Assembly (NCBI RefSeq): GCF_900104515.1
Contig: NZ_FNJL01000033.1
Span: 1-64,000 of the forward strand
Reading direction: 5' to 3'
DNA: 64,000 nucleotides
Origin: Paracidovorax cattleyae
GTDB lineage: Bacteria; Pseudomonadota; Gammaproteobacteria; Burkholderiales; Burkholderiaceae_C
Shown here: positions 1 to 64,000 of the stretch, piece by piece
Layout of the letters: every line of letters starts with the position of its first letter
How positions within the stretch are numbered: position 1 is the stretch's first letter
Notes under the pieces: generated by a model
What the model was told of the DNA's origin: nothing
The model's input: only the letters and a program-made list of their open reading frames with translations
Database searches by the model: none
Made by a program: the position numbers and the translations under genes

Positions 1-278
1 CTCGCCCTGTCCAGCAACTGGTATTCCATCTGCTCGTCCGACAGGTTGTACAGGCGCTTCAAGACCAGGATGCGCACCATCACCTCGACGGGATAGGCCG
101 GCCGACCACCCTTGCGGCCATCGCCGCGCTCGATGAGTGCATCCACCAGCCGCGCCAGCTCGGCGAAGTCGATGTGCCGCGCGATTACCTGCAACGGATC
201 GCCCACTTCATCTCTCTTATGCTGGCGCGACGCCTCGGCAAACAGATCGAACTTCAAGGCGCTGCGAGGAGAGATCAT
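1..278 (-). CDS. IS5 family transposase, N-terminal part
   Basis: The first 92 codons are visible; the rest is beyond the window. The protein starts MISPRSALKFDLF and contains the N-terminal transposase domain pattern ELARLVDALIERG followed by GRPAYPVEVMVRILVLKRLY and LSDEQMEYQLLDRA. This region precedes the DDE catalytic domain in IS5-type enzymes. The ATG at 278 is the only sensible start. Whether the gene is intact cannot be seen. Confidence 0.85.
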   Translation of the reverse strand, partial: MISPRSALKFDLFAEASRQHKRDEVGDPLQVIARHIDFAELARLVDALIERGDGRKGGRPAYPVEVMVRILVLKRLYNLSDEQMEYQLLDRA

Positions 279-341
279 GGTGAGGAGGACGGCTCAGGTC
301 TTGTCGGTGAACAAGGGAGTGGCCGGGTTTTGAGAGGTTCC
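1..341 (-). mobile_element. IS5-type insertion sequence, one end only
   Basis: The minus strand carries the first third of an IS5-type transposase, and the element continues past position 1. Reading inward from position 341 the minus strand begins GGAACCTCTC, which looks like a terminal inverted repeat of this IS group. The partner end lies outside the window, so the outer boundary is a guess. The 63 bases between this end and the transposase start hold no other gene. Confidence 0.55.
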
Positions 342-495
342 CGGTAGAGATAGGTGGCGAGACGTAACAGTTCCACTCGCCGAAACGCATGCCGTCACCG
401 CTTGACTGCTCTGTGCCAACCATGCCAACGAGGCTTCCCGGCCCATCGCGTCCCACACTGCCAGCCTTGCGCAAAGCCGCGGGCCGCGCGCCGCG

Positions 496-1461
496 GTGCA
501 TGCCACACTGCTGCTTTCCCCGCCTTCGCGCCCGCGCGCCCGTCCCGTGCCCTCCGATACCGCTGCTGCCTCTCCTCCCCCCGCAAAAGCCGCCACCGGC
601 CTCGTCCTCGCCCTCGTGGGCGCCATTGCCTTCAGCGGCAAGGCCATCATCGTCAAGCTCGCCTACCGCTATGGGGTGGATGCGGTCACGCTGCTGATGT
701 ACCGCATGCTGTTCGCGCTGCCGATCTTCGCGGTGATGGCGTGGTGGGCGAGCCGGGGCAAGCCGCCGCTGTCGCGCCGCGACTGGGCGGGCATCGTGGG
801 CCTGGGCGTCACGGGGTACTACCTCGCGAGCTTTCTCGATTTCGCCGGGCTGGCCTACATCACGGCGAGCCTGGAGCGGCTCATCCTGTACCTCAACCCC
901 ACGCTGGTGGTGGTGCTGGGCTGGCTGCTGTACGGGCGTGGCATCCGCCGCGGGCAGGTGCTGGGCATGGCGATCAGCTATTGCGGCGTGGTGCTGGTGT
1001 TCGGCCACGAAGCGAGCCTGCAGGGCAAGGACGTGGCCTGGGGCGTGCTGCTGGTCTTCCTCTCGGCCGTGAGCTATGCGGTCTATCTGGTGTACAGCGG
1101 CGAGATGGTGCGGCGCGTCGGCTCGCTGCGGCTGGTGGGGCTGGCCACCACGGTGGCGTGCGTGTGCTGCATCGCGCAGTTCGCGGCGCTGCGCCCGCTC
1201 TCGGCGGCCGTGGTGGCGCCCGAGGTGCTGTGGCTGTCGGTATGCAATGCGGTGCTGTGCACGGCCGTGCCGGTGCTGCTGGTGATGATGGCGATCGAGC
1301 GCATCGGCGCGGGCGCGGCGGCGCAGGCCGGCATGATCGGGCCGCTGTCCACGATCCTGATGGGCGTGTGGCTGCTGGGCGAGCCGTTCACGCTCTGGGT
1401 GGCGGCCGGCACGGTGCTGGTGATGGCGGGCATCTTCGTGTTCACGCGAATGCGGGCCTGA
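496..1461 (+). CDS. DMT-superfamily (EamA) transporter
   Basis: A 321-residue integral membrane protein with about ten hydrophobic segments in two EamA-like halves, typical of drug/metabolite exporters. The first half runs from about residue 33 (GLVLALVGAIAFSGKAIIVK), with the family pattern LLMYRMLFALP near residue 68. The second half begins near residue 180 and ends in GEPFTLWVAAGTVLVMAGI. The start is uncertain: 496 is a GTG and the first in-frame ATG is well inside the first domain, so a GTG near 544 is an alternative. The substrate cannot be told. It stands alone, between the IS end and an SDR gene. Confidence 0.85.
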   Translation: MHATLLLSPPSRPRARPVPSDTAAASPPPAKAATGLVLALVGAIAFSGKAIIVKLAYRYGVDAVTLLMYRMLFALPIFAVMAWWASRGKPPLSRRDWAGIVGLGVTGYYLASFLDFAGLAYITASLERLILYLNPTLVVVLGWLLYGRGIRRGQVLGMAISYCGVVLVFGHEASLQGKDVAWGVLLVFLSAVSYAVYLVYSGEMVRRVGSLRLVGLATTVACVCCIAQFAALRPLSAAVVAPEVLWLSVCNAVLCTAVPVLLVMMAIERIGAGAAAQAGMIGPLSTILMGVWLLGEPFTLWVAAGTVLVMAGIFVFTRMRA

Positions 1462-1562
1462 AGGGCAGGCGCCATCCGCTATTCCCCGGCACCCCACGCG
1501 GATGCCGTGCTTCCGTACCATCGCGGTTCCGGCGCCGGGCGCGCCACCAACCACCACTGCGT

Positions 1563-1579
1563 TGCCGCACCGTGCGGCA
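1563..1579. promoter_or_regulatory. Inverted repeat before the SDR gene
   Basis: TGCCGCA and TGCGGCA are separated by three bases, 27 bases before the ATG at 1606. This may be an operator or a hairpin in the leader. No regulator gene is adjacent. Confidence 0.35.
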
Positions 1580-1605
1580 CGGCGCGGAACGAAAGGACAA
1601 GCACT

Positions 1606-2436
1606 ATGGATCTGGGTATCACGGGCAAATGGGCACTGGTCTGCGGCGCGAGCAAGGGCCTGGGCTACGGCTGCGCCGAGGCGCTGGTGCGCGAGGGCGT
1701 GAACGTGGTCATCAATGCGCGCAACCCCGAGGACCTGCGCCTGGCGGCCGCGCGGCTGGCTTCCGCGGGTGCGGAGATCACGGCGGCCGCGGGGCAGAAG
1801 GGACCCCCGCCGCAGGTGGTGGCCGTGGCCGCCGACATCACCACGCCCGGAGGGCGCGAGGCGGCGTTCGCCGCGCCCGGCGGGCCGGGGCGCGATTTCG
1901 ACATCGTGGTGACGAACGCGGGCGGCCCGCCGCCCGGCGATTTCCGCGAGTGGGACCGCGAGGCCTGGATCCGCGCGGTGGATGCCAACATGCTCACGCC
2001 GATCGAGCTGATCCGCGCGACGGTGGACGGCATGGCGGCGCGCGGCTTCGGCCGCATCGTGAACATCACGTCGAGCGCGGTGAAGGCGCCGATCGACATC
2101 CTGGGCCTGTCCAACGGCGCGCGCAGCGGCCTCACGGGGTTCGTGGCGGGTGCCGCGCGCAGCGGGATCGCCGCGAAGGGCGTGACCATCAACAACCTGC
2201 TGCCCGGCAAGTTCGACACCGACCGGCTGGCGGCCACGATCCAGGCGGCCGTGAAGAAGTCGGGCAAGAGCGGGGACGATGTGCGCCGGGCCCAGCAGGC
2301 GGCCATTCCGGCCGGCCGCTACGGCACGCCGGAGGAATTCGGCGCGATCTGCGCCTTCCTCTGCAGCGTGCAGGCAGCCTATGTGACCGGGCAGAACGTG
2401 CTGGCGGACGGCGGCGCCTACCCCGGCGCGTTCTGA
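1606..2436 (+). CDS. Atypical SDR-family protein
   Basis: A 276-residue short-chain dehydrogenase/reductase fold protein. The start ATG at 1606 follows a GAAAGGA ribosome site; the longer open frame upstream has no such support. The N-terminal nucleotide-binding segment is ALVCGASKGLGYG, and the NAG-type motif reads VVTNAGGPP. The active-site YxxxK is absent: the aligned segment reads LGLSNGARSGL. This matches the 3-oxoacyl-ACP-reductase-like subgroup known to lack the classical catalytic tetrad. Either it uses other residues or it is not a normal oxidoreductase. The C-terminal tail VTGQNVLADGGAYPG is typical of the family. It is not in an obvious operon. Confidence 0.85.
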   Translation: MDLGITGKWALVCGASKGLGYGCAEALVREGVNVVINARNPEDLRLAAARLASAGAEITAAAGQKGPPPQVVAVAADITTPGGREAAFAAPGGPGRDFDIVVTNAGGPPPGDFREWDREAWIRAVDANMLTPIELIRATVDGMAARGFGRIVNITSSAVKAPIDILGLSNGARSGLTGFVAGAARSGIAAKGVTINNLLPGKFDTDRLAATIQAAVKKSGKSGDDVRRAQQAAIPAGRYGTPEEFGAICAFLCSVQAAYVTGQNVLADGGAYPGAF

Positions 2437-2454
2437 GCGGCGTCCCGCGGGCGC

Positions 2455-3912
2455 TCAGTGCCGGCCCGCGAGGCCGACCAGCAGGCGCGCGAGCGCCAGC
2501 CGGGCGCGCGTGTAGGGCGGGAACAGCAGCCGCAGCCCGTTGAGCGGGCCGTCGGCCAGGCAGGCACGCTCATGCGAGAAGGCGCGGAAGCCGTGCCAGC
2601 CATGGGCGCTGCCCAGCCCGGAGCGGTTCACGCCGCCGAAGGGCAGGCCGGCATGGGCGTATTGCTGCACGCACAGGTTCACGCCCAGGCTGCCGGAGCT
2701 GGTGCGCGCCGCCACCCGGGCGATGGCCTCCCGGTCGCGGCTGAAGATGTAGAGGGCCAGGGGCTTGGGCGCGGCGTTGGCGCGCGCGATGGCTTCGTCC
2801 AGCGTGTCGAAGGTGCGCAGCGGCATGACCGGCCCGAAGATTTCCTCGGCTTCGATGCGGGCGTCTTCCGGCACCTCGGCCAGCAGGGTGGGCGCGACGT
2901 AGCGCGCGGCCGCGTCGTGCGTTCCGCCGTCCAGCGCCACGGCGCCGCGCGCGAGCGCATCGTCCAGCAGTTCCGCCACGCGCGCGGCATGGCGCACGCT
3001 CACCATGCGCCCGAGGTCGGGGCTGGCGGCCACCGTGTCCGCACCGCGCCCGTAGTGCCGCGCGACCGCCTCGCGCCAGCATTCGGCGAAGCGGGCCGCA
3101 ACGCTGCGGTGCACGAGCACGTGGTCGGGTGCGACGCAGGTCTGGCCGGCGTTGGCGAGCTTGCCCCAGGCCAGCATGCGCGCGGCGGCGGGCAGGTCGG
3201 CGCTCGCATCCACGATCGCGGGCGACTTGCCGCCCAGCTCCAGGGTGACGGAGGCGAGGTGGCGCGACGCCGCGGCCATCACCACCTGGCCCACGGCGGG
3301 TGAGCCGGTGAAGAAGATGTGGTCGAAGGGCAGGGCCAGCAGGTGCGTGGCGGTGGCCACGCCGCCCTCGACCACGGCCACTTCGGCGGAATCGAACACT
3401 TCCGCGATGACCTCGGCGACGAGGGCATTCACGTGCGGCGTGAATTCCGAGGGCTTGACGATGGCCGTGTTGCCGGCCGCCACGGCCGAGACCAGCGGGC
3501 CCAGCACCGTGTTCAGGGGGTAGTTCCACGGGCCGATGATGAGGCAGCGCCCGCGCGGCTGGCATTGCACTTGCGCCCGGGTGCCGATGGTGGCGAGCGT
3601 GGGGCCGACGCGGCGCGGCCGCATCCAGCGCTGCAGGTGGCGGATGGCGTGGCCGGCTTCGCCGAGCACCGGCAGCAGTTCGGTCAGCTCCACCTCCACC
3701 GCAGGCTTGCCGAGATCGGCGCGGAAGGCGGCATACCAGCGTTCGCGGCGCATCTGCACGGCACGGTGCAGGCGGCGCAGCATGCCGCGGCGCCGGGCGG
3801 CATCGGAGTGGCGCAGCGCCAGGGCCGTGGCGGCCTGCGCATCGAAGAGGGCGCGCACGGCGGCCTCGGAGGCATCCGGGGGTGCGTTATCGCGTGCGGG
3901 AGGCAGCAGCAT
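2455..3912 (-). CDS. Aldehyde dehydrogenase, coniferyl-aldehyde-dehydrogenase-like
   Basis: A 485-residue NAD(P)-dependent aldehyde dehydrogenase. The cofactor segment GPWNYPLNTVLGPL is near residue 128, the general-base glutamate is in LELGGKSP and the nucleophile cysteine is in NAGQTCVAPDHV. The hydrophobic C-terminal tail and the IGPWNYPL motif place it with the class 3 / coniferyl aldehyde dehydrogenase group (calB-like). It is the last gene of the minus-strand sugar-type operon; its ATG at 3912 lies just past the TGA (3915-3917) of the preceding gene. The exact substrate is not shown by sequence. In context it could oxidise an aldehyde released by the neighbouring aldolase. Confidence 0.9.
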   Translation of the reverse strand: MLLPPARDNAPPDASEAAVRALFDAQAATALALRHSDAARRRGMLRRLHRAVQMRRERWYAAFRADLGKPAVEVELTELLPVLGEAGHAIRHLQRWMRPRRVGPTLATIGTRAQVQCQPRGRCLIIGPWNYPLNTVLGPLVSAVAAGNTAIVKPSEFTPHVNALVAEVIAEVFDSAEVAVVEGGVATATHLLALPFDHIFFTGSPAVGQVVMAAASRHLASVTLELGGKSPAIVDASADLPAAARMLAWGKLANAGQTCVAPDHVLVHRSVAARFAECWREAVARHYGRGADTVAASPDLGRMVSVRHAARVAELLDDALARGAVALDGGTHDAAARYVAPTLLAEVPEDARIEAEEIFGPVMPLRTFDTLDEAIARANAAPKPLALYIFSRDREAIARVAARTSSGSLGVNLCVQQYAHAGLPFGGVNRSGLGSAHGWHGFRAFSHERACLADGPLNGLRLLFPPYTRARLALARLLVGLAGRH

Positions 3913-3914
3913 GT

Positions 3915-4574
3915 TCAGTAGCCCTTGCTTTCCTCGGGCAGCAGGCCGTGCCGCACGCGCTGCCGGGCACTTTGCTCGTCCTTCATGAGCCGGCGGTTCG
4001 CCACGTGCCGCACGATCCAGGGCAGGGGCCGCACCGCGCCGCCGCTGGCCGTGGCGAGCACGTAGGCCTTGGCGCATTTCTCGAACAGCTCGGCATTGAG
4101 CGCCAGCCGCGCGCCGGTCATGCCCAGCGCCAGCGGGTCGCCCTCCACCAGCAGCACGTTGCCGCCCCGGCCGAGGGCGGATTGCAGCCGCCCGCCAGCC
4201 GCCGTGGGCTGGGGCGGTGGCATGTGGCCGAGGTGGCGCACCTGTTCGTCGAACACGCCGGGCATGGCGCCGCCGAAGCCTTCCAGGCAGAGCCCGAACG
4301 GGCCGCCACCGGAGGCCACGGCGCAGACATCGGGACGCAGCGCGTACACGCCCGCATGCAGCGGCGCGCGCGCATCGGCAGGTCCCAGGGCGCCCGGTTC
4401 GTCCAGGCCGAGCAGGGGCAGGCGGCGCGGCGCGACGTCTGCCGCGCGGCCGAACCACATGTCGCCGGTGCCGGGAATGCGCAGCGACAGCGCCGGCCGG
4501 CGGCCGCCCAGCAGCTGACGGGCCTCCAGGCGGTCGCGCAGCGTGTGCCAGAGTTGCTCGAGGGTTGCGTCCAT
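3915..4574 (-). CDS. Class II aldolase/adducin-like protein lacking the zinc histidines
   Basis: A 219-residue protein that follows the class II aldolase/adducin fold by pattern. LHAGVYALRPDVCAV corresponds to the helix and strand before the metal site. The usual HTHP metal-binding motif is replaced by a glycine-rich stretch (SGGGPFG), and the later LLVEGDPLALG takes the place of the usual RNHG-type segment. It is therefore likely to be non-catalytic or to have a changed function. It sits between a GSA-aminotransferase-like gene and an aldehyde dehydrogenase in the same tightly packed operon. A regulatory or structural partner of the intact aldolase at 6146-6832 is possible but is inference. 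Confidence 0.7.
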   Translation of the reverse strand: MDATLEQLWHTLRDRLEARQLLGGRRPALSLRIPGTGDMWFGRAADVAPRRLPLLGLDEPGALGPADARAPLHAGVYALRPDVCAVASGGGPFGLCLEGFGGAMPGVFDEQVRHLGHMPPPQPTAAGGRLQSALGRGGNVLLVEGDPLALGMTGARLALNAELFEKCAKAYVLATASGGAVRPLPWIVRHVANRRLMKDEQSARQRVRHGLLPEESKGY

Positions 4575-4585
4575 GGCAGTCTTCC

Positions 4586-6082
4586 TCACACCAGCGCGAA
4601 CACGTCGTCGAAGCGGTTGAGGGCGTCGTCGATGACGCCGTCCGTATCGGCCAGGCTGGTGTAGATGCGGCTGCCCGCCAGCGTGACCAGGCCGTGCGCG
4701 GTGTAGGCCGCGCCGATCTCTTCCATCATGTGCTTGCGTTCCTTCGCCTCGTTGCGCACCCGGATGAGCTTCCACAGGCTGCCCGTGTCCAGCAGCAGCA
4801 CGCCCGAGGTCTGCAGGTGGACGATGGAGCCCATGTTGTAGGCCACGTAGGGCAGGCCGCGGCGGCGGATGATGTCTTCCAGCCCGGCGCGCAGGCGGTC
4901 GCCGGCCCGGCCCGCGGCCACGGCGGCCTGGGTGCGCTCGGCCTCGACGAGGGCGTGGTAGCCCGCGGCGCACGACAGCGGGTTGGCCGAGAGCGTGCCG
5001 CCCACGAAGGCCCGGCGCGAGGTGGTGCCGATGCCGCCCACCAGCGACATCATGATGTCGCGCCGCCCGCCGATGGCGCCGGCCATGGGGTAGCCGCCGG
5101 TGAGGCACTTGCCGAGCACGGTGATGTCCGGCACGACGCCGAAATAGGCCTGTGCGCCGCCCATGCCGACGCGGAAGCCCGTGACGACCTCGTCGAAGAT
5201 CAGCAGCGCGCCGAACTCGTCGCACAGCGCGCGCACCTGGCGGTTGTAGTCCGCGAAGACGGGCCGCGTGCCGCTTTCGGGGCCCAGGGGTTCGAGCAGG
5301 ACCGCCGCCGTTCCGCCGCGCAGGCGGTTGAGCTGCAGCTTGCGCCGCAGGGCGTCGAGGTCGTTCGGCGGGCATTCCTGCGTGGGGCCGGTGGCGCCGC
5401 GCGGGATGCCCGTGGCCTCCATGCGGCCGGTGTTTGGCAGGCGCATGCCGTAGACGAGCTGGTCGCTCCAGCCATGGTAGGCGCCGCCGATCTTGATGAT
5501 CCGGTGCTTGCGGGTGAAGGTCCGCGCCAGCCTTACCGCGCCCATCACGGCCTCGGTGCCGGAGCCCAGCAGGCGCAGCATCTCCACGCCGGGCATGTGG
5601 CGGCACACCAGCTCGGCGAGCTTGACTTCGTATTCGTGCAGCAGGCCGGTGACCGGCCCGCAGCCGTCCAGCAGCTCGTGCATTTTCTGGCGCACGGCCG
5701 GATGGTTGCTGCCCAGCAGCGTGGGGCCGCCGGCCTGCAGGAAATCGATGTAGCGGTTGCCGTCCACGTCGGTCAGGTAGGCGCCTTCGGCCTGCGCGAT
5801 GGCCAGGGGGAAGGGGTGGTTGAATGCCAGGTTGTGCTGGATGCCGCCGGGGATGACGGCCCTGGCCTGTTCGGCCAGGCGCTTCGATCCCGCGCATTTC
5901 TCGTCGAACCAGCGCAGCACCTTGGGCATGGCATCGCGCCGCACGGGGCGCATGGGCTGGCGGACCAGCTCGGCGAAGCGGTCATAGAGCGCGGCGGTGC
6001 CGGGCCAGGCGGAGATGGCGGAAGGCACCGTGGCGGGGCCGGTGGCGGCAGGGGCGGAGGGAGGGGGGGCGGGGTGTCTCAT
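4586..6082 (-). CDS. Class III PLP aminotransferase, glutamate-1-semialdehyde-aminomutase-like
   Basis: A 498-residue class III aminotransferase. Visible motifs are the PLP phosphate contact GSGTEAVMGAVRLAR near residue 173, the GGAYHGWSDQLV segment, the cofactor aspartate in LLIFDEVVTGFR, and the Schiff-base lysine in VLGKCLTGGYPMAGA. It resembles glutamate-1-semialdehyde 2,1-aminomutase but carries about 60 extra N-terminal residues and lies in a sugar-type operon. A role in heme synthesis is therefore unlikely; transamination of an amino-sugar or keto-sugar intermediate is more plausible. The first in-frame ATG (6082) was used; a start up to 50 codons further in cannot be excluded. Confidence 0.88.
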   Translation of the reverse strand: MRHPAPPPSAPAATGPATVPSAISAWPGTAALYDRFAELVRQPMRPVRRDAMPKVLRWFDEKCAGSKRLAEQARAVIPGGIQHNLAFNHPFPLAIAQAEGAYLTDVDGNRYIDFLQAGGPTLLGSNHPAVRQKMHELLDGCGPVTGLLHEYEVKLAELVCRHMPGVEMLRLLGSGTEAVMGAVRLARTFTRKHRIIKIGGAYHGWSDQLVYGMRLPNTGRMEATGIPRGATGPTQECPPNDLDALRRKLQLNRLRGGTAAVLLEPLGPESGTRPVFADYNRQVRALCDEFGALLIFDEVVTGFRVGMGGAQAYFGVVPDITVLGKCLTGGYPMAGAIGGRRDIMMSLVGGIGTTSRRAFVGGTLSANPLSCAAGYHALVEAERTQAAVAAGRAGDRLRAGLEDIIRRRGLPYVAYNMGSIVHLQTSGVLLLDTGSLWKLIRVRNEAKERKHMMEEIGAAYTAHGLVTLAGSRIYTSLADTDGVIDDALNRFDDVFALV

Positions 6083-6145
6083 GGCGTTGGCGGCGAAAGA
6101 AAAGGGCTGGGGCGGGCCTTCCCGGGGTGGGGCGGTCTGCAGGGG

Positions 6146-6832
6146 CTAGTGGGTTGCGCGAGGCGGGTGGGGCCCGGCGTGCTGCCGGAGCGCGTCGTGG
6201 ACGCGCCACAGCGCATCGCTGCCGGCGGTGTCGGCGATGGCGGTGGCCGTGGCGGCGCGTTCTGCGATCCGGTCGGCCAGCAGTGCGCGAGCCAGGGCTT
6301 CCAGGTCGTCCACCGCCTGCAGGGCGGCCTGGCTGTCCCGGCCGCAGCACAGGATGCCGTGGTTGCGCATCAGGTAGGCATGTGTGCCGGGCCGCACCGT
6401 ATGGGCGAATTTGGCTGCGAGCAGGCCGGTGCCGGAAGGGGCGTAGCCCACCATGGGCAGGAAGGGGCCCAGCTTGGCCTGCCAGCGCGGCGGCACGGGC
6501 ACGGCGCGGCCCAGCAGGGCCAGGGCACTGGCGATGGGCTGGTGCGTGTGGATGCTGCAGCCGGCATCCGGCCGCGCGCGCAGCAGGCCGGCGTGCAGGC
6601 CAGCCTCCACCGATGGGGCACGGTCGCCATCGACCTGCTGCAGGTCCGACAGGCGCAGCACGCAGACGTCGGCAGGCCGCATCGCGTGGTAGTCGATGGC
6701 CGAGGGCGTGACGGCCACGTGCCCGGCATCGAGGCGCAGCATGATGTTGCCGCCCGTGCCGGCGAAATAGCCGAGGCGCGACAGGGTGAGGCAGAGGTCC
6801 ACGACGTGCTGTTTCTGGGCGAAGTGCTTCAT
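6146..6832 (-). CDS. Class II aldolase/adducin family protein
   Basis: A 228-residue aldolase of the L-fuculose-phosphate / L-ribulose-phosphate epimerase type. The substrate-binding segment GTGGNIMLRL is near residue 25, the zinc pair is in SIHTHQPIAS near residue 92, and the third histidine is in LMRNHGILCCG. Such enzymes cleave or epimerise sugar phosphates made by FGGY kinases. The ATG overlaps the stop of the FGGY kinase gene by four bases (ATGA), so the two are translationally coupled and probably act one after the other. The specific sugar cannot be deduced. Confidence 0.9.
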   Translation of the reverse strand: MKHFAQKQHVVDLCLTLSRLGYFAGTGGNIMLRLDAGHVAVTPSAIDYHAMRPADVCVLRLSDLQQVDGDRAPSVEAGLHAGLLRARPDAGCSIHTHQPIASALALLGRAVPVPPRWQAKLGPFLPMVGYAPSGTGLLAAKFAHTVRPGTHAYLMRNHGILCCGRDSQAALQAVDDLEALARALLADRIAERAATATAIADTAGSDALWRVHDALRQHAGPHPPRATH

Positions 6833-8478
6833 GGCGATTCCGGAACGGCCGTGGGGGAGGCGGGGGCCGGTGCCGCGGCGGCATCGGTGGTGGTGGCCGG
6901 CGCGTTCAGCCGGCGGTAGAGGGGTGCCAGGCGGGTGCGCACTTCCTTGAAGGCCTCGAACTTGTCCGCATACAGGCGCTGCAGCGCGGCGTTGGGCTCG
7001 TAGACGCGGCGCGTGCGGCGCAGCCGGTGCAGCCCGGAGAACTCCAGCTCGCCGGTGCCCACGCCAGCGATGAAGGCCGCGCCGATCGCGTTGGCCTGGA
7101 TGGGGTTGTCGGGCTGCCGTATCGGCTGGCCCGTGACGTCCGCCATGATCTGGCACCAGACCTCGCTCTGCGCGCCGCCGCCCACCGCGGTGACGGTGCC
7201 GGGATCGCGGCCGAGCAGCCTGGCGAAGGGCTCCATCATCCAGCGCGTGTTCAGCGCCACCCCCTCCAGGAAGGCACGGAAGATGTCTTCGCGCGAGTGC
7301 TCCAGGGAGAGGTTGACGAGCCCTGCGCGCAGCCGTGGGTCGTCCACCGGCGTGCGCTCGCCGAAGAGCCAGGGGGTGTAGATCAGGCCGCGCGCGCCGG
7401 GCGGTACCCGGGCGGCGATGCGGTTGAGCACTTCGTACACCTCGGGGTGCTCCTCGTCGCTGGCGAGTTCGTCGGGGTGGTAGAGGATGCGGTCGCGCAG
7501 GAACGAGAGGTTCGCCCCGGCGGTGGATTGCAGCGCCATGGCCAGGTAGCGGCCGCCCACCGCGCAGGGCACGGCGGCGATCTTGCGGAACACGTCGGTC
7601 TTCATGGCCGGCACGTGCGCGCCGAGCCAGGACGAGGTGCCCAGGTAGAGGTGCGTGGCGTGGTCGTCCACGGCCGCGCCCACGGCGACGGCGGAGTTGT
7701 CCACCGCTCCGGCCACCACCACGGTATGCGGGTCCAGGCCCAGGGCCCGCGCGACCTCGGGCCGCAGCGGGCCCAGCACGTCGGTGGACTGCACGATCTC
7801 GGGCAACTGGCACGCCTCGATGCCCAGCCGCTTCAGCAGGCCCGCGTCGTAGCGGACGCGGTGGGGATCGCGGTTGTCGGTCACCCAGGCCGTGAGGATG
7901 GAGTCCTGCGTGGCGCACACGCGGCCGCACAGGCGCATGTTGAGGTAGTCCAGCGCATTGAGGAATTTGTCGGTGCGCTCGTAGAGGTCGGGGCGCTCGT
8001 CGCGCACGTAGGCGATGTGGCCGGCGATGTCGCGGCCGGTGCCGGAGGGTGCCCCGCCCGTCAGGCGCAGCCAGCGCCACAGCTTCAGCGGCGCGTAGCC
8101 CGCGATGTTGGCGAAGCGGCCCCGGGTGCGCCGGGCGATGGCGGCGGCCCCGCGGGCATCGAGCCAGCTGATCGCCCGACCGAGGGGCCGGCCGGCGCGG
8201 TCCACGCACACGGTGACCTCGGTCTGGGTGGAGCAGCAGACGGCGACCACCTGCCGGCGCCGCGCCGCATCGGCCTGCAGCAGTTCGGCGGCGGCATCGA
8301 GCAGGGCCTGCCACCAGTGTTCCGGATCCTGCTCGGCCTGCATGCCCTGCACGTGCAGGGCCACGGGGCGGAAGGACCAGGCATGCACGGCACCGTCCAG
8401 CGACACGAGCGCGCACTTGCAGCCGGAGGTGCCGAGATCGATGGCCAGGACCAGCCTTTGGGCGAGGGGCATGACCAT
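6829..8478 (-). CDS. FGGY-family carbohydrate kinase
   Basis: A 549-residue sugar kinase of the xylulokinase/glycerokinase superfamily. The first phosphate loop reads AIDLGTSGCKCALVSLDG near the N terminus; the second nucleotide-binding part holds VVAGAVDNSAVAVGA and VGGGAQSEVWCQIMAD. The C-terminal 50 residues are alanine- and proline-rich and beyond the usual family length. ATG codons at 8478 and 8472 are both possible starts; 8478 lies right after the stop of the porin gene. The kinase would phosphorylate a pentose, ketose or polyol and hand it to the overlapping class II aldolase. Confidence 0.9.
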   Translation of the reverse strand: MVMPLAQRLVLAIDLGTSGCKCALVSLDGAVHAWSFRPVALHVQGMQAEQDPEHWWQALLDAAAELLQADAARRRQVVAVCCSTQTEVTVCVDRAGRPLGRAISWLDARGAAAIARRTRGRFANIAGYAPLKLWRWLRLTGGAPSGTGRDIAGHIAYVRDERPDLYERTDKFLNALDYLNMRLCGRVCATQDSILTAWVTDNRDPHRVRYDAGLLKRLGIEACQLPEIVQSTDVLGPLRPEVARALGLDPHTVVVAGAVDNSAVAVGAAVDDHATHLYLGTSSWLGAHVPAMKTDVFRKIAAVPCAVGGRYLAMALQSTAGANLSFLRDRILYHPDELASDEEHPEVYEVLNRIAARVPPGARGLIYTPWLFGERTPVDDPRLRAGLVNLSLEHSREDIFRAFLEGVALNTRWMMEPFARLLGRDPGTVTAVGGGAQSEVWCQIMADVTGQPIRQPDNPIQANAIGAAFIAGVGTGELEFSGLHRLRRTRRVYEPNAALQRLYADKFEAFKEVRTRLAPLYRRLNAPATTTDAAAAPAPASPTAVPESP

Positions 8479-8480
8479 CT

Positions 8481-9368
8481 TCAGAACTTGCGCGAGACGG
8501 CGAGCACGAGGCGGTTGCCGTCGGCCGCGCGCAGCCGGTCGCCGTCCACCACCTGGAACATCTCGCGCACGCGGGTGTGCGGCATGACGTATTCGGCGCT
8601 CCAGTCGAAGCCCCAGCGGCGGTGCAGGATGCCCACCGAGTAATCGGAGAAGTCCACCTCCTTGAAGTGGCGGATCTTCTGCGTGCCCGCGTGCAGTTTC
8701 AGCGTGGTCTGTGCATCCAGCGCGATGCGGTAGTCCAGGTCGAACAGCCAGCTGCCGCGCGAGTTCTGCTCGCCGCGGGCATAGCATTCCAGCGCGCGCG
8801 TCGGATCGGACGAAACCGACAGGATCTGGCCGCAGACGCCACCGGTATCGGCGCCGCGGTAGGTCTTGGAGATCACGTTCAGGATGCGCCCTTCTAGCGC
8901 GCCCCAGCCGATCTCCAGCACCGCGTACGAGGTGTCGTAGCGGGTCGTGCGGAAGTCCGTCGGCGCCCCGGCGCCGGGGTCGATCGCATGCGGCGCGCTG
9001 AAGCTTGCGCCGGGGAAGAACTCGGTGGCGAGCCCGGCGCCGAAATGCCAGCCATCCGGATCGCCGAAGCGCCATCCCGCGCCCAGCAGCAGGTTGTAGC
9101 CGTCGCTGCCCGTATAGGCCTTGCTGCTGACGGTGGAGAACTGCGCCTGAGCGACCAGGCCGCTTTCATGGGCGACCTGCACGCTCAGCTGCGCGCCGGG
9201 GCGCATGACCGAATCAGAAATGCCGCGCGTGCGCTGGTCGCTGACGAGCTTCACCTCGGTCTCGACGACATAGCTGGCGGTCTCGTCGGCCGGGGCGGCG
9301 CCAGCGGCGCCGCCATACAGGGCGCCGACGGCACCGAGGGCGGCGATGGGGAGCAGGGTGGAGTGCAT
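8481..9368 (-). CDS. TorF-type putative outer-membrane porin
   Basis: A 295-residue secreted protein. A signal peptide covers about residues 1-25 (MHSTLLPIAALGAVGALYGG then AAGAAPA). The mature part is rich in alternating strands and ends in VLAVSRKF, a C-terminal phenylalanine as in outer-membrane barrels. The early pattern DQRTRGISDSVMRPGAQLSV fits the TorF family of putative porins (with RGxSxS). The ATG at 9368 is preceded by an AAAGG site; a longer frame to 9419 has no ribosome site. As first gene of the kinase/aldolase operon it probably admits the substrate across the outer membrane. Confidence 0.8.
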   Translation of the reverse strand: MHSTLLPIAALGAVGALYGGAAGAAPADETASYVVETEVKLVSDQRTRGISDSVMRPGAQLSVQVAHESGLVAQAQFSTVSSKAYTGSDGYNLLLGAGWRFGDPDGWHFGAGLATEFFPGASFSAPHAIDPGAGAPTDFRTTRYDTSYAVLEIGWGALEGRILNVISKTYRGADTGGVCGQILSVSSDPTRALECYARGEQNSRGSWLFDLDYRIALDAQTTLKLHAGTQKIRHFKEVDFSDYSVGILHRRWGFDWSAEYVMPHTRVREMFQVVDGDRLRAADGNRLVLAVSRKF

Positions 9369-9431
9369 GGAGGGCCTTTCTGGAGCGGGGCGGGGCAGGG
9401 CGTGGACGGGAGACGGCATGGGCGGGCCGTG

Positions 9432-9869
9432 TCAGTGCCGGCAGGCCGGCGCCGCGGGGATCTCGGCCACGCGCTGCAGCCGCTCGGTCTGGCCGAGCAG
9501 TTCGGTGCCCACGAACGCCCGCACCTGCAGCTCGCCCGACTTCACGCGCAGCGCGCCCTTGTATTTGCGGCTGTCGCGCGGGTCGTACACCCAGCCGTCG
9601 CGCCAGGCGTCGTTGTCGTAGCGCTCCAGGCGCGCGATCTGCGCGCCGCAGGTGTCTCGGGGCTGGCCGGCGTCCTTGTCCCAGACGACCTGCCCGCAGA
9701 GCGCGGAGGGTGCGTCGGCGCAGGGCTTGAACTCCAGCACCGCGTCCTTCTCCGCGGTCATCCACAGCCCCTTGGCGTCGTCTGGAGCCGCCCGGGCCGG
9801 CGACAGGAATGCCGACAGCAGGCCGGCGGCGAGGAGGAAGCGCGTGCGTGGCGTCATGGAGGGTTCCAT
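9432..9869 (-). CDS. DUF2147 secreted protein
   Basis: A 145-residue exported protein. The signal peptide is roughly residues 5-27 (MTPRTRFLLAAGLLSAFLSP followed by ARA), and the mature domain opens with GLWMTAEKDAVLEFKPC, the usual start of DUF2147. It continues with LCGQVVWDKDAGQP and DGWVYDPRDSRKYKG, the conserved core. Members are small beta-rich envelope proteins of unknown job. ATG at 9869 or 9857 may be the start. Its upstream DNA carries two copies of the ATAG-N6-CTAT repeat that also lies between the MFS and TetR genes, so it may belong to that TetR regulon. Confidence 0.85.
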   Translation of the reverse strand: MEPSMTPRTRFLLAAGLLSAFLSPARAAPDDAKGLWMTAEKDAVLEFKPCADAPSALCGQVVWDKDAGQPRDTCGAQIARLERYDNDAWRDGWVYDPRDSRKYKGALRVKSGELQVRAFVGTELLGQTERLQRVAEIPAAPACRH

Positions 9870-9877
9870 GTTGTTTG

Positions 9878-9908
9878 ATAGTGATGACTATTTTATAGCT
9901 ATGACTAT
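9878..9908. promoter_or_regulatory. Two tandem ATAG-N6-CTAT inverted repeats
   Basis: ATAGTGATGACTAT (9878-9891) and ATAGCTATGACTAT (9895-9908) lie exactly 17 bases apart, directly upstream of the DUF2147 start at 9869. The first differs at only two positions from the copy at 11328-11341 in the MFS/TetR promoter region. The tract is AT-rich against a very GC-rich background and probably contains the promoter. Confidence 0.55.
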
Positions 9909-10154
9909 TTTTATGACAACGGTGTGGCATCCGTAAAAACCCTATCCCGGCATGGAAAAACCGTGGAAGGACAGGCCTCACGTGGGGAGTGGAGTGCGGC
10001 GGGGCGCGGCGTGGGCGAAGACCGTCGGCGCGGCCCATGCCGGCAGACATGCCCCGGGCCGGAGGTGGCGATGGATCGGGCCGGGCGCTGTGCCGTTAGC
10101 GGCGCGCCCCGGGGGGCGGCAGGGCGGTGGGGGCGCACCGCGGCCTTCGCCGCG

Positions 10155-11312
10155 TCAGCGGGCCAGCGCGCGGCGGCGGGCTGCGGATCCCAGTGCGAGC
10201 ACGAGCACCGCGGCCGCGCCGAACGCGGCGCTGACGAGCGGAACGGTCCGCGCCTGCTCGCCTTCGACGAAGAACGATGCGGCCAGCGGGCCGCACGCGA
10301 TGCCGAGCAGCTGGGCGGCAGGCACCAGCGAGGCCACGCGGCCGCTGGGGTCCGCATCGAGGGCCAGGCGCATCTGGAACGGCGTGATGAACAGCCACAG
10401 GAAGGCGAACAGGCCGCACAGCAGGACGAAGGCCGTGGTGCCGCCGCCGGCCGTGGCCGGTACCGACAGGGCCACGGCCCCCAGCAGCACGGAGGCGGGC
10501 AGCAACACCGCCGTTGCGCCCACGCTGCGCACGAGGGCCGACCCGCAGCTGCCGCCGACGACCTGGATGCCCAGGCAGGCAGCGATCAGCGTCTGTACGG
10601 CCGTGGCCGAGAGACCCGCGTCCCTGCCCAGGGGCTCCACATAGGCCCAGAGCGCGCCCAGCGTGGACAGTTGCAGGAAGGCCGCGAGCAGCGGCATCGC
10701 GCGCGCGGGCGTCCAGGCGAAGCCGCCGTTGTCCGCCGCCGGCAGGGGCTGCAGCGAACGGGGCAGCGCGGGCGCCAGCACCGCCGGCACGGCCAGCAGC
10801 GCGGCCAGCAGGGTGAATGCGCCCTGCCAGCCGTGGGCCGGGATGACCACGTGCGCCAGCAGCAGGCCGGCGAGCGCCTGGGCCACCGTCTGGGTGACGA
10901 AGAAGGCGCCCGCGATCCGGTCGGGCTGGGCGCTGCGCACGATCACGGCCGTGGTGCCCCAGACCAGGATGCCTTCGGCCAGGCCCGCCGCCCCGCGCAC
11001 CAGGGCGAAGCCCAGTACGCCGCTGGCGTGCAGCGTGCCCCAGTCCAGCGCCGCGGCGGTTAGTGCGGCGCCGGCCGTCGCCAGGGGGAGGAACCGGAGG
11101 GGCAGCACCTGGTCGCCGAGCAGCACGCCCAGTGCCAGGGCGATGATTTCCGCCATGGCGACTGCGCCCAGGCCGTCGAGGCCGAGGCGACCGGCCTCCA
11201 GCAGTTCCCCGAGCAGGATCGGCTGCAGTCCCAGGGTCAGCAGCGCGAGCGATCCGACGCCCAGGGCCGACAGCAGGGCGACGGGGCGGATCTCTTGCTG
11301 GATGCAGGTCAT
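10155..11312 (-). CDS. MFS transporter
   Basis: A 385-residue membrane protein with about twelve hydrophobic helices and the layout of sugar-efflux or arabinose-efflux MFS permeases. The helix 4-5 region reads ALVRGAAGLAEGILVWG, and the second half begins near residue 195 (MPLLAAFLQLSTLGALWAYV). It is divergent from a TetR regulator with only 88 bases between the ATGs, and an ATAG-N6-CTAT repeat sits in between. An exporter controlled by its neighbour, such as for a toxic compound, is the usual reading of this pairing. Confidence 0.87.
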   Translation of the reverse strand: MTCIQQEIRPVALLSALGVGSLALLTLGLQPILLGELLEAGRLGLDGLGAVAMAEIIALALGVLLGDQVLPLRFLPLATAGAALTAAALDWGTLHASGVLGFALVRGAAGLAEGILVWGTTAVIVRSAQPDRIAGAFFVTQTVAQALAGLLLAHVVIPAHGWQGAFTLLAALLAVPAVLAPALPRSLQPLPAADNGGFAWTPARAMPLLAAFLQLSTLGALWAYVEPLGRDAGLSATAVQTLIAACLGIQVVGGSCGSALVRSVGATAVLLPASVLLGAVALSVPATAGGGTTAFVLLCGLFAFLWLFITPFQMRLALDADPSGRVASLVPAAQLLGIACGPLAASFFVEGEQARTVPLVSAAFGAAAVLVLALGSAARRRALAR

Positions 11313-11327
11313 GGGAGTGTCCGGAAA

Positions 11328-11351
11328 ATAGTGATTGCTATCGTATAGTCA
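11328..11351. promoter_or_regulatory. Candidate TetR operator in the MFS/TetR divergent region
   Basis: ATAGTGATTGCTAT at 11328-11341 is an ATAG-N6-CTAT inverted repeat. A second ATAG half-site begins at 11345, again 17 bases after the first, but its right arm is degenerate. The site starts 16 bases upstream of the MFS ATG and lies 60 bases before the TetR ATG. Its twin lies upstream of the DUF2147 gene. Confidence 0.55.
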
Positions 11352-11400
11352 ATGGGCCCGGAATGCCATCCACCATACCCTGGGAGAATCCCGAACCGAC

Positions 11401-12111
11401 ATGACCAAAACCGCCGCTTCCCGGCCCCGCCGGCCCCAGCCCGACCTGGCCACCAAGGTGCAGCCCGCGCAGCAGCGCGCGGCCGACACGTTCGAGCGCA
11501 TCCTCGAAGCCGCCGCGCAGACCCTCGACGATGTGGGCATCGAGCGGCTGTCCACCAACCTGGTGTGCGAGCGGGCGGGCCTGACGCCCCCGGCCCTCTA
11601 CCGCTACTTCCCCAACAAGTACGCGCTGCTGTCCGAGCTGGGCCAGCGCCTGATGCAGCGCCAGAACGAATGCGTGGGGCGCTGGATCGGCGCGGAGGTG
11701 TTCTCGCACGGTGAGCAGGCCCTGGCGAGCGCGCTGGAAGGGCTGTTGCTGGACACCTACGAGGTCACGCGCAGCACCCCCGCCGGGGTGTGGATCATGC
11801 GCGCCATGCGCGCCGTGCCTGCGCTGCAGCAGGTGCGGCTCGCCTCCCACGCCGAGGTGACGCAGGCGCAGACGGAGCTGCTCGCGCAGGTGCTGCCCGG
11901 GACGGACCGCGGTGAGCTGCGCCTGGCCAGCCGCGTCGTGGTGGAGATGATCTATGCCGCCGTGGAGATGCTGTTCGACGAGGCGCTGGACCCGAAGGCC
12001 GTGGCGCGCACCGTGGCCGCCATGCTGGCGAGCCAGCTGGGGCGCACGGCGCATGCAGCGCCCCCGGTGCCTGCCGCGGCCTCCCGGCCTGCGCGCAAAC
12101 GCACGCGCTGA
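11401..12111 (+). CDS. TetR/AcrR-family regulator
   Basis: A 236-residue repressor. After a basic N-terminal tail, the helix-turn-helix spans about residues 27-75: ADTFERILEAAAQTLDDVG, then LVCERAGLTPPALYRYFPNK. The C-terminal ligand domain runs to about residue 215, followed by an alanine/proline/arginine-rich tail. The ATG at 11401 fits the family start better than an alternative start at 11335. It is divergent from the MFS gene and probably represses it, and perhaps also the DUF2147 gene, through the shared ATAG-N6-CTAT repeats. Confidence 0.9.
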   Translation: MTKTAASRPRRPQPDLATKVQPAQQRAADTFERILEAAAQTLDDVGIERLSTNLVCERAGLTPPALYRYFPNKYALLSELGQRLMQRQNECVGRWIGAEVFSHGEQALASALEGLLLDTYEVTRSTPAGVWIMRAMRAVPALQQVRLASHAEVTQAQTELLAQVLPGTDRGELRLASRVVVEMIYAAVEMLFDEALDPKAVARTVAAMLASQLGRTAHAAPPVPAAASRPARKRTR

Positions 12112-12130
12112 CCGCAGCCGGCGCGGCGGG

Positions 12131-12961
12131 CTACATCGCCCAGATGCGCGGCAGCCGGGCCGGCAGGCCCCACAGGTGCGTGCGCCAGGCGCCCCAGGCC
12201 TGCCGCAGCAGTTCCATGGCCGGCTCCACCACGGGCGCCAGCACGCGCACCACCACCACCTGCGGGTGCGGGCTGGTCGCGCCCGCGGTGTCCCGCAGTG
12301 CATGGGCATCGATCACGGCGCGGGCCGCGTCCAGGGCCGACTCCCGGCGCTCCCGCGGCAGCGCCTCGCCGGCCACGAAAAACACCGAGGCCAGGCAGCG
12401 GTGCCCGGCCAGGCCGAGGTGGCCGTCCATCAGCAGCGTGTCGGCGGCGTCGATGGTGCCGCGTTCCAGCCAGATGCCGGGCACTTCGATGTGCTGGGTG
12501 AAGCGCCCTTCGGCGAAGGGCTGGCCCGAGTGCGGCAGGCCCAGCGCCGTCACGTCCCAGGCGATGCATTCGGCGCCCGGCGCGAGCGAGAGGGCGAGCC
12601 GGTTCTCGGCCTGGCAGGCGCTGTGGCACAGCGCCTCCAGCGGCAGCCATTCGAGGCGCGCGCCGGCGGCCAGCGTGGCCTGCGTGCGCTGCAGCGCGGG
12701 AGCGCCGGTGGAGCGATAGAAGCGCGTGGCGCCCGGCGTGGTGACGAGGCCGTGGGCCCCCGGCGCCACCGTGGCCGCGATGTCCAGCGTGTCCCCGCCC
12801 ACCAGTCCGCCCGGCGGATGCACGAGCACGTTGTGGCAGATGCCGTCGCCTTCGGGGTAGAGGCTCTGCAGGATGCGCAGCGGACCGTCGTGGAGGAAGC
12901 GGGCCACGGTGCGCGGGCCTTCCCGCCGGTAGTCCAGTTGCAGGCGGGCGTGCCAGGTCAT
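12131..12961 (-). CDS. ureD: Urease accessory protein UreD
   Basis: A 276-residue UreD/UreH homologue. Characteristic pieces are HNVLVHPPGGLVGGDTL near residue 42, TTPGATRFYRS near residue 75, EWLPLEALCHSAC and DGHLGLAGHRC. UreD is the scaffold that delivers nickel, with UreF and UreG, to apo-urease. It is normally the first gene before ureA, but here the downstream neighbour on this strand is the 3' end of a convergent TetR gene and no ureABC is in the window. It follows a deaminase and an ABC binding protein on the same strand. Confidence 0.93.
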   Translation of the reverse strand: MTWHARLQLDYRREGPRTVARFLHDGPLRILQSLYPEGDGICHNVLVHPPGGLVGGDTLDIAATVAPGAHGLVTTPGATRFYRSTGAPALQRTQATLAAGARLEWLPLEALCHSACQAENRLALSLAPGAECIAWDVTALGLPHSGQPFAEGRFTQHIEVPGIWLERGTIDAADTLLMDGHLGLAGHRCLASVFFVAGEALPRERRESALDAARAVIDAHALRDTAGATSPHPQVVVVRVLAPVVEPAMELLRQAWGAWRTHLWGLPARLPRIWAM

Positions 12962-13035
12962 CGGTCGGGGTTGCCTTGCGGTCGTTGCGTGGGGTGGGTG
13001 GAGCGAGCGCCGCATGATAGCGGCGTGCCCGGGCG

Positions 13036-13545
13036 TCACGCCTTCCAGGCGCCCTCGTGCGATGCGGAGGCTTCGGCGACCAGCGCCGGGCCGATGCAGT
13101 CGATCGGGTGCGGCGAGGCGTCGAAGACGTCGCGGCAGGAGAGTTCCGCGTCGCGCTGCTCCTGCCGCTCGCCGCGGAAGCCGCGCAGGCGCACCGCGTC
13201 GATGCCATAGACCACGCGGCCGATGTTGGCCCAGAAGATGGCACCCGCGCACATCACGCAGGGCTCGCCCGACGAATACAGCGTGGCGCGGGCCAGGACC
13301 TCGCGCGGATGCTGCGGGCTCGCCACGCGGATGGCGGAGGTTTCGGCGTGCGCCGTGCAGTCGCCGGTTTCTCCGTTGGCGTTCCAGGCCTCCGCGAGCA
13401 CCGTGCCGTCGTCGCCGACGATCACCGCGCCGAACGGCCGGTTGCCGCGCGCGCGGGCCTTGTCCGCCAGGGCGATGGCCTGCCGCAGGTAGCGGCCGTC
13501 GCGTTCGTCCAGCGGCATTTCCTCGGGCAGGGGCATGGCGCTCAT
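13036..13545 (-). CDS. Nucleoside/guanine deaminase-type CMP/dCMP-fold enzyme
   Basis: A 169-residue zinc deaminase of the cytidine-deaminase-like fold. The catalytic HAE is in CTAHAETSAIRVA near residue 68 and the zinc-cysteine motif is SSGEPCVMCAGAIFW near residue 95. The pattern NRPFGAVIVGDDGTVL is usual in guanine and related nucleobase deaminases. Its ATG overlaps the stop of the upstream binding-protein gene by three to four bases, so the two are co-translated. Deamination of an imported purine or pyrimidine base to yield ammonia is a sensible role. Confidence 0.9.
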   Translation of the reverse strand: MSAMPLPEEMPLDERDGRYLRQAIALADKARARGNRPFGAVIVGDDGTVLAEAWNANGETGDCTAHAETSAIRVASPQHPREVLARATLYSSGEPCVMCAGAIFWANIGRVVYGIDAVRLRGFRGERQEQRDAELSCRDVFDASPHPIDCIGPALVAEASASHEGAWKA

Positions 13546-14564
13546 GCGGCGCCTTTCGGGCCTGCGGGCAGGAAGCCGTTGTTGAACACCCGCTCGGGCG
13601 CGGGCTTCGCGGCCAGCTGGAACACGGTGGCCACTTCGTCGATCTGGCGCTCGAGCACGTCGGGCTGCACGCTGCCCAGGGCCTGGGCCTGCAGGTCCGG
13701 CGGCGCCAGGTACTGCCGGGTGATGGACCAGCGCTCGCGTTCCACATCCATGTTGAGGATGGGTTCGCGCGCCTTGATGGCCGCCAGCGCCGCATCGGGG
13801 TTGGCGAGGGTTTCGCGCAGCGCCCGCTGGCTGGCGCGCAGGAAGCCGCGCGCCGCCCCGGGCTTTTCCTGCAGCAGCCGGCCCGCCAGCAGGGCGTTGC
13901 CGTACAGGTGCAGCCCGGCCTTGCCGTATTCGAGCACGGCGAGGTCCCTGGGCGGCATGCGCGCGAACAGCGACACGGCGGAGTCGTGGAAATAGGTGGC
14001 GGCATCGACGTCGCCGCGCACCATCACGTTGTCGCGGGCGCTGAAGTCGGTCGTCACCCACTCGAAGAGGTCGGGGCCGGTCTTGAGCGCGCGCGCCACC
14101 ATGGGCCAGCAGCGGCGGGTGGATTCCACCGCTGCCGCTGCCACGCGCTTGCCCTTGAGCGACATGAAATCGGTGGTGATGCCGCGGTCCTTGCGGCCGA
14201 TGATGACGAAGGGGGCGCGCTGGTAGTACTGGTAGATGGCCTGCACCGGCGTGCCGGGGTTCTGGGCCTGGAACTCGACCAGGGAGCTGAGATCTCCCAG
14301 GCCCAGGTCGTAGGCGCCGCTGACCACGCGCGTGATGGACGCCACGGAGCCCGAGCCCACGTCGATGCTCACGTCCAGTCCCTCTTCCCTGTAGTAGCCC
14401 TTGGCGAGCGCGAGGAAGAAGGGCGATGTCTGGCTGGTGACGCGGAAGTCGAGCGTGAACTTCAGCGGAACGAGCGTGCCCTGCGCATGGACGAAGGGCG
14501 CGAACGGGGCCCCCAGCGCGGCGGTGGTGGCGAGGGAGCGTGAGAGAAACTGGCGTCGTTGCAT
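13542..14564 (-). CDS. ABC transporter substrate-binding protein, NMT1/THI5-like
   Basis: A 340-residue exported binding protein. The N terminus MQRRQFLSRSLATTAALGAP has an RRxFL-type twin-arginine signal. The mature domain starts PLKFTLDFRVTSQTSPFFLAL, with ALAKGYYREEGLDVSIDVGSG, the hallmark of NMT1/THI5-like proteins that bind pyrimidine-type nitrogen compounds. It is a paralogue of the protein at 24590-25630, sharing the VRGDVDA segment and overall layout. No permease or ATPase gene is adjacent, so it may use the membrane parts encoded at 22881-24478. Confidence 0.9.
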   Translation of the reverse strand: MQRRQFLSRSLATTAALGAPFAPFVHAQGTLVPLKFTLDFRVTSQTSPFFLALAKGYYREEGLDVSIDVGSGSVASITRVVSGAYDLGLGDLSSLVEFQAQNPGTPVQAIYQYYQRAPFVIIGRKDRGITTDFMSLKGKRVAAAAVESTRRCWPMVARALKTGPDLFEWVTTDFSARDNVMVRGDVDAATYFHDSAVSLFARMPPRDLAVLEYGKAGLHLYGNALLAGRLLQEKPGAARGFLRASQRALRETLANPDAALAAIKAREPILNMDVERERWSITRQYLAPPDLQAQALGSVQPDVLERQIDEVATVFQLAAKPAPERVFNNGFLPAGPKGAA

Positions 14565-15135
14565 GGCCGTGCCTTGTTGGTCATTGCGTGATGGCCAGTG
14601 CGCCGCTCGGCGTGCGCCGCGCGCAAGGGCACGGCGCACCGCCGGGCGCGCACCGGTGCGGATCGAGCAATTTCCGGGCGACGGCGGGGTGGGCCCCGCC
14701 GTGCTGAACGCTTCTACTCGCCGGCGTCAATGCATGAAGCATGCCCATCGTGACGCCGCCGGCACGGCACGCGAAAGCCGGGGCGGGCGGCGTTGGTGCT
14801 GCGTTGGTGCGCCATGGGCGCGCCGGCAGTGCACCGCCGTTCCTGCATTCCTCGTTCTGGTGCGCGCGGTCACCGCGGCAGTGCGGGGGACGGCGGTTTT
14901 GCCTGGCCCGCGGATTGCATCCGGCTCTGGCGAGAGTAGAAGCGTTCAGCAGGGCCGCCACCCCGTTTGCCGGGGGCGGCCGGCGGGTCATTGCTCTTGA
15001 AGCCGGAACCGGCACCGTGCCCGGCACGGGGCCGGAGCCTTTCCCACTTCAAGGGCCTGCGCCGCGTGCGCCATGGAGGGTGACCATGGGCGTGCTTCCA
15101 CGGCCCCTGCATGCTGCAACGACAAGGAAACCACC
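14565..15135. other. 571-base gap with a long inverted repeat
   Basis: No convincing gene lies here. It separates the divergent binding-protein and oxygenase genes and must hold their promoters. Its main structure is the 18-base perfect inverted repeat listed separately, enclosing a smaller pair GGCGTCA/TGACGCC (14723-14757). No sigma-54 element was found on the side of the binding-protein gene. Confidence 0.6.
14702..14951. repeat. Perfect 18-base inverted repeat spanning 250 bases
   Basis: The left arm TGCTGAACGCTTCTACTC is at 14702-14719 and its exact reverse complement is at 14934-14951. Similarity extends weakly outward. The two arms face the divergent promoters of the binding-protein and oxygenase genes. 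They could be paired sites for one regulator or the ends of a small MITE-like element. Confidence 0.6.
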
Positions 15136-16149
15136 ATGACTTCTGCCACCATTCCCGGCACGGCCGACCACTCCGGCGTCCAGGAGGAACTCTCCCGCGA
15201 GGCCCGCATGGGCGGGCTGGGCGAAGAAACGCGCGAGCGCGAGGTGCGCTGCATCGACATCTCGGATTTCGACCGCCGCAAGGAAGAGATCGCCGAGCAG
15301 CTCTGGAGCGCGTCGGTCGATATCGGCTTCTTCCAGGTGTCCCACCACGGCATTCCCATCGAGGACGTCTGCGCGGCCTTCGGGCGGGCCGAGGCCTTCT
15401 TCGCGCTGCCGCGCGAGACCAAGGCGCAGTGGCCGCTCGCGCGCAACGCGGGCTGGGAGCACAAGGCGCAGATCCGCCCCTCCACGCGCACGCCGGACCA
15501 GAAGGAGTCCTACCAGGTCACGCGCCCGCGCATGGAAGGCCTCTGGCCCACGGACGAGGAACTGCCGGGCTTTCGCGCGGCCACGCTGGCGTTCGAGCGC
15601 CAGTGCTGGGAGGTGGGCATGCGCCTGCTCTCGTGCTTCGCGTGGAAGCTGGGGTTCGACGACGCGTTCTTCACCCGCGCGCACGATCCGTCCGTGCCCG
15701 CCTACCAGAGCACGCTGCGCATGCTGCATTACTTCGCGGTGGATCCGGCGCTGAAGGATGAACTGGGCCTGTGGCGCGCGGGCGCTCACACCGACTTCGA
15801 CTGCCTGACGCTGCTGTTCCAGAAGCCGGGGCAGGGCGGGCTGCAGGTGCTGCCGGGCAAGGAGATGGAGGGCCGCCGCTGGACGCCGGTGGAGCCCGCG
15901 GAGGGCGTGATCACCTGCAACATCGGCGACATGCTCATGCGCTGGAGCGACGACGTGCTGCCCAGCAACTTCCACCGGGTGCGCAATCCGCTGCCGCACG
16001 AGTACCAGGGAGCGCGCTACAGCCTGGCGTTTTTCTGCCAGGCCAACGAGGATGCGGTGATCGCGGGCCCGGCCGGCACGCACCCGCCGATCACGGCGGG
16101 CGAATACCTGAAGCAGCGCATCAGCGCGAACTTCTCCAACCGCTACTGA
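15136..16149 (+). CDS. Isopenicillin-N-synthase-like 2-oxoglutarate/Fe(II) oxygenase
   Basis: A 337-residue non-heme iron oxygenase. The N-terminal domain VRCIDISDFDRRKEEIAEQL then VSHHGIP is typical of the family. The iron ligands are His and Asp in AGAHTDFDCLTLLFQ near residue 217 and His in LPSNFHRVRN near residue 285. The oxoglutarate arginine follows in GARYSLAFF. ATG at 15136 follows AAGGAA. It is divergent from a pyrimidine-type binding protein and a deaminase, so it may hydroxylate the imported nucleobase or a derived compound; the substrate is unknown. Confidence 0.9.
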   Translation: MTSATIPGTADHSGVQEELSREARMGGLGEETREREVRCIDISDFDRRKEEIAEQLWSASVDIGFFQVSHHGIPIEDVCAAFGRAEAFFALPRETKAQWPLARNAGWEHKAQIRPSTRTPDQKESYQVTRPRMEGLWPTDEELPGFRAATLAFERQCWEVGMRLLSCFAWKLGFDDAFFTRAHDPSVPAYQSTLRMLHYFAVDPALKDELGLWRAGAHTDFDCLTLLFQKPGQGGLQVLPGKEMEGRRWTPVEPAEGVITCNIGDMLMRWSDDVLPSNFHRVRNPLPHEYQGARYSLAFFCQANEDAVIAGPAGTHPPITAGEYLKQRISANFSNRY

Positions 16150-16163
16150 CGAAAAGGGGGCGG

Positions 16164-16424
16164 TCAGCGCGCGCCCCGCTGGGGAGGGCGCGGGCCGCCG
16201 CGGCCTTCGATGTGCCGGAAGGTGAGCCGGCCCTTGTTGAGGTCATAGGGGGACAGCTCCAGCGACACGCGGTCGCCGGCGAGCACGCGGATGCGGTGCT
16301 TGCGCATCTTGCCGCCGGCATAGGCGACGAGCTGGTGCCCGTTGTCCAGGGTCACGCGGAAGCGGGAGTCGGGCAGGACTTCCTCGACTTTGCCTTGCAT
16401 TTCGATCAGGTCTTCTTTGGACAC
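16164..16424 (-). CDS. infA: Translation initiation factor IF-1
   Basis: An 86-residue S1-like OB-fold protein: (M)[19 protein letters not shown], then [20 protein letters not shown] and [18 protein letters not shown]. The start is GTG at 16424 with a strong AAGGAG seven bases before it; no in-frame ATG precedes the core. IF-1 binds the ribosomal A site during initiation. The C-terminal tail [13 protein letters not shown] is longer and more basic than in the usual 72-residue form. Standing outside a ribosomal-protein operon, it is probably the second infA copy common in Burkholderiales. Confidence 0.93.
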
Positions 16425-16479
16425 GGAACTCCTTCGGGATGGTGGGAAAGAAAGGGATGCATGGGCGCGGGGCCGTGCG

Positions 16480-16692
16480 TCAGGCCGCGCCGTGCAGGGC
16501 GATGTGCCGGCCCTGGTCGAGGGCGTAGCGCGAGGCCAGGGCATCGCTGTCGAACTGCGGCAGGAAGCGGAAGACGCGGTCGTGCATGCCGCGGCGGATG
16601 GAGACGGAGGCGGTGTAGCGGCCGGATTCGATGCGCCGGATCAGCGGCGTGACGAGGTAGCGGCCCACGGCCAGGGCGACGGGTGTGTGCAT
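16480..16692 (-). CDS. Small hypothetical protein
   Basis: A 70-residue frame upstream of infA on the same strand. It begins [20 protein letters not shown] and includes [21 protein letters not shown], a pattern that reads as a small beta-rich protein. No signal peptide or membrane helix is evident and no family is recognised. The ribosome site is poor. The clean composition and position argue that it is real, but it could be spurious. Confidence 0.5.
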
Positions 16693-17104
16693 GTCGGAAC
16701 GAAAAAAACGGGCGTACGGCGCGCGCACGCGGGGAAAACACAGGACGCCGGTGTAGGCCGGGCGCAGCCGGATGGGAGGCCGGCGGCGTGGAAGCAGTCG
16801 GCGGGAGCCGCCGGGAGCGACGCGGGCCGGGAGTCCGGAACGGAGCGCGTCGTGAAAAAGGGGGGGAGCTTGCCGGAAGGAATGCGGGCCGTGTTGCAGG
16901 CCCGGTGCGGCGGGGGCATGCGGGACGATGCGTGCGCCGTGGGCCCCGGCATGGCAGGCACGTCGCCAGGGCCGCCACAGTGTAGCGCATGCGCGCCGGC
17001 CGGTGTGCGGCAAAGGCCATGTGTTGCGCGCTGGCACTGGGCCACCGTGCCTGCATGCTGCCGTGCTAGCCTGTGTCTTGATTTTTCAACCGAAGGTACG
17101 TTGC
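16693..17104. other. 412-base gap
   Basis: No gene recognised. It must carry the promoters of the two divergent small genes. Long open frames on both strands here are products of the extreme GC content and have no ribosome site or family pattern. Confidence 0.5.
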
Positions 17105-17317
17105 ATGGCTACCGCGTCCACTTCCACCGCCCGGCTGGGCGAACTGCGCGAGGCATTGCCCCGCATCGACAGGTTGTTGCGCAGCAACCAGGCGGGCCAG
17201 ATCGGCGAGGACGTGATCGACGAACTCGTCCAGTGCTCCTGGATGGAGTGGAACGCGGGCGCGCTGCGCCTGACGGCCACGGGCCAGAACATCTGCCGGC
17301 AGATGCAGGCCCGCTGA
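17105..17317 (+). CDS. Small hypothetical protein
   Basis: A 70-residue frame starting MATASTSTARLGELREALPR, with EDVIDELVQCSWMEWNAGALRLTATGQNICRQ. It is helical with an acidic/hydrophobic pattern and the look of a small soluble protein; no family is recognised. A GAAGG site precedes the ATG by about ten bases, which supports translation. Its neighbour across a 412-base gap is an equally short divergent frame. Confidence 0.6.
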   Translation: MATASTSTARLGELREALPRIDRLLRSNQAGQIGEDVIDELVQCSWMEWNAGALRLTATGQNICRQMQAR

Positions 17318-17325
17318 TCCGGGCC

Positions 17326-17341
17326 GCGCAAACGTTTGCGC
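17326..17341. promoter_or_regulatory. 16-base perfect palindrome of LacI/PurR type
   Basis: GCGCAAACGTTTGCGC is a perfect palindrome whose core CGCAAACGTTTGCG matches the general operator form of LacI-family regulators such as PurR. It lies between the 3' ends of two convergent genes, so it may instead act as a bidirectional terminator stem. Confidence 0.4.
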
Positions 17342-17366
17342 CACGGCGTGCCGCCGCAGGCCGCCC

Positions 17367-18179
17367 TCAGTCCGGCGCCACCGCGCGCCAGGGCGCCATC
17401 CAGCCCAGGCCTGCGCTGGTGCCGCCCGCTTCCGCGCCGCGCGCGGGCCGGTATTCGCAGCCGATCCAGCCGGCGTAACCCAGCGCATCGACGAGGCGCA
17501 AAAGATAGGGGTAGTGCAGTTCGCCCACGTCGGGTTCATGGCGTTCCGGCGCGCCGGCGATCTGCAGGTGGCCCACGCGGCCCGTGGGCAGGTAGCGCCG
17601 CAGCTTCGTGGCCACGTCGCCTTCGCCTACCTGGCAGTGGTAGAGATCCATCTGCACCAGCACGTGCGGGCTTCCGATCCCGTCGATCCAGGCATGCGCC
17701 TCCTCCTGACGCCGCAGGAAATAGCCGGGCATGTCGCGGCCGTTGATGGGCTCCAGCATCAGCGCGATGCCGTGCGGGGCCGCCAGGGCCACCGCATCGC
17801 GCAGGTTGGCGGCATAGGTGGCGCGCAGCGCCGCGGGGTCGGCCCCCTCGGGCACGATGCCGGCCATCACGTGGATCCGCGGGCAGGCCAGGGCGCGGGC
17901 ATAGGCGACAGCCTGCACGATGCCGTCGCGAAACTCCGCCTCCCTGCCCGGCAGGCAGGCCAGGCCGCGCTCGCCGGCCTCCCAGTCGCCAGGCGGCGCA
18001 TTGAACAGCACCTGCTGCAATCCATGGCGATGCAGCAGGCCGGCCAGCCGGTCTGCCGGATGGGCGTAGGGGAACAGGTACTCCACCCCGCGGAAGCCAT
18101 CGCTGGCCGCCGCGGCGAAGCGGTCGGTGAACTCCATCTCCGGATAGAGCATGGACAGGTTGGCGGCGAAGCGGGGCAT
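17367..18179 (-). CDS. Hydroxypyruvate isomerase-like TIM-barrel protein
   Basis: A 270-residue sugar-isomerase/AP-endonuclease-2 barrel. [20 protein letters not shown] at the N terminus and [13 protein letters not shown] are typical of hydroxypyruvate isomerase and of OtnI-type 2-oxo-tetronate isomerases. Metal ligands are suggested by [38 protein letters not shown] and GCEYRP. It would interconvert hydroxypyruvate and tartronate semialdehyde or a related keto-acid pair. An SDR gene lies just upstream on the same strand, 88 bases away, and may act on the product. Confidence 0.88.
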
Positions 18180-18267
18180 GGCGGGTGTGCGCTGAACGGC
18201 GGTGCGCCATTGTGCCGGGCCCCCGCCGCGCCGGCCGGGCAGCGAGCGGTTTCCGCTGCTGCCGCCG

Positions 18268-19047
18268 CTACTGCTCGGTGTAGTGGTAGGTCAGGCCGCC
18301 GTCCACGAAGTGCGTGCCGCCCGTGATGTAGCGCGCCTCGTCGCGCACCAGGAAGGCCACCAGCCCGGCCACGTCCTCGGGCTGGCCCATGCGGCCGAGG
18401 GGGATCTGGGCATTGAGCGCGCGCAACTGCTTCGGGTTGTCCAGCAGCTGTGCGTTGATCGGGGTGGCGATGGCGCCCGGCGCGACGTTGTTCACGCGGA
18501 TGCCCAGCGGGGCGAGTTCGCTCGCGAGGTTGCGCGCCAGCATGCGCAGCGCGCCCTTGCTCGCGCAGTACGAGGCGAAGTGCGGGAAGGCGATCTCTTC
18601 GTGCACCGAACTGATATTGACGATGGCGCCCCCGCTCTTGCGCGCCCGCAGGTGCCGCACGAAGGACTGCGTGGCAAAGAACAGGCCCTTCACGTTGGTG
18701 TCCATGACGAGGTCGTAGTCCTCCTCGGTCACGTCCCAGAAATCGGCGCGGCGCTCCACGCCCGCATTGTTCACCAGGATGTCCAGACCGCCGAGCGCCT
18801 GCGCGGCTTCGTCCGCCAGCCGGCCCGCCTCGGCCGCGCCCCGGCTGAGGTCGGCGGCCACGTACACCGCGCGGCGGCCGAGTGCGGCGATGCACTCGAT
18901 GAGGCCGCCGGGCGCTCCGTCGGGACTGCGCCCGTTGAGAACGACATCGGCACCGTCCTGCGCGAGCCGCAGCGCGATGGCGGCGCCGATGCCTTGCGTG
19001 CTGCCGGTGACGAGGGCCTTGCGGCCGGCGAGGGGTGCTGGGGCCAT
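18268..19047 (-). CDS. SDR-family oxidoreductase
   Basis: A 259-residue classical short-chain dehydrogenase. The cofactor motif is [15 protein letters not shown] near residue 11, the NNAG motif is in [12 protein letters not shown], and the active-site serine and YxxxK are in NISSVHEEI and [11 protein letters not shown]. The C-terminal [20 protein letters not shown] suggests the glucose-1-dehydrogenase-like group. The catalytic residues are intact. ATG at 19047 is preceded by GGAAAGGG. It is probably transcribed with the hydroxypyruvate-isomerase-like gene downstream. Confidence 0.9.
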
Positions 19048-19210
19048 GGGGCGATCCCTTTCCTGAAAGAGCCGATGGATGAGTGGCCACTGTAGGGATG
19101 GCGAGGCCGCAACCGCGTAGTCCGGAGACTCTCCGGCGAGTGGGAAACCTGCGGCCGGTGGCAGGGACCGGCGCACCGGCCCGGCAGGGGTGCCGGCAAT
19201 CCCGCCCGCC

Positions 19211-22200
19211 ATGCGTGCGCAGCGGAGTCGGGTTCCTGGGGATGGCTTCGCGCACCCGCTGGGCACGGCGGCGGCGGACCGGCAGGATGGGGCCGTGTCC
19301 CTGCTCGGCAAACTTACCCGCTGCTTCGGTATCTCCCGGGTCGCTTTCGACACGCCGGCCGGCCAGGCGCAGCGGATGCCGTCGCTGGCCAGCACCGCCG
19401 TGCGGCCGCTGGACGCGCCGGCCCGCCGGCCGGAGCGCCAGCCGCGGGTGGACTCCTCCCGCCCTCCGCGAGGCGCGGTGCCGGGCGCCGCCGCAGGGGC
19501 CGGCACGGCGGGCGCGCCGCGCGGCACGGCACGCACCGGCAGCGCAGGTGGCATGGCGTCCCATGCCCTGCTCGATGCGATGGAGCAGGCCCGGCCCGAC
19601 ATGTCCCGGTGCGTCCGTTCGCTGTTCGGCCGCACGGCCCGCCGCTTTGGCGCAGCGGCGGACCTTGCCGATGCACTGTCGCAGGTGGATGTCTCGCGCA
19701 TGGCACCGATTCCGGGCTTGCCCGGTGCGCCGCGCGTGCTGCTGGCGCAGGCGATTGCCGCGGCCACCGGAGGGGATGCTGCCCTGGCCCTGGACGCACT
19801 CGCCGTGCTGCAGGAGACGGACCCGGCCCGGGAAGTGGCGACGGCCTGGCGGCAGCAGCAGGCCGCCGCTTCCGAAGGCGATGCCGGATCGGTGTATGGA
19901 ACGCCCGCGGAATCTCTGGACGGCAGCGAGGATGGATCGGAATACGGGACGGTCCGGCCCTCCCTGGGGGCCGATGGACCGGACCTCTCCATGCCGCGGC
20001 ATTCGTCCGACAGCGTGGAAGCAGACGGGATGGCCCGCGCTGTCGCTGCCAGGCAGGCGGCGTGGCGGACGGCCGCCGCGCTGGCCGCCACGCCCATGGG
20101 GCAGGACGTGCTGCAGGCCGTGGTCGCCGTTCCGGTGGAGGCTGCGCAGCGCCAGGATTTCGCGCTGCTGCTGAAGGCGGCTGCGGCCCTGCCGGAGACC
20201 TTGCTGGACACTGCCGGGGGGCCGGCCGAGGGATTGGCTGCGGGAGCGGATCCCGCCGCGCTGCTGGCCCGGGCCGGGGCACGGGACTGCCTGTCGGGCC
20301 AGGCGATCGCCTGTGCCGCCGCCCGGATGGCCGGCGACGTGCAGGCCGCCCGGCCGCATCAGTGGGCGCTGGCCGCCGTGCGCAACGACCTGTTCGAGAC
20401 GGGCCCTGGCTCGGACTTTGCCGCGATCGACGCGCGGCTCGTGAAAACAGGGCGCTGGATCGAGCGGGCTGCGCCGCAGCAGGGCAGGCTGCTGCGCAAT
20501 CCCCTGGTCGGAAAGACGCCTTTCACGGCCTTGCGGCATGGCACGCAGGGCGTGGAGCGAGGGCCCGCCATCGCGCGCCACCGCCGGGCCCGCGAAGCCG
20601 CGCTGCGCGAGGCCGCCGGGGGCCTGCAGGCGCACCTGGCCGATGCGGCCCTGCGCATGCGCACGCCGGGCCCCGGGCAGGTGCCCGAGGCGCTGCTGCG
20701 CGCCGCGGTCCTGGCGCACTGCCTGCAGGCTGCGGCCGCGGAGCCGTTCGAGCGAGAGGGCTTCGATGAAGCGGCCCTGGGCGATATCGCCGAGCGCCTG
20801 GCCGGCATGCTGTCGCCGGGCCTGGACGCGGACGGGCGGGCGGGCCTCGCCCACCGGCTGGCCGGTGCGCCCGGGCTGCAGGCGCTGGCCACCCTGCGCT
20901 TCGACGAACGGACCATGGAGCGTTGGCTCGCCGAGGCCCGTGCGGCAGCCGGCGGCGCTGCGCCGGCAGCGCAGGATGGGCCGGCAGGCCTGAGCGAGGC
21001 CGCCGCGGCGCTGGCGCGGGCGCACGAGGAAGCGGTGGGGCGCGACACCCGCGTGCCGGTGGTCGATCGCGAAACCGTGCGCACGGCGCTCAAGGAGATC
21101 ATCGCCCGCCTCGAAGGATCGAGCCGCCTGCGCCTCAGCAGCGGGGGCCTGGTGGGCGTGGGGCTGCGGCAGATCACGTCGTCGGTCAGTGCGATCGCGA
21201 GCGCTTTCTTCCTGCGAGGCCGGATCGATGGCAGGGTGCAGCGCGGCCGGCAGGCCGTCTTCGAGATCGCGATGCCGCCCTACGACATGGAGATCGTGCT
21301 GGGCACCCAGCGCCAGGCGGCCCGGCAGGTGGGCGTGGGTGCCTTCGTGGGGCCGGACATCGGCCTCGCCAAGGCAGGCGTCAACGTGGACACCGTGCTC
21401 TACGGCAGCGAGCGCGCCGACGTGAGCGGCATTTCGCTGCGCCTGCCGCGCGTCGGACGGCCCGTCCCGGAACTGCGGGCCGAGTTCTCTGCCCTGGTGG
21501 ACGCGTTGCTCGACGGATGCCACGGCGGCGCGCATTCGGGCGATGGGCCGCCGCTGCTGCAGCGCCTGCTGCAGGCGTTTCCCGAACTGACCGTGAACCG
21601 CATCGGCCGCGCCGGCGACGGCCGGCGGCGGCATGCGCTGGGCGTGGACGCCGCAGCCTCGGCCGGGCGCTGGGGGGCCAAGCTCAGCGGCAGCGTCGGT
21701 GGATTCGTCGAGGCCCAGCGCAACGTCACGAAGCACTATGCCGACGCGACGGGCCACATGCGTGTCGAGCGTTCGATCGAAGGGCACTTGAACAAGGCCG
21801 GGGTGGCAGCCAGGGTGTCCGCCGGTTTCGGTACATCGCTCGCGTCGGCCACCGCCGCGTCCGGTGGCGTGGACCTCTCGGTCGCGGCGCTCCAGGCCGG
21901 CGCGGCTGCGGAGAATGTCTTCTCCGGCCTGTCACGCCGCCGGGAGGCCGTCTATGAAGCGGGGCGCCTGCACCCGCTTTCGTTCGTCGAAACCGAATAC
22001 CAGAACGTCGATGCCTTCCTCGAGGCGATGGAGCCGCAGGCCGCCGCTTGGGTCGATGCCGGCATCGAACAGCCCCGGCTGGATGCGCTGCTGCAGGCGG
22101 TTCGGCAGCATGTGGCGCCGATCCACAGCTTCGCGGCGCGCTCCACGGTGACGCCCGCCATGCGCCAGCGGGACGACGCCTACCGCTCGGCCCTGCAACT

Positions 22201-22507
22201 GTGCGCGCAGCATCCGGGCAGCCCGCCGGACGCGGCGCAGGCGCTGGCCGCCCGGATCGAATCCCAGTGGACGGATCCGGCCGCGGTGCAGCCCTATTCG
22301 CTGCGCTCCTACGAGCGCCGCATGGTCCAGCGCACGCGCGGCATCGATCTGGTGGTGCAGTGGGCCAGCCTGGAGGCGGCCGAGGCGTCCCACATCGACA
22401 ACCGGATCGACGTGCCGGCCCGGCGGCCGGCGCCTGCGCCGGCACAGGCGCCTACCCGCCCGGAGGGCCCGCCAGCAATTGCTGCAGGCGCCGCGGGTAG
22501 TGGTTGA
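19211..22507 (+). CDS. Large unrecognised protein, possible secreted effector
   Basis: A protein of about 1,098 residues with no recognised family. The start is unclear: GTG 19190, ATG 19211 or GTG 19295, the last giving an N terminus SLLGKLTRCFGISRVAF. The first 250 residues are rich in Ser, Pro, Arg and Gly and look disordered, as in many type III effectors. Residues about 250-600 are alanine-rich helices. A conserved-looking region near 630-770 (GVGLRQITSSVSAIASAFFL, then FEIAMPPYDMEIVLGTQRQA) and a strand-rich region near 820-900 follow. There is no signal peptide or membrane anchor. The C-terminal tail overlaps the end of a decayed GNAT gene on the other strand. No hrp-type box was found upstream. 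Confidence 0.65.
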   Translation: MRAQRSRVPGDGFAHPLGTAAADRQDGAVSLLGKLTRCFGISRVAFDTPAGQAQRMPSLASTAVRPLDAPARRPERQPRVDSSRPPRGAVPGAAAGAGTAGAPRGTARTGSAGGMASHALLDAMEQARPDMSRCVRSLFGRTARRFGAAADLADALSQVDVSRMAPIPGLPGAPRVLLAQAIAAATGGDAALALDALAVLQETDPAREVATAWRQQQAAASEGDAGSVYGTPAESLDGSEDGSEYGTVRPSLGADGPDLSMPRHSSDSVEADGMARAVAARQAAWRTAAALAATPMGQDVLQAVVAVPVEAAQRQDFALLLKAAAALPETLLDTAGGPAEGLAAGADPAALLARAGARDCLSGQAIACAAARMAGDVQAARPHQWALAAVRNDLFETGPGSDFAAIDARLVKTGRWIERAAPQQGRLLRNPLVGKTPFTALRHGTQGVERGPAIARHRRAREAALREAAGGLQAHLADAALRMRTPGPGQVPEALLRAAVLAHCLQAAAAEPFEREGFDEAALGDIAERLAGMLSPGLDADGRAGLAHRLAGAPGLQALATLRFDERTMERWLAEARAAAGGAAPAAQDGPAGLSEAAAALARAHEEAVGRDTRVPVVDRETVRTALKEIIARLEGSSRLRLSSGGLVGVGLRQITSSVSAIASAFFLRGRIDGRVQRGRQAVFEIAMPPYDMEIVLGTQRQAARQVGVGAFVGPDIGLAKAGVNVDTVLYGSERADVSGISLRLPRVGRPVPELRAEFSALVDALLDGCHGGAHSGDGPPLLQRLLQAFPELTVNRIGRAGDGRRRHALGVDAAASAGRWGAKLSGSVGGFVEAQRNVTKHYADATGHMRVERSIEGHLNKAGVAARVSAGFGTSLASATAASGGVDLSVAALQAGAAAENVFSGLSRRREAVYEAGRLHPLSFVETEYQNVDAFLEAMEPQAAAWVDAGIEQPRLDALLQAVRQHVAPIHSFAARSTVTPAMRQRDDAYRSALQLCAQHPGSPPDAAQALAARIESQWTDPAAVQPYSLRSYERRMVQRTRGIDLVVQWASLEAAEASHIDNRIDVPARRPAPAPAQAPTRPEGPPAIAAGAAGSG

Positions 22508-22884
22508 GGAAGTCCCGCGTCACCTCGAAATGCTCGGTGTCCGTACACGTGCAGGGCATGGGTGTTGAAGGCCCGGACGTTCAGGCGTACTCGGACACCT
22601 CCTTGCCGCGCCACCCAGTCCTGGGCCAGTTGCATGAGTTTCCTGCCGATGCCCCGGCCCCGCTGGCTTGCGGTGATGCCGACGCTGCCCACGCGGCCGA
22701 AGCGCACCCTGCGAATCGGCGACGAAGGTCGCGGCATCGTCCCGGCCGCTGCTGCCGCTCCAGTGCGCCGCATCCCGGTCCGCCGCGTTCACTTCCTCGC
22801 CGAGTGCGCAGATCGCGTGGAGGTCGGTGTCGGTGGCTTCGCGGTAGGCGGGTATCCGGAAATCGCAGGGCTGCGGTCCTTCAT
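22452..22884 (-). pseudogene. GNAT acetyltransferase remnant
   Basis: Pieces of one acetyltransferase lie in different frames. An N-terminal part reads DFRIPAYREATDTDLHAICA and then ATFVADSQ. After a shift comes the acetyl-CoA site RFGRVGSVGITASQRGRGIG with RLNVRAFNTHALHVYG. After a second shift the end is FEVTRDFLNHYPRRLQQLL and a stop at 22452. The stretch between the first two parts is shorter than in intact relatives, so there is probably a deletion as well. It lies just downstream of the ABC permease gene and overlaps the 3' end of the convergent large protein. Confidence 0.75.
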
Positions 22885-23657
22885 TCCCCCTGCGATCCCC
22901 GCCGTGCCCAGCCGGTGGTGTGCTTCTCCAGCACGCTGAAAAGCTCGTACATCACCATCGCCATCGCGCCCACCACCATCAGGCCGGCGAAGGCCAGGCC
23001 CATCTGCATGGACGATCCGGCAGAAATCAGCAGGTAGCCGATGCCTTCGTTGGCGGCGGTCATCTCGCTCACCGTCGTGCCCACGAAGGCCAGCGTGATG
23101 GCGACCTTGAGCGAGCCGTAAAAGTAGGGCAGCGAGCGCGGCAGGCCGACCTTGGTGAGCACGTCCCAGCGCCGCGCGCCCAGCACGCGCAGCACGTCCT
23201 CCAGCTCCGGCTCCAGGGTGGCCAGGCCGGTGGCGATGTTCACCATGATCGGGAAAAAGCTGATCAGGAACGCCGTGAGGATGGCCGGCCCCGCGCCGAT
23301 GCCGAACCACACCACGAGGATGGGCACGAACGCGGCTTTGGGCAGCGCGTTGAAGGCGGTCATGAGCGGGTAGATGGCGGCGTAGGCCAGGCGCGAGGAG
23401 CCGATCACGAAGCCCAGCAGCACGCCCACCACGATGGCGATGCCGAAGCCCGCCATGGTGACCCAGAAGGTGCGCCAGGCGTGGCCCGCGATGATCCACT
23501 TGAACTCCACCAGCTGGTTCCAGATGGCCAGCGGGCTGGGGAAGATGAATTCCGAGACGCCCAGGCCCGAGCAGACGACCTGCCAGAGCACGATCACCGC
23601 GAAGAGCAGGACCCAGGGCGACCAGCGCTCGACGCGCTTGCGGTGCTGTGCGTTCAT
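22881..23657 (-). CDS. ABC transporter permease (SsuC/TauC type)
   Basis: A 258-residue inner-membrane permease with six hydrophobic helices. The cytoplasmic EAA loop reads EDVLRVLGARRWDVLTKVGLP near residue 165, the contact site for the ATPase. LPKAAFVPILVVWFGIGAG is the family pattern of taurine/pyrimidine-type importers. The ATG overlaps the stop of the ATPase gene (ATGA), so the two are coupled. With the ATPase and the binding protein upstream it forms a complete importer for a nitrogenous small molecule. Confidence 0.92.
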   Translation of the reverse strand: MNAQHRKRVERWSPWVLLFAVIVLWQVVCSGLGVSEFIFPSPLAIWNQLVEFKWIIAGHAWRTFWVTMAGFGIAIVVGVLLGFVIGSSRLAYAAIYPLMTAFNALPKAAFVPILVVWFGIGAGPAILTAFLISFFPIMVNIATGLATLEPELEDVLRVLGARRWDVLTKVGLPRSLPYFYGSLKVAITLAFVGTTVSEMTAANEGIGYLLISAGSSMQMGLAFAGLMVVGAMAMVMYELFSVLEKHTTGWARRGSQGE

Positions 23658-24478
23658 TGCATGATCTCCCCACCGGCCTTGCGCAGCGCCCCGATGTGGC
23701 CGCGCAGCTCCAGCACGATGTCGGTGAATTCCTTGGTGTAGGTGAGCTCCAGGTCGCGCGGCCGCGGCAGCTCGATGTCGCGGCGCACGACGAAGCGGCC
23801 CGGGCTCCTGCTCATCACATAGACCGTGTCCGCCAGGAACACGCTCTCGCGCAGGTCGTGCGTGACGAGGATGACGTTGAATTGCTGCTCGGCCTGCAGG
23901 TCGCGCAGGATGCACCACAGCTCCTCGCGCGTGAACGCGTCGAGCGCGCCGAAGGGCTCGTCGAGCAGCAGCATCTGCGGCTCGTGGATGAGCGCGCGGC
24001 AGATGCTGGCGCGTTGCTGCATGCCGCCCGAGAGCTGCCAGGGGTACTTGTCCTCGTAGCCCGCCAGGCCCACTTTCTGGAGCAGGGTACGGGCGCGCGC
24101 TTCGTACTCCTTGCGGCGGGCTTTGAACTGCGAGCGGTGCGGCTCCACGATCTCCAGCGGCAGCAGCACGTTGTTCACCGTGGTGCGCCATGGCAGCAGC
24201 GAAGGCGCCTGGAAGGCCATGCCCGAGATCTTCAGCGGCCCGGTCACCGGTTCGCCCGCGATGCGGATCTTGCCCATGGAAGGCATGCGCAGGCCCGTGG
24301 CCAGTTTCATGAAGGTGGACTTGCCGCAGCCCGAAGGGCCGACGATGGCGATGAACTCGCCGCGCCGCACCTGCAAATCGATGGCTTCCACCGCGAAGTG
24401 GTTGGCGCGCAGCAGCTCTTCGTTGTAGGCGAGCCAGACGTCGCGGAAGTCCACGAAGAAGGTTTCGGTGGCCTGCAT
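23654..24478 (-). CDS. ABC transporter ATP-binding protein (SsuB/TauB type)
   Basis: A 274-residue ATPase. Walker A is GPSGCGKST near residue 48, the Q-loop is in FQAPSLLPWRT, the signature is LSGGMQQR near residue 150, Walker B is LLLDEPFGALD and the switch histidine is in VTHDLRESV. It powers the permease encoded by the overlapping downstream gene. About 110 bases separate it from the binding-protein gene upstream, all probably one transcript from the sigma-54-type promoter near 25,670. Confidence 0.94.
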   Translation of the reverse strand: MQATETFFVDFRDVWLAYNEELLRANHFAVEAIDLQVRRGEFIAIVGPSGCGKSTFMKLATGLRMPSMGKIRIAGEPVTGPLKISGMAFQAPSLLPWRTTVNNVLLPLEIVEPHRSQFKARRKEYEARARTLLQKVGLAGYEDKYPWQLSGGMQQRASICRALIHEPQMLLLDEPFGALDAFTREELWCILRDLQAEQQFNVILVTHDLRESVFLADTVYVMSRSPGRFVVRRDIELPRPRDLELTYTKEFTDIVLELRGHIGALRKAGGEIMQ

Positions 24479-24589
24479 GGGGAAAAATCCTGAACGGGGT
24501 GTGCCGGAAACCCGGCGGCGGACGGTGCCGGCGAGCGCGCGCCCTCCACGCAGCGGCGTGGACGGGCGGGCTGCCGGGCCGGGCGGGGG

Positions 24590-25630
24590 CTACTTCTTCG
24601 GAAGGATGTTCAGTTCGGCGGCCGCGGGCAGGAAGCTGCCGTTCCACACGGTGGCGGGATCGACGCGCGTCTTGGTGTTGTAGGCGTCCGAGACCTGCGA
24701 AGCCATCAGGGCGAGCCGCTGGGGCTTCACCTGGCCGAAGCCCTCGGCACGCGCATCCGGGCTGTTGATCACCGTGTCGATGGCCAGCTGCAGCCGGCGC
24801 GTCTCGAGCACGGTGTTCACGATGCCGTCGCGCTCCTTCACATAGGCGATGGCGGCGCCGGGGCTGGCGATCACCTCCTTCGCGCCGCGGGTGAAGGCCT
24901 TCAGGAAGGCCTTCACCGCCTCGGGGTTCTCCTTGAGGATCTTCGGGCTCGCGATGATGGCGTTGCCGTAGAGCTTCACGCCGTAGTCGGCATAGGGCAG
25001 CACGACCACGTCCGACGCCTTGGCACCGCGCGCCTCCAGGTTCAGCAGGGAGGTGAAGGTGAACCCGGTGATGGCATCCACGTCGCCGCGCACGAGCATG
25101 GTTTCGCGCAGCGGAGGGTCCATGGCGGTCCATTGGACGCCGGCGATCTGGTTGGCCTTGGCGAAGATCGGGAAGCCGCGGCGCCCGGCGTCGAACACCG
25201 GCGCGCCGAGCTTCTTGCCGTTCAGGTCGGCGGGCTTGGTGATGCCGCTCTTCTTCAGCGCCATGACGGAGGCGGGCGTGTTGTTGTAGACCATCATCAC
25301 GGCCACGGGCTTGTTCTGCGCGTCGGGGTTGTTGCCGTGGAATTCCATCACCGCGGCCAGGTCGGCGAAGCCGATGTCGTAGGAGCCCGAGGCCACGCGC
25401 TGCACGGCGCCGCCCGAGCCGTTGCCGGCATCCACCGTCACGTTCAGGCCGGCCTCCTTGAAGTAGCCCTTGGCCGTCGGCAGCAGGAAGAAGGCCGCAG
25501 GCCCCTCGAAGCGCCAGTCGAGCTGGAACTTGATGGGGGTGGGCGCGCCGGACTGGGCTTGCGCGGCAGGCACCAGCAGGCCCGATGCGGCGAGCAGCAG
25601 GGCGGATTGCAGGAAGGAACGCTTGGTCAT
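24590..25630 (-). CDS. ABC transporter substrate-binding protein, NMT1/THI5-like
   Basis: A 346-residue exported binding protein. The signal peptide is about residues 1-25 (MTKRSFLQSALLLAASGLLV then PAAQAQ). The mature part opens PIKFQLDWRFEGPAAFFLLP, with AKGYFKEAGLNVTVDAGNGSG, as in NMT1/THI5-like pyrimidine or aminopyrimidine binders. It is the first gene of a complete importer operon. Its upstream DNA holds an NtrC-type site and a -24/-12 element, so expression under nitrogen limitation is likely. It is a paralogue of the protein at 13542-14564. Confidence 0.92.
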   Translation of the reverse strand: MTKRSFLQSALLLAASGLLVPAAQAQSGAPTPIKFQLDWRFEGPAAFFLLPTAKGYFKEAGLNVTVDAGNGSGGAVQRVASGSYDIGFADLAAVMEFHGNNPDAQNKPVAVMMVYNNTPASVMALKKSGITKPADLNGKKLGAPVFDAGRRGFPIFAKANQIAGVQWTAMDPPLRETMLVRGDVDAITGFTFTSLLNLEARGAKASDVVVLPYADYGVKLYGNAIIASPKILKENPEAVKAFLKAFTRGAKEVIASPGAAIAYVKERDGIVNTVLETRRLQLAIDTVINSPDARAEGFGQVKPQRLALMASQVSDAYNTKTRVDPATVWNGSFLPAAAELNILPKK

Positions 25631-25668
25631 GGGGTCTCCATTCGTGTCGATCGATACCGAGGGTATCA

Positions 25669-25682
25669 GCAAGATCGATGCC
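25669..25682 (-). promoter_or_regulatory. Sigma-54-type -24/-12 promoter
   Basis: On the minus strand the sequence GGCATCGATCTTGC has GG and GC separated by exactly ten bases, with TTGC at -12. Transcription would begin near 25,657, about 27 bases before the binding-protein ATG at 25,630. The NtrC-type site upstream supports it. Confidence 0.6.
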
Positions 25683-25719
25683 TGTCCGACGCCGGCTGCA
25701 GGGCCCGGTATGTACGGAT

Positions 25720-25736
25720 TGCACCGGAATGGTGCA
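25720..25736. promoter_or_regulatory. NtrC-type enhancer site
   Basis: TGCACCGGAATGGTGCA matches the established NtrC form TGCACC-N5-GGTGCA at every defined position. Its centre lies about 70 bases upstream of the predicted sigma-54 start. The deaminase gene stop (25,759) is close by, so the site serves the ABC operon. Confidence 0.65.
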
Positions 25737-25758
25737 TGCTTTCGTGCCTGCCAGAGGC

Positions 25759-26286
25759 TCAGCGGCGTTCCCAGAAGCCGCGGTGCGTGGCGACGAGCGC
25801 AGCGCGCAGTGCGGGGACGGGGCCGGTCACCTCCACCGGGCGCTGGCCGCGCACGAACAACTCGCGGCAGGGCAGGTCCAGCGTGGGGTTCTCGGGGTGG
25901 TCGCCCGTGAGGGCGCGCAGCGCCGTTTCTTCGGCACCGTACAGCACCCGCCCGATGCCGGCCCAGTAGATGGTGCCGGCGCACATGGCGCAGGGTTCGA
26001 AGGTGGTGACGAGGGTGCAGCCGCGCAGGATGTCGGCGGGCCAGCGCGCCGCGGCCTCGCGCGCGAGCGTGGACTCGGCGTGGTTCACCGTGTCGATGTT
26101 GCCCTGTTCGGCCAGCACGGTGTCGCCGTCCGGTGCGACCAGCAGCGCGCCGAAGGGATGGCGGCCGGCGTCCATCGCGCGGCGCGCCACGGCATCGGCC
26201 CGCAGGAGGTGGCGGGCGATGCGTTCGGGCGTCAGCGGGGCTGCGGCGGGGGAAGGGGCAGGAGAAGGGGGTACGGGATCGGGCAT
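25759..26286 (-). CDS. Nucleoside/nucleobase deaminase
   Basis: A 175-residue zinc deaminase of the cytidine-deaminase-like fold. The catalytic HAE is in TVNHAESTLAREAA near residue 70 and the zinc cysteines are in TFEPCAMCAGTIYWAG near residue 95. RHPFGALLVAPDGDTVL matches guanine/nucleobase deaminases. It lies upstream of the ABC importer operon on the same strand, the same pairing of deaminase and NMT1-type binding protein as at 13.0-14.6 kb. The N-terminal 18 residues are proline- and alanine-rich; a later start is possible. Confidence 0.9.
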   Translation of the reverse strand: MPDPVPPSPAPSPAAAPLTPERIARHLLRADAVARRAMDAGRHPFGALLVAPDGDTVLAEQGNIDTVNHAESTLAREAAARWPADILRGCTLVTTFEPCAMCAGTIYWAGIGRVLYGAEETALRALTGDHPENPTLDLPCRELFVRGQRPVEVTGPVPALRAALVATHRGFWERR

Positions 26287-26318
26287 GGCGCAGGCCGCAT
26301 GCAAGCCGCGTACCGGTG

Positions 26319-26356
26319 GCCGGCCCGCTGCCCGCGTGCGGGGGCAGCGGGCCGGC
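26319..26356. terminator. Long perfect hairpin after maeB
   Basis: Two 15-base arms (26319-26333 and 26342-26356) are exact complements around an 8-base loop, eight bases past the maeB stop. There is no T-run after it on the minus strand, so it may stabilise the mRNA end or pause polymerase rather than act as a classical terminator. Confidence 0.5.
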
Positions 26357-26363
26357 GGGCGCT

Positions 26364-28664
26364 TCAGCGCTGGGCCTTGGAGGCCACGGCGTTGGCGGCG
26401 GCCAGTGCCGTCATGTTGACCACGCGGCGCACGGTGGAGGAGGGCGTGAGCACGTGGGCCGAGGCGGCGGCGCCCAGCAGGATCGGGCCGATGGTCGTGC
26501 CGTGGCTGCCCGTGGTCTTGAGCACGTTGAACAGGATGTTCGCCGCGTCGAGGTTCGGGCAGATCAGCACGTTGGCCGAGCCGGTGAGGGTGCCGTCCTC
26601 CAGCGCGCTCTGGCGAATCTTCTCCGACAGGGCCGAGTCGCCATGCAGCTCGCCATCGCTCTCGATGTGGGGCGCGGCCTTCGCGAAGAGGTCGCGCGCC
26701 GCGCGCATCTTGCGGGCCGAGGGGCGCGTGGACGAGCCGTAGTTGGAATGCGAGAGGAACGCGACCTTGGGCGGCAGGCCGAAGCGCTGCACTTCCTCGG
26801 CCGCCATCTGCGCGATGTGCGCGAGCTGCTCGGCGCTCGGATCCTCGTGGATGTAGGTGTCGGCGATGAACAGCGTGTGCTGGTCCAGCGTGAGGGCATT
26901 CACCGTCGCGAGTCCCGCGGCGCCGTCCTTGAGGCCGATCACCGTGCGCACGTGCTCCAGGTGGTGGTCGAAGCGGCCGACCAGGCCGCACAGCAGCGCG
27001 TCCGCGTCGCCCAGGCGCACCATCAGCGCGCCGATGAGCGTGTTGGAGCGGCGCACGGCGGCCTTGGCGGCCTCGGGCGTGATGCCGTCGCGGCCCATGA
27101 GGCGGTGGTAGGCCTCCCAGTACTGGCGGAAGCGCGGGTCGTCCTCGGGGTTGCAGACCTCCACGTCCTTGCCGAGCTGGATGCGCAGGCCGGCCTTCTT
27201 GATCCGCATCTCGATCACGGCCGGGCGGCCAATGAGGATGGGACGGGCCAGGCCGTCGTCCACGGCCACCTGCGCGGCGCGCAGCACGCGCTCGTCCTCG
27301 CCCTCGGCATAGGCCACGCGCTGCAGGCTGGCCTTGGCGGCGGCGAAGACCGGGCGCATGAACATGCTGGTCTGGTAGACGAAGCGCGTGAGGCTGTCGC
27401 GGTAGGCGTCGTAGTCCTGGATCGGGCGGGTGGCCACCCCCGAGGCCTCGGCCGCGCGCGCCACGGCGGGCGCGATGCGCAGGATCAGGCGCACGTCGAA
27501 CGGCGTGGGGATGAGGTAGTCCGGGCCGAAGGAGAGTTCCTGGCCCGCGTAGGCGGCGGCCACCTCGTCGCTCATCTCGGCCTTGGCGAGGTCGGCGATC
27601 TCGCGCACGCAGGCGAGCTTCATCTCCTGCGTGATCTTCGTGGCGCCGCAATCGAGCGCGCCGCGGAAGATGTAGGGGAAGCACAGCACGTTGTTGACCT
27701 GGTTCGGGTAGTCCGAACGGCCCGTGGCGATGATGCAGTCCGGGCGCACGGCCTTGGCCAGCTCGGGCCGGATCTCCGGCTCGGGGTTGGCCAGCGCCAG
27801 GATGATGGGCTTGTCCGCCATGGTCTTGACCATGTCGGCCGTGAGCGTGCCGGCGGTGGAGCAGCCCAGGAACACGTCGGCGCCGTTCACCACGTCGGCC
27901 AGGGTGCGGGCCCCGGTCTTCTGCGCGTAGCGGGCCTTGGATTCGTCCAGCGGGCCGCGGCCTTCGTAGATCACGCCCTTGGAGTCGCACACGAAGATGT
28001 GCTCGCGCTTCACGCCCAGGCCGACCATGACGTCCAGGCAGGCGATGGCGGCGGCGCCGGCGCCGGAGACGGCCACCTTCACGGCGCCGATGTCCTTGCC
28101 CACCAGCTCCAGCCCGTTGAGCAGGGCGGCGCTGGAGATGATGGCCGTGCCGTGCTGGTCGTCATGGAACACCGGGATGTTCATGCGCTTGGAGAGCTCA
28201 CGCTCGATGTAGAAGCACTCGGGCGCCTTGATGTCTTCCAGGTTGATGCCGCCCAGCGTGGGCTCCAGCGCCGCGACGATGTCGATGATCTTGTCCGGGT
28301 CGCGCTCGGCCAGCTCGATGTCGAACACATCGACGCCCGCGAACTTCTTGAACAGGCAGCCCTTGCCTTCCATCACCGGCTTGCCGGCCAGCGGGCCGAT
28401 GTCGCCCAGGCCCAGCACGGCCGTGCCGTTGGTGATCACGCCCACCAGGTTGCCGCGCGAGGTGTAGTCGAACGCCAGCGACGGGTCGGCCTGGATGTCC
28501 AGGCACGGGTAGGCCACGCCGGGCGAGTACGCCAGGGAGAGGTCGCGCTGGTTGGACAGCGGCTTGGTCGGCGTGACGGCGATCTTGCCGCGGCTGGGGT
28601 TGCGGTGGTATTCGAGCGCTGCTTCGCGCAGTGCCGCTTCCGCGGCGGAGAGTGGCTTGGTCAT
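26364..28664 (-). CDS. maeB: NADP-dependent malic enzyme with phosphotransacetylase domain
   Basis: A 766-residue fused malic enzyme. The N-terminal malic domain includes [16 protein letters not shown] and [20 protein letters not shown]; the cofactor fold begins [17 protein letters not shown] near residue 190. From about residue 430 a phosphotransacetylase-like domain follows ([20 protein letters not shown] to [14 protein letters not shown]-type sequence). It decarboxylates malate to pyruvate with NADP reduction. The C-terminal domain is usually regulatory and responds to acetyl-CoA. The length is normal for the MaeB type. It stands alone, with its own promoter in the 150 bases upstream. Confidence 0.97.
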
Positions 28665-28816
28665 ACGGGGACTTCCGGAAAAAAGGGCGCAGAGGCGATG
28701 CCTGTCGAGCTTAACCGCCGGGCCCGCGGCAGGGGACCTGGCCCCATGCGATATGTGCATGGGGACCGAATGCCCGCGCCGGATGCGGCGCGGGGCTGTG
28801 CCGGGGCAGGCCGGGC

Positions 28817-30319
28817 TCAGTGCGCTTCGGCCTGCCGGGCGGCATCCACGGCCGCGGAGGTGTCGCGGCTGGTGCCATTGAAGAAGACATTCAGGAGCAC
28901 GGCGGTGATCGAGGCCAGCAGGATACCGGATTCGATCAGCGGGTGGATGGCATGCGGCATCCACTGGCGGAAGTTGGGCGCCACCAGCGGCACCATGCCC
29001 ACGCCGATGGACACGGCCACGATCATGGCGTTGAAGCGGTTGGCCTTGAAATCGACCGAGCCCAGGATGCGGATGCCGGTGGCCGCCACCATGCCGAACA
29101 TCACCAGGCCCGCACCGCCCAGCACCACGGTGGGCAGCGATTCGACCAGTGCCGCCATCTTGGGCACCAGGCCCAGCAGGATGAGGATCAGGCCGCCGGC
29201 CACGCAGACGAAGCGGCTCTTGACGCCGGTCACGGCCACCAGCCCCACGTTCTGCGAGAAGCTGGTGTAGGGGAATGTGTTGAACAGGCCCCCGATGAGC
29301 GTGCCCAGCCCGTCGGTGCGCAGGCCGCGCGTCAGCGCCGCCTGGTCCACCTTCCTGCCGGTCATCTCGCCCAGCGCGAGGAACATGCCGGTGGATTCGA
29401 TCATCACGACCACCATGACCAGCGTCATGGTGAGGATCAGCACCGGGTCGAAGATGGGCGCAGCGATCTCGAAGGGCAGCACCAGGTCGAACCACTGCGC
29501 CTTCGCCACCTTCTCGAAGCCCATCAGCCCCAGGGTCGTGGCCGCTGCGCCGCCGATGCAGATGCCCAGCAGCACCGAGATGTTGGCCAGGAAGCCGCGC
29601 GCGAACCTGGCGATCAGCAGGATGGACAGCAGCACCAGCGCCGAGATGCCCACGCCCGTCAGGTCGGCATAGCGCGGGTTGGGCACGGTGGGCACCACCG
29701 CGAAGCCCTGGGGCACGGGCGGCAGCGACGAGCCCGGCGCGCCGGCGGCGGCCTGCGCCTCGGCCAGCCACTTCACGTGGTCGGGGTTCACCACCGTGGG
29801 CGCCGTGGGGCCTGCCGGGTTGCCGAAGATCCAGTTGATGCCCACGCGCATCAGGCTGATGCCGATGACCGCGATGATGGTGCCCGTGACCACGGGCGGG
29901 AAGAAGCGCAGCATGCGGCTGATGAGCGGCGCGATCAGGATCGAGACCACGCCCGCGCCGATCACCGAGCCGAAGATCAGCCCCGCGCCCGCCGGGCCGG
30001 CGGTGGACTGGGCCATGGACACCATGGGCGCCACGGCCGCGAAGGTCACGCCCATCATCACCGGCAGCTGCACGCCGAACCAGCGCGTGGCGCCCAGTGC
30101 CTGGATCAGCGTGACCAGGCCGCAGCAGAACAGGTCGGCCGAGATGAGCCTGGCGACCAGATCGGGCGTGAGGTTGAGCGCCCGGCCGATGATGAGCGGC
30201 ACGGCGACCGCGCCGGCATACATGACCAGCACGTGCTGCAGGCCCAAAGCGGCGAGCTGGCCGGCGGGCAGGCGCTGGTCCACGGGGTGGATGGCGGTGG
30301 AAGTGGAAGTGGAAGACAT
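28817..30319 (-). CDS. NCS2-family purine/xanthine permease
   Basis: A 500-residue membrane carrier with about fourteen helices of the nucleobase:cation symporter-2 family. The signature QNVGLVAVTGVKSR is near residue 365, with ESTGMFLALGEMTGRK upstream and GRALNLTPDLVARLISADLF near the N terminus. These features favour xanthine, uric acid or related purines over uracil. A GntR regulator is encoded upstream on the same strand (30421-31254), and a long operator-like element lies between them. It may feed purine breakdown together with the racemase and NCS1 genes nearby. Confidence 0.92.
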   Translation of the reverse strand: MSSTSTSTAIHPVDQRLPAGQLAALGLQHVLVMYAGAVAVPLIIGRALNLTPDLVARLISADLFCCGLVTLIQALGATRWFGVQLPVMMGVTFAAVAPMVSMAQSTAGPAGAGLIFGSVIGAGVVSILIAPLISRMLRFFPPVVTGTIIAVIGISLMRVGINWIFGNPAGPTAPTVVNPDHVKWLAEAQAAAGAPGSSLPPVPQGFAVVPTVPNPRYADLTGVGISALVLLSILLIARFARGFLANISVLLGICIGGAAATTLGLMGFEKVAKAQWFDLVLPFEIAAPIFDPVLILTMTLVMVVVMIESTGMFLALGEMTGRKVDQAALTRGLRTDGLGTLIGGLFNTFPYTSFSQNVGLVAVTGVKSRFVCVAGGLILILLGLVPKMAALVESLPTVVLGGAGLVMFGMVAATGIRILGSVDFKANRFNAMIVAVSIGVGMVPLVAPNFRQWMPHAIHPLIESGILLASITAVLLNVFFNGTSRDTSAAVDAARQAEAH

Positions 30320-30343
30320 GGCGGGAATCCTCGGCGGCTGGAC

Positions 30344-30376
30344 TGCATACACGGCTGTATGGAAAAAATGTATGCA
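30344..30376. promoter_or_regulatory. GntR-type operator element before the NCS2 permease
   Basis: A 33-base element holds three TGCATAC/GTATGCA-like half-sites. Its left part includes the palindrome CATACA-N4-TGTATG (30346-30361) and its right part has AAAAAATG followed by TATGCA. An element of the same length and spacing lies before the NCS1 permease (33659-33691) and its right 21 bases recur before dctA (37784-37804). Confidence 0.6.
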
Positions 30377-30420
30377 ATTCCGATGCCTGCCGCCACGATG
30401 GAAAACCCGCGCGGCCGCGT

Positions 30421-31254
30421 TCAGGCCAGCAGGGCCTTCACCAGGTCCAGCTGCCGGTCGGCCCGCTCGCTGTCGAGCTCCAGGCTGGCTTCGATGCGGT
30501 CGAGATGGTCCACCATGCAGGCGACCGCCGCCTCGGCATCGCCGCTGCGGCACACGCGCAGGAACCCGGCATGCTCTCCGGACGAGCAGTGCGCGTCGTT
30601 GGACGAGTGGTAGAGCATGGCGATGAGCGAGCTGCGCGCCACCATCTCCTGCACCAGCTGGGCGAGCGTGTGGTTGCCTGCCGCCTCGGCCAGCGCGACG
30701 TGGAAGTCGCCCAGCAGCTTCTCCTGCACGCTGCCGGTGGCGGGGCCGGCCTTGAGTGCCGTGCGCTCGAAGCGGATGTGCTGCTCCAGCAGCTGGTAAT
30801 CGGCCCGCTTCGCCCGGGCCACGAACAGCCGCACGACCTCGCTCTCCAGGATGCGGCGCACGGCGAAGACCTCGCGCGCCTCCTGCACGCTGGGCCGGCT
30901 CACGAACGAGCCCTTGTCGGGAATGGTCTCGATCAGCCGGTCCTTGGCCAGCATGACCAGCGCGGCGCGCACCTTGGTGCGGCTCACGGAATAGATGCGC
31001 CCCAGTGCTTCCTCGCGCAGCCAGGTGCCGGGCGGCAGGCGCTTCTCGACGATGGCGGTCGCCAGGTCGCGCGCGATGCCTTCGATCGAGACTTGCACCG
31101 CCTCCGGCGCGGCGGGCGCGTCCGCGCGCTGCGCCGGTGCGGGGGGCCGGGACGCACGCGCCTTGCGTGCCGGCGCGGGCGCGGCGGTGGAGGCGCGGCG
31201 GGGTTCGGGTGGGGAGGCGGGAGCAGGAGCGGAAGTGGGGGCGGCGCGGGGCAT
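30421..31254 (-). CDS. GntR-family regulator, FCD (FadR) type
   Basis: A 277-residue regulator. A 50-residue alanine/proline/arginine-rich tail precedes the winged helix: DLATAIVEKRLPPGTWLREE, then IYSVSRTKVRAALVML and PDKGSFVSRPS. The FCD ligand domain follows from about residue 130, with metal-type ligands in DFHVALAEAAGNH and EHAGFL. Such proteins answer to small acids or purine derivatives. Its target is probably the element at 30344-30376 in front of the NCS2 gene next to it. Confidence 0.9.
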   Translation of the reverse strand: MPRAAPTSAPAPASPPEPRRASTAAPAPARKARASRPPAPAQRADAPAAPEAVQVSIEGIARDLATAIVEKRLPPGTWLREEALGRIYSVSRTKVRAALVMLAKDRLIETIPDKGSFVSRPSVQEAREVFAVRRILESEVVRLFVARAKRADYQLLEQHIRFERTALKAGPATGSVQEKLLGDFHVALAEAAGNHTLAQLVQEMVARSSLIAMLYHSSNDAHCSSGEHAGFLRVCRSGDAEAAVACMVDHLDRIEASLELDSERADRQLDLVKALLA

Positions 31255-31288
31255 GGCGGGATTGTCGCGGCAAGCGGCGCCGCCGCGG

Positions 31289-32074
31289 TCAGGCGCGCCG
31301 CAGTGCCGGCGCGGGGGGCGGCGCCGCAGCCGCGGGAGCCTCGCCCAGCGTGAAGCCGGCCAGCGCCCCGGCCATGGCCTTGGGCAGCGGCCGGGCCAGC
31401 TCGCCGTGCTTGCTGGTGGACAGGCGCAGCGCCACCAGCGATTCGACCAGCAGGGCGGCGGCCGCCACGCCGTCGATCACCGGCACGCCCAGCACGCCAC
31501 CGATGTGCTCGCACAGGTCGGCCATGCCGGCGCAGCCCAGCACGATCGCGTCGCAGCCGTCTTCTGCCAGCGCGCGGCGGCATTCGTCGATGATGCGTTC
31601 GCGGGCGTCGGAGCCGGGCACTTCCAGTTCCAGCACCGGCAGCTCGCAGGCGCGCACGTTGGCGCAGAAGCGCTCCATGCCGTAGATCTCGGCCAGGTGC
31701 CAGGCCTGGCCCATGGTGCGGCCCAGCGTGGTCACCACGGAAAAGCGCGTGCCCACCATGCTCGCCAGGTGCATGGCGGCCTCGGCGATGCCCACCACCG
31801 GGCCGCGAGCCAGTTCGCGCGCGGCCTTCAGGCCCGGGTCGCCGAAGCAGGCGATCACGTAGCCATCGACGCCTTCGGCTTCGCCGCGGGCGATCTCCTG
31901 CAGCAGGCCGGGCACGGCCAGCGCCTCGTCGTAATGGCTCTCGATGGACGCCGGGCCCATGGCGGGGCTCACGGCGATGACCTCGGTGCCCGGCCGCGCC
32001 ACGGCGCGCGCGCAGGCCCCGATCTTCTCGGTCATGCTCCAGGTGGTGTTGGGATTGATGATCTTGATACGCAT
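31289..32074 (-). CDS. Asp/Glu/hydantoin racemase family protein
   Basis: A 261-residue racemase-fold protein. The N terminus MRIKIINPNTTWSMTEKIG is typical of hydantoin and allantoin racemases. The first catalytic cysteine is in GYVIACFGDPGLKAAREL near residue 75 and the second in DAIVLGCAGMADL near residue 180. It could racemise allantoin or a 5-substituted hydantoin. It follows the NCS1 permease gene by 26 bases on the same strand, which fits import of the compound by the permease. Confidence 0.9.
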   Translation of the reverse strand: MRIKIINPNTTWSMTEKIGACARAVARPGTEVIAVSPAMGPASIESHYDEALAVPGLLQEIARGEAEGVDGYVIACFGDPGLKAARELARGPVVGIAEAAMHLASMVGTRFSVVTTLGRTMGQAWHLAEIYGMERFCANVRACELPVLELEVPGSDARERIIDECRRALAEDGCDAIVLGCAGMADLCEHIGGVLGVPVIDGVAAAALLVESLVALRLSTSKHGELARPLPKAMAGALAGFTLGEAPAAAAPPPAPALRRA

Positions 32075-32100
32075 GGGCGCTGCCCGTTCCTTCTTCGGTT

Positions 32101-33627
32101 TCAATGTTGCTTGCGGTTCAGTGCCAGGTAGATGACCAGGCCCAGGCCCATGCCGATGAACCAGGCATAGCTGGCGGCGCCGCGCCAGCCGGGCACGATG
32201 ACGCACAGGATGGGCACCAGCGCGGCGGGCACCATGGTCATCACGGCGCGGGGGTTGTAGCCGCCCTGGTACCAGTAGCGGCCTTGCGTGTCCATGGTGT
32301 AGAGGTCATCGACCACCACCTGCTGGCGGCGCACGAAGTAGTAGTCGGCGATCAGGATGCCGAACAGCGGGCCGATGAACGAGCCCAGGATGTCCAGCGT
32401 GTAGTGGATGACCTGCGGGTTGTTGTAGAGGTTCCAGGGCGTGATGAAGATCGAGCCCACGGCGGCGATCATGCCGCCCGTGCGCCAGCTGATGTGCTGC
32501 GGCGCCACGTTGGAGAAGTCGAACGCGGGCGACACGAAGTTGGCGACGATGTTGATGCCCACGGTGGCGATCATGAAGGTGAGCGCGCCCAGCACCACGG
32601 CGGTGGTGGAGTCGATGCGGCCCACGGTGTGGACCGGGTCGGTGATGAGTTCGCCGAACACGGGCAGCGTGGCGGCGGTGGTGACCACGGTGAGCAGCGA
32701 GAAGAACACGAAGTTGACCGGCAGGCCCCAGAAGTTGCCCTTCTTCACCGCGTCGAAGCTCTTGCCATAGCGCGAGAAGTCGCCGAAGTTGAGCATCGGG
32801 CCGCTGAAGTAGCTCACCACCAGCGCGATGGCCGAGAGCATCACCGGCACCGCGTCCCGGCCCTGGAAGCGCACGCCGCCCAGGTTCAGGTCGATGTTCT
32901 TCCAGCCGGCCTTCCAGACCAGCCAGCCGCAGAGGATGGCCATCACCACATAGACGCCCGGGCCGGCCCAGTCGATGAAGCGGCGGATGGCCTCCATGCC
33001 GTGCCAGAACACCAGCGCCTGCAGCACCCACATGACCATGAACGACACCCAGCCCAGCGTGGACAGGCCCGCGAAGCCGTGCCGCGTGACATCGGCATAG
33101 GCGTCGAGCGAGGGGTAGAAGTGCAGCGCCAGGATCATGAAGGCGCTGGAGGCCAGGTAGGTCTGGATGCCGTACCAGGCCACCGCGATCAGCCCGCGGA
33201 TGATGGCCGGGATGTTGGCGCCCAGCACGCCGAACGAGGCGCGGCAGATCACGGGGTAGGGCACGCCCGTCACCTGGCTGGGCCTGGCCACCAGGTTGCA
33301 GAAGAACTGCACGATCACGATGCCGATCAGCAGCGCCGCCAGCACGTGCCAGCTGGACAGCCCCAGCGCGAACAGGCTGCCGGCCGTGACGTAGCCGCCC
33401 ACGCTGTGCACGTCCGACATCCAGAACGCGAAGATGTTGTACTGGCCCCAGGTCTGTTTCCTGAGCGGGGCGAGGTCCTCGTTGGTCAGCCGCGGGTCGT
33501 AGCCGGGCTTGATGAGCGCGTTGCCGGCATGGGGCGAGGCAGGGGCGCCGTGCGCTGGCGAGGACGTGGCGGGCTGGGCGACCGCGGCGTGGCCTGCGGT
33601 GCCCGCCGGGCTGGTGGCGGATTGCAT
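32101..33627 (-). CDS. NCS1-family nucleobase/allantoin:cation symporter
   Basis: A 508-residue carrier with about twelve helices. The family signature region is WGQYNIFAFWMSDVHSVGGY near residue 60, followed by SQVTGVPYPVICRASFGVLG and GPMLNFGDFSRYGKS. The N-terminal 35 residues are low-complexity. NCS1 carriers take up allantoin, hydantoin, uracil or cytosine. The neighbouring racemase favours allantoin or hydantoin here. The promoter carries the long GntR-type element at 33659-33691. Confidence 0.93.
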   Translation of the reverse strand: MQSATSPAGTAGHAAVAQPATSSPAHGAPASPHAGNALIKPGYDPRLTNEDLAPLRKQTWGQYNIFAFWMSDVHSVGGYVTAGSLFALGLSSWHVLAALLIGIVIVQFFCNLVARPSQVTGVPYPVICRASFGVLGANIPAIIRGLIAVAWYGIQTYLASSAFMILALHFYPSLDAYADVTRHGFAGLSTLGWVSFMVMWVLQALVFWHGMEAIRRFIDWAGPGVYVVMAILCGWLVWKAGWKNIDLNLGGVRFQGRDAVPVMLSAIALVVSYFSGPMLNFGDFSRYGKSFDAVKKGNFWGLPVNFVFFSLLTVVTTAATLPVFGELITDPVHTVGRIDSTTAVVLGALTFMIATVGINIVANFVSPAFDFSNVAPQHISWRTGGMIAAVGSIFITPWNLYNNPQVIHYTLDILGSFIGPLFGILIADYYFVRRQQVVVDDLYTMDTQGRYWYQGGYNPRAVMTMVPAALVPILCVIVPGWRGAASYAWFIGMGLGLVIYLALNRKQH

Positions 33628-33658
33628 GGGGCTGTCTCCTTGTATTGGCTTCCCAGAA

Positions 33659-33691
33659 TGCATGCGAGTTTGTATACAAAAAATGGATGCA
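33659..33691. promoter_or_regulatory. GntR-type operator element before the NCS1 permease
   Basis: The counterpart of the element at 30344-30376: TGCATGC, then the perfect palindrome TTTGTATACAAA (33669-33680), then AAAATG and GATGCA. Both elements are 33 bases long and the half-sites stand in the same register. Confidence 0.6.
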
Positions 33692-33782
33692 TTTAAAGTC
33701 CCGGAGTGCACCAGCGGGTCGGTGCTTACCCGCTTGCCAGCGAGCGCTTCAGGGTGCAGGAGACAGGCAGGGGAGAGGATGC

Positions 33783-33802
33783 GGCCGGCAGGGCTGCCGG
33801 CC
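33783..33802. terminator. Perfect hairpin after the second GntR gene
   Basis: GGCCGGCA and TGCCGGCC flank the loop GGGC, nine bases past the regulator's stop. There is no T-run; weak evidence for termination. Confidence 0.4.
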
Positions 33803-33811
33803 GGGGCGCGC

Positions 33812-34507
33812 TCAGTCGGCCGCGGGCCGGGCCGCGGCGGCCAGGGGGGCGAGCGATTCGCGCAGCCGGTCGCGCACCAGGGGCTGGCCCGGGTCGAGCG
33901 CGTCTTCCACGTGGCCGATGTGCGCCAGCATGCGCTCCCGGGCCAGGGCGGTGTCCCCGGCCTCCAGCGCCTCCACGATGGCCGCGTGTTCCTCGCAGGA
34001 CTGGCTGGCGCCGTGCTGCGACTGGTAGAGCGATGCGGCCAGCGTGGTGCGGGCCGTGAGGTCGCGCAGCAGGTCGCTGAGCGTGCGATGGCCCAGCGCC
34101 TCGGCCAGGCAGACGTGGAAGTCGGCCAGCAGGAAGGCGCGCGTCGCGGCATCCGCGCCCTCGATCGCGCGCCGCTCCTCGCCGATGTGGGCGCGCAGGC
34201 GCGGCACCACGGTCTGCTGCAGCGGCCGGCCGGCGTCGGCCAGGATGCCCGATTCGATGATGCGTCGCGCGGAGAAAGCGTCGCGCGCGTCCTCCACCGA
34301 CGGCTCCACCACGTACCAGCCGCGCCGCGCGCGCACCTCGACGAAACCACGCGCCTGCAGCTGCATCAGCGCTTCCCGCACCATGGTGCGGCTGACGCCG
34401 AACAGGTTGGCCAGGTCCTGCTCACCGAGTCGCTCGCCGGGCGCGAGCTTCTGCGCCAGGATGGACTCGACGACCTGCTGTGCGATCTGGCTCTGGCTGA
34501 CGCCCAT
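33812..34507 (-). CDS. GntR-family regulator, FCD (FadR) type
   Basis: A 231-residue regulator with an N-terminal winged helix: SQIAQQVVESILAQKLAPGE, then LANLFGVSRTMVREALMQLQ and ARRGWYVVEPS. The FCD domain from about residue 90 has ADFHVCLAEALGH and EEHAAIVEALEAGD. It is encoded 184 bases upstream of the NCS1 permease on the same strand, with the operator-like element between them. It is a paralogue of the regulator at 30421-31254. Either protein, or both, could bind the shared element. Confidence 0.92.
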   Translation of the reverse strand: MGVSQSQIAQQVVESILAQKLAPGERLGEQDLANLFGVSRTMVREALMQLQARGFVEVRARRGWYVVEPSVEDARDAFSARRIIESGILADAGRPLQQTVVPRLRAHIGEERRAIEGADAATRAFLLADFHVCLAEALGHRTLSDLLRDLTARTTLAASLYQSQHGASQSCEEHAAIVEALEAGDTALARERMLAHIGHVEDALDPGQPLVRDRLRESLAPLAAAARPAAD

Positions 34508-34535
34508 CGGTGCCGTCGGGAGAGGCCGGCCGCGC

Positions 34536-36371
34536 TCAGCGCGGCAGGGCCGGTGCGTGGGAGCCCGGCGCGGAGTGATCGTCGAGCGTGAAGCCCGCCA
34601 CGGTGCGCGACAGGTGGTGGGCCTGGTCGTTGAGCACGCCGGAGGCGGCGGTGGATTCCTCCACCAGGGCCGCGTTCTGCTGCGTGGCGCGGTCCATCTC
34701 GGCGACGGCCTGGTTGATCTGCGCGATGCCCGAGCTCTGCTCGGCCATGGAGCCGTTGATCTCGCCGATGATCTGGGTCACGCGCTGGATGCCGTCCACG
34801 ATCTCGCCCATGGTCTCCCCGGCCGCACGCACGCGCTCGGTGCCGGTGAGCACGCTGGCGCCCGAGGCGTCGATCAGCGACTTGATTTCCTTGGCGGCCT
34901 CGGCGCTGCGCTGCGCGAGGCTGCGCACCTCGCCGGCCACGACGGCGAAGCCCCGGCCCTGCTCGCCGGCGCGCGCCGCCTCCACGGCCGCGTTCAGCGC
35001 CAGGATGTTGGTCTGGAAGGCGATGGAATCGATCACGCCGATGATCTCGCCGATTTTGGACGAGGCCTTGGAGATGTCATCCATGGTGTGGACGGCGCTG
35101 GCCACCACCTCGCCGCCCTTCAGGGCGGAGGCGCTCGCCGCGTTCGCCAGGCGCGTGGCCTGCGCGGCCGATTCGGCCGACTGCTGCAGGGTGCCGGTGA
35201 GCTGCGACAGCGATGCGGAGGTCTCCTGCAGGGCGCTCGCCGAACCCTCGGTGCGGTTGGAGAGGTCCTGGTTGCCGGCGCGGATCTCGTCGGTGGCCGT
35301 CTTCATGGATTCCACGCCGTGGCGCACGTCCTGGAGCACGGTGCCGATCTGCTCGACGAAGGCATTGAACGAGGAGGCGATCTGGGCCACCTCGTCGCGG
35401 CCGGACACGGGCAGGCGCTGGGTCAGGTCGCCGCCGCCGGAGCCGATGCGGTCCATGGCGTCGCGCACCTGCGAGAGGCGGCGGAAGGACGTGGCGGTGA
35501 GCAGGGCGGCGACGCCGGCCGCGGCCAGGGCCAGCAGCACGATCGCGACGGCCAGGGTGTGCAGCACGCTGCGCAGGCCGGCGGTGGCCTCGGCCTTGTC
35601 GAGCGCCACGATCAGCGTCCAGTCCGTGCCGTGCACGGTGCGGCCCTTGAGCAGCTTGGCGGCGCCGTCCATCCCGACCTCGAGCGGCTTGTCCGACGTG
35701 GCCAGGGACGCCATGGTGGCCGGCGTCAGCACGGAAGAAATCTCGGTGACCGGCTTGAGCGCCAGCCTGGCGTCGGCATGCGCGATGACCTGCCCGTCGC
35801 TATTGACCACGAAACCGAAGCTGCCGGGCGTCGGGCGGATGGCCGCGACCACCTCGCGCACGCCGTCGAGCGGCACCGCGCCGCTCAGCACGCCCTCGAG
35901 CTTGCCGCCGCGCAGCATGGGCGCCACGAAGGCCACGTGGGGCACGCCGGTGGTCGAGTCGCCATAGGGCTTGGTGACGGCCAGCTTGCCGGCCTGCACG
36001 GCGCTCTTGTACCAGGGGCGGGCCGTGGGGTCGTAGCCCGGGGCCGTCTTGGTGGTGGAGAAGAAGGTCTTGTCTTCCCAGCCGACGGTGGTGATGGGGA
36101 AGCCGTTGGCCTTGCCCATCAGCGGCACATAGCCCTGCGGGTCGCCGTGCTCGATGGCCGCTGCCGTCGCCTGCACGGCTGTGCCCTTGGAGGCCACCCA
36201 CTGGTCCACCGCCATGGCATTGCCGGCGGCGATCGCATTCAGATCCTGCTCGATGGTCTCGAACGTGCTCGCGCGGGTGATGGTGTAGGTGGCGGCTCCG
36301 GTGACCGCCAGGGCGCACACGACCGTGGCGGTGCTGATGAAAAGTATCTTGGAGCGCAGTGTCTGGAGCAT
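34536..36371 (-). CDS. Methyl-accepting chemotaxis protein with Cache sensor
   Basis: A 611-residue chemoreceptor. The first membrane helix is about residues 8-30 and a periplasmic Cache-type sensor domain fills residues 40-270 ([20 protein letters not shown] and [15 protein letters not shown] are typical). The second helix lies near 275-297 ([17 protein letters not shown]), followed by HAMP and the signalling domain. The signalling hairpin tip reads [20 protein letters not shown]. The flanking DctA carrier and permeases suggest it senses an organic acid or nucleobase. It is 28 bases upstream of the GntR gene. Confidence 0.96.
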
Positions 36372-36465
36372 GGAGAACCTTCGGGCAGGGCGCTTCGATT
36401 ACACCGCAGAAGGTTTCTTTTGTTACGCAAAACACGAAACTGTTGCAAATGTGCCCCGGGACTGG

Positions 36466-37743
36466 TCAAGGCACGGGCGGCACTTCCTTGCCGTCGAGCA
36501 CGGCCCGGGCGCGTTCGCGGTCGATGTCGCCTTCCCAGGCGGCGATGGCCACGGTCGCCACGCAGTTGCCCACCAGGTTGCCCAGGGCCCGGGCGATGCC
36601 CATGAACCAGTCCACCGACAGCACCAGCACCAGGCCGATGGCGGGAATGGCCGGGATCGCGTGCAGCGTGGCGGCCAGCACCACGATGGCCGAGCCCGGC
36701 ACGCCATGCGCGCCTTTGGAGGTGACGAGCGAAATGGCGAGGATGGTCAGCAGGTCGGTCATGCTGATCGGGGTGTTGGTCGCCTGGGCGATGAACACGG
36801 CCGCGAGCGTGATGTAGATGGAGAATGCATCCAGGTTGAACGAGTAGCCGGTGGGAATCACCAGCCCCACGGTCGAGTCGCGCACGCCCATGTGCTTGAG
36901 CTTGGCCATGATCTGCGGCAGCACGCTGTCGGACGAGGTGGTGGCGAACACCACGGCCAGTTCCTCGCGCAGGTAGCGCAGCAGCTTGAAGAGGCTGAAG
37001 CCCGAGAAGCGCATGATGAGCCCGAGCACGACCACGACGAACAGCGCCACGGCCAGGTAGAACAGCCCCACCAGCATGCCCAGCTGCTTGAGCGAGCCGA
37101 CGCCGTACTTGCCCACGGTGAAGGCGATGGCCCCCAGCACGCCCAGGGGCGCGAGCTGGATGATGAGGCCCATGGCGCGGAACAGCACCACCGAGAAATC
37201 CTCGATGAGCCCTGCCACGCGGGCGCCGCGCTCGCCCACCAGCGCCAGCGCGCAGCCGAAGACGATCGAGAACAGCAGCACCTGCAGCACGTCGCCCGTG
37301 GAGAAGGCGCTCACGGCGGTGCTGGGGATGAGCTTGAGCAGGAAATCGCTGAAGCCGCCGCCCGAGAGCTTGTTCGCCGTGTCCGTGTAGGCGCTGAGCG
37401 CCGAGGCATCCAATGCGCGCGGGTCCACGTTCATGCCCACTCCGGGCTCGAACACGAAGGCCAGTACGAGGCCCAGCGCCAGCGCGACGGTGGTGACCAC
37501 CTCGAAGTAGATCAGCGACTTGATGCCCACCCGGCCCACGCGCTTCAGGTCCCCCGTGCCGGCGATGCCATGCACCACCACGCAGAACACCACCAGCGGG
37601 ATCAGCATCTTGATGAGCTTGATGAACCCGTCGCCCAGCGGCTTGAGCTGCACGGCCCACTGTGGCCACAGGAGGCCCACGGCGATGCCGGCCACGAGGG
37701 CCAGCACGACGCGGCCGAACAAGGTGCGGAAAAGGAAATGCAT
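36466..37743 (-). CDS. dctA: C4-dicarboxylate:cation symporter DctA-like
   Basis: A 425-residue carrier of the dicarboxylate/amino acid:cation symporter family. Diagnostic segments are VFATTSSDSVLPQIMAKL near residue 268, PTGYSFNLDAFSIYITLA near residue 297 and TSKGAHGVPGSAIVVLA near residue 345. It imports succinate, fumarate, malate and similar acids, which links to the malic enzyme at 26-28 kb. Its upstream region carries a 21-base version of the operator-like element of the NCS1/NCS2 promoters, suggesting joint control. Confidence 0.95.
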   Translation of the reverse strand: MHFLFRTLFGRVVLALVAGIAVGLLWPQWAVQLKPLGDGFIKLIKMLIPLVVFCVVVHGIAGTGDLKRVGRVGIKSLIYFEVVTTVALALGLVLAFVFEPGVGMNVDPRALDASALSAYTDTANKLSGGGFSDFLLKLIPSTAVSAFSTGDVLQVLLFSIVFGCALALVGERGARVAGLIEDFSVVLFRAMGLIIQLAPLGVLGAIAFTVGKYGVGSLKQLGMLVGLFYLAVALFVVVVLGLIMRFSGFSLFKLLRYLREELAVVFATTSSDSVLPQIMAKLKHMGVRDSTVGLVIPTGYSFNLDAFSIYITLAAVFIAQATNTPISMTDLLTILAISLVTSKGAHGVPGSAIVVLAATLHAIPAIPAIGLVLVLSVDWFMGIARALGNLVGNCVATVAIAAWEGDIDRERARAVLDGKEVPPVP

Positions 37744-37783
37744 GGAAAACCCCCGATGGACGCGATATCTTGTGCGCCAGTCT

Positions 37784-37804
37784 TGCATACAAAAAATGTA
37801 GACA
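37784..37804. promoter_or_regulatory. GntR-type operator element before dctA
   Basis: TGCATAC, six A residues, then TGTAGACA. It is the third copy of the right part of the element found before the NCS2 and NCS1 permease genes; about 17 of 21 positions agree with the NCS1 copy. It ends 41 bases before the dctA ATG. Confidence 0.5.
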
Positions 37805-37856
37805 GTAAACGGCCGGGTCTGATGCGGGTAATCCCTGGTTACGTGTCGCCCAGGCG

Positions 37857-37880
37857 AAAAAAAGCCGGGCGGTGCCCGGC
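37857..37880 (-). terminator. Rho-independent terminator of the RiPP minus operon
   Basis: On the minus strand GCCGGGC, loop ACC, GCCCGGC is followed directly by seven T residues. It lies 17 bases past the cyclase stop. It is the clearest intrinsic terminator in the window. Confidence 0.9.
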
Positions 37881-37897
37881 AACCTTGTAGGGGATGT

Positions 37898-39820
37898 TCA
37901 GACGTTGCGTTCGTGCCACGCCAGGAAGCCACCCACCTGCAGGCCGTAGCCCAGCATCTGAAGGTATTCCTCGCGCCGCGGCTCGGCCGCCTGCGCATCG
38001 GACGGCCAACGGTCCATCAACCCCTGCAGGCGGGGCAGGTCGAGCACCCGCCGGGCCAGCGCGGAGCCGTGCAGGGCATCGAGTTGCTGCTGCAGTGCCG
38101 GGCGCTGGGCGGTCAGGCGGGCGAACCAGTCTCCGTGCTGCACGCCCACCTGCCGGTTGGCATGGATCTCCGGCGGCGCGCCGCGCGCGGCCAGCAGGCG
38201 GCGAGGGAGGGAGCGGCTGACGCCGTCGCGCAGGAACTGGTCCAGCGGCAGGCTGCCGAAGAATTCGATGACCCGCCGGTCGGCGAGCGGCATGCGGACA
38301 TCCACGCCGGAAATCGCGCGCAGCGTGCCCCACCCGTCCATGGCCCCGGCATGGCCGGTCAGCCATTCGCGCAGGGCGCGCACCGACCGATGGCGTCCGC
38401 CGAGGCGAAACCGGTAGCGGTCCCGGTCGAGATTCCGCTGCAGGCCGAGTTCATTGGCCAACTGCGGATGCAGTGCCGCGTATTGCGTCCAGAACGCCGC
38501 CGGCAGGCGGTGCCAGCGGCGCAGCACCGCGACGGGTGCGAACGGGCGCAGTACATGGCGTTGAGCGGCTTTGCGAAAAGTCAGGCCCTCGGCCCTCGCG
38601 AGCGAGCGGGTCTGTGCCAGCAGAGTGCGCCACTCGCGGCTGCGCAGCAGTTCCGGCAGGCGGGCCAGGCCGTCGTAGCTGTAGAAGGCATTGCCCATTT
38701 CGCCTCCCATCAGCACGTTCGCCCCGTGCTCGCGCATGAAGCGGTAGAAAGGGAAGAACCAGGCCATGTTCAATGGTGCACGCATCGGCTGGCCGTTTTC
38801 CTGCCACCAGCGCCCGGCGTCATATTCGCCCCAGTCGCCGGCATCGTCGCCTATCGTGTGCCAGTCAACGCCGGGATGGGTGGCGGCCAGCAGGCGCGCG
38901 CGGGGCGACTCGTCGTAGTAATGGGTCTCGCTCGCCGTCGCAGTGGCTGCGCGTGGCACCCGTGTGAGGGTGAGCAGGGGGGCCGGCGCCAGTTGTCTCG
39001 CCGCCGACAGCACCACCGAGCCGCTGTCGAGCCCGCCGGTCAGGCAGGCTGCCATCGGGCCACGGGCTCTCAGCGCATCGCCGACGGCACGGTCCAGCAC
39101 CTCCGCCGCCGCGGCCTCGACATCGGCATCGCTGCCCAGGCGCAGCGACCCCGCTTCGGGCAGCGACCACCATCGCTCGGTGCGCAGAGTATCCGGCGTC
39201 AGATGCATGACATGCCCCGGCAGCACGCGGTCGATGGCCCGATACACCGTGCGGTGCGGCCTGCAGCGGTCCATGATCAACTGGTCGGCGAGCGCCTGTT
39301 CGTCCAGATGCCTGGGAATCTCCGGCAATGCCAGCAACGCCCGCACTCGGGTGGAAAAAGCGATGAGCCGCGCTCCGCGATGGACGAACAGCGAGCACTG
39401 GCCCACGGGGTCGCGCGCCAGCAGCAGCCGCCGCTGGTCCGGCCGGTACAGTGCCAGGGCAAAGGAACCGTGGATTCGCGGCAATGCCGCGGCATCCCAG
39501 CGCTGCAGTGCCTCCAGCAGCAGGCGGCCGTCCGGCCGCGATGGCGGGGATGCGGGTCCCAGCGCGGCGGCAAGCTCACTGCGAGCGGCCAACGTGACAT
39601 CGGCGGACAGAACGGCGCCGGACGCCCCGGTGGCCGGCATTGCCTCGCCCTCGTCCTCCGGCGTGAAGAAGTGCTGGCGGTGCACGATGGCGATGTGGCC
39701 GCCGTGCCAGATGCGCGCGGGGCCTATCCCCCGCGCGTCCAGTGCGTTGCCCAGCCGTTCGATCAGGTCGTCCGGTACGGGCCGACCATCCAGGTGCCAG
39801 ATGCCGGCGAAATCGCTCAT
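37898..39820 (-). CDS. Asparagine-synthetase-like lasso cyclase
   Basis: A 640-residue protein with an N-terminal Ntn-amidotransferase-like half and a C-terminal asparagine-synthetase ATP-pyrophosphatase half. The P-loop is ACLTGGLDSGSVVLSAARQL near residue 260. It begins MSDFAGIWHLDGR and lacks the Cys2 needed for glutamine hydrolysis, which is the known hallmark of lasso peptide cyclases (C proteins) as opposed to true AsnB. These enzymes adenylate an Asp or Glu side chain and close the ring onto the N-terminal amine. It lies 35 bases after a small precursor-like gene and ends at a strong terminator. Confidence 0.85.
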   Translation of the reverse strand: MSDFAGIWHLDGRPVPDDLIERLGNALDARGIGPARIWHGGHIAIVHRQHFFTPEDEGEAMPATGASGAVLSADVTLAARSELAAALGPASPPSRPDGRLLLEALQRWDAAALPRIHGSFALALYRPDQRRLLLARDPVGQCSLFVHRGARLIAFSTRVRALLALPEIPRHLDEQALADQLIMDRCRPHRTVYRAIDRVLPGHVMHLTPDTLRTERWWSLPEAGSLRLGSDADVEAAAAEVLDRAVGDALRARGPMAACLTGGLDSGSVVLSAARQLAPAPLLTLTRVPRAATATASETHYYDESPRARLLAATHPGVDWHTIGDDAGDWGEYDAGRWWQENGQPMRAPLNMAWFFPFYRFMREHGANVLMGGEMGNAFYSYDGLARLPELLRSREWRTLLAQTRSLARAEGLTFRKAAQRHVLRPFAPVAVLRRWHRLPAAFWTQYAALHPQLANELGLQRNLDRDRYRFRLGGRHRSVRALREWLTGHAGAMDGWGTLRAISGVDVRMPLADRRVIEFFGSLPLDQFLRDGVSRSLPRRLLAARGAPPEIHANRQVGVQHGDWFARLTAQRPALQQQLDALHGSALARRVLDLPRLQGLMDRWPSDAQAAEPRREEYLQMLGYGLQVGGFLAWHERNV

Positions 39821-39855
39821 CGGAAATTGGCCCGGCCGCGTCGGATCCGGACCCC

Positions 39856-40011
39856 TCAGGAGCCGGTCGTGGGCCCCCGGCCGTCATCGCCGACGGTGGC
39901 GTTGAGCGCCGTGTCGTCCATCGAAAGGAAAGAGACCACCGGAGTGGTCCAGGCCTTGCGGTCCGTCGGCTGCGAAGGCTCGCCAGGTGCTGTGGATTCG
40001 TGGTCGTTCAT
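39856..40011 (-). CDS. Lasso-peptide-type precursor peptide (candidate)
   Basis: A 51-residue peptide ending SMDDTALNATVGDDGRGPTT then GS, with the leader part TDRKAWTTPVVSFL. WxxPxV stands where lasso leaders have YxxPxL, the RRE-binding motif. Thr at the penultimate leader position would place cleavage before Leu36, giving the core LNATVGDDGRGPTTGS with Asp7 or Asp8 available for a 7- or 8-residue ring. A second Thr sits two residues before Gly41, but that core would have no acid at positions 7-9. The C-terminal Ser matches lasso peptides phosphorylated by HPr-kinase-like enzymes. ATG at 40011 follows AGAGAGG. Confidence 0.75.
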   Translation of the reverse strand: MNDHESTAPGEPSQPTDRKAWTTPVVSFLSMDDTALNATVGDDGRGPTTGS

Positions 40012-40042
40012 GCGGAACCTCTCTGGCTGTCGGATTGCGGGT

Positions 40043-40058
40043 CGCGGCAACTGCCGCG
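40043..40058. promoter_or_regulatory. Perfect inverted repeat in the precursor leader
   Basis: CGCGGCA, AC, TGCCGCG lies between the predicted -10 and the precursor ATG. It may be an operator or an RNA hairpin in the 5' leader. Confidence 0.4.
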
Positions 40059-40068
40059 GGTGTTCCTT

Positions 40069-40074
40069 ATCATA
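40069..40074 (-). promoter_or_regulatory. Candidate -10 box for the precursor gene
   Basis: TATGAT on the minus strand lies in a short AT-rich patch of the GNAT-precursor gap, 58 bases before the ATG. The -35 region is weak, so an activator may be needed. A separate promoter would allow the precursor to be made in excess of the upstream genes. Confidence 0.4.
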
Positions 40075-40111
40075 AATGGCGTGGCCAGGCACGTCCTGGA
40101 CGAGGGAGGGT

Positions 40112-40654
40112 TCAGGGTGCGGCGTGCACTCCAGAAAGGAGCGTGGAAGCCGCGGCCCAGGCCATGTGCCAGCCGATGCCGGTGTCGGCGAGGGGGCAGA
40201 AGCCGAGCCGGCGGTAAAGCCCGGCAGCCGGATTGCCCTTGCCCACTTCCAGCAGCACCCGTCGCCCATCCATCGCCGCCTGGTCCTGCAAAGCCCCGAT
40301 CAGGGCCGTTCCCAGGCCCTGGCCGCGGTATTGTGGCGACAGCAGGATGTCCAGCAGGCCCAGGTCGCCGGCCTCGCTGCGGCCCAGATAGAGCCGGCCC
40401 GCTGTCTGTTCCTGGTGCATCAGCACCAGGAACAGCACCTGCGGATGGGCGCTCGCGTAATGGCGCCGCTGCGCGTCGAACTGCTGGTCGAGCAACGCCG
40501 CCTTCGCCGCATCGTCCCACGGCAGCATGGCGAACTCGGCCCATCGCTGGTGCCGGAACAGCGCGCGCAGCGCCGGCAGGTCCGCCACGCGCTCCTCGTG
40601 CAGCGTGATGCCCCGCGCCAGCAGCGGCGCCGGGCAGGCGAACCGCAGCGGCAT
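40112..40654 (-). CDS. GNAT-family N-acetyltransferase
   Basis: A 180-residue acetyltransferase. The acetyl-CoA site is LDILLSPQYRGQGLGTALIG near residue 100, followed by LLEVGKGNPAAGLYRRLGF, both standard GNAT motifs. Its ATG shares one base with the stop of the upstream collar-protein gene (TGATG), so it is translationally coupled to it. It is the fourth gene of the minus operon that ends in the precursor and cyclase. It might acetylate the peptide, a collar protein, or act in self-protection; none of these is shown by sequence. Confidence 0.88.
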   Translation of the reverse strand: MPLRFACPAPLLARGITLHEERVADLPALRALFRHQRWAEFAMLPWDDAAKAALLDQQFDAQRRHYASAHPQVLFLVLMHQEQTAGRLYLGRSEAGDLGLLDILLSPQYRGQGLGTALIGALQDQAAMDGRRVLLEVGKGNPAAGLYRRLGFCPLADTGIGWHMAWAAASTLLSGVHAAP

Positions 40655-41241
40655 CACGGCCTGGGCGGATAGACGCCGTCGGTGGCGCAGATGCAATAGC
40701 GCAACGTGGTGAACGGCTGCCGGTTCTCATGCGCCTGCGCCGCCGCCGCGGTGGACGGGAACGGCGTCAGCGCGGTGGACTGCAACTGCACGATCGGCGT
40801 CGTGCTGTTCGGCGCATAGGCGCTGTTGGTCGTCGGTGGCGAGGTGGTTGGATCGAGCAAGCGCGACAGGTACGCGTTGCCGCTCGGCGCACTGCCGGAT
40901 GCGCCTGGCGCAGTACCGGGCGGCATGAACTTGCTGGTGATGGTGTGGGTGTGCGCGGGCAACTGCGTCGGCGACACCAGCGCGACGCTGTCCGCCCCCT
41001 GCAGCTGGCCGATCGCATAGCTGCTCAAGCCCGGCCCCTGGCCCTGGCCGACCGCGGCACGGCCACGCAGATCGGGCAGGCCAAAGGTCGTGCGGTTGTC
41101 GCCGCCGTATGTGAATCCGATGACTGCGAAAAGTGCCTGATACTGCTGCAGGCTGACGAGCTGGCCCATGCAGTCGAGCCAGCCTTCCGGAGCGAAGTTG
41201 TAGGGAAACGCGCGGATTTCACCGATGAAGCTATTGGACAT
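40654..41241 (-). CDS. Phage tail collar-domain protein
   Basis: A 195-residue protein with a tail-collar domain at the N terminus: MSNSFIGEIRAFPYNFAPEG, WLDCMGQLVSLQQYQALFAV and TTFGLPDLRGRAAVGQGQG. PAHTHTI near residue 95 and the C-terminal CICATDGVYPPR are also typical of the microcystin-dependent-protein (MdpB)-like family. Such single-domain collar proteins occur outside prophages and their role is unknown. It is third of three paralogues in a row and has an AAAGGAG ribosome site. Sequence between the conserved ends varies among the three. Confidence 0.9.
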   Translation of the reverse strand: MSNSFIGEIRAFPYNFAPEGWLDCMGQLVSLQQYQALFAVIGFTYGGDNRTTFGLPDLRGRAAVGQGQGPGLSSYAIGQLQGADSVALVSPTQLPAHTHTITSKFMPPGTAPGASGSAPSGNAYLSRLLDPTTSPPTTNSAYAPNSTTPIVQLQSTALTPFPSTAAAAQAHENRQPFTTLRYCICATDGVYPPRP

Positions 41242-41265
41242 GTCGAACTCCTTTGCGAAGGCCGA

Positions 41266-41817
41266 TCACGGCCGGTCCGGGAACAATCCGTTCAGGCAGA
41301 TCAGGTAGTTCAGCGTCTGCGTCGCCATGCGGTTGTCGTGCGGCTGGCCGGCCCCGCTCGGGTTCACGGCATTGACTGCCAGGGTATTGACCGCAGGCGT
41401 GCTTCCGCTGGGCGGCGTGAAGTACGGCGCATCGCCGTTCTGTCCGATGGCAGGCAACTGGCCGGCGGGCGTCAGCGCCGTGGCCGGCGTGTTGAGCGCC
41501 TGCAAGGTGTGCCGGTGCGCGGGCATTTCGGCCACCTGCAGGGCCACCGTCTCGGTGCCGAGCCTCTGCCCCAGCACCCGCGCGGTCAATTGCGGCGCCG
41601 GAGCACGAGCCACGCCCTGGCCCTGGCCGATCGCCAGCCTGCCGCGCAGGTCCGGCAGATTGAAGGTGGTTCTCGCATCGCCGCCGTACGTGGTGCCGAT
41701 CAGTGCGTACAGGGCCTGGTAGCTGTTGATCTGCAACTGGCGCCCGTCGCAGAACGCCCAGCCTTCGGGCTCGTAGTTGCCGGCGAACAGGATGATCTGA
41801 CCGGTATAGGCTTCCAT
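41266..41817 (-). CDS. Phage tail collar-domain protein
   Basis: A 183-residue paralogue of its two neighbours: MEAYTGQIILFAGNYEPEGW, AFCDGRQLQINSYQALYALI, TTFNLPDLRGRLAIGQGQG, then PAHRHTL and the end LNYLICLNGLFPDRP. An AGAGGAAC site precedes the ATG. The central part is rich in Thr, Ala, Pro and Asn and has no recognised motif. No other phage structural gene is nearby, so it is not part of a prophage tail module. Confidence 0.9.
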   Translation of the reverse strand: MEAYTGQIILFAGNYEPEGWAFCDGRQLQINSYQALYALIGTTYGGDARTTFNLPDLRGRLAIGQGQGVARAPAPQLTARVLGQRLGTETVALQVAEMPAHRHTLQALNTPATALTPAGQLPAIGQNGDAPYFTPPSGSTPAVNTLAVNAVNPSGAGQPHDNRMATQTLNYLICLNGLFPDRP

Positions 41818-41844
41818 GGTGTCGTTCCTCTTGTAGTCAGACCA

Positions 41845-42384
41845 TCAGGCGCGCTGCGGGTAGAGGCCCACCGTGCAGATGCAGAAATTCAGCACCAGAG
41901 ACGGCTGCATGTTGTTGTGCGTGGCGTTGGCACCTTCCTGGCTCACCGAGTCGGCGGCCAGCCCCACCGCTGGACCGGCTGGCGCATACAGGTTGTGCGG
42001 AGCGGCGGGCTGGGCAGGCAGGACATTGGACGTGGTCACGACTGCGCCGGTGGTTGCCGCAGCACCGACTGCATTCACGGAATGCGAATGGGGTGGCACC
42101 TGCGCCGCCGTCAGCGCGACGCCTTCCAGCCCGCCGTAGTTCCCGACCGCGTAGGTCACCGGCGGCGATGTCAGCGGATTGACACCCTGGCTGACCGGCA
42201 CGCGGCCGCGCAGGTCGGGCAGGTTGAAGTTGGTCTTGCCGTCGCCACCGAACTGGTTGCCCAGCAGCGATGCCAGCGCCTGATTGCCCTGGATCGTCAG
42301 CGTGCGGCCGTCGCACGGCAACCATCCCCTGGGTGTCCAGTCGAACGGAAACAAACGGATTTCGCCAATGTATGCGTCGGACAT
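41845..42384 (-). CDS. Phage tail collar-domain protein
   Basis: A 179-residue collar protein and first gene of the minus operon. MSDAYIGEIRLFPFDWTPRG, WLPCDGRTLTIQGNQALASL, TNFNLPDLRGRVPVSQG and PPHSHSV are the conserved pieces; it ends LNFCICTVGLYPQRA. The ATG at 42384 has a strong GAGGAGGA site; an alternative TTG codon directly upstream is not needed. The shared cysteines near the C terminus of the three paralogues may matter for their assembly. Confidence 0.9.
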   Translation of the reverse strand: MSDAYIGEIRLFPFDWTPRGWLPCDGRTLTIQGNQALASLLGNQFGGDGKTNFNLPDLRGRVPVSQGVNPLTSPPVTYAVGNYGGLEGVALTAAQVPPHSHSVNAVGAAATTGAVVTTSNVLPAQPAAPHNLYAPAGPAVGLAADSVSQEGANATHNNMQPSLVLNFCICTVGLYPQRA

Positions 42385-42722
42385 CAAGTTCCTCCTCGGA
42401 TGCGAACATCACCGCCCGGGATGCCACGATCGCGGCCGCCCGGACCCCTCCAAATCTCCTGGCTGCGCATGCGTCGCACTGCGCGCCGGACGCCATGCTA
42501 CATGGGGTCCGTGCCACCGGGGCCCAGGTTTACACCGACGTGGGCACTCGCGCAGGGCCGGACCGGGCGCCGTGGCTCGATCGGTATCGGCTGCGACGCA
42601 TTCCGTATCATCGGCCCCACGACCGCCGCCGGACTCCCGATGCCAAACCTGTCGCGCCATCTTTCTGTGACCACCCGGCATGTCCCGTGCTTCGCCGGAT
42701 GCCGCCGCGCGGCCACGCGGCC
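42385..42722. other. Divergent intergenic region of the RiPP cluster
   Basis: About 340 bases between the collar operon and the methyltransferase gene. No gene is recognised. It should contain the promoters of both arms; a TATCAT hexamer at about 42605 (plus strand) is one weak -10 candidate. No strong inverted repeat was seen. Confidence 0.5.
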
Positions 42723-43466
42723 ATGAGCCCGCCCGGGCGACCCTGGCGCCGACTGCAGGCAATGACCGGCCTGCGCCTGCTGTACCGTGCCTTGCGCAGC
42801 CGCGAAGGACGCGGCTATGCGTGGCTGCGAATCACCTCGCCCGAGCCGCTCTTCCAGGACTACGGCACCACGTCCGCAGACCGCTATCCAAGCCTCTTCG
42901 GGTTCGTCCAGGAATCCTTGTCCGGCACTGCGGCCCCCCGGCTGCTGTCGTTCGGCTGCTCGACCGGGGAGGAAGCCGCAAGCCTGCGCCGGTACTTCCC
43001 GGACGGGCTGATCACCGGACTGGACATCCATCCGGGCCATATCGCCACCTGCTGCCAGCGGCTCCGCACCCGGCCCGACCCCGGCATGCGGTTCCGCGTG
43101 GCGGGCAGCACGGCCGCGGAGGCGGACGCCGCCTACGACGCCGTCTTCTGCCTTGCGGTGCTGCGCCGGGGTGACCTGGCCCGGCACACTGGCGAGCGCT
43201 GTGACCATCTCATCCGTTTCGAGGATTTCGATGCGCAACTGGAGGATTTCGCGCGCTGCCTGCGGCCCGGTGGACTGCTGGTGCTGCGCCATTCCAATTT
43301 CCGACTCCGCGATGCAGGTGCCGCCCGCTGGTTCGAGCCGGTCCTGCGCATGCCGGAGGCGCCGCGCGCGGACACACCGCTGTTCGGGCCGGACAACCGG
43401 CGGCTGCGGGAGCAGGCCTACGGCGAAGTCGTGTTTCGACGCCTCGCCTGCCCCCTGGGCGGCTGA
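42723..43466 (+). CDS. Class I SAM-dependent methyltransferase
   Basis: A 247-residue methyltransferase-type Rossmann protein (a start eight codons earlier, at 42699, is also possible). The SAM site reads LLSFGCSTGEEAASLRRYFP near residue 70, with ITGLDIHPGHI as the acidic loop and AVFCLAVLRRGDLA as motif IV. It is the first gene of the plus arm, divergent from the collar operon, and 90 bases upstream of the PqqD gene. Its substrate is unknown; modification of the peptide or of a collar protein are possibilities. Confidence 0.8.
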   Translation: MSPPGRPWRRLQAMTGLRLLYRALRSREGRGYAWLRITSPEPLFQDYGTTSADRYPSLFGFVQESLSGTAAPRLLSFGCSTGEEAASLRRYFPDGLITGLDIHPGHIATCCQRLRTRPDPGMRFRVAGSTAAEADAAYDAVFCLAVLRRGDLARHTGERCDHLIRFEDFDAQLEDFARCLRPGGLLVLRHSNFRLRDAGAARWFEPVLRMPEAPRADTPLFGPDNRRLREQAYGEVVFRRLACPLGG

Positions 43467-43556
43467 CGTTCGAGGCGATCGCCGCCGCGCGCGCCGCGCG
43501 TCGATAGAATTCCTCAACGACGCTCCCTGGGCGATGTCCCCCCTTCCCGAAGAAAG

Positions 43557-43847
43557 ATGCAGTGGATGAACGTTGAACCGGATGCCCTGATCGCCCGTGC
43601 GCCCGATTGCCTTGCCGCAGACATGGGCGAAGAGCTGGTCATCATGATCGCCGGGCGCGGCACTTATCTGGCGCTGGATTCGGTCGGTCGTGACGTCTGG
43701 TCGTGCATCGCCCTGCCCTGTTCGTTCCCGGCGCTGTGCGACTGCCTGGAGGGAATCTACGCGGGCGCCAGGGCCGCCATCGAGGCCGACGTGGCAGCGC
43801 TGCTCGGCAAGCTGCAGGAAGCTGGCGCGGTGGAGATCCGCCGGTGA
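43557..43847 (+). CDS. PqqD-family RRE protein (lasso B1-like)
   Basis: A 96-residue PqqD-like winged-helix protein. GRGTYLALDSVGRDVWSCIA near residue 33 and DVAALLGKLQEAGAVEIR at the end are the family hallmarks. In RiPP systems this RRE domain binds the leader peptide and presents it to the B2 protease. Its stop overlaps the GTG of the HPr-kinase-like gene by four bases. ATG 43566 is an alternative start. Its likely partner is the WTTPVV leader of the peptide at 39856-40011. Confidence 0.9.
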   Translation: MQWMNVEPDALIARAPDCLAADMGEELVIMIAGRGTYLALDSVGRDVWSCIALPCSFPALCDCLEGIYAGARAAIEADVAALLGKLQEAGAVEIRR

Positions 43848-44752
43848 GTCTCCACCATTACCAGTTGTGCGGATGGCACGTCCGCAGCGGCATCGCGCTG
43901 CCGGAGCTGCCGCCATGGCCCGGAGCCCTGGAAGCGCCGGAGGATATCTCCATCGAGGAAGGGCCGGTCCCGGACCGGCTCGATGCCTGCATGCAGGAAC
44001 CCTCCTGGCTGGAGGTGGGCGGGGATGGCACGGTCCTCATGCAGATCCCGGACCTGGTGCGCATCCACGTCCAGGGCGGGCGAAACATCCGCGTGCAGCG
44101 GTTGCGTCCGGACGATGCGGGCTGGCGCCTGTTCCTCCTTGGATCGGCACTGGCCTATCTGTGCCTGCAGCGCGGACTCTTCCCGCTGCATGCCGCCTGC
44201 TTGCGCATGGGGACGCGAACGCTGGCCATCGCGGGCCACGGTGGTGCCGGCAAGTCGACGCTGGCGGCTGTGCTGCTGCGACGGGGGCATGGCCTGCTCG
44301 GGGACGACCTCGCCGTGCTGGATGTGGCCGGCGGCGGTGGCCGTATCGAGGTACTTCCGGCATTCCCACGCCTCAAGCTCTGGCGCGAAGCCATGGATGC
44401 GCTGCGGATTCCGGGCGAAGGTGCGCCGCGGGTGCGCGAGGGGATGGACAAGTACGATCTGCGGCCGCAAGCGGGCTTCGATCCCGCTCCTGCGCCGCTC
44501 TGCGCCGTGCTGGTGCTGCGGGAAGGATCCGAAGTGGCTCTGCAGCGGCTTTCGCCTGCCGCCGCCGTGCCCGCCCTCCATGGGCACCTCGCGAGGCCTC
44601 GAGTGGCTGCGCGCATGGGCCTGCGGGATGCCCTTTTCGGCCAGGCCGCGTCCATCGGTCGCGTGGTGCCGGTCTGGACGCTGCAGCGTCCGCGCAGCTT
44701 CGATGCACTGGACGCCACGGCGGATCTGGTCGAGGCGCACTTCCGTACATGA
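43844..44752 (+). CDS. HPr-kinase-like peptide kinase
   Basis: A 302-residue P-loop protein. After a beta-rich N-terminal part, Walker A reads AIAGHGGAGKSTLAAVLLRR near residue 125 and the acidic Walker B is GLLGDDLAVLDV, as in HPr serine kinase/phosphorylase-like proteins of RiPP clusters. Such kinases are known to phosphorylate the C-terminal serine of paeninodin-type lasso precursors. The candidate precursor here ends in Ser. GTG 43844 overlaps the PqqD stop (GTGA), and the stop overlaps the sulfotransferase ATG, so the three are coupled. Confidence 0.82.
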   Translation: MSLHHYQLCGWHVRSGIALPELPPWPGALEAPEDISIEEGPVPDRLDACMQEPSWLEVGGDGTVLMQIPDLVRIHVQGGRNIRVQRLRPDDAGWRLFLLGSALAYLCLQRGLFPLHAACLRMGTRTLAIAGHGGAGKSTLAAVLLRRGHGLLGDDLAVLDVAGGGGRIEVLPAFPRLKLWREAMDALRIPGEGAPRVREGMDKYDLRPQAGFDPAPAPLCAVLVLREGSEVALQRLSPAAAVPALHGHLARPRVAARMGLRDALFGQAASIGRVVPVWTLQRPRSFDALDATADLVEAHFRT

Positions 44753-45600
44753 CGCGCCGCGGCATCTTCTGGATCGCTTCGTATCCCAAGTCCGGCAATA
44801 CCTGGGTCCGGTGCCTGATCGCCAGCCTGCAGTCCGGCGGTGCGCCCGTGCGGCTGGGCGGGCTGGGCGATACCGTGCCCAACTCCGCCGCGCGCGCCTG
44901 GATCGAGGCATGCATCGATGTGGGCAGCGGGGACATGCTGGCGTCCGAATTGAATGCGATGCGCGCCCAGTCCCACCGTGAGGAGGGCGCGCGGCGCCTT
45001 TGCATTCTCAAGGTGCACGATCGTTACGACCCGGGGCTGTTCCCTGCAGAGGTGACCCTTGGGACGATCCACATCGTGCGCGACCCCCGCGACGTGGCGC
45101 CCTCCTGGGCAGACCACATGGGGGTGGACGTGGACACGGCCATTGCCCGCATGGCGGACGATGCACTGACCCTGAGCCGCAGCATTGACTCTTTCCGGCC
45201 CCAGGCACCCCAGCGGTTCGGGTCGTGGTCCGGGCACGTGCGTTCCTGGCTGGACGATGCGCCGGGTCCCCGGCTGCTGCTGCGCTACGAAGCGCTGCTG
45301 GCCGATCCGCTGGGTGAAGCCGCGCGGCTTTCTCGCTTCATGGGTCTGTCGGTGGATGCGGATTGCGTGGCCCGCGCCGTGGATGCCTGCGATTTCGAGG
45401 CCTTGCGCGGCATCGAGGAGCGCGAGGGGTTCTCCGAGCGCCAAAAGGGGCAGCGGCGGTTTTTCCGGCAGGGCCGCTCCGGCGCATGGCGCGGCGTGCT
45501 GCAACCTGATCAGGCAGGACGGATCATGGGGGACCACGGGGCCATGATGCGGAGGCTGGGCTACGGTGCGGACACGTTGGCGGATCCTGTGCAGGCGTGA
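44749..45600 (+). CDS. Sulfotransferase-domain protein
   Basis: A 283-residue PAPS-dependent sulfotransferase. The 5'-phosphosulfate loop is IASYPKSGNTWVRCLIASLQ at the N terminus and the 3'-phosphate site is IVRDPRDVAPSWADHM near residue 108. The late segment EREGFSERQKGQRRFFRQG with RSGAWR is the usual C-terminal PAPS contact. It overlaps the kinase gene by four bases. A sulfotransferase is not a standard lasso gene, so sulfation of the peptide (Thr, Ser) or of a coupled polysaccharide is an open option. Confidence 0.9.
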   Translation: MTRRGIFWIASYPKSGNTWVRCLIASLQSGGAPVRLGGLGDTVPNSAARAWIEACIDVGSGDMLASELNAMRAQSHREEGARRLCILKVHDRYDPGLFPAEVTLGTIHIVRDPRDVAPSWADHMGVDVDTAIARMADDALTLSRSIDSFRPQAPQRFGSWSGHVRSWLDDAPGPRLLLRYEALLADPLGEAARLSRFMGLSVDADCVARAVDACDFEALRGIEEREGFSERQKGQRRFFRQGRSGAWRGVLQPDQAGRIMGDHGAMMRRLGYGADTLADPVQA

Positions 45601-46085
45601 AGCGCGAAGCACCCCTTGCTGAACCTCTGCCGACGCGAGCGATCCTGCAGGCCGGCCTGCGCCGTGGAGAGTGCAAGCCGATTCCACTGTCCCTCATGGT
45701 CTCTGCATTGCTCTGCTGTGGGGTGCCGTTATGCTGGCCCCGATGCGCGGGGTCCTGCAGGCAGCGCGCACTGCCGAGTCATCCTTGGAGGAGGGGAAGA
45801 AATCAAAACCGTTCGTTTGCCAGACAGGTCGGCACCGAGTGCGCCCAGGGCCGCCGCGGGGCCGGTGGGTGGTTGCCTTGCGGGCGGGCTGCGGCCAGAC
45901 TTGCCCAGGGAGCTTCCAGCCCCCGGACGGCCGGGTGGACGGGAGTGAGCCCGGTGAGGGCTACGTCGAGCCGCGGCGCTTCCGGCGACCATGTCAGCTG
46001 GTCTCCTGCATTCGCATGCATTCTTCGCATGTGGCAGGGAGAGGCTTGCAATGACCGTTGTCACGGCATCGAGGAGGAGGCTTTC
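45601..46085. other. 485-base gap inside the RiPP plus arm
   Basis: In a locus where most other genes overlap, this gap stands out. It has a possible promoter (TTGCTC and TATGCT about 16 bases apart near 45,710-45,740) and a GGAGGAGGGG purine tract near 45,790 that resembles a ribosome site but is followed by ATC rather than a start codon. No precursor-like peptide or known riboswitch was recognised. Confidence 0.45.
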
Positions 46086-47141
46086 ATGCACGCGCTGGCG
46101 CGGCACCGGATGGCGCTGGCGCTGCCCTCCGCGGGCCGGCTCGATGCTCTCCTGCCGTCGAAGCTATGCAGGGCATTGCGTGAACGCCAGCGCAGCATGG
46201 CCCTGCGCGCGCTGCAGCACACTGCGGCTGTGCGCGGCATCGTTGATGCGCTGCGGGGGGCCGGCATCCGGTTCTGCCTGGTCAAGGGCCAGGGGTATGC
46301 AGCGCTTTTCGGCGATCCCCTGCGCCGCGAGGCGAGCGACATCGACGTGCTGGTCGATCCGGAGAGCGTCGCCCGGGCACTGCCGCCGCTGCAGGCCATC
46401 GGCTACCTGCCCGACTCCGCGGCGGTGGCGGACCTGGACCGCTACGGCATCCACCACCATGACCTGCCGCTGCGCCATGCCGCCACGGGGGTGGTGGTGG
46501 AACTGCACCTGCGGCTCGCCAACCGGCGAAGCCAGTTCCGCCTGGAAGGGGCGGCGCTCTGGGAGCGGCATGTCACCACGGTGAGGCTGGGCGGAACCGA
46601 GGTTCTCACGCTGGCGCCACCTGCCGCCGTGGCCTATGCCGCATTCCATGGCACCAAGCACCACTGGCACCGTGCCTTCTGGCTGGTGGACATGGCCCTG
46701 GCGTTGCGCAGTACCACGCTGGACTGGGACGCCACGCTCGCGCTGGCCCGGCAGTTGGGCGTCGAGCGTTCCCTGGCGATGGCCGCGTTGCTCGTGGAGG
46801 CCACGCTGGGCGTGGAGGTGCCTGCCGTGCTGCGCGGGCAGCCCGCGTTGCTGCACGCGGCCCGTCCCGCGGCCGATGCGCTGCTGCCGCACCTGGATGC
46901 GCTGGGCTCCGACCGCGGCGCGGAACTGGCGGCGAGGATGGGCGGTATTGGCTACCTGCGTTGGCTGGTGTCGCTGCAGTCGGGCTGGCGCGGGCGCCTG
47001 CGGCTGGTCGCTGTCCTGCTGGCCCCCACCGACGATGATCGCGCCGCGCTGGCCCTGCCCAGCCCGCTGGAGTGGGCCTATCCGGTGGTGCGGGCCTTGC
47101 GGCTGGCCGCGCGCCACCTCGCCAGGCGCCGGCGCGTCTGA
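46086..47141 (+). CDS. Nucleotidyltransferase-fold protein of lasso-cluster type
   Basis: A 351-residue protein of the nucleotidyltransferase family common in RiPP clusters. CLVKGQGYAALFGDPLRREA then SDIDVLVDP near residue 80 carries the DxD metal site, and HDLPLRHAATGVVVELHLRL holds the third carboxylate. In the pseudomycoidin-type lasso clusters such an enzyme modifies the phosphorylated C terminus. The ATG at 46086 has a GAGGAGGAGG site. It follows a long gap and is 127 bases upstream of the B2 gene. Confidence 0.85.
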   Translation: MHALARHRMALALPSAGRLDALLPSKLCRALRERQRSMALRALQHTAAVRGIVDALRGAGIRFCLVKGQGYAALFGDPLRREASDIDVLVDPESVARALPPLQAIGYLPDSAAVADLDRYGIHHHDLPLRHAATGVVVELHLRLANRRSQFRLEGAALWERHVTTVRLGGTEVLTLAPPAAVAYAAFHGTKHHWHRAFWLVDMALALRSTTLDWDATLALARQLGVERSLAMAALLVEATLGVEVPAVLRGQPALLHAARPAADALLPHLDALGSDRGAELAARMGGIGYLRWLVSLQSGWRGRLRLVAVLLAPTDDDRAALALPSPLEWAYPVVRALRLAARHLARRRRV

Positions 47142-47268
47142 CGGTGCGAGGCCACCTGGATGCAGCGTCTTTCTCCTGCGTTGTGCGAGCCCGCCGTATC
47201 CGCTGTAATGCGTGGCATTCCCTGCGTGGCGGCGTGCCGCCTGCATTCTTCCGAACGGATGTCCCTGC

Positions 47269-47745
47269 GTGTCTGATGTGCTGCCCCTGAGGCGCCTGCG
47301 TGCGTTCCTGCGCCTTCCGCGTTTCGAGCGCTGCCTGTTCTTCCCGGCCTGGCTGCTGCTGGGGCTTGCGCGGGTGGCCGTCCTCTGCCTGGGGTTCCGG
47401 CGGCTCGCACCCTGGCTGGGGCGCGCGGTCGCCGAGACGCCGTCCCTGCCCCCCCTGGAGCAGCGCGGATGGAGGCGCGCACAGCAAATCGGCCGCACAT
47501 TGCGCCTGGCCGCGCGGCACACGCCCTGGCAGTCGAACTGCCTGGCCCAGGCGCTGGCGGCGCGCTGTCTGCTCGGAGTGTTCGGGATTCCCCATGCGGT
47601 GTGTTTCGGTGTGGCGCGCTTGGACGCGTCGCAACTGCAGGCGCATGCCTGGGTCGTCGCAGGGCAGGGTTTCGTGACCGGTGGCGTCGGCGCGCAGCGC
47701 TTCACCTGCACGGGATGCTTCGTCGTCGGTGCGGAGGGCGCGTGA
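47269..47745 (+). CDS. Lasso peptide B2-type transglutaminase-like protease
   Basis: A 158-residue transglutaminase-like cysteine protease. The catalytic Cys is in TPWQSNCLAQALAARCLLG near residue 84 and the His is in LQAHAWVVAGQGFVTGG, the arrangement of lasso B2 proteins that cut the leader. The N-terminal hydrophobic stretch RCLFFPAWLLLGLARVAVLC may bind the membrane. Start is GTG at 47269. Its stop overlaps the GTG of the ABC exporter gene, so protease and exporter are made together. Confidence 0.9.
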   Translation: MSDVLPLRRLRAFLRLPRFERCLFFPAWLLLGLARVAVLCLGFRRLAPWLGRAVAETPSLPPLEQRGWRRAQQIGRTLRLAARHTPWQSNCLAQALAARCLLGVFGIPHAVCFGVARLDASQLQAHAWVVAGQGFVTGGVGAQRFTCTGCFVVGAEGA

Positions 47746-49496
47746 CGGGACCTTGGAAGGCATTGGCACGGCTCCTGGCCTGGGCGCCGGCGCGCTGGCG
47801 CGTGGCGTTGTTCCTGCTGATGCTGGTGGCAGGCGCCACCGAGGGCATCGGCGTGCTGTTGCTCGTGCCCCTGCTGGGGATGTTGCAGGGTGATTCCGTG
47901 GCGGCATCGGGCGCCGCCGCGCGGGGCGTCGTCCAGGCCGGGGCATCGCTGGGCCTGCCCTCGGGGGCGCCGCTGCCGTTGCTGGCACTGTTCTGTGCGC
48001 TGATCCTGCTGCGCAACGCGATCCAGTATGCACGGGAGTGCGCCGCTGCGCGGTTGCAGCAACAGGTGGCGGATCGGCTGCGCGAGGCCAGCTTCTCGGC
48101 ACTGCTCGGTGCGCAGTGGCGCTGGGTGGTCGCGCAGCGCACGGCGGAGCAGGCGAACCTCCTGCTCAGCGACGTCGCGCGCATCGGCATCGGCCTGGGC
48201 CACGGCATGGGCATGCTGGCGTCTCTGGCCACCGCTGCGGTATATCTGCTTGCCGCGTTCGCGCTGCACTGGAGGCTGGCGCTCGCCAGCGCCCTGGGTG
48301 GCGCGCTGCTGCTGGCCCTGCTGGCAGGGCACCGGCGCGGGGTGATGGCCCTGGGGCGGCAGCTCACCGTGGCGAGCCAGCGTCTGCACGCCAGCCTGCA
48401 CGGCAGCCTGGCCGGATTGCGTCTGGCCAAGATCCTGGGCGCAGAGGAGCGTTACCGGGCCTGGGTCGCGGGCGACGCGGGCCGGCTGCGCGACCAGCAA
48501 CTGCGTTTCGCCACGGGGCTGAGCCTGTCGAAGGCCCTGCTGCACAGCGCCGGCGCGCTGCTGCTGGCGACCTATGTCTACCTGGGGCTGCGGGTGTGGG
48601 CCGTGCCGGTTGCCGAGCTGCTCACGCTGGTGCTGGTGTTCGCCCGCCTCCTGCCATTGCTGGCGACGGGTCACCAGCAACTGCAGATGTGGCTGCATGC
48701 GGCGCCAGCCTTCGCCGGGGTGGAGCGCCAGCTGGCCGAGGCCCGCGCCTGGGCCGAACCGGAAGGGGGCGCCCAGCAGGCGGTGCCCGCCGCACGGACA
48801 GCGATAGCCCTGCGCGGCGTCGTAGTGCGCTACGAAGGCCGTGAGGTCCGGACGCTGGACGATGTCTCGCTGACGTTGCCTGTACGGACGACCACCGCCA
48901 TCGTCGGCGCCTCCGGTGCCGGCAAGAGTACCCTGGCCGACGTGCTGTGCGGATTGCTGGGCCCGGACGGGGGCGCGCTGGAAGTCGATGGCGTGCCGCT
49001 GGACGCCCGTGAACGCCGTGCCTGGCGGCGTGCCGTCGCCTATGTGTCGCAGGACACTTTCCTGTTCAACGACAGCGTGCGCAGCAATCTGCTGCTGGCC
49101 GCGCCCGATGCCGATGACGAAGCATTGCGACGCGCCCTGGAACAGGCCTGTGCGCAGTTCGTGCATGCCCTGCCGCAGGGGTGGGACACGGTGGTGGGGG
49201 AGCGCGGCGCGCAGCTGTCCGGCGGCGAGCGGCAGCGCATCGCGCTGGCGCGCGCGCTGCTGCAGCGACCGGCGCTGCTGATCCTCGACGAGGCCACCAG
49301 CGCGCTGGACCACGACAACGAAGCGCGCGTACGCGAAGCCATCGAGCGGCTACATGGCGACTTGACCGTGGTCGTCATCGGCCATCGGATCGCCCTGCTG
49401 GAGCAGGCCGACCGTGTCGTGCTGCTGGAGCGGGGACGCATCCGCGTGCAGGGGCGGTGGGATGAGGTGGCACCGCACTGGATGGGTGCGCGGTGA
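47742..49496 (+). CDS. ABC exporter, fused membrane and ATPase domains (lasso D-like)
   Basis: A 584-residue half-transporter. Six membrane helices fill residues 15-300. The ATPase follows, with Walker A GASGAGKSTLADVL near residue 387, signature QLSGGERQRIALARALL, Walker B LLILDEATSAL and switch histidine in VVIGHRIALL. No N-terminal C39 peptidase is fused, consistent with a separate B2 protease. It begins with GTG 47742 overlapping the B2 stop. It would export the mature peptide and give immunity; a polysaccharide role is a less likely alternative. Confidence 0.92.
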   Translation: MTGPWKALARLLAWAPARWRVALFLLMLVAGATEGIGVLLLVPLLGMLQGDSVAASGAAARGVVQAGASLGLPSGAPLPLLALFCALILLRNAIQYARECAAARLQQQVADRLREASFSALLGAQWRWVVAQRTAEQANLLLSDVARIGIGLGHGMGMLASLATAAVYLLAAFALHWRLALASALGGALLLALLAGHRRGVMALGRQLTVASQRLHASLHGSLAGLRLAKILGAEERYRAWVAGDAGRLRDQQLRFATGLSLSKALLHSAGALLLATYVYLGLRVWAVPVAELLTLVLVFARLLPLLATGHQQLQMWLHAAPAFAGVERQLAEARAWAEPEGGAQQAVPAARTAIALRGVVVRYEGREVRTLDDVSLTLPVRTTTAIVGASGAGKSTLADVLCGLLGPDGGALEVDGVPLDARERRAWRRAVAYVSQDTFLFNDSVRSNLLLAAPDADDEALRRALEQACAQFVHALPQGWDTVVGERGAQLSGGERQRIALARALLQRPALLILDEATSALDHDNEARVREAIERLHGDLTVVVIGHRIALLEQADRVVLLERGRIRVQGRWDEVAPHWMGAR

Positions 49497-49951
49497 GCAT
49501 GCCGGACAGGATGCGCGCATGGCGCCGGCTGCTTCCTGCGCACCGGCATGCAGGCGCGTGCGCGCTGTCGGCACAGTGGTTGTCCGTTGTCTTCGTTGCG
49601 GCCGTGTCCCTGGCACTGTCGGTATGGCCGGCCCGGTGCATGGAGCCGTCGGGGTTCGGCCGCTATGCCTATCTGCTGAACCTGGCGACGCTGCTGGCGC
49701 TGGTGCGGGATGCCGGCCTGCGCACCCTCGTGATGCGCGAACGCGTGGCGTGCTGCCGCCCCATTGGCGCTGTTCTTTTTTTCGGCGCCTGCGGCTCGCC
49801 CGCCCGCATGCCGTCACCGCGCAGCGGCCGTACGCCAGGACGTCGCCGGCCGCCGTCGGGGTGGGTTCGGGTCTTGCCGTGGCTGGCTGGCCTGCTGTCC
49901 GGAGCGGCATACCGCGCAGTGGGGGAGGGCTGGCGGCCCGCAGTTTCCTGA
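49493..49951 (+). pseudogene. Truncated oligosaccharide flippase-like fragment
   Basis: The first half of this 152-codon frame fits the N terminus of a Wzx-type flippase: membrane helix WLSVVFVAAVSLALSVWPAR, then GFGRYAYLLNLATLLALVRD and AGLRTLVMRER. After about residue 84 the sequence turns into Arg/Pro-rich nonsense and stops. Other frames downstream also give no good continuation. GTG 49493 overlaps the exporter stop. It looks like the stub left by a deletion or frameshift; a functional flippase is encoded at 52294-53640. Confidence 0.6.
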
Positions 49952-50090
49952 CACTTCTGCATGCCTGTGGATATGGTACAACCTGCTACATCCCTTCCGC
50001 CGCGCTGGAGGTTCCGCGCGCTTGGCCGACTGGCGCCATGCCGATGCAGCCCAGGCGTTCAGACATGCCGCCACCCATCCGATACCAACA

Positions 50091-51344
50091 ATGAACGACG
50101 TGCGTGAGCGAAGCGGCGATGTGTCGCTGGGTGATCTGCTGCTGGAGCTGCTGCGCTTCTATCGCGACTTCGGTTTGCTGCTGGTGCCGGTAGCGCTGGT
50201 GGCTGCACTGGTGGCTGGTGGGCTGGCCCTGCGCTACCCGCTCTACGGCGCCACCGCGCTGCTGGAGACGCCTCAGATGTCGCTGGACCAGTGGCGCAGG
50301 CTGCTGCCCATGCTGTCGGACCGCCAGCTGGTGGCGGCCACGCTGGCCGATGCCTCCCTGCCCGACGGCGCGGCTCCCCGGCTGCAAAGGCCGTTCCAGC
50401 AGCCGCGCTACTGGAGCACGCGGGTGGGCTACCGCAGCACGGTGGGGCGGGACGATATCCGGGAGCAGATCAACATCGATCCCAAGAAAATCGGGGCACT
50501 GGGGCTGGAGGTTTCGCTCAATGTGCGCGACGAAGCCGCTGCGGCGCAGCAGTTCGCCGTGATCGCATCGCACATCCGCCAGGTCATGCTCTGGGGTGAC
50601 CTGCGTGAATACCTGGACCGGCTGCGGCAGGAGGTGCTGGAACAGCGCTCGCAGCTGCAGATCGAGCAGATCCGGCGGCAGTTCGCCATCGAGCAGGGCC
50701 AGAAGCAGGTGGAGGACATGCACCGGCTGCTGCAGCAGTATCCGGAACTGCGCCGCAGCGAAGTGAACACGGTGGTGTCGGTGGGCGATGGCGGTGGGCG
50801 GTACCTGTCGCCGCTGGCCCAGATCGTGGCGCTGGAATCCACTATGTCCGATACCCGATCGCAGCTGCGCAAGGGGGTGCGTGAACTCGAGCAGCTGCAG
50901 TGGAAGCAGCGCTTCCTGGATCGCGTCGATGCGCGCCTGGATGGGCTGGCCTCGGGCAAGGAACTGGCCCGCTGGATGGAGCAGTGCCTGGCCGGCCTGT
51001 TCCCTGCCGATACCGCAGAGAACACGGCGCAGCGGCAGGCCGGCAGCGAGATCCGGATGAACCTGGAGCAGTCGCTCTCCAGGGCCGGTCAGCTGCGCTA
51101 CAAGGCTTTGCCGGCGCTGCCGGTTGCACCGCTGCCATCGCGGCGCCATTCCTTCGTCGCCGCGGCGGTATTCGCCGGCACGCTCCTGGCGCTGTCCATG
51201 GCATTGGGAAGCTATGTGGCACTGCGCCGTGCGGGCGGGGCGCCGGGGACCTGGTCCGCCCGCCAGGATCCGCTCTTCGCCTGGCTGCCGGAGCGCCTGC
51301 GGCGCAGGCTGCCGGCGGGCGGGGCCGAGGGAGGCCGCGCGTGA
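50091..51344 (+). CDS. Wzz/chain-length-determinant-like protein
   Basis: A 417-residue inner-membrane protein. One helix lies near residues 28-49 (LLLVPVALVAALVAGGLAL) and a second near 358-380 (SFVAAAVFAGTLLALSMALG), with a long periplasmic part between. Residues about 175-220 form a likely coiled coil (DLREYLDRLRQEVLEQRSQL). This is the topology of Wzz and GNVR polysaccharide co-polymerases. It lacks a fused tyrosine kinase. It couples by GTGA overlap to the epimerase gene downstream. Confidence 0.82.
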   Translation: MNDVRERSGDVSLGDLLLELLRFYRDFGLLLVPVALVAALVAGGLALRYPLYGATALLETPQMSLDQWRRLLPMLSDRQLVAATLADASLPDGAAPRLQRPFQQPRYWSTRVGYRSTVGRDDIREQINIDPKKIGALGLEVSLNVRDEAAAAQQFAVIASHIRQVMLWGDLREYLDRLRQEVLEQRSQLQIEQIRRQFAIEQGQKQVEDMHRLLQQYPELRRSEVNTVVSVGDGGGRYLSPLAQIVALESTMSDTRSQLRKGVRELEQLQWKQRFLDRVDARLDGLASGKELARWMEQCLAGLFPADTAENTAQRQAGSEIRMNLEQSLSRAGQLRYKALPALPVAPLPSRRHSFVAAAVFAGTLLALSMALGSYVALRRAGGAPGTWSARQDPLFAWLPERLRRRLPAGGAEGGRA

Positions 51345-52297
51345 GCCGGGTGCTGGTGACCGGTGCGGCCGGCATGATCGGGCGGCGGCTGGTGGCCGTG
51401 CTGCAGCAGCGCGGAGACACCGTCGCGGGCCTGGACGACCTGTCGAGTGGCATGGCGATGCCTCCGGGGCTGGAGGCCGCAGCGGTGGCGGACGTGCGCG
51501 ACACCGCCGCGGTCACGTCGATGCTGCGCGACCTCCGGGCCGATGCGCTGGTGCACCTGGCCGCCGTGCACCACATTCCCACCTGCGAGACCCGGCGCAT
51601 GCACTGCCTGCAGGTGAACGTGGTGGGAACCGAAAGCGTGCTGCAGGCGGCGGGCGAGGCGGATGTGCGGCAGGTGGTGATCGCTTCCAGCGGCGCGGTG
51701 TACGCCTGGGGTTGCGAAGCGCTGGCGGAAGACCACAGTCCCACGGAGGCGCGCGATAACTATGCGCTGTCCAAGCTGTGCAACGAGGGCCAGTTGCGCC
51801 TTTGGTGCGGCCTGGGCGCCGGGCGCCGCGGCCGCGTCGCGCGCCTGTTCAACTGCATTGCGCACGATGATCCGAATGCCCACCTGATCCCCGATGTGCT
51901 GGCGCAAATCAACGCCGACCCGTCGGCGGAGCCGCTGCTGCGGCTGGGCAACCTGGAGCCGCGCCGGGACTACATGCATGCCGACGAAGCCGCTGCGGGG
52001 CTGGCCGCATTGCTCGACGACGCCCGTGCCGACGCCGCATTCGACGTGTTCAACCTGTGCTCGGGCGTGGAGCATTCGGTGGGCGAGCTGGTGTCGGACA
52101 TCGGCGCGCTGCTCGGACGCAGGCCCCGCGTGGAAGCGGACCCGCGGCGCAAGCGCCCCCATGACCGCGCGCACCAGCTGGGTGATCCGGCCAAGGCGGC
52201 AGCGCTGCTGGGCTGGAAAACCCGCTGGACCCTGCGCGAGGCGCTGGAGCGCACGCTGGCACCCCGGCGCGGCGCGATGGTCCGGCAAGGCTCGTGA
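51341..52297 (+). CDS. NAD-dependent epimerase/dehydratase (extended SDR)
   Basis: A 318-residue nucleotide-sugar epimerase-type protein. The NAD loop is VLVTGAAGMIGRRLVAVLQQ at the N terminus. The catalytic serine and tyrosine lie in VIASSGAVYAWG and DNYALSKLCNEGQL (YxxxK). LIPDVLAQINADPSAEPLLR and RRDYMHADEAA are typical substrate-binding pieces. It would make an activated sugar for the surface polysaccharide. Start is GTG 51341 (GTGA with the Wzz stop), and its own stop overlaps the next GTG. Confidence 0.92.
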   Translation: MSRVLVTGAAGMIGRRLVAVLQQRGDTVAGLDDLSSGMAMPPGLEAAAVADVRDTAAVTSMLRDLRADALVHLAAVHHIPTCETRRMHCLQVNVVGTESVLQAAGEADVRQVVIASSGAVYAWGCEALAEDHSPTEARDNYALSKLCNEGQLRLWCGLGAGRRGRVARLFNCIAHDDPNAHLIPDVLAQINADPSAEPLLRLGNLEPRRDYMHADEAAAGLAALLDDARADAAFDVFNLCSGVEHSVGELVSDIGALLGRRPRVEADPRRKRPHDRAHQLGDPAKAAALLGWKTRWTLREALERTLAPRRGAMVRQGS

Positions 52298-53640
52298 GCA
52301 CCCCGGCCCGCATGCGCGCTGGATTCCTTTCGGGCGCTGTCCTGTACGCCCTCGGGCAGGGCTGCACCCTGCTGTTCCAGTGGCTGCTGCTGCGCCAGTT
52401 CGGAATGCAGGGCTATGGGGAAGTGGGGCTGGCGCACCTCGGGCTGCTGACCGTGCTGTTCCTGGCGGACCTCGGCTATGCCTCGCTGTTCCTGCGCGAA
52501 GACCCGGCCTCGGCGGACTGGGTGGTTCGCTGGCGCCGGGCGCTCTGGCACCGCCTGCTGGCCACGCTGGCGCTGGACCTGGCCTGGGTGGCCGGTGCGT
52601 GGTGGCAGTCGGGCGGCCAGGGCGAGGGATTCGCCTACCTGCTGGCCGCGTTGCCGGCCACGCTGCTGGGGCTGGTCGGCTACTCCGCGCCGCTGCTGGC
52701 GCAGGGGCGACGGCTGGCCGGGTTCGGAGTGCAGCAGGTCGCGATGCCGGCAGCCATCGCGGCCTGGCTCGCCCTGCGCGGCATGCCGGGGTGGGAGGGG
52801 GGCATGGGTGCCGGTGTCGCGGTGAGCCTGGGCTATCTGGTCCAGGCCGTTGCCAATGTCGCGGTGTTCGGGGGGCCTCCGCGCCTGCTACTGCCGGAAG
52901 CCGCGGGGGGAGGGCACATGCTGGGAACCGGGCTGCGGCTGTCGGCGCTGGGCATCGCCGGCACGCTGCACGACCGGCTTACCCCGTTCCTGCTGGCCTC
53001 GGCAGCACCTGCGTTCCTGCCGAGGTACCTGTTCCTGGGTTACCTGATCGGTGGCGCGAGCGGGGTCTTCAACCAGTTCAACCGGCTGCTGCTGGCCGAG
53101 GCGCACAACGATCCCGGGGCGCGCTGGACCCGCTCCCTTGTGTCGCTGGTGCTGGCATTGTCGGCGCTGGGCGCGCAGGCCGTGCTGGCGGCGGCCGAGG
53201 CCTGGGGCACTGCGGCGCAGCAGGCCTGGCTGCCCTGGGTGATGCCGGTGCTGGCGACGGGTGCTATCGTCCTGTCGGGCGGCGTGCTGTCGGCCCAACT
53301 GATCGGACGCCACCGCGAGAGCGCGTTGCTGCGCGTCCTGGTGTGCGGCTTCTCGTGCAGCGCACTGCTGCAGCTGGCCGCAGCCGCCTGGCATGCGCCG
53401 CTGCCGCTGCTGTGGAGCCGGCTGCTGTGCATCCTGGGCATTGCCGTGGCCAGCCTGCAACTGTGCGGCCTGCGGCTGCGTCCCGGCGGGCATGCCGCGC
53501 TGTGGTCGTTGCTCCTGGCTGCCGCGCTCTGGCTCGGGGCCGGTGGATGGGTGCTCGCCGCGGTGCTGCTGGTGCCGGTGGCATGGTCCGCCTGGCGCCA
53601 CCGCAGCCTGCTGTACCCGGCGCAGGAGACGCGGCCATGA
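52294..53640 (+). CDS. Oligosaccharide flippase-like membrane protein
   Basis: A 448-residue protein with about twelve membrane helices, of the polysaccharide flippase (MOP) type. The N-terminal FLSGAVLYALGQGCTLLFQW followed by LLLRQFGMQGYGEVGLAHLG is the usual start of Wzx-like proteins. It would move lipid-linked repeat units across the inner membrane. It begins with GTG 52294, overlapping the epimerase stop. Since the fragment at 49493-49951 is broken, this is probably the working flippase of the locus. Confidence 0.82.
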   Translation: MSTPARMRAGFLSGAVLYALGQGCTLLFQWLLLRQFGMQGYGEVGLAHLGLLTVLFLADLGYASLFLREDPASADWVVRWRRALWHRLLATLALDLAWVAGAWWQSGGQGEGFAYLLAALPATLLGLVGYSAPLLAQGRRLAGFGVQQVAMPAAIAAWLALRGMPGWEGGMGAGVAVSLGYLVQAVANVAVFGGPPRLLLPEAAGGGHMLGTGLRLSALGIAGTLHDRLTPFLLASAAPAFLPRYLFLGYLIGGASGVFNQFNRLLLAEAHNDPGARWTRSLVSLVLALSALGAQAVLAAAEAWGTAAQQAWLPWVMPVLATGAIVLSGGVLSAQLIGRHRESALLRVLVCGFSCSALLQLAAAAWHAPLPLLWSRLLCILGIAVASLQLCGLRLRPGGHAALWSLLLAAALWLGAGGWVLAAVLLVPVAWSAWRHRSLLYPAQETRP

Positions 53641-53692
53641 CGAGTGCCGCCATGCCTGGAGGCCACGCGCCGCGATGTGCCTGGAGCCCCCC

Positions 53693-55534
53693 ATGTGCGG
53701 CATAGTCGCGCTGCGCAGCTTCGTGCCCGGCGCGCCGCTGCAGGCGCGGGCGGAGCGCGCGCTCGCGGCGCTGGCCCGGCGCGGCCCGGACGCGCAGGGC
53801 CTGCTGTGCCTGGAACTGCCGGCACCGACCGCGCTCGGCCACCGCCGCCTGTCCATCATCGACCTGAGCAGCGCCGCCACCCAGCCCATGCGCTGCCCGG
53901 ACACCGGCAACGTGGTGGTATTCAACGGCGAGATCTACAACTTCCTGGAACTGCGCAGGGAACTGGAAGGGCTCGGCCACCGGTTCCGCACCGACAGCGA
54001 CACCGAGGTGATCCTGCAGGGCTGGCGTGCCTGGGGCGAGGATTTCTTCCCGCGCTGCAATGGCATGTGGGCGGTGGTGCTGCTGGAGCAGGCGACGGGC
54101 GACCTGGTCTATTGCCGCGACCGGCTCGGGGTGAAGCCGCTGTACCTGCACCACGACGGCCGGCAATTGCTGCTGGCCAGCGAGATCCGCGCGATCGCTG
54201 CGGCCCTGGGCGGGCATCCCGCGCCGAACCCGGGCGCGGTGTTCGATTTCCTGGTCGCGGGCCTGTCGGACCACCGAGGCGAGACTTTCTACGAAGGCAT
54301 CCGCGCGGTGCCGCCGGGCTGGCTGTACCGTGTGTCGCCGACGGGGCGCAGCACGAAGCGCCCGTACCACCGGTGGCCGCATCCCGGGGAAGGGCCGCCG
54401 CTCGACGCCGCCACGGTGCGCGCCCTGCTGCAGGATGCCACGCGCCTGCGGCTGCGCTCCGACGTGCCGAGCGTGGCCCTGCTGTCGGGAGGCCTCGACA
54501 GCTCCATCCTGACGCGCATCGGCCTGCAGGCGGGCGCGGCGCCGCGCACCTGTTTCGAAGGGGCATTCACCTATGGCTACAGCGATGCGGCACACGCCGG
54601 CTTCGACGAGGTCGGCGCCGCGGCCGCGTCGATGGCTGAATGGGGCCATGCCGACCGCCACCACGTGCACCGCGCGCATGCACTGCCGGACGTGCACGAA
54701 CTGCGGGCCCTGGTGGAGGCGCAGGAGGAGCCTTTCTGCACCCCGTCCATCCTGGCCAGCTTCCGGATGTACCGGGCGATCCGCGAGGCGGGCTACAAGG
54801 TCGTGCTCAATGGCGAGGGCGCGGACGAACTGTTCGGCGGCTATGTGCGGCTGTACCTGGCCCTGTCCGCGCGGAGCGCGCTGCGCGGCCTGAGGCTCCC
54901 CACGCTGGTGCGGCTGCTGGCCAGTGGCGCGGTGGACGCGCGGCTGCTGCTCAATCGCCTGGCCTGGGACTTTCCGGCCCTGCCGCTGGGCGCGCTGCTG
55001 CGGCGGCATCGGCCGAGCGTGGCCAGCATGTCGGAGGCCCTGTGGCATGACCAGGCGCCGCGCCTGGAGGCCCTGCAGGCGGATCGCCGGGGCGATGCGC
55101 AGACGCGCATGCGTGGGGACGTGCTGGCGACCAACCTGCCGATGGTGCTGCGCATGACCGACCGCAACAGCATGCATTCCGGCGTGGAGGTGCGGGCGCC
55201 TTTCCTGGACTACCGGCTGGTGGAGCGCGCCCTCGCCACGCCCGCCCACCTGCGCATGGGTGACTACCACGGCAAGGCACTGCTGCGGCAGGCCTTCGCC
55301 GCCGATGTGCCGCCGCGCATCGCGGGCCAGCGCAAGAGCACCGGCTTCGGCCACGCCGAGCAGTTCCTGGTGGACCGCATGCCCCTGCAGGAGGCCCTCG
55401 CGTCGCTTCCACCGGGCCTGGGTGATTTCCTCGATCTGCCGCGATTGCGCCGTGAACTGGCCACCGGGCGCGCCCACAGCACGCTGTGGCTCGCGGTGTC
55501 GGTCGCGCTGTGGCATGGGAGCGTGTATGGGTAG
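53693..55534 (+). CDS. asnB: Asparagine synthase (glutamine-hydrolysing), AsnB type
   Basis: A 613-residue two-domain enzyme. It starts MCGIVALRSF, so Cys2 is the glutaminase nucleophile; RRGPDAQG and VVFNGEIYNFLELRRELEG follow in the amidotransferase half. The synthetase half has VALLSGGLDSSILTRIGLQA near residue 268 and LNGEGADELFGGYVR. Copies like this occur in exopolysaccharide loci and may amidate a sugar acid or an envelope component. It contrasts with the cyclase-type homologue at 37898-39820, which lacks Cys2. A GGAG site lies ten bases before the ATG. Confidence 0.95.
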   Translation: MCGIVALRSFVPGAPLQARAERALAALARRGPDAQGLLCLELPAPTALGHRRLSIIDLSSAATQPMRCPDTGNVVVFNGEIYNFLELRRELEGLGHRFRTDSDTEVILQGWRAWGEDFFPRCNGMWAVVLLEQATGDLVYCRDRLGVKPLYLHHDGRQLLLASEIRAIAAALGGHPAPNPGAVFDFLVAGLSDHRGETFYEGIRAVPPGWLYRVSPTGRSTKRPYHRWPHPGEGPPLDAATVRALLQDATRLRLRSDVPSVALLSGGLDSSILTRIGLQAGAAPRTCFEGAFTYGYSDAAHAGFDEVGAAAASMAEWGHADRHHVHRAHALPDVHELRALVEAQEEPFCTPSILASFRMYRAIREAGYKVVLNGEGADELFGGYVRLYLALSARSALRGLRLPTLVRLLASGAVDARLLLNRLAWDFPALPLGALLRRHRPSVASMSEALWHDQAPRLEALQADRRGDAQTRMRGDVLATNLPMVLRMTDRNSMHSGVEVRAPFLDYRLVERALATPAHLRMGDYHGKALLRQAFAADVPPRIAGQRKSTGFGHAEQFLVDRMPLQEALASLPPGLGDFLDLPRLRRELATGRAHSTLWLAVSVALWHGSVYG

Positions 55535-55563
55535 CCGCGCCGGCACGTGGGAAGGAGCGGGCC

Positions 55564-56562
55564 ATGGCAGCTGAGTGGGCGCCCGACGACGGCCGCTGCC
55601 GCTGCTGCGGCGCGACGGGCGCGCAGCGCTCCGTCTGGCCCGAGGCATATGCCGGCAGCGGGCAGGAACTGCGCCGCTGCGGCTGGTGCGCTGCGGCGTA
55701 TCTGGCACCGGATTTCACCGATGCATCGCTGGCGCGATTCTATGCGGGCGACTACCGCAGGCTGTTCCCGGCGGAGGTGCCCTGGCGCAGCGAGGAGCGG
55801 TTCTTCGCCTGGCGCGGCGACCGTCCCGTCGCCCGGCAGCGGCTGGCACGCATCGCTCCTGCACTGGCCCACGGCGCACGCCTGTTCGAGATGGGGCCGG
55901 GATTCGGGGCGTTCCTTGGCGTGGCGGCGGCGCAGCGGCCGGATCTGCAGCTGTCGGCCAGCGAGCCCGACCGGGCGCACCGCGAGCGCCTGCTCGATGG
56001 CGCGAGAGTGTGTTTCCTGCCCCGGTGGGAGGCACTCGCTGGCGGCGAAACCGATGCCGTGGTCGCCTTCCACGTGCTGGAGCATCTGCCGGACCCGCGG
56101 GCTTTTCTGGAAGACCTGGGGCATATCCTCGCACCGGGCGGGCAGGCCTGGATCGAGGTGCCGGACGTGATGAGCGGCTGGCGTTCGCGCAACTACGTGC
56201 ATCCGGCGCACCTCAGCTATTTTTCCGCACCGCTGCTGCGGCGGCTGGCCGTCGCCGCCGGCCTGGAGGTGGTCCATTGCGGCGCATGGCAGGGCGGCGG
56301 GGTGCTGGCGGAAAACCTGTGGGTGCAGTTGCGGCGCCCGGACGGGGGCTGCGTTCCCGCCCCCGTGGAGCCCGCGTCCGCGGAAGAAATCCACCACCTG
56401 GACGTGCGCCTGGACAGCGTGCGCTGGGGTGCGCGGGACCGCGCACGGCGCCTGCTCAAGCGTGCGGTCGTGCGGCTGTTCGGCAGCGGGCTGCCCGGTG
56501 AACTGCAGCGCTGGCGGAACCGCCGGCGCATGGCGCGAGAGGAGGGCGATGCGGTTTCCTGA
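55564..56562 (+). CDS. SAM-dependent methyltransferase with zinc-ribbon N terminus
   Basis: A 332-residue protein. An N-terminal cysteine cluster (CRCCGATG near residue 12 and RRCGWCAAAYL near residue 40) resembles the zinc-binding domain of sugar C-methyltransferases. The SAM domain begins LFEMGPGFGAFLGVAAAQRP near residue 102, with VVAFHVLEHLPDPRAFL as the post-motif. It probably methylates a nucleotide sugar or polysaccharide. ATG 55564 has a GGAAGGAG site. The gene overlaps the next one by 14 bases. Confidence 0.85.
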   Translation: MAAEWAPDDGRCRCCGATGAQRSVWPEAYAGSGQELRRCGWCAAAYLAPDFTDASLARFYAGDYRRLFPAEVPWRSEERFFAWRGDRPVARQRLARIAPALAHGARLFEMGPGFGAFLGVAAAQRPDLQLSASEPDRAHRERLLDGARVCFLPRWEALAGGETDAVVAFHVLEHLPDPRAFLEDLGHILAPGGQAWIEVPDVMSGWRSRNYVHPAHLSYFSAPLLRRLAVAAGLEVVHCGAWQGGGVLAENLWVQLRRPDGGCVPAPVEPASAEEIHHLDVRLDSVRWGARDRARRLLKRAVVRLFGSGLPGELQRWRNRRRMAREEGDAVS

Positions 56563-57811
56563 ATTCCGGCAGGCCTTGCTCGACCAATACGGCGAAGAAG
56601 CCGCCGATACGCGCCACGAGGCCTATTTCCTGGCACGCAGGGGCGGCATGGCCGTGCTGCGCGCCCTGCTTGCGGCCTTGCGCGATGCGTGGCTCTGCTG
56701 GAGGCTGCCCGCGGAACCGGAACCTGAATCATTGGGCGGCTGGGTGGCCCTGGCCACGCTGCCGGGCAGCAATGGCTGGGCTGCGCTGGCCCCGTGCGTG
56801 GCCGACCTCGCGCAGCGCGGCATCGCCTGCTCCGTGCTGATGCACCCCCGCCTGCGCGGGCGGGTCGCGGGGCGGGAGCCCGCACGGCCTTCCGCGCAGG
56901 CCTGGCGGCATGCGCTCGGCGCCTGGAGGCTGCGTGCCCTGCAAGACGGGGTACCGGCCGTTTCGCCCTGGCTGGTGCGCAGTTGCGTGTTCCGGCAGCG
57001 CCTGTGGCGCGGGGCCTGGGAGCGGACGCTCGCTGCCCATCCGGGCGGAACGCTGCTGCTGCACAATGATTTCGATCTGTATGCGGTGGCCCTGCTGCGG
57101 GCTGCGGGCACGGGCTGGCGCAGCGTGTGTGTCCAGCATGGCTTGCCAACGGATGAGTTTTTCCCGGCGCGCGCTCAGCGCCATGTGCTGTGGGGCCCGA
57201 GCAGCGCCGAGGTCTATGCGCGGCACGGCGTGGCAGCGCACGCGCTCGGCTACGGCCCTGTACGCGCGATCCACCGTGCCCCGGGAGCTCCCGTGCCCGC
57301 GGCCCTGTACCTGGTGTCGCAGACGCACACACCGATTTACGGCCGCCCGCTCGCGGCGGAGTTCCTGGCGCTGGCGCGGAAACTCGCGCAGGACCGGCCG
57401 GGAGGCCTGACACTGCAGATCCTGCTGCATCCCGAAGAGGTGCGCGGCGGCCATCCCTATGCCGGAACGGAACTGGCGCCGTTGTGCCGGCAGCCCCCGC
57501 ATGCGCCGCTCGCGGCGGGTGGGCCGCCGGCAGTGGTGGCCGGCTTCTGCTCCACCGCGCTGCTGGAAGCGGCGGCTTGCGGCCATTACGTGGTCGGCAT
57601 GGACTGGCCCGCCGCCGCTTCGGCCGGAGCCCAGGCCGTGGGCCGCCCTGCGCGGCAGGTGGCCGATGCGCCGGCCCTGTCCGCCCTGGTCCGCCAGCTG
57701 TGCGGCGACGCCGGAGAGCGCGCCGCCTTCCTGGCGCAGCAGTCGTGCTGGCTGCAGCGCAGCTTCGATGCCGACCCCGAATGGCCGCACCGCCCGGGAC
57801 GCGCACCATGA
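56549..57811 (+). CDS. Putative glycosyltransferase / capsule-type protein
   Basis: A 420-residue soluble protein of uncertain family. GGTLLLHNDFDLYAVALLRA, SVCVQHGLPTDEFFPARAQR, then VLWGPSSAEVYARHGV and a late GFCSTALLEAAACGHYVVG resemble capsule polysaccharide and glycosyltransferase-B proteins that use a nucleotide sugar. Catalytic residues cannot be assigned. ATG 56549 has a strong GGAGGG site inside the 3' end of the methyltransferase gene. Its stop overlaps the next ATG by four bases. Its position between methyltransferase and polymerase supports a polysaccharide role. Confidence 0.6.
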   Translation: MRFPEFRQALLDQYGEEAADTRHEAYFLARRGGMAVLRALLAALRDAWLCWRLPAEPEPESLGGWVALATLPGSNGWAALAPCVADLAQRGIACSVLMHPRLRGRVAGREPARPSAQAWRHALGAWRLRALQDGVPAVSPWLVRSCVFRQRLWRGAWERTLAAHPGGTLLLHNDFDLYAVALLRAAGTGWRSVCVQHGLPTDEFFPARAQRHVLWGPSSAEVYARHGVAAHALGYGPVRAIHRAPGAPVPAALYLVSQTHTPIYGRPLAAEFLALARKLAQDRPGGLTLQILLHPEEVRGGHPYAGTELAPLCRQPPHAPLAAGGPPAVVAGFCSTALLEAAACGHYVVGMDWPAAASAGAQAVGRPARQVADAPALSALVRQLCGDAGERAAFLAQQSCWLQRSFDADPEWPHRPGRAP

Positions 57812-59143
57812 GGCGGCTCGGACTGGTGCTGGTGATCCTCTGGATCCACGCAGGTGATCTGCTGGTGGCCTGGCTGTACGGTGGCGGCGCCTGGCCGGAA
57901 GCCGCGCTGCTGCGGCCCGCCCGCGACGCGGCACTGCTGTCGCTGGCGGTGGCGGGCCTGCTGACCGCGCGCATGCCGCGCGCGCTGCTGGTGTCGGTGC
58001 TGGGGTTCTGCGCGCTCGCCGCGGCGTATGCGCCGGCCGGCTACCTGCATGGCCTGCCGGTCGGCATCGTGCTCGGATCCCTGGGCGTCGTGCTGGTGCC
58101 CATGCTGTTCCTGCTGGCCGGCCATGCCTGCATGCCGCATCCGCAGGACCTGCGCCTGGCCGTGCGCTGCCTCGTGTGGCTGGGCGTGGCCAGTGCCGTG
58201 TTCGGCGCCTGGGACCTGGCCCATACGGATTTCTGGGTGCGGAGCGTGCGGCTGCCGGATTACATGTTCGACACCAAGGGCGTCCAGCCCCGGGATACCG
58301 AGCCCGAAACCGGCCTGCCGTGGAACTTCTTCGGTGGCGAGCCCCTTGCGCGCCGTGCCGGCGGCCTGCTGGCCGCACCCCTCGCGCAAGGCCAGTTCCT
58401 GGTGACCGCGGCCCTGGCGGCACTGGCGCTGTGGCAGCGCCGCCGGCCGTGGCGGGCCCTGCTGGCGTGCGCCGGCCTGCTCGCAGGAGTCTGGATGTCC
58501 GGCACCCGCGGCGCGATGCTGGCGGGCATCGTTGCCGTGCTGGGCTATCTCGTGACGTCGCGGGGGCTGGTCCGCTCGGCGCCCGCGCGGGGGGCTGCTG
58601 GCCGGTGGCGTGCTGCTGGCCTTGGCGATGGCATCCTATGGCATCGTGGTGAGTTCGATGAAATTCCGGGACGGCTCCACCATCGGCCACTGGTGGGCGC
58701 TCCAGCGCAACCTGGCCGATCTGCACCAGGTGCTGCTGCTGGGCGGCGGGGTGGGACGCCAGGGCGCGCTCGCCGCACGCCAGTCGCTGACCGATCTGGG
58801 CGGCGGGGAAGGCGCGCTGTTCAGCATCGCCTACCAGATGGGCGTGCCCGCTGCGCTGCTGTTCCTGGCCTTCGTGGCATGGTGCCTGCGCAGGCTGTGG
58901 CGGGCGTACCGGCTCCATCGCGACCCGGTCGTGCTGGCGGCGTTCTGGCTGCTGTGCGGCATGATGACCACCTTCGTATCCTCCGACAACGGGCTCACGG
59001 TGTCCGGGGCCGGCGGGTTCTGGCTGCTGCTCGGCGGCGTGCTGCGCCATTGCGCGTCCGGCCGAGCGCAGCGGCCGGACGAAGCCGGGAGCGGGATGGC
59101 CGGGCCGCGAGGCCGGACGGCGTCGGGCGCGGCGGGAGGGTGA
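57808..59143 (+). pseudogene. O-antigen polymerase/ligase (Wzy/WaaL-like), frameshifted
   Basis: The first 260 codons from ATG 57808 encode a multi-helix protein (LGLVLVILWIHAGDLLVAWL and onward) up to GIVAVLGYLVTSRGLV. The frame is then lost. The same type of protein continues one frame over from about 58,595 with LALAMASYGIVVSSMKFRDG, the loop LADLHQVLLLGGGVGRQGAL and the last helices to a stop at 59143. The switch falls in a run of six G residues at 58589-58594. It is a mutation, a phase-variable tract or a sequencing error. A second, intact polymerase/ligase lies at 60998-62296. Confidence 0.75.
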
Positions 59144-59148
59144 ACCGG

Positions 59149-60222
59149 ATGCGGATATTGCACGTCTACAAGGATTTCGCGCCGCATGCCGGCGGCGGCG
59201 GCGTGGCCCGCCACATCCACGGCCTTGCGGTACTCGCCGCGCAGGCCGGGCATACGCCGCGCGTGGCGGCTCCCAGGGCCGAGGAGGGCACTGCCCATGG
59301 CTATGCCGCGGTGCGGGCCGAAGCCTGGCAGCTCTGGGAGCAGGTCGGGTGGGCAGACGTGGTGCACGTCCACGGCGCGCGCACGCCCATCGCGGCCTGG
59401 GCCGCGTTGCTGGCGCGGCTGCGCGGCCGGCGGGTGGTCTATACGCCGCATTGCTACTACGACGACGATCCCGGCCCGGCCAAGCGCCTGCGCAAGCGCT
59501 GCTGGGACCTGCTGGCCGAGCGCAGGCTGCTGCGCGGCGCGGACCGCGTGGTGCTGCTGTCGGACCACTGGGTGGATTACCTCCGGCATCGCGGCATGGC
59601 GCCCGGCGATCCGGTGGTCCTGCCCAATGCCGTGCTGGAGGCCGAGCTGGCAGCGCCCCCGGCCTCCGCACCCCGCCTGGAAGGCACCCCCGCGCTGCTG
59701 TCCGTGGGGCGCCTGGATGCGGTCAAGCGGCTGCACGATGCCATCGCGGTGCTGGCCGAGCCCGGGATGGAGGCGGCGGTACTGCACCTGGTGGGGCGGG
59801 GGCCGGACCGCGCGCGGCTGGAGGAGGCCGCCCGCTCGCGGGGCGTGGCCGCGCGCGTGCGTTTTCACGGCTTCATCGACGATGCCGGCGTGGCCGAGAT
59901 GGCCGCAGGTGCGGACGTTTTCGTGATGCCGTCGGCCGTGGAGGGGATGCCGACGGTGCTGATCGAGATGCTGCTGCTCGGCTGTCCGGTCGTGGCCAGC
60001 GACATCCCGGGCAATCGCCCGATTCTGGAAGAGGCAGGCCTGACCGGCGCCCTGTACCCGACGGGCGATGTGGCGGCTTTTGCCGCGCGCGTCCGGCAGC
60101 AGGGGCAGCACCGGGTGGCTCCCTGCATCGCCGCGCGCATCCGTGCCTGCTTCACCTGGGAAGGCCTGCGGCCCCGCGTGCTCGCGCTCTACGGCGCGCT
60201 CGTCCGGGAGGCTGCGTCTTGA
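59149..60222 (+). CDS. Glycosyltransferase family 4
   Basis: A 357-residue GT-B glycosyltransferase. The N terminus MRILHVYKDFAPHAGGGGVA with the glycine-rich acceptor loop is typical of GT4. The donor domain has LLSVGRLDAVKRLHDAIAVL near residue 190, RVRFHGFIDDAGVAEM, and the EX7E-type segment PSAVEGMPTVLIEMLLLGCP. It adds a sugar to the growing lipid-linked unit. ATG 59149 has GGAGGG upstream; a GTG at 59140 overlapping the previous stop is an alternative. Confidence 0.93.
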   Translation: MRILHVYKDFAPHAGGGGVARHIHGLAVLAAQAGHTPRVAAPRAEEGTAHGYAAVRAEAWQLWEQVGWADVVHVHGARTPIAAWAALLARLRGRRVVYTPHCYYDDDPGPAKRLRKRCWDLLAERRLLRGADRVVLLSDHWVDYLRHRGMAPGDPVVLPNAVLEAELAAPPASAPRLEGTPALLSVGRLDAVKRLHDAIAVLAEPGMEAAVLHLVGRGPDRARLEEAARSRGVAARVRFHGFIDDAGVAEMAAGADVFVMPSAVEGMPTVLIEMLLLGCPVVASDIPGNRPILEEAGLTGALYPTGDVAAFAARVRQQGQHRVAPCIAARIRACFTWEGLRPRVLALYGALVREAAS

Positions 60223-61001
60223 CCGCGCGGCCGTCCCGCCTGCGTTTTTTCGGCGGTCCGCTGGACATGGTGGCTCCGGAAGAACTGCTGCAGCGCGCGC
60301 AGGCTGCCGCGGACAGCGGCGCGCGGATCCGCATCGAAGGGCTGAACGTGGCCAAGCTGGTCGATGCGCGCGCGCAGCCGCTGCTGCGCCAGGCACTGGA
60401 GGAGGCCGAACTGGTCCACATCGACGGCAGCGGCATCGGCATCGGCCTGCGCTGGCTGGGCGCTTCGCCGCCGCCGCGGCGCGCGGGTATCGACCTGATG
60501 CAGGACCTGTGCGCCCAGGCCGCCCGCTCCGGCGCCGGCGTCTATCTGCTGGGCGCGCGGCCGGCCGTGGTGGAGGCCGCGGCCGCCCGCCTGGGCGCGG
60601 CCTGCCCTGGATTGCGCATTGCCGGCGCTCGGGACGGTTACTTCGACGATGCCGAAGCCCCCCGGATCGTGCAGGAGATCCGCGCCTCGGGTGCACGCTA
60701 CCTCTTCATCGGCATGAGTTCGCCCCGCAAGGAGCTGTTCCTGCAGCGGCACTGGCCCGACCTGGGCGCGGCGGTCGCCATGGGCGTGGGCGGGTCCTTC
60801 GACGTGCTGTCCGGGATGCTGCCGAGGGCTCCCCACTGGATGCAGCGGCTCGGCATGGAATGGGTGTTCCGGCTGATCCAGGAGCCGCGTCGCCTGGCAT
60901 GGCGCTATCTGCGCACCAATGCGGTTTTCCTGATGTTGCTGCTGCGTGCCCGCCTGAGCCGGCGCTACCGTGCGCAGGCGCTCCTGCCTTCCGGGCCATG
61001 A
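60219..61001 (+). CDS. WecB/TagA/CpsF-family glycosyltransferase
   Basis: A 260-residue GT26 enzyme. Typical parts are LVHIDGSGIGIGLRWLG, GVYLLGARPAVVEAAAARLG, GYFDDAEAPRIVQEI and FIGMSSPRKELFLQRHWPDL, then AVAMGVGGSFDVLSGMLPRA. These enzymes transfer N-acetylmannosamine(uronic acid) or similar sugars to a lipid-linked acceptor. The start appears to be TTG 60219 within TTGA overlapping the preceding stop, with GGGAGG seven to eight bases upstream; no ATG lies before the conserved core. Its stop overlaps the next ATG. Confidence 0.92.
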   Translation: MTARPSRLRFFGGPLDMVAPEELLQRAQAAADSGARIRIEGLNVAKLVDARAQPLLRQALEEAELVHIDGSGIGIGLRWLGASPPPRRAGIDLMQDLCAQAARSGAGVYLLGARPAVVEAAAARLGAACPGLRIAGARDGYFDDAEAPRIVQEIRASGARYLFIGMSSPRKELFLQRHWPDLGAAVAMGVGGSFDVLSGMLPRAPHWMQRLGMEWVFRLIQEPRRLAWRYLRTNAVFLMLLLRARLSRRYRAQALLPSGP

Positions 61002-62296
61002 CGGGGCCGGGCGTGCCATCGGGAGAGCCTGAAAGCCAGCCGTCGCAGGCCCTGCCGGTGGCGGCCTGCCTGGCGGCCTACCTGCTGTCCTGCCTGCAGC
61101 AGGTGGTGCTCGCGGGCCCTGCCGGCGGCGGCCTGTCGCTGGGCTCGGTGGCGCTGCTCGGCGGCATGCTGGCTGTCTCGGCCTGGGCGCTGTGGCGGCA
61201 CGGCGTGCCACCCTGTCTTCGCAGGCCGCTGCTGGCGATCCTGGCGTGCATGGTGGCGCTGGCTGCATCGGTGCTGGCCTCCGGGCATGCACCGCTCGCG
61301 TTTCGGTTCGCCGCGCGCTATGCCACCGCCCTGCTGGCGCTGTGGGCGATGCTCAACCTGACCGTGGCCTGTCCGCGCTGGCCGCGGGCTGCGGTGCTCG
61401 CGGCGTTGATCGCCCTGTGGCTCAACCTGGCGCTGGGCGTGGCCGTGCTGTTGCAGTGGCCGCCGGCACTGCGCCTCTCGCTGGCGTTTCACGCGGAAGA
61501 CACGTTCAAATACCTGCCGCGCACTTCGGGCATGTACGAGCATCCGGCGCTGCTGGCCGCGTCCTCGGTGGTGGTGGCGCTGCTCGTGCTGCAGTTGCAG
61601 CGCCGCGGCGAACTGGGCCGCGTGGCGCTGGCGCTGGCGCTGCTGGGCGCTGCCACCGCGCTGGCGCTCACCCAGGTGCGCAACGCCCTGCTGCCGGCCG
61701 GGCTCCTGCTGGCCTGGTGCGCCTGGCCCCGCTCCGGCCTGCCGCGCCTGCACCGCCGGCTGGCCGGTGCGGCGCTGCTCGGTCTGGCTGCCCTTGCCGG
61801 GCTGGTGCTCTGGCAGCGCTACGCGGACATGACCAGCGCCTCGCGGGAAAGCCTGCTGACCGCCGTGTCGCTGGGGCGGACCTACCTCTGGGCCGGTGCG
61901 GTCGAAGCGTGGCGCGGCCATCCCTGGTTCGGGCTGGGGCCGGGGGTGTTCCAGTTCCTGGTGCCCGACTACACCGGCGGCCGCTTCCTGCGCGGTGAGC
62001 TGCACGCGCACAACCTGGTGCTGGCCGCCCTGTCGGAGACCGGGCTGTGCGGCCTGCTGGCCGGCCTGGGCCTGCTGCATGCGCTCTGGGCACCGTTGCT
62101 GCGGGCCGGTGGCGGCGTGCGCCGCTGGGCGCTGGCGTGGCTCTGCCTGCTGCTCGGAATGGGGGTGTTCGACTTCTACCTGCCGTTCTATCCGTTTTCG
62201 CTGCACGCGGCGCTGGCGGTGGCGGCGATGTACGCCGAAGGGGCCGCAGGACTGCGGCACCGGACGGGGTACTCAGCGGCGCACCGCCATCCATGA
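60998..62296 (+). CDS. O-antigen ligase/polymerase family membrane protein
   Basis: A 432-residue protein with about eleven helices. The large periplasmic loop holds SLGRTYLWAGAVEAWRGHPW, FGLGPGVFQFLVPDYTGG and LRGELHAHNLVLAALSETG, the pattern of the Wzy/WaaL family (PF04932 type). It polymerises or transfers the polysaccharide at the periplasmic face. ATG overlaps the WecG-like stop (ATGA). Its end overlaps the convergent methyltransferase gene by 24 bases. With the partner at 57808-59143 frameshifted it may be the only working member. Confidence 0.88.
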   Translation: MTGPGVPSGEPESQPSQALPVAACLAAYLLSCLQQVVLAGPAGGGLSLGSVALLGGMLAVSAWALWRHGVPPCLRRPLLAILACMVALAASVLASGHAPLAFRFAARYATALLALWAMLNLTVACPRWPRAAVLAALIALWLNLALGVAVLLQWPPALRLSLAFHAEDTFKYLPRTSGMYEHPALLAASSVVVALLVLQLQRRGELGRVALALALLGAATALALTQVRNALLPAGLLLAWCAWPRSGLPRLHRRLAGAALLGLAALAGLVLWQRYADMTSASRESLLTAVSLGRTYLWAGAVEAWRGHPWFGLGPGVFQFLVPDYTGGRFLRGELHAHNLVLAALSETGLCGLLAGLGLLHALWAPLLRAGGGVRRWALAWLCLLLGMGVFDFYLPFYPFSLHAALAVAAMYAEGAAGLRHRTGYSAAHRHP

Positions 62297-62947
62297 CTTG
62301 GTGAGGCCGCAGAAGCGCTCGCCGACCAGCATGCCGTCGGGGAACAGGCGTGCCATGTCGCGGCGGGTCAAGAGCTGGATGCCTTCCACGAACCGGCGCG
62401 CCTGCGCGCGCGTGGAGGGCCGCGGCACGCGGCCCAGCGGCAGGCGATACAGCAACTCGGCCTGCCAGGCACGGGGCAGGAACTGGATGGCGGGCGCGAG
62501 GTAGTGCGGTTCGATCGGAAACCAGTAATTCGGGGTCTGCACGTAGTACCGTGGTGCCACGCGCCGTATTTCGCCGGCGAAAGCCTGCATCCTGGCTGCG
62601 TCGCCGACGTGTTCGATGACCGAATTGGAATGCGCGAGATCGAATGCGTTGTCGCCGAATGCCAGAGCGCAGCCATCGCCGAAGCACAGGCGCAGATGAG
62701 GCCGGGGCGGGCTGCCGCTGTGGGCATCAAGGTTGACCACGGTCACTTCGCAGTGGTTTTCTGCAAAGAATGTGTCCTCCACCTGCGCCCAGTAGGCCGG
62801 CGTTCCGCCGACGTCGATCACCCGGCAATGGCCCTGCCGGCGGTAGCAGTCCCGGACCAGTTCCATGAACAGCTGCATCCGCCGCGCGCGCAGGCGGGCG
62901 CTGAGCGACGCCGGATCGTTGTAGTCAGCTTGCGATGTCCACCTCAT
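62273..62947 (-). CDS. Class I SAM-dependent methyltransferase
   Basis: A 224-residue methyltransferase. The SAM loop is CRVIDVGGTPAYWAQVEDTF near residue 44, with VVNLDAHSG as the acidic strand end and AFDLAHSNSVIEHVGDAARM as the catalytic-side motif. RVAPRYYVQTPNYWFPIEPH is the typical continuation. The start at 62947 has GAGGAG upstream; an ATG at 62977 has none. It is transcribed away from the initiating transferase gene region on the minus strand and meets the polymerase gene tail to tail. Confidence 0.88.
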   Translation of the reverse strand: MRWTSQADYNDPASLSARLRARRMQLFMELVRDCYRRQGHCRVIDVGGTPAYWAQVEDTFFAENHCEVTVVNLDAHSGSPPRPHLRLCFGDGCALAFGDNAFDLAHSNSVIEHVGDAARMQAFAGEIRRVAPRYYVQTPNYWFPIEPHYLAPAIQFLPRAWQAELLYRLPLGRVPRPSTRAQARRFVEGIQLLTRRDMARLFPDGMLVGERFCGLTKSWMAVRR

Positions 62948-63020
62948 CCCATCGGACTCCTCTTGTGCGCGGCACATGCCGTCCGGCCGTCCGGTCTCCG
63001 GCCATGCTCCATCACCCTGT

Positions 63021-64000
63021 TCAGGATGCGTCCCGATCGAACAGCACGATCACGCAGGTCTGGGCGATGATGCTCAGGTCCAGCCACAGCGACCAGTGCT
63101 GGATGTAGTACAGATCGAACTCCACGCGCTTGCGCATCTTCTCCAGCGTGTCGGTTTCTCCGCGCAGGCCGTTGACCTGCGCCCAGCCGGTGATGCCCGG
63201 CTTGACGCGGTGGCGCTGCAGGTAGTTGGGAACCAGATCCTGGTACTGCGCACCATGGGCGAGGGCGTGCGGACGAGGCCCGACCATCGACATGCGGCCC
63301 TGCAGCACGTTGAAGAGCTGCGGCAGTTCGTCGAGGCTGGTGCGGCGCATGAAGGCCCCGAAGCGCGTGATCCGCGCATCGCCGCGCACCGTCTGTGGCG
63401 GAAAGTGCTGCGCGTCGTGCAGGCGCATGCTGCGGAATTTCCAGACCTCGAACGGGCGCCCGTCCCAACCCTGCCGCTGCTGGCGGAAGATCACCGGGCC
63501 GGGGCCGGACAGCCTGACGCCGGCGGCCAGCAACAGCATCAGCGGGCTGGCCAGCAGCAGCAGCGTGGCTGCCACCGATTTGTCGAGGCATGCCTTGAGC
63601 AGCCGGGAGCTGCGCGGCAGGGGGCGCACCGACAGCTCCAGCAGAGGCGTTCCAGCCAGCTCCGCCATGCCGTGGTGGATCATGCGGAAAGCGAAGATGT
63701 CCGGAATCCAGCGCACATGCACGCTCGTGGCGCCGAGGTGGCGCACGCTCTCGCGTATCAATGCCTCCTCGCGCATCGGCCATGCCAGCCAGACTTCGGC
63801 CACGCCATGGTCTTCCAGCCAGGACGGCAGCGCGGCGAGATCGCCGGCATTGATCGCCTCGGGCACCGGTGCCATTTGCAGTCCGGACCATGGACCGCTG
63901 CGGATGCGCTCCGCCACCTGCGCCACGCGCTCATGCGGCCCGAGCACGGCGATGCGCCGTGTGCCGATGCCGCGGCGGTGCAGCCAGCGCAGTGCGCGAT
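63021..64000 (-). CDS. Undecaprenyl-phosphate sugar phosphotransferase (WcaJ type), C-terminal part
   Basis: At least 326 residues are visible; the N terminus is outside the window. The bacterial sugar transferase domain begins at a membrane helix (LDKSVAATLLLLASPLMLLL) and contains GPVIFRQQRQGWDGRPFEVW, KFRSMR, TSLDELPQLFNVLQGRMSMV, GPRP and GITGWAQVNGLRGETDT. The preceding soluble part looks like the CoA-binding-like domain of WcaJ/EpsE. The enzyme links the first sugar phosphate to undecaprenyl phosphate and starts repeat-unit synthesis. It is read on the opposite strand to most of the locus. Confidence 0.93.
   Translation of the reverse strand, partial: RALRWLHRRGIGTRRIAVLGPHERVAQVAERIRSGPWSGLQMAPVPEAINAGDLAALPSWLEDHGVAEVWLAWPMREEALIRESVRHLGATSVHVRWIPDIFAFRMIHHGMAELAGTPLLELSVRPLPRSSRLLKACLDKSVAATLLLLASPLMLLLAAGVRLSGPGPVIFRQQRQGWDGRPFEVWKFRSMRLHDAQHFPPQTVRGDARITRFGAFMRRTSLDELPQLFNVLQGRMSMVGPRPHALAHGAQYQDLVPNYLQRHRVKPGITGWAQVNGLRGETDTLEKMRKRVEFDLYYIQHWSLWLDLSIIAQTCVIVLFDRDAS

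What the first reader, a model, noticed from the sequence alone, without database searches (positions are those of the whole stretch)
37857..49496. Divergent lasso-peptide-type RiPP cluster with its own precursor
The sequence shows all parts of a lasso system: a 51-residue peptide with a WxxPxV leader and Thr before a possible LNATVGDDGRGPTTGS core, a cyclase without Cys2, a PqqD/RRE protein, a B2 transglutaminase-like protease and an ABC exporter. The parts are split between two opposed operons. Known lasso biology requires exactly these functions. The predicted ring (Leu1 to Asp7 or Asp8) is inferred.
Basis: partly seen in the sequence, partly recalled or inferred. Interest (0 to 1): 0.88.

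Follow-up and report, generated by a model that had tools for sequence, protein, structure and literature searches.

The report
Lasso peptide cluster tied to polysaccharide
A bacterium of the Acidovorax group carries a full set of genes for a knotted ("lasso") peptide whose last amino acid is probably phosphorylated and decorated, and the set is inherited together with genes for a surface sugar polymer, which gives a way to ask what such peptides are for.

Summary
All named parts are present: 51-aa precursor (39856-40011, -), cyclase without Cys2, PqqD/RRE protein B1, B2 peptidase, ABC exporter. Thirteen orthologous precursors from Acidovorax/Paracidovorax and Xanthomonas keep W-15, P-12, T-2, Asp8 and C-terminal Ser16, while position 7 varies (D/N/I). 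The ring is therefore Leu1-Asp8 rather than Asp7, and the core is LNATVGDDGRGPTTGS. The cyclase groups with lasso cyclases, away from AsnB (100/100 support).

The + strand also encodes an HprK-type kinase, a sulfotransferase, a nucleotidyltransferase and a methyltransferase, and with the invariant C-terminal Ser this makes it a kinase-type (paeninodin/pseudomycoidin-like) cluster. It leads directly into a polysaccharide operon (epimerase, AsnB, glycosyltransferases, WcaJ). That operon's marker gene occurs in 8 of 8 cyclase-bearing and 0 of 27 other Xanthomonas genomes, and in 4 of 5 and 0 of 12 genomes of the window's genus.

Best reading: a C-terminally phosphorylated, probably further decorated lasso peptide working with a surface polysaccharide. 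Enzyme roles rest on homology; threading and function are untested. Kinase-type lasso clusters in capsule loci are published for Bacilli; this is a distinct proteobacterial variant.

The parts
37898..39820 (-). C: lasso macrolactam cyclase, 640 aa, Ser2 in place of Cys2, PP-loop motif TGGLDS
   Evidence: Pfam Asn_synthase 114 bits; NF033535 213 bits against TIGR01536 121 bits, both under their cut-offs; tree; motif
39856..40011 (-). A: 51-aa precursor; leader 39907-40011, core LNATVGDDGRGPTTGS 39859-39906
   Evidence: 13 orthologues including itself; single match in its genome
40112..40696 (-). GNAT acetyltransferase upstream of A on the same strand
   Evidence: Pfam Acetyltransf_1 42.5 bits; also in the G013, Xanthomonas and Azospirillum loci, not in G002, G005, G006
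40654..41241 (-). Phage-tail-collar protein 1 (Mdp-like)
   Evidence: Pfam Collar 92.9 bits
41266..41817 (-). Phage-tail-collar protein 2
   Evidence: Homologous to protein 1
41845..42387 (-). Phage-tail-collar protein 3
   Evidence: Homologous to protein 1
42747..43466 (+). SAM methyltransferase
   Evidence: Pfam Methyltransf_12 39.9 bits; also in both Azospirillum loci at 39 and 47% identity; not in G002 or G013
43557..43847 (+). B1: discrete RRE (PqqD-like) chaperone
   Evidence: Pfam PqqD 43 bits; NF033536 39.8 bits, cut-off 80; PDB TbiB1 E=4e-4
43844..44752 (+). K: HprK-related kinase, GTG start overlapping the B1 stop
   Evidence: Hpr_kinase_C 21.6 bits, cut-off 33.3; TIGR04352 35 bits, cut-off 200; H116, K137, D154, D155 invariant in 7 rows; AlphaFold model matches PEPCK and HprK structures
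44749..45600 (+). S: sulfotransferase, overlaps K by 4 nt
   Evidence: Pfam Sulfotransfer_1 81.9 bits; PKSGNTW read directly (motif recalled)
46086..47141 (+). N: nucleotidyltransferase (NTP_transf_5)
   Evidence: Pfam PF14907 155.8 bits, cut-off 31.2
47212..47745 (+). B2: transglutaminase-like leader peptidase, with Cys and His shared by 15 of 15 B2 rows
   Evidence: NF033537 81.7 bits, cut-off 33; alignment
47742..49496 (+). D: ABC exporter, overlaps B2 by 4 nt
   Evidence: Pfam ABC_tran 117.8 bits; junctions
49493..49951 (+). Short flippase-like gene, 152 aa, overlaps the end of D by 4 nt; probably a remnant
   Evidence: Polysacc_synt 20.1 bits, cut-off 28.2; junctions; D-to-Wzz-like spacing 0.6 kb here, 1.3-1.4 kb in X. 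floridensis and P. oryzae
50094..51344 (+). Wzz-like membrane protein, name from reading only; co-inheritance marker
   Evidence: No Pfam or NCBIfam hit; distribution
51344..52297 (+). Sugar-nucleotide epimerase/dehydratase
   Evidence: Pfam Epimerase 145 bits
53693..55534 (+). Ordinary AsnB-type amidotransferase (MCGIV) of the polysaccharide operon, not the lasso cyclase
   Evidence: TIGR01536 347 bits, cut-off 267
59143..61001 (+). Glycosyltransferases (GT4 59143-60222, WecG/TagA 60219-61001)
   Evidence: Pfam 101 and 200 bits
60998..62296 (+). Wzy/O-antigen-ligase-like polymerase
   Evidence: Pfam Wzy_C 58 bits
63021..63998 (-). WcaJ: undecaprenyl-phosphate glucose phosphotransferase (runs off the window)
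   Evidence: TIGR03023 423 bits, cut-off 410.75

Best explanation
A kinase-type lasso peptide pathway, made and inherited together with a surface polysaccharide operon. B1 binds the WTTPVV leader motif of A. [quoted passage not shown] N probably adds a sugar or nucleotide to that phosphate, and S and the methyltransferase may add further groups. B2 cuts after Ala-1, one residue behind the invariant Thr-2. C joins the Leu1 amine to Asp8, giving an 8-residue ring with an 8-residue Gly/Ser/Thr-rich tail, and D exports the product. The lasso genes lead into a polysaccharide operon, so the decorated peptide most likely acts at, or together with, that surface polymer. Shown here by sequence: the parts, the conserved precursor residues, the cyclase grouping, the likely kinase fold and the co-inheritance. 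Inferred from homology: each enzyme step. Inferred only: threading and any role with the polymer.
For: Family hits for C, B1, S, N, B2, D and K. 13 of 13 close precursors have W-15, P-12, T-2, Asp8 and Ser16. K homologues lie in 16 of 16 lasso loci compared. Cyclase tree. Four-base overlaps B1-K-S and B2-D-flippase-like gene. Marker of the polysaccharide operon in 8 of 8 cyclase-positive and 0 of 27 cyclase-negative Xanthomonas genomes, and in 4 of 5 and 0 of 12 of the window's genus; Fisher p 4e-8 and 0.002, not corrected for shared descent. Genes kept through to WcaJ in Xanthomonas genome G084. Known chemistry: kinases act on the C-terminal Ser of linear precursors, including proteobacterial SyanK, and PsmN adds hexose to the phosphate (passages of PMC8498205, PMC9266682).
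Against: Scores of C, B1 and K stay under the curated cut-offs of the closest NCBIfam models, so they are divergent. The kinase model is one good prediction of five (pLDDT 80.7, the others 60.5-70.6) and its matches have modest TM-scores, at most 0.59 in the rows shown. G013 has A, C, B1, K and S at one locus without B2, D, N, methyltransferase or the polysaccharide marker. Away from the close clade the polysaccharide link is patchy: with a small glycosyltransferase panel, 4 of 14 distant loci had a hit within 10 kb of the cyclase, against 1 of 40 control stretches from two genomes; by that measure the window itself scores none. Three of nine candidate precursors from distant loci do not end in Ser. 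4 of 13 close tails have none of F, W, Y, H, R, K, L, I, M, Q, E, so a classical steric plug is doubtful.
Confidence: 0.82

Rival explanations
1. The product is a branched-cyclic (unthreaded) macrolactam rather than a lasso: same enzymes and same ring, but the short flexible tail is not held in the ring.
For: Tails are 8 residues and Gly/Ser/Thr-rich; 4 of 13 have no large residue. The candidate core of the G013 second cluster leaves only 5 tail residues if its ring has 8.
Against: The cyclase lies among lasso cyclases, and lasso cyclases are thought to thread before closing (recalled). 9 of 13 tails carry R, L or F, and a C-terminal phosphate or sugar could act as a stopper.
Confidence: 0.25
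2. The lasso genes and the polysaccharide operon are merely hitch-hiking neighbours on one horizontally moved island, with no joint function.
For: Distribution is patchy (8 of 35 Xanthomonas, 5 of 17 in the window's genus); gene order is shuffled between genera; G013 has lasso genes without the marker; the link is weak in distant relatives.
Against: The cyclase never occurs without the polysaccharide marker in 8 of 8 Xanthomonas; the exporter overlaps a flippase-like gene by 4 nt; kinase-type clusters are independently reported inside capsule loci of Bacilli (PMC13381572, section 6).
Confidence: 0.4
3. The AsnB-like enzyme and its neighbours modify the polysaccharide (PEP-CTERM/XrtA-like amidotransferase with HprK/PqqD proteins) and the 51-aa ORF is incidental.
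For: HprK-related kinases, PqqD-like proteins and amidotransferases also occur in exopolysaccharide systems (recalled; TIGR03108 97.7 bits on the cyclase).
Against: NF033535 scores 213 against 98 for TIGR03108; the operon has its own separate AsnB; the tree separates them 100/100; 13 of 13 precursors are conserved beside the cyclase.
Confidence: 0.03

Closest known systems
Paeninodin-type lasso peptides (Paenibacillus/Bacilli; pseudomycoidin with PsmK and PsmN)
   Same: WxxP leader, C-terminal Ser, HprK-like kinase, nucleotidyltransferase, B1/B2 split, ABC exporter, location in polysaccharide loci (PMC13381572 sections 6, 9 and 12; PMC8498205 and PMC9266682 passages). A putative sulfotransferase is also reported in some Firmicutes clusters.
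   Different: Host is in Pseudomonadota; the cyclase lies outside the two paeninodin-type rows, in a group of 14 proteobacterial rows (99/99); ring of 8 with mostly Asn at position 1; a methyltransferase, GNAT and collar proteins are present.
SyanA/SyanK of Sphingobium yanoikuyae
   Same: Proteobacterial kinase acting on the C-terminal Ser of a lasso precursor (PMC8498205, PMC9266682 passages)
   Different: Its sequence was not fetched, so not compared here; no polysaccharide link described in the passages seen.
Linear polyphosphorylated peptides (LPP)
   Same: RRE, HprK-like kinase, NTP transferase, MsbA-like exporter; often in capsule loci (PMC13381572)
   Different: LPP clusters lack the cyclase and use a signal-peptidase-like leader peptidase; here both C and B2 are present.
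Lasso clusters of ruminal Firmicutes
   Same: HPr kinase, nucleotidyltransferase, PqqD and glycosyltransferase genes co-occur with lasso genes (PMC7533575 abstract and passages)
   Different: Other phylum; not compared by sequence here.
Xanthomonins
   Same: Lasso peptides of Xanthomonas
   Different: Seven-residue ring (title seen in a reference list); here the conserved acid is Asp8 and the cluster is kinase-type.

Membership tests
Lasso peptide biosynthesis | Precursor with [Y/W]xxPx[L/V/I/A/F/Y] leader motif and penultimate leader Thr | tested here: met
   WTTPVV and Thr-2; W, P and Thr in 13 of 13 orthologues. Motif as given in PMC13381572; penultimate Thr from the start of the abstract of PMC10368454 in a listing
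Lasso peptide biosynthesis | Macrolactam cyclase of the lasso type, apart from AsnB | tested here: met
   Tree of 23 rows, 100/100 split; NF033535 is best by score but under its cut-off
Lasso peptide biosynthesis | RRE (B1) and leader peptidase (B2) | tested here: met
   conserved Cys and His in 15 of 15 B2 rows. B1 passes Pfam PqqD but not the NCBIfam lasso PqqD cut-off
Lasso peptide biosynthesis | Asp/Glu at core position 7-9 | tested here: met
   Asp8 in 13 of 13
Lasso peptide biosynthesis | Threaded macrolactam product | not testable with these tools
   Needs mass spectrometry and NMR or ion mobility
Kinase-type (paeninodin-like) lasso peptides | C-terminal Ser on the precursor | tested here: met
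   13 of 13 close orthologues
Kinase-type (paeninodin-like) lasso peptides | HprK-like kinase with His-Lys-Asp-Asp residues | tested here: met
   fold match to PEPCK/HprK. Motif named in PMC9266682; that H116, K137, D154 and D155 are those four residues is my assignment
Kinase-type (paeninodin-like) lasso peptides | Phosphate found on the C-terminal Ser | not testable with these tools
   No chemistry available
Paeninodin family in the narrow sense (Bacillota clade) | Cyclase inside the paeninodin clade | tested here: not met
   Only two paeninodin-type rows were available; they pair (100/100) apart from the window's group. B1, on which PMC13381572 bases its clade, was not treed here
LPP | No macrolactam cyclase | tested here: not met
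   C and B2 present; a signal-peptidase-like protein was not searched for
Xanthomonins | Seven-residue ring | tested here: not met
   Position 7 varies D/N/I and Asp8 is invariant; ring size inferred, not measured

The most novel reading that the evidence does not exclude
The peptide is a building part of the surface polymer: after K and N have phosphorylated and glycosylated Ser16, the C-terminal phospho-sugar links the lasso to the polysaccharide made by the adjoining operon, and this bulky end also serves as the stopper that the Gly/Ser/Thr-rich tail lacks. It would be a lasso-decorated exopolysaccharide.
Probability: 0.1. Interest if true: 0.88.

Novelty: new variant of a known kind. Interest (0 to 1): 0.56.

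Why it matters
The 2026 paper on paeninodins and LPPs (PMC13381572, Discussion) says their roles are unknown and calls a part in biofilm formation tempting speculation. This locus extends kinase-type WxxP lasso clusters to Acidovorax-group and Xanthomonas bacteria and shows strict co-inheritance with one defined polysaccharide operon in the 35 Xanthomonas genomes searched. Gene removals there could test directly whether such peptides act with the polymer. It also fixes the predicted ring (Asp8) and gives exact masses to look for.

Tried and rejected
AsnB/primary metabolism for the cyclase: rejected by the tree. Asp7 ring: rejected because position 7 varies. An exclusive lasso role for the three collar proteins: not supported. 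A homologue of the third occurs in 19 of 369 class genomes; of 13 such loci outside the window's genome that I fetched (from 18 other genomes with a match), one (G310) also had a kinase, cyclase, B1 and exporter, and no precursor was recognised there. Still, collar and GNAT genes lie in three lineages of lasso-kinase loci (window/Xanthomonas clade, Azospirillum, G310). Missing B2 triad Asp as an anomaly: dropped, since the paeninodin-type rows look the same. A simple scan found no sigma-70-like promoter between 39.7 and 43.7 kb. Class-wide search for the cyclase found it in 3 of 369 genomes; it scored few candidates per genome and missed the weaker one in G310. Pattern scans for precursors also gave hits that I set aside as chance by eye.

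Literature: searches are all my paper searches. Among the titles and abstract starts listed I saw no paper on this cluster in Acidovorax or Xanthomonas; one search listed 15 of 71 papers, 10 of 22, 10 of 11. Passages of PMC9062649 and PMC11639067 concern xanthomonins and other bacteriocins. The library is open-licence only, and the JBC paeninodin paper is not held.

Own error, corrected: until I read K from base 43846 (wrong frame) and two glycosyltransferase queries (GT4, WecG) out of frame. Void for that reason: the K results, the window K, GT4 and WecG rows, and the window K seed of the HMM (its motif list comes from ORFs and stands). K was rerun in the right frame from then on, and all queries.
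Full report
WHAT IS THERE. The window is contig C84 of a 5.6-Mb genome. On the minus strand lie the cyclase C (37898-39820), the precursor A (39856-40011), a GNAT acetyltransferase and three phage-tail-collar proteins. On the plus strand lie a methyltransferase, B1, kinase K, sulfotransferase S, nucleotidyltransferase N, B2 and exporter D. B1-K-S and B2-D overlap by 4 nt, and D overlaps the next, short flippase-like gene by 4 nt; S to N is a gap of 485 nt. A polysaccharide operon follows: a Wzz-like and a flippase-like protein (both named by reading only; no hits), epimerase, a genuine AsnB (347 bits, cut-off 267), methyltransferase, GT4, WecG and Wzy_C and WcaJ (423 bits, cut-off 410.75).

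THE PRECURSOR IS REAL. The cyclase search gave a close homologue in 5 of 17 genomes of the genus, the window's own included, and in 8 of 35 Xanthomonas genomes (the genus name rests on four named members). All 13 loci have a 51-aa ORF beside the cyclase. Invariant in 13 of 13: W-15, P-12, V-10, S-9, F-8, L-7, D-4, T-2, G6, D8, G9, G11, S16. Position 7 is D, N or I. Two of the 13 peptides are identical. Mean pS/pN over 78 pairs is 0.62/0.10 in the 15-residue leader motif and 0.51/0.28 in the core, the usual pattern of a fixed leader and a varying core. P. oryzae and X. prunicola share the core NQTFSGNDGTGTGTGS with 7 synonymous and no non-synonymous codon differences, so the core itself is under selection.

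THE CYCLASE. It scores 213 bits on the lasso cyclase model and 121 on asparagine synthase, both under the cut-offs. A cyclase from Paenibacillus cellulosilyticus, whose locus I call paeninodin-type from its precursor and genes, also stays under the lasso cut-off (335 of 525). In a 23-row tree the five AsnB rows form one group (100/100). The window cyclase falls with the other 17 lasso-side rows, including Priestia (its locus is annotated 'paeninodin family lasso peptide') and the archaeon Halopiger (annotated B2). It lies in a group of 14 proteobacterial rows (99/99) next to the paeninodin-type pair; Antarctobacter, also proteobacterial, falls outside both. Three rows (Priestia, P. cellulosilyticus, Halopiger) have an unusual letter make-up.

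KINASE-TYPE TAILORING. K has the His, Walker-A Lys and Asp-Asp residues. It scores 21.6 bits on Hpr_kinase_C (cut-off 33.3) and 35 bits on HprK-related kinase A (cut-off 200). Its best AlphaFold model has pLDDT 80.7 with seven aligned sequences; the other four models have 60.5-70.6. Of the 50 PDB rows shown, 49 are PEP carboxykinases or HPr kinases, with E from 2e-6 to 5e-4 and modest TM-scores. K homologues are in 16 of 16 lasso loci compared. In the looser set, three further loci (G161, G025, G101) had a K hit and two (G245, G114) had none; Priestia, Halopiger and Antarctobacter were not scanned for K. In the distant loci I picked nine candidate precursors from pattern scans and annotated small ORFs: eight have WxxP and one YxxP, and six end in Ser. 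The three that do not are from Azospirillum TSH100, Tistrella pTM1 and G101. N is PF14907 (156 bits) and S is Sulfotransfer_1 (82 bits). Published work: such kinases phosphorylate the C-terminal Ser of the linear precursor, and PsmN puts hexose on that phosphate, though a nucleotidyl intermediate was not excluded (passages of PMC8498205 and PMC9266682). The reaction of S in lasso clusters is not given in the passages I read.

CO-INHERITANCE WITH A POLYSACCHARIDE OPERON. The Wzz-like gene is found in exactly the 8 of 35 Xanthomonas genomes that hold the cyclase and in 0 of the 27 others. In the window's genus it is in 4 of the 5 genomes with the cyclase and in 0 of the 12 others; the exception, G013, keeps A, C, B1, K, S, GNAT and collar genes but lacks the marker, and within the 40 kb fetched lacks B2, D, N and the methyltransferase, though it has a second, divergent cluster elsewhere with B2 and D. 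Fisher p is 4e-8 and 0.002; related genomes are not independent, so these overstate the evidence. In 5 of 5 Xanthomonas loci the order is A-C-B2-D-flippase-like-Wzz-like-epimerase on one strand, and G084, the one fetched far enough, keeps the genes through to WcaJ. Outside this clade the link is uneven. Azospirillum TSH100, A. oryzae and Antarctobacter clusters lie among annotated glycosyltransferase genes. A uniform panel gave 4 of 14 distant loci against 1 of 40 control stretches (p 0.013, test); the controls come from two genomes only, several loci are shorter than 20 kb, part of the panel comes from loci of the same set (own hits left out), and the panel, run 10 kb either side of the cyclase, also misses the window's own operon.

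MECHANISM. B1 holds the WTTPVV leader, K phosphorylates Ser16, N (and perhaps S and the methyltransferase) decorates, B2 cuts after Ala-1, C closes Leu1 to Asp8, and D exports. Each step follows from homology, not from experiment. Four of 13 tails have no residue of F, W, Y, H, R, K, L, I, M, Q or E. Either the ring is not threaded, or the C-terminal modification is the stopper.

COMPARED WITH WHAT IS KNOWN. A 2026 paper (PMC13381572; sections 4, 6, 9 and 12 read) reports paeninodin-like clusters often near capsule loci of Bacilli, W as the nearly invariant first motif residue in paeninodin-like precursors, calls paeninodins restricted to Bacillota, and leaves their roles unknown. Ruminal Firmicutes lasso clusters also sit with kinase and glycosyltransferase genes (PMC7533575 passages). 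The window cluster has the same traits in Proteobacteria, but its cyclase is outside the paeninodin pair, so I file it as a separate proteobacterial variant. Proteobacterial kinase clusters as such are already known (SyanK). My paper searches listed none on this cluster in Acidovorax or Xanthomonas; the lists were partly capped and the library is open-licence only.

VERDICT. The finding is real, and the lasso reading is right as far as it goes. The interest lies in the tailoring set and the tight link to one polysaccharide operon.

Noticed in passing
window 40112-42387 (-); L045 19119-21458; L046 11799-14031; L165 9.1-10.3 kb: Phage-tail-collar proteins (three in the window and in Azospirillum, one hit in G310) with a GNAT acetyltransferase recur within lasso-kinase clusters at different positions, but also stand alone in other genomes, two of the fetched ones also with a homologue of a small Azospirillum gene (DUF6916-like, label recalled).
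   Followed up: partly
window 49493-49951 (+): The flippase-like gene between D and the Wzz-like gene is only 152 codons and probably a remnant; in G002 the tblastn search found no trace of it. The relatives' copies were not read in full.
   Followed up: partly
window 57817-59140 (+): A polymerase-like gene (name from reading) lies in two successive frames (57817-58599, 58613-59140), so it looks split in this genome; not examined further.
   Followed up: no
L004/L011 (P. oryzae) and L012/L090 (X. prunicola) precursors: Identical 16-residue cores in two distant genera despite 7 synonymous codon differences.
   Followed up: yes
L022-L023 (G013:C53, about 179-190 kb): Second, divergent kinase-type lasso cluster with a YxxP precursor whose predicted tail has only 5 residues.
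   Followed up: partly
L113 (Halopiger xanaduensis plasmid): Archaeal lasso locus with PqqD, B2, cyclase, nucleotidyltransferase and a flippase gene close by.
   Followed up: no
L045 12.8-24 kb, L046 7.9-20 kb (Azospirillum plasmids), L044 10.9-13.1 kb (Tistrella): Related clusters carry oxygenase-type genes hinting at hydroxylated products: 2OG-Fe(II) oxygenase and cupin genes in both Azospirillum, an aspartyl/asparaginyl hydroxylase-like gene in TSH100, and homologues of the cupin and hydroxylase genes in Tistrella.
   Followed up: no
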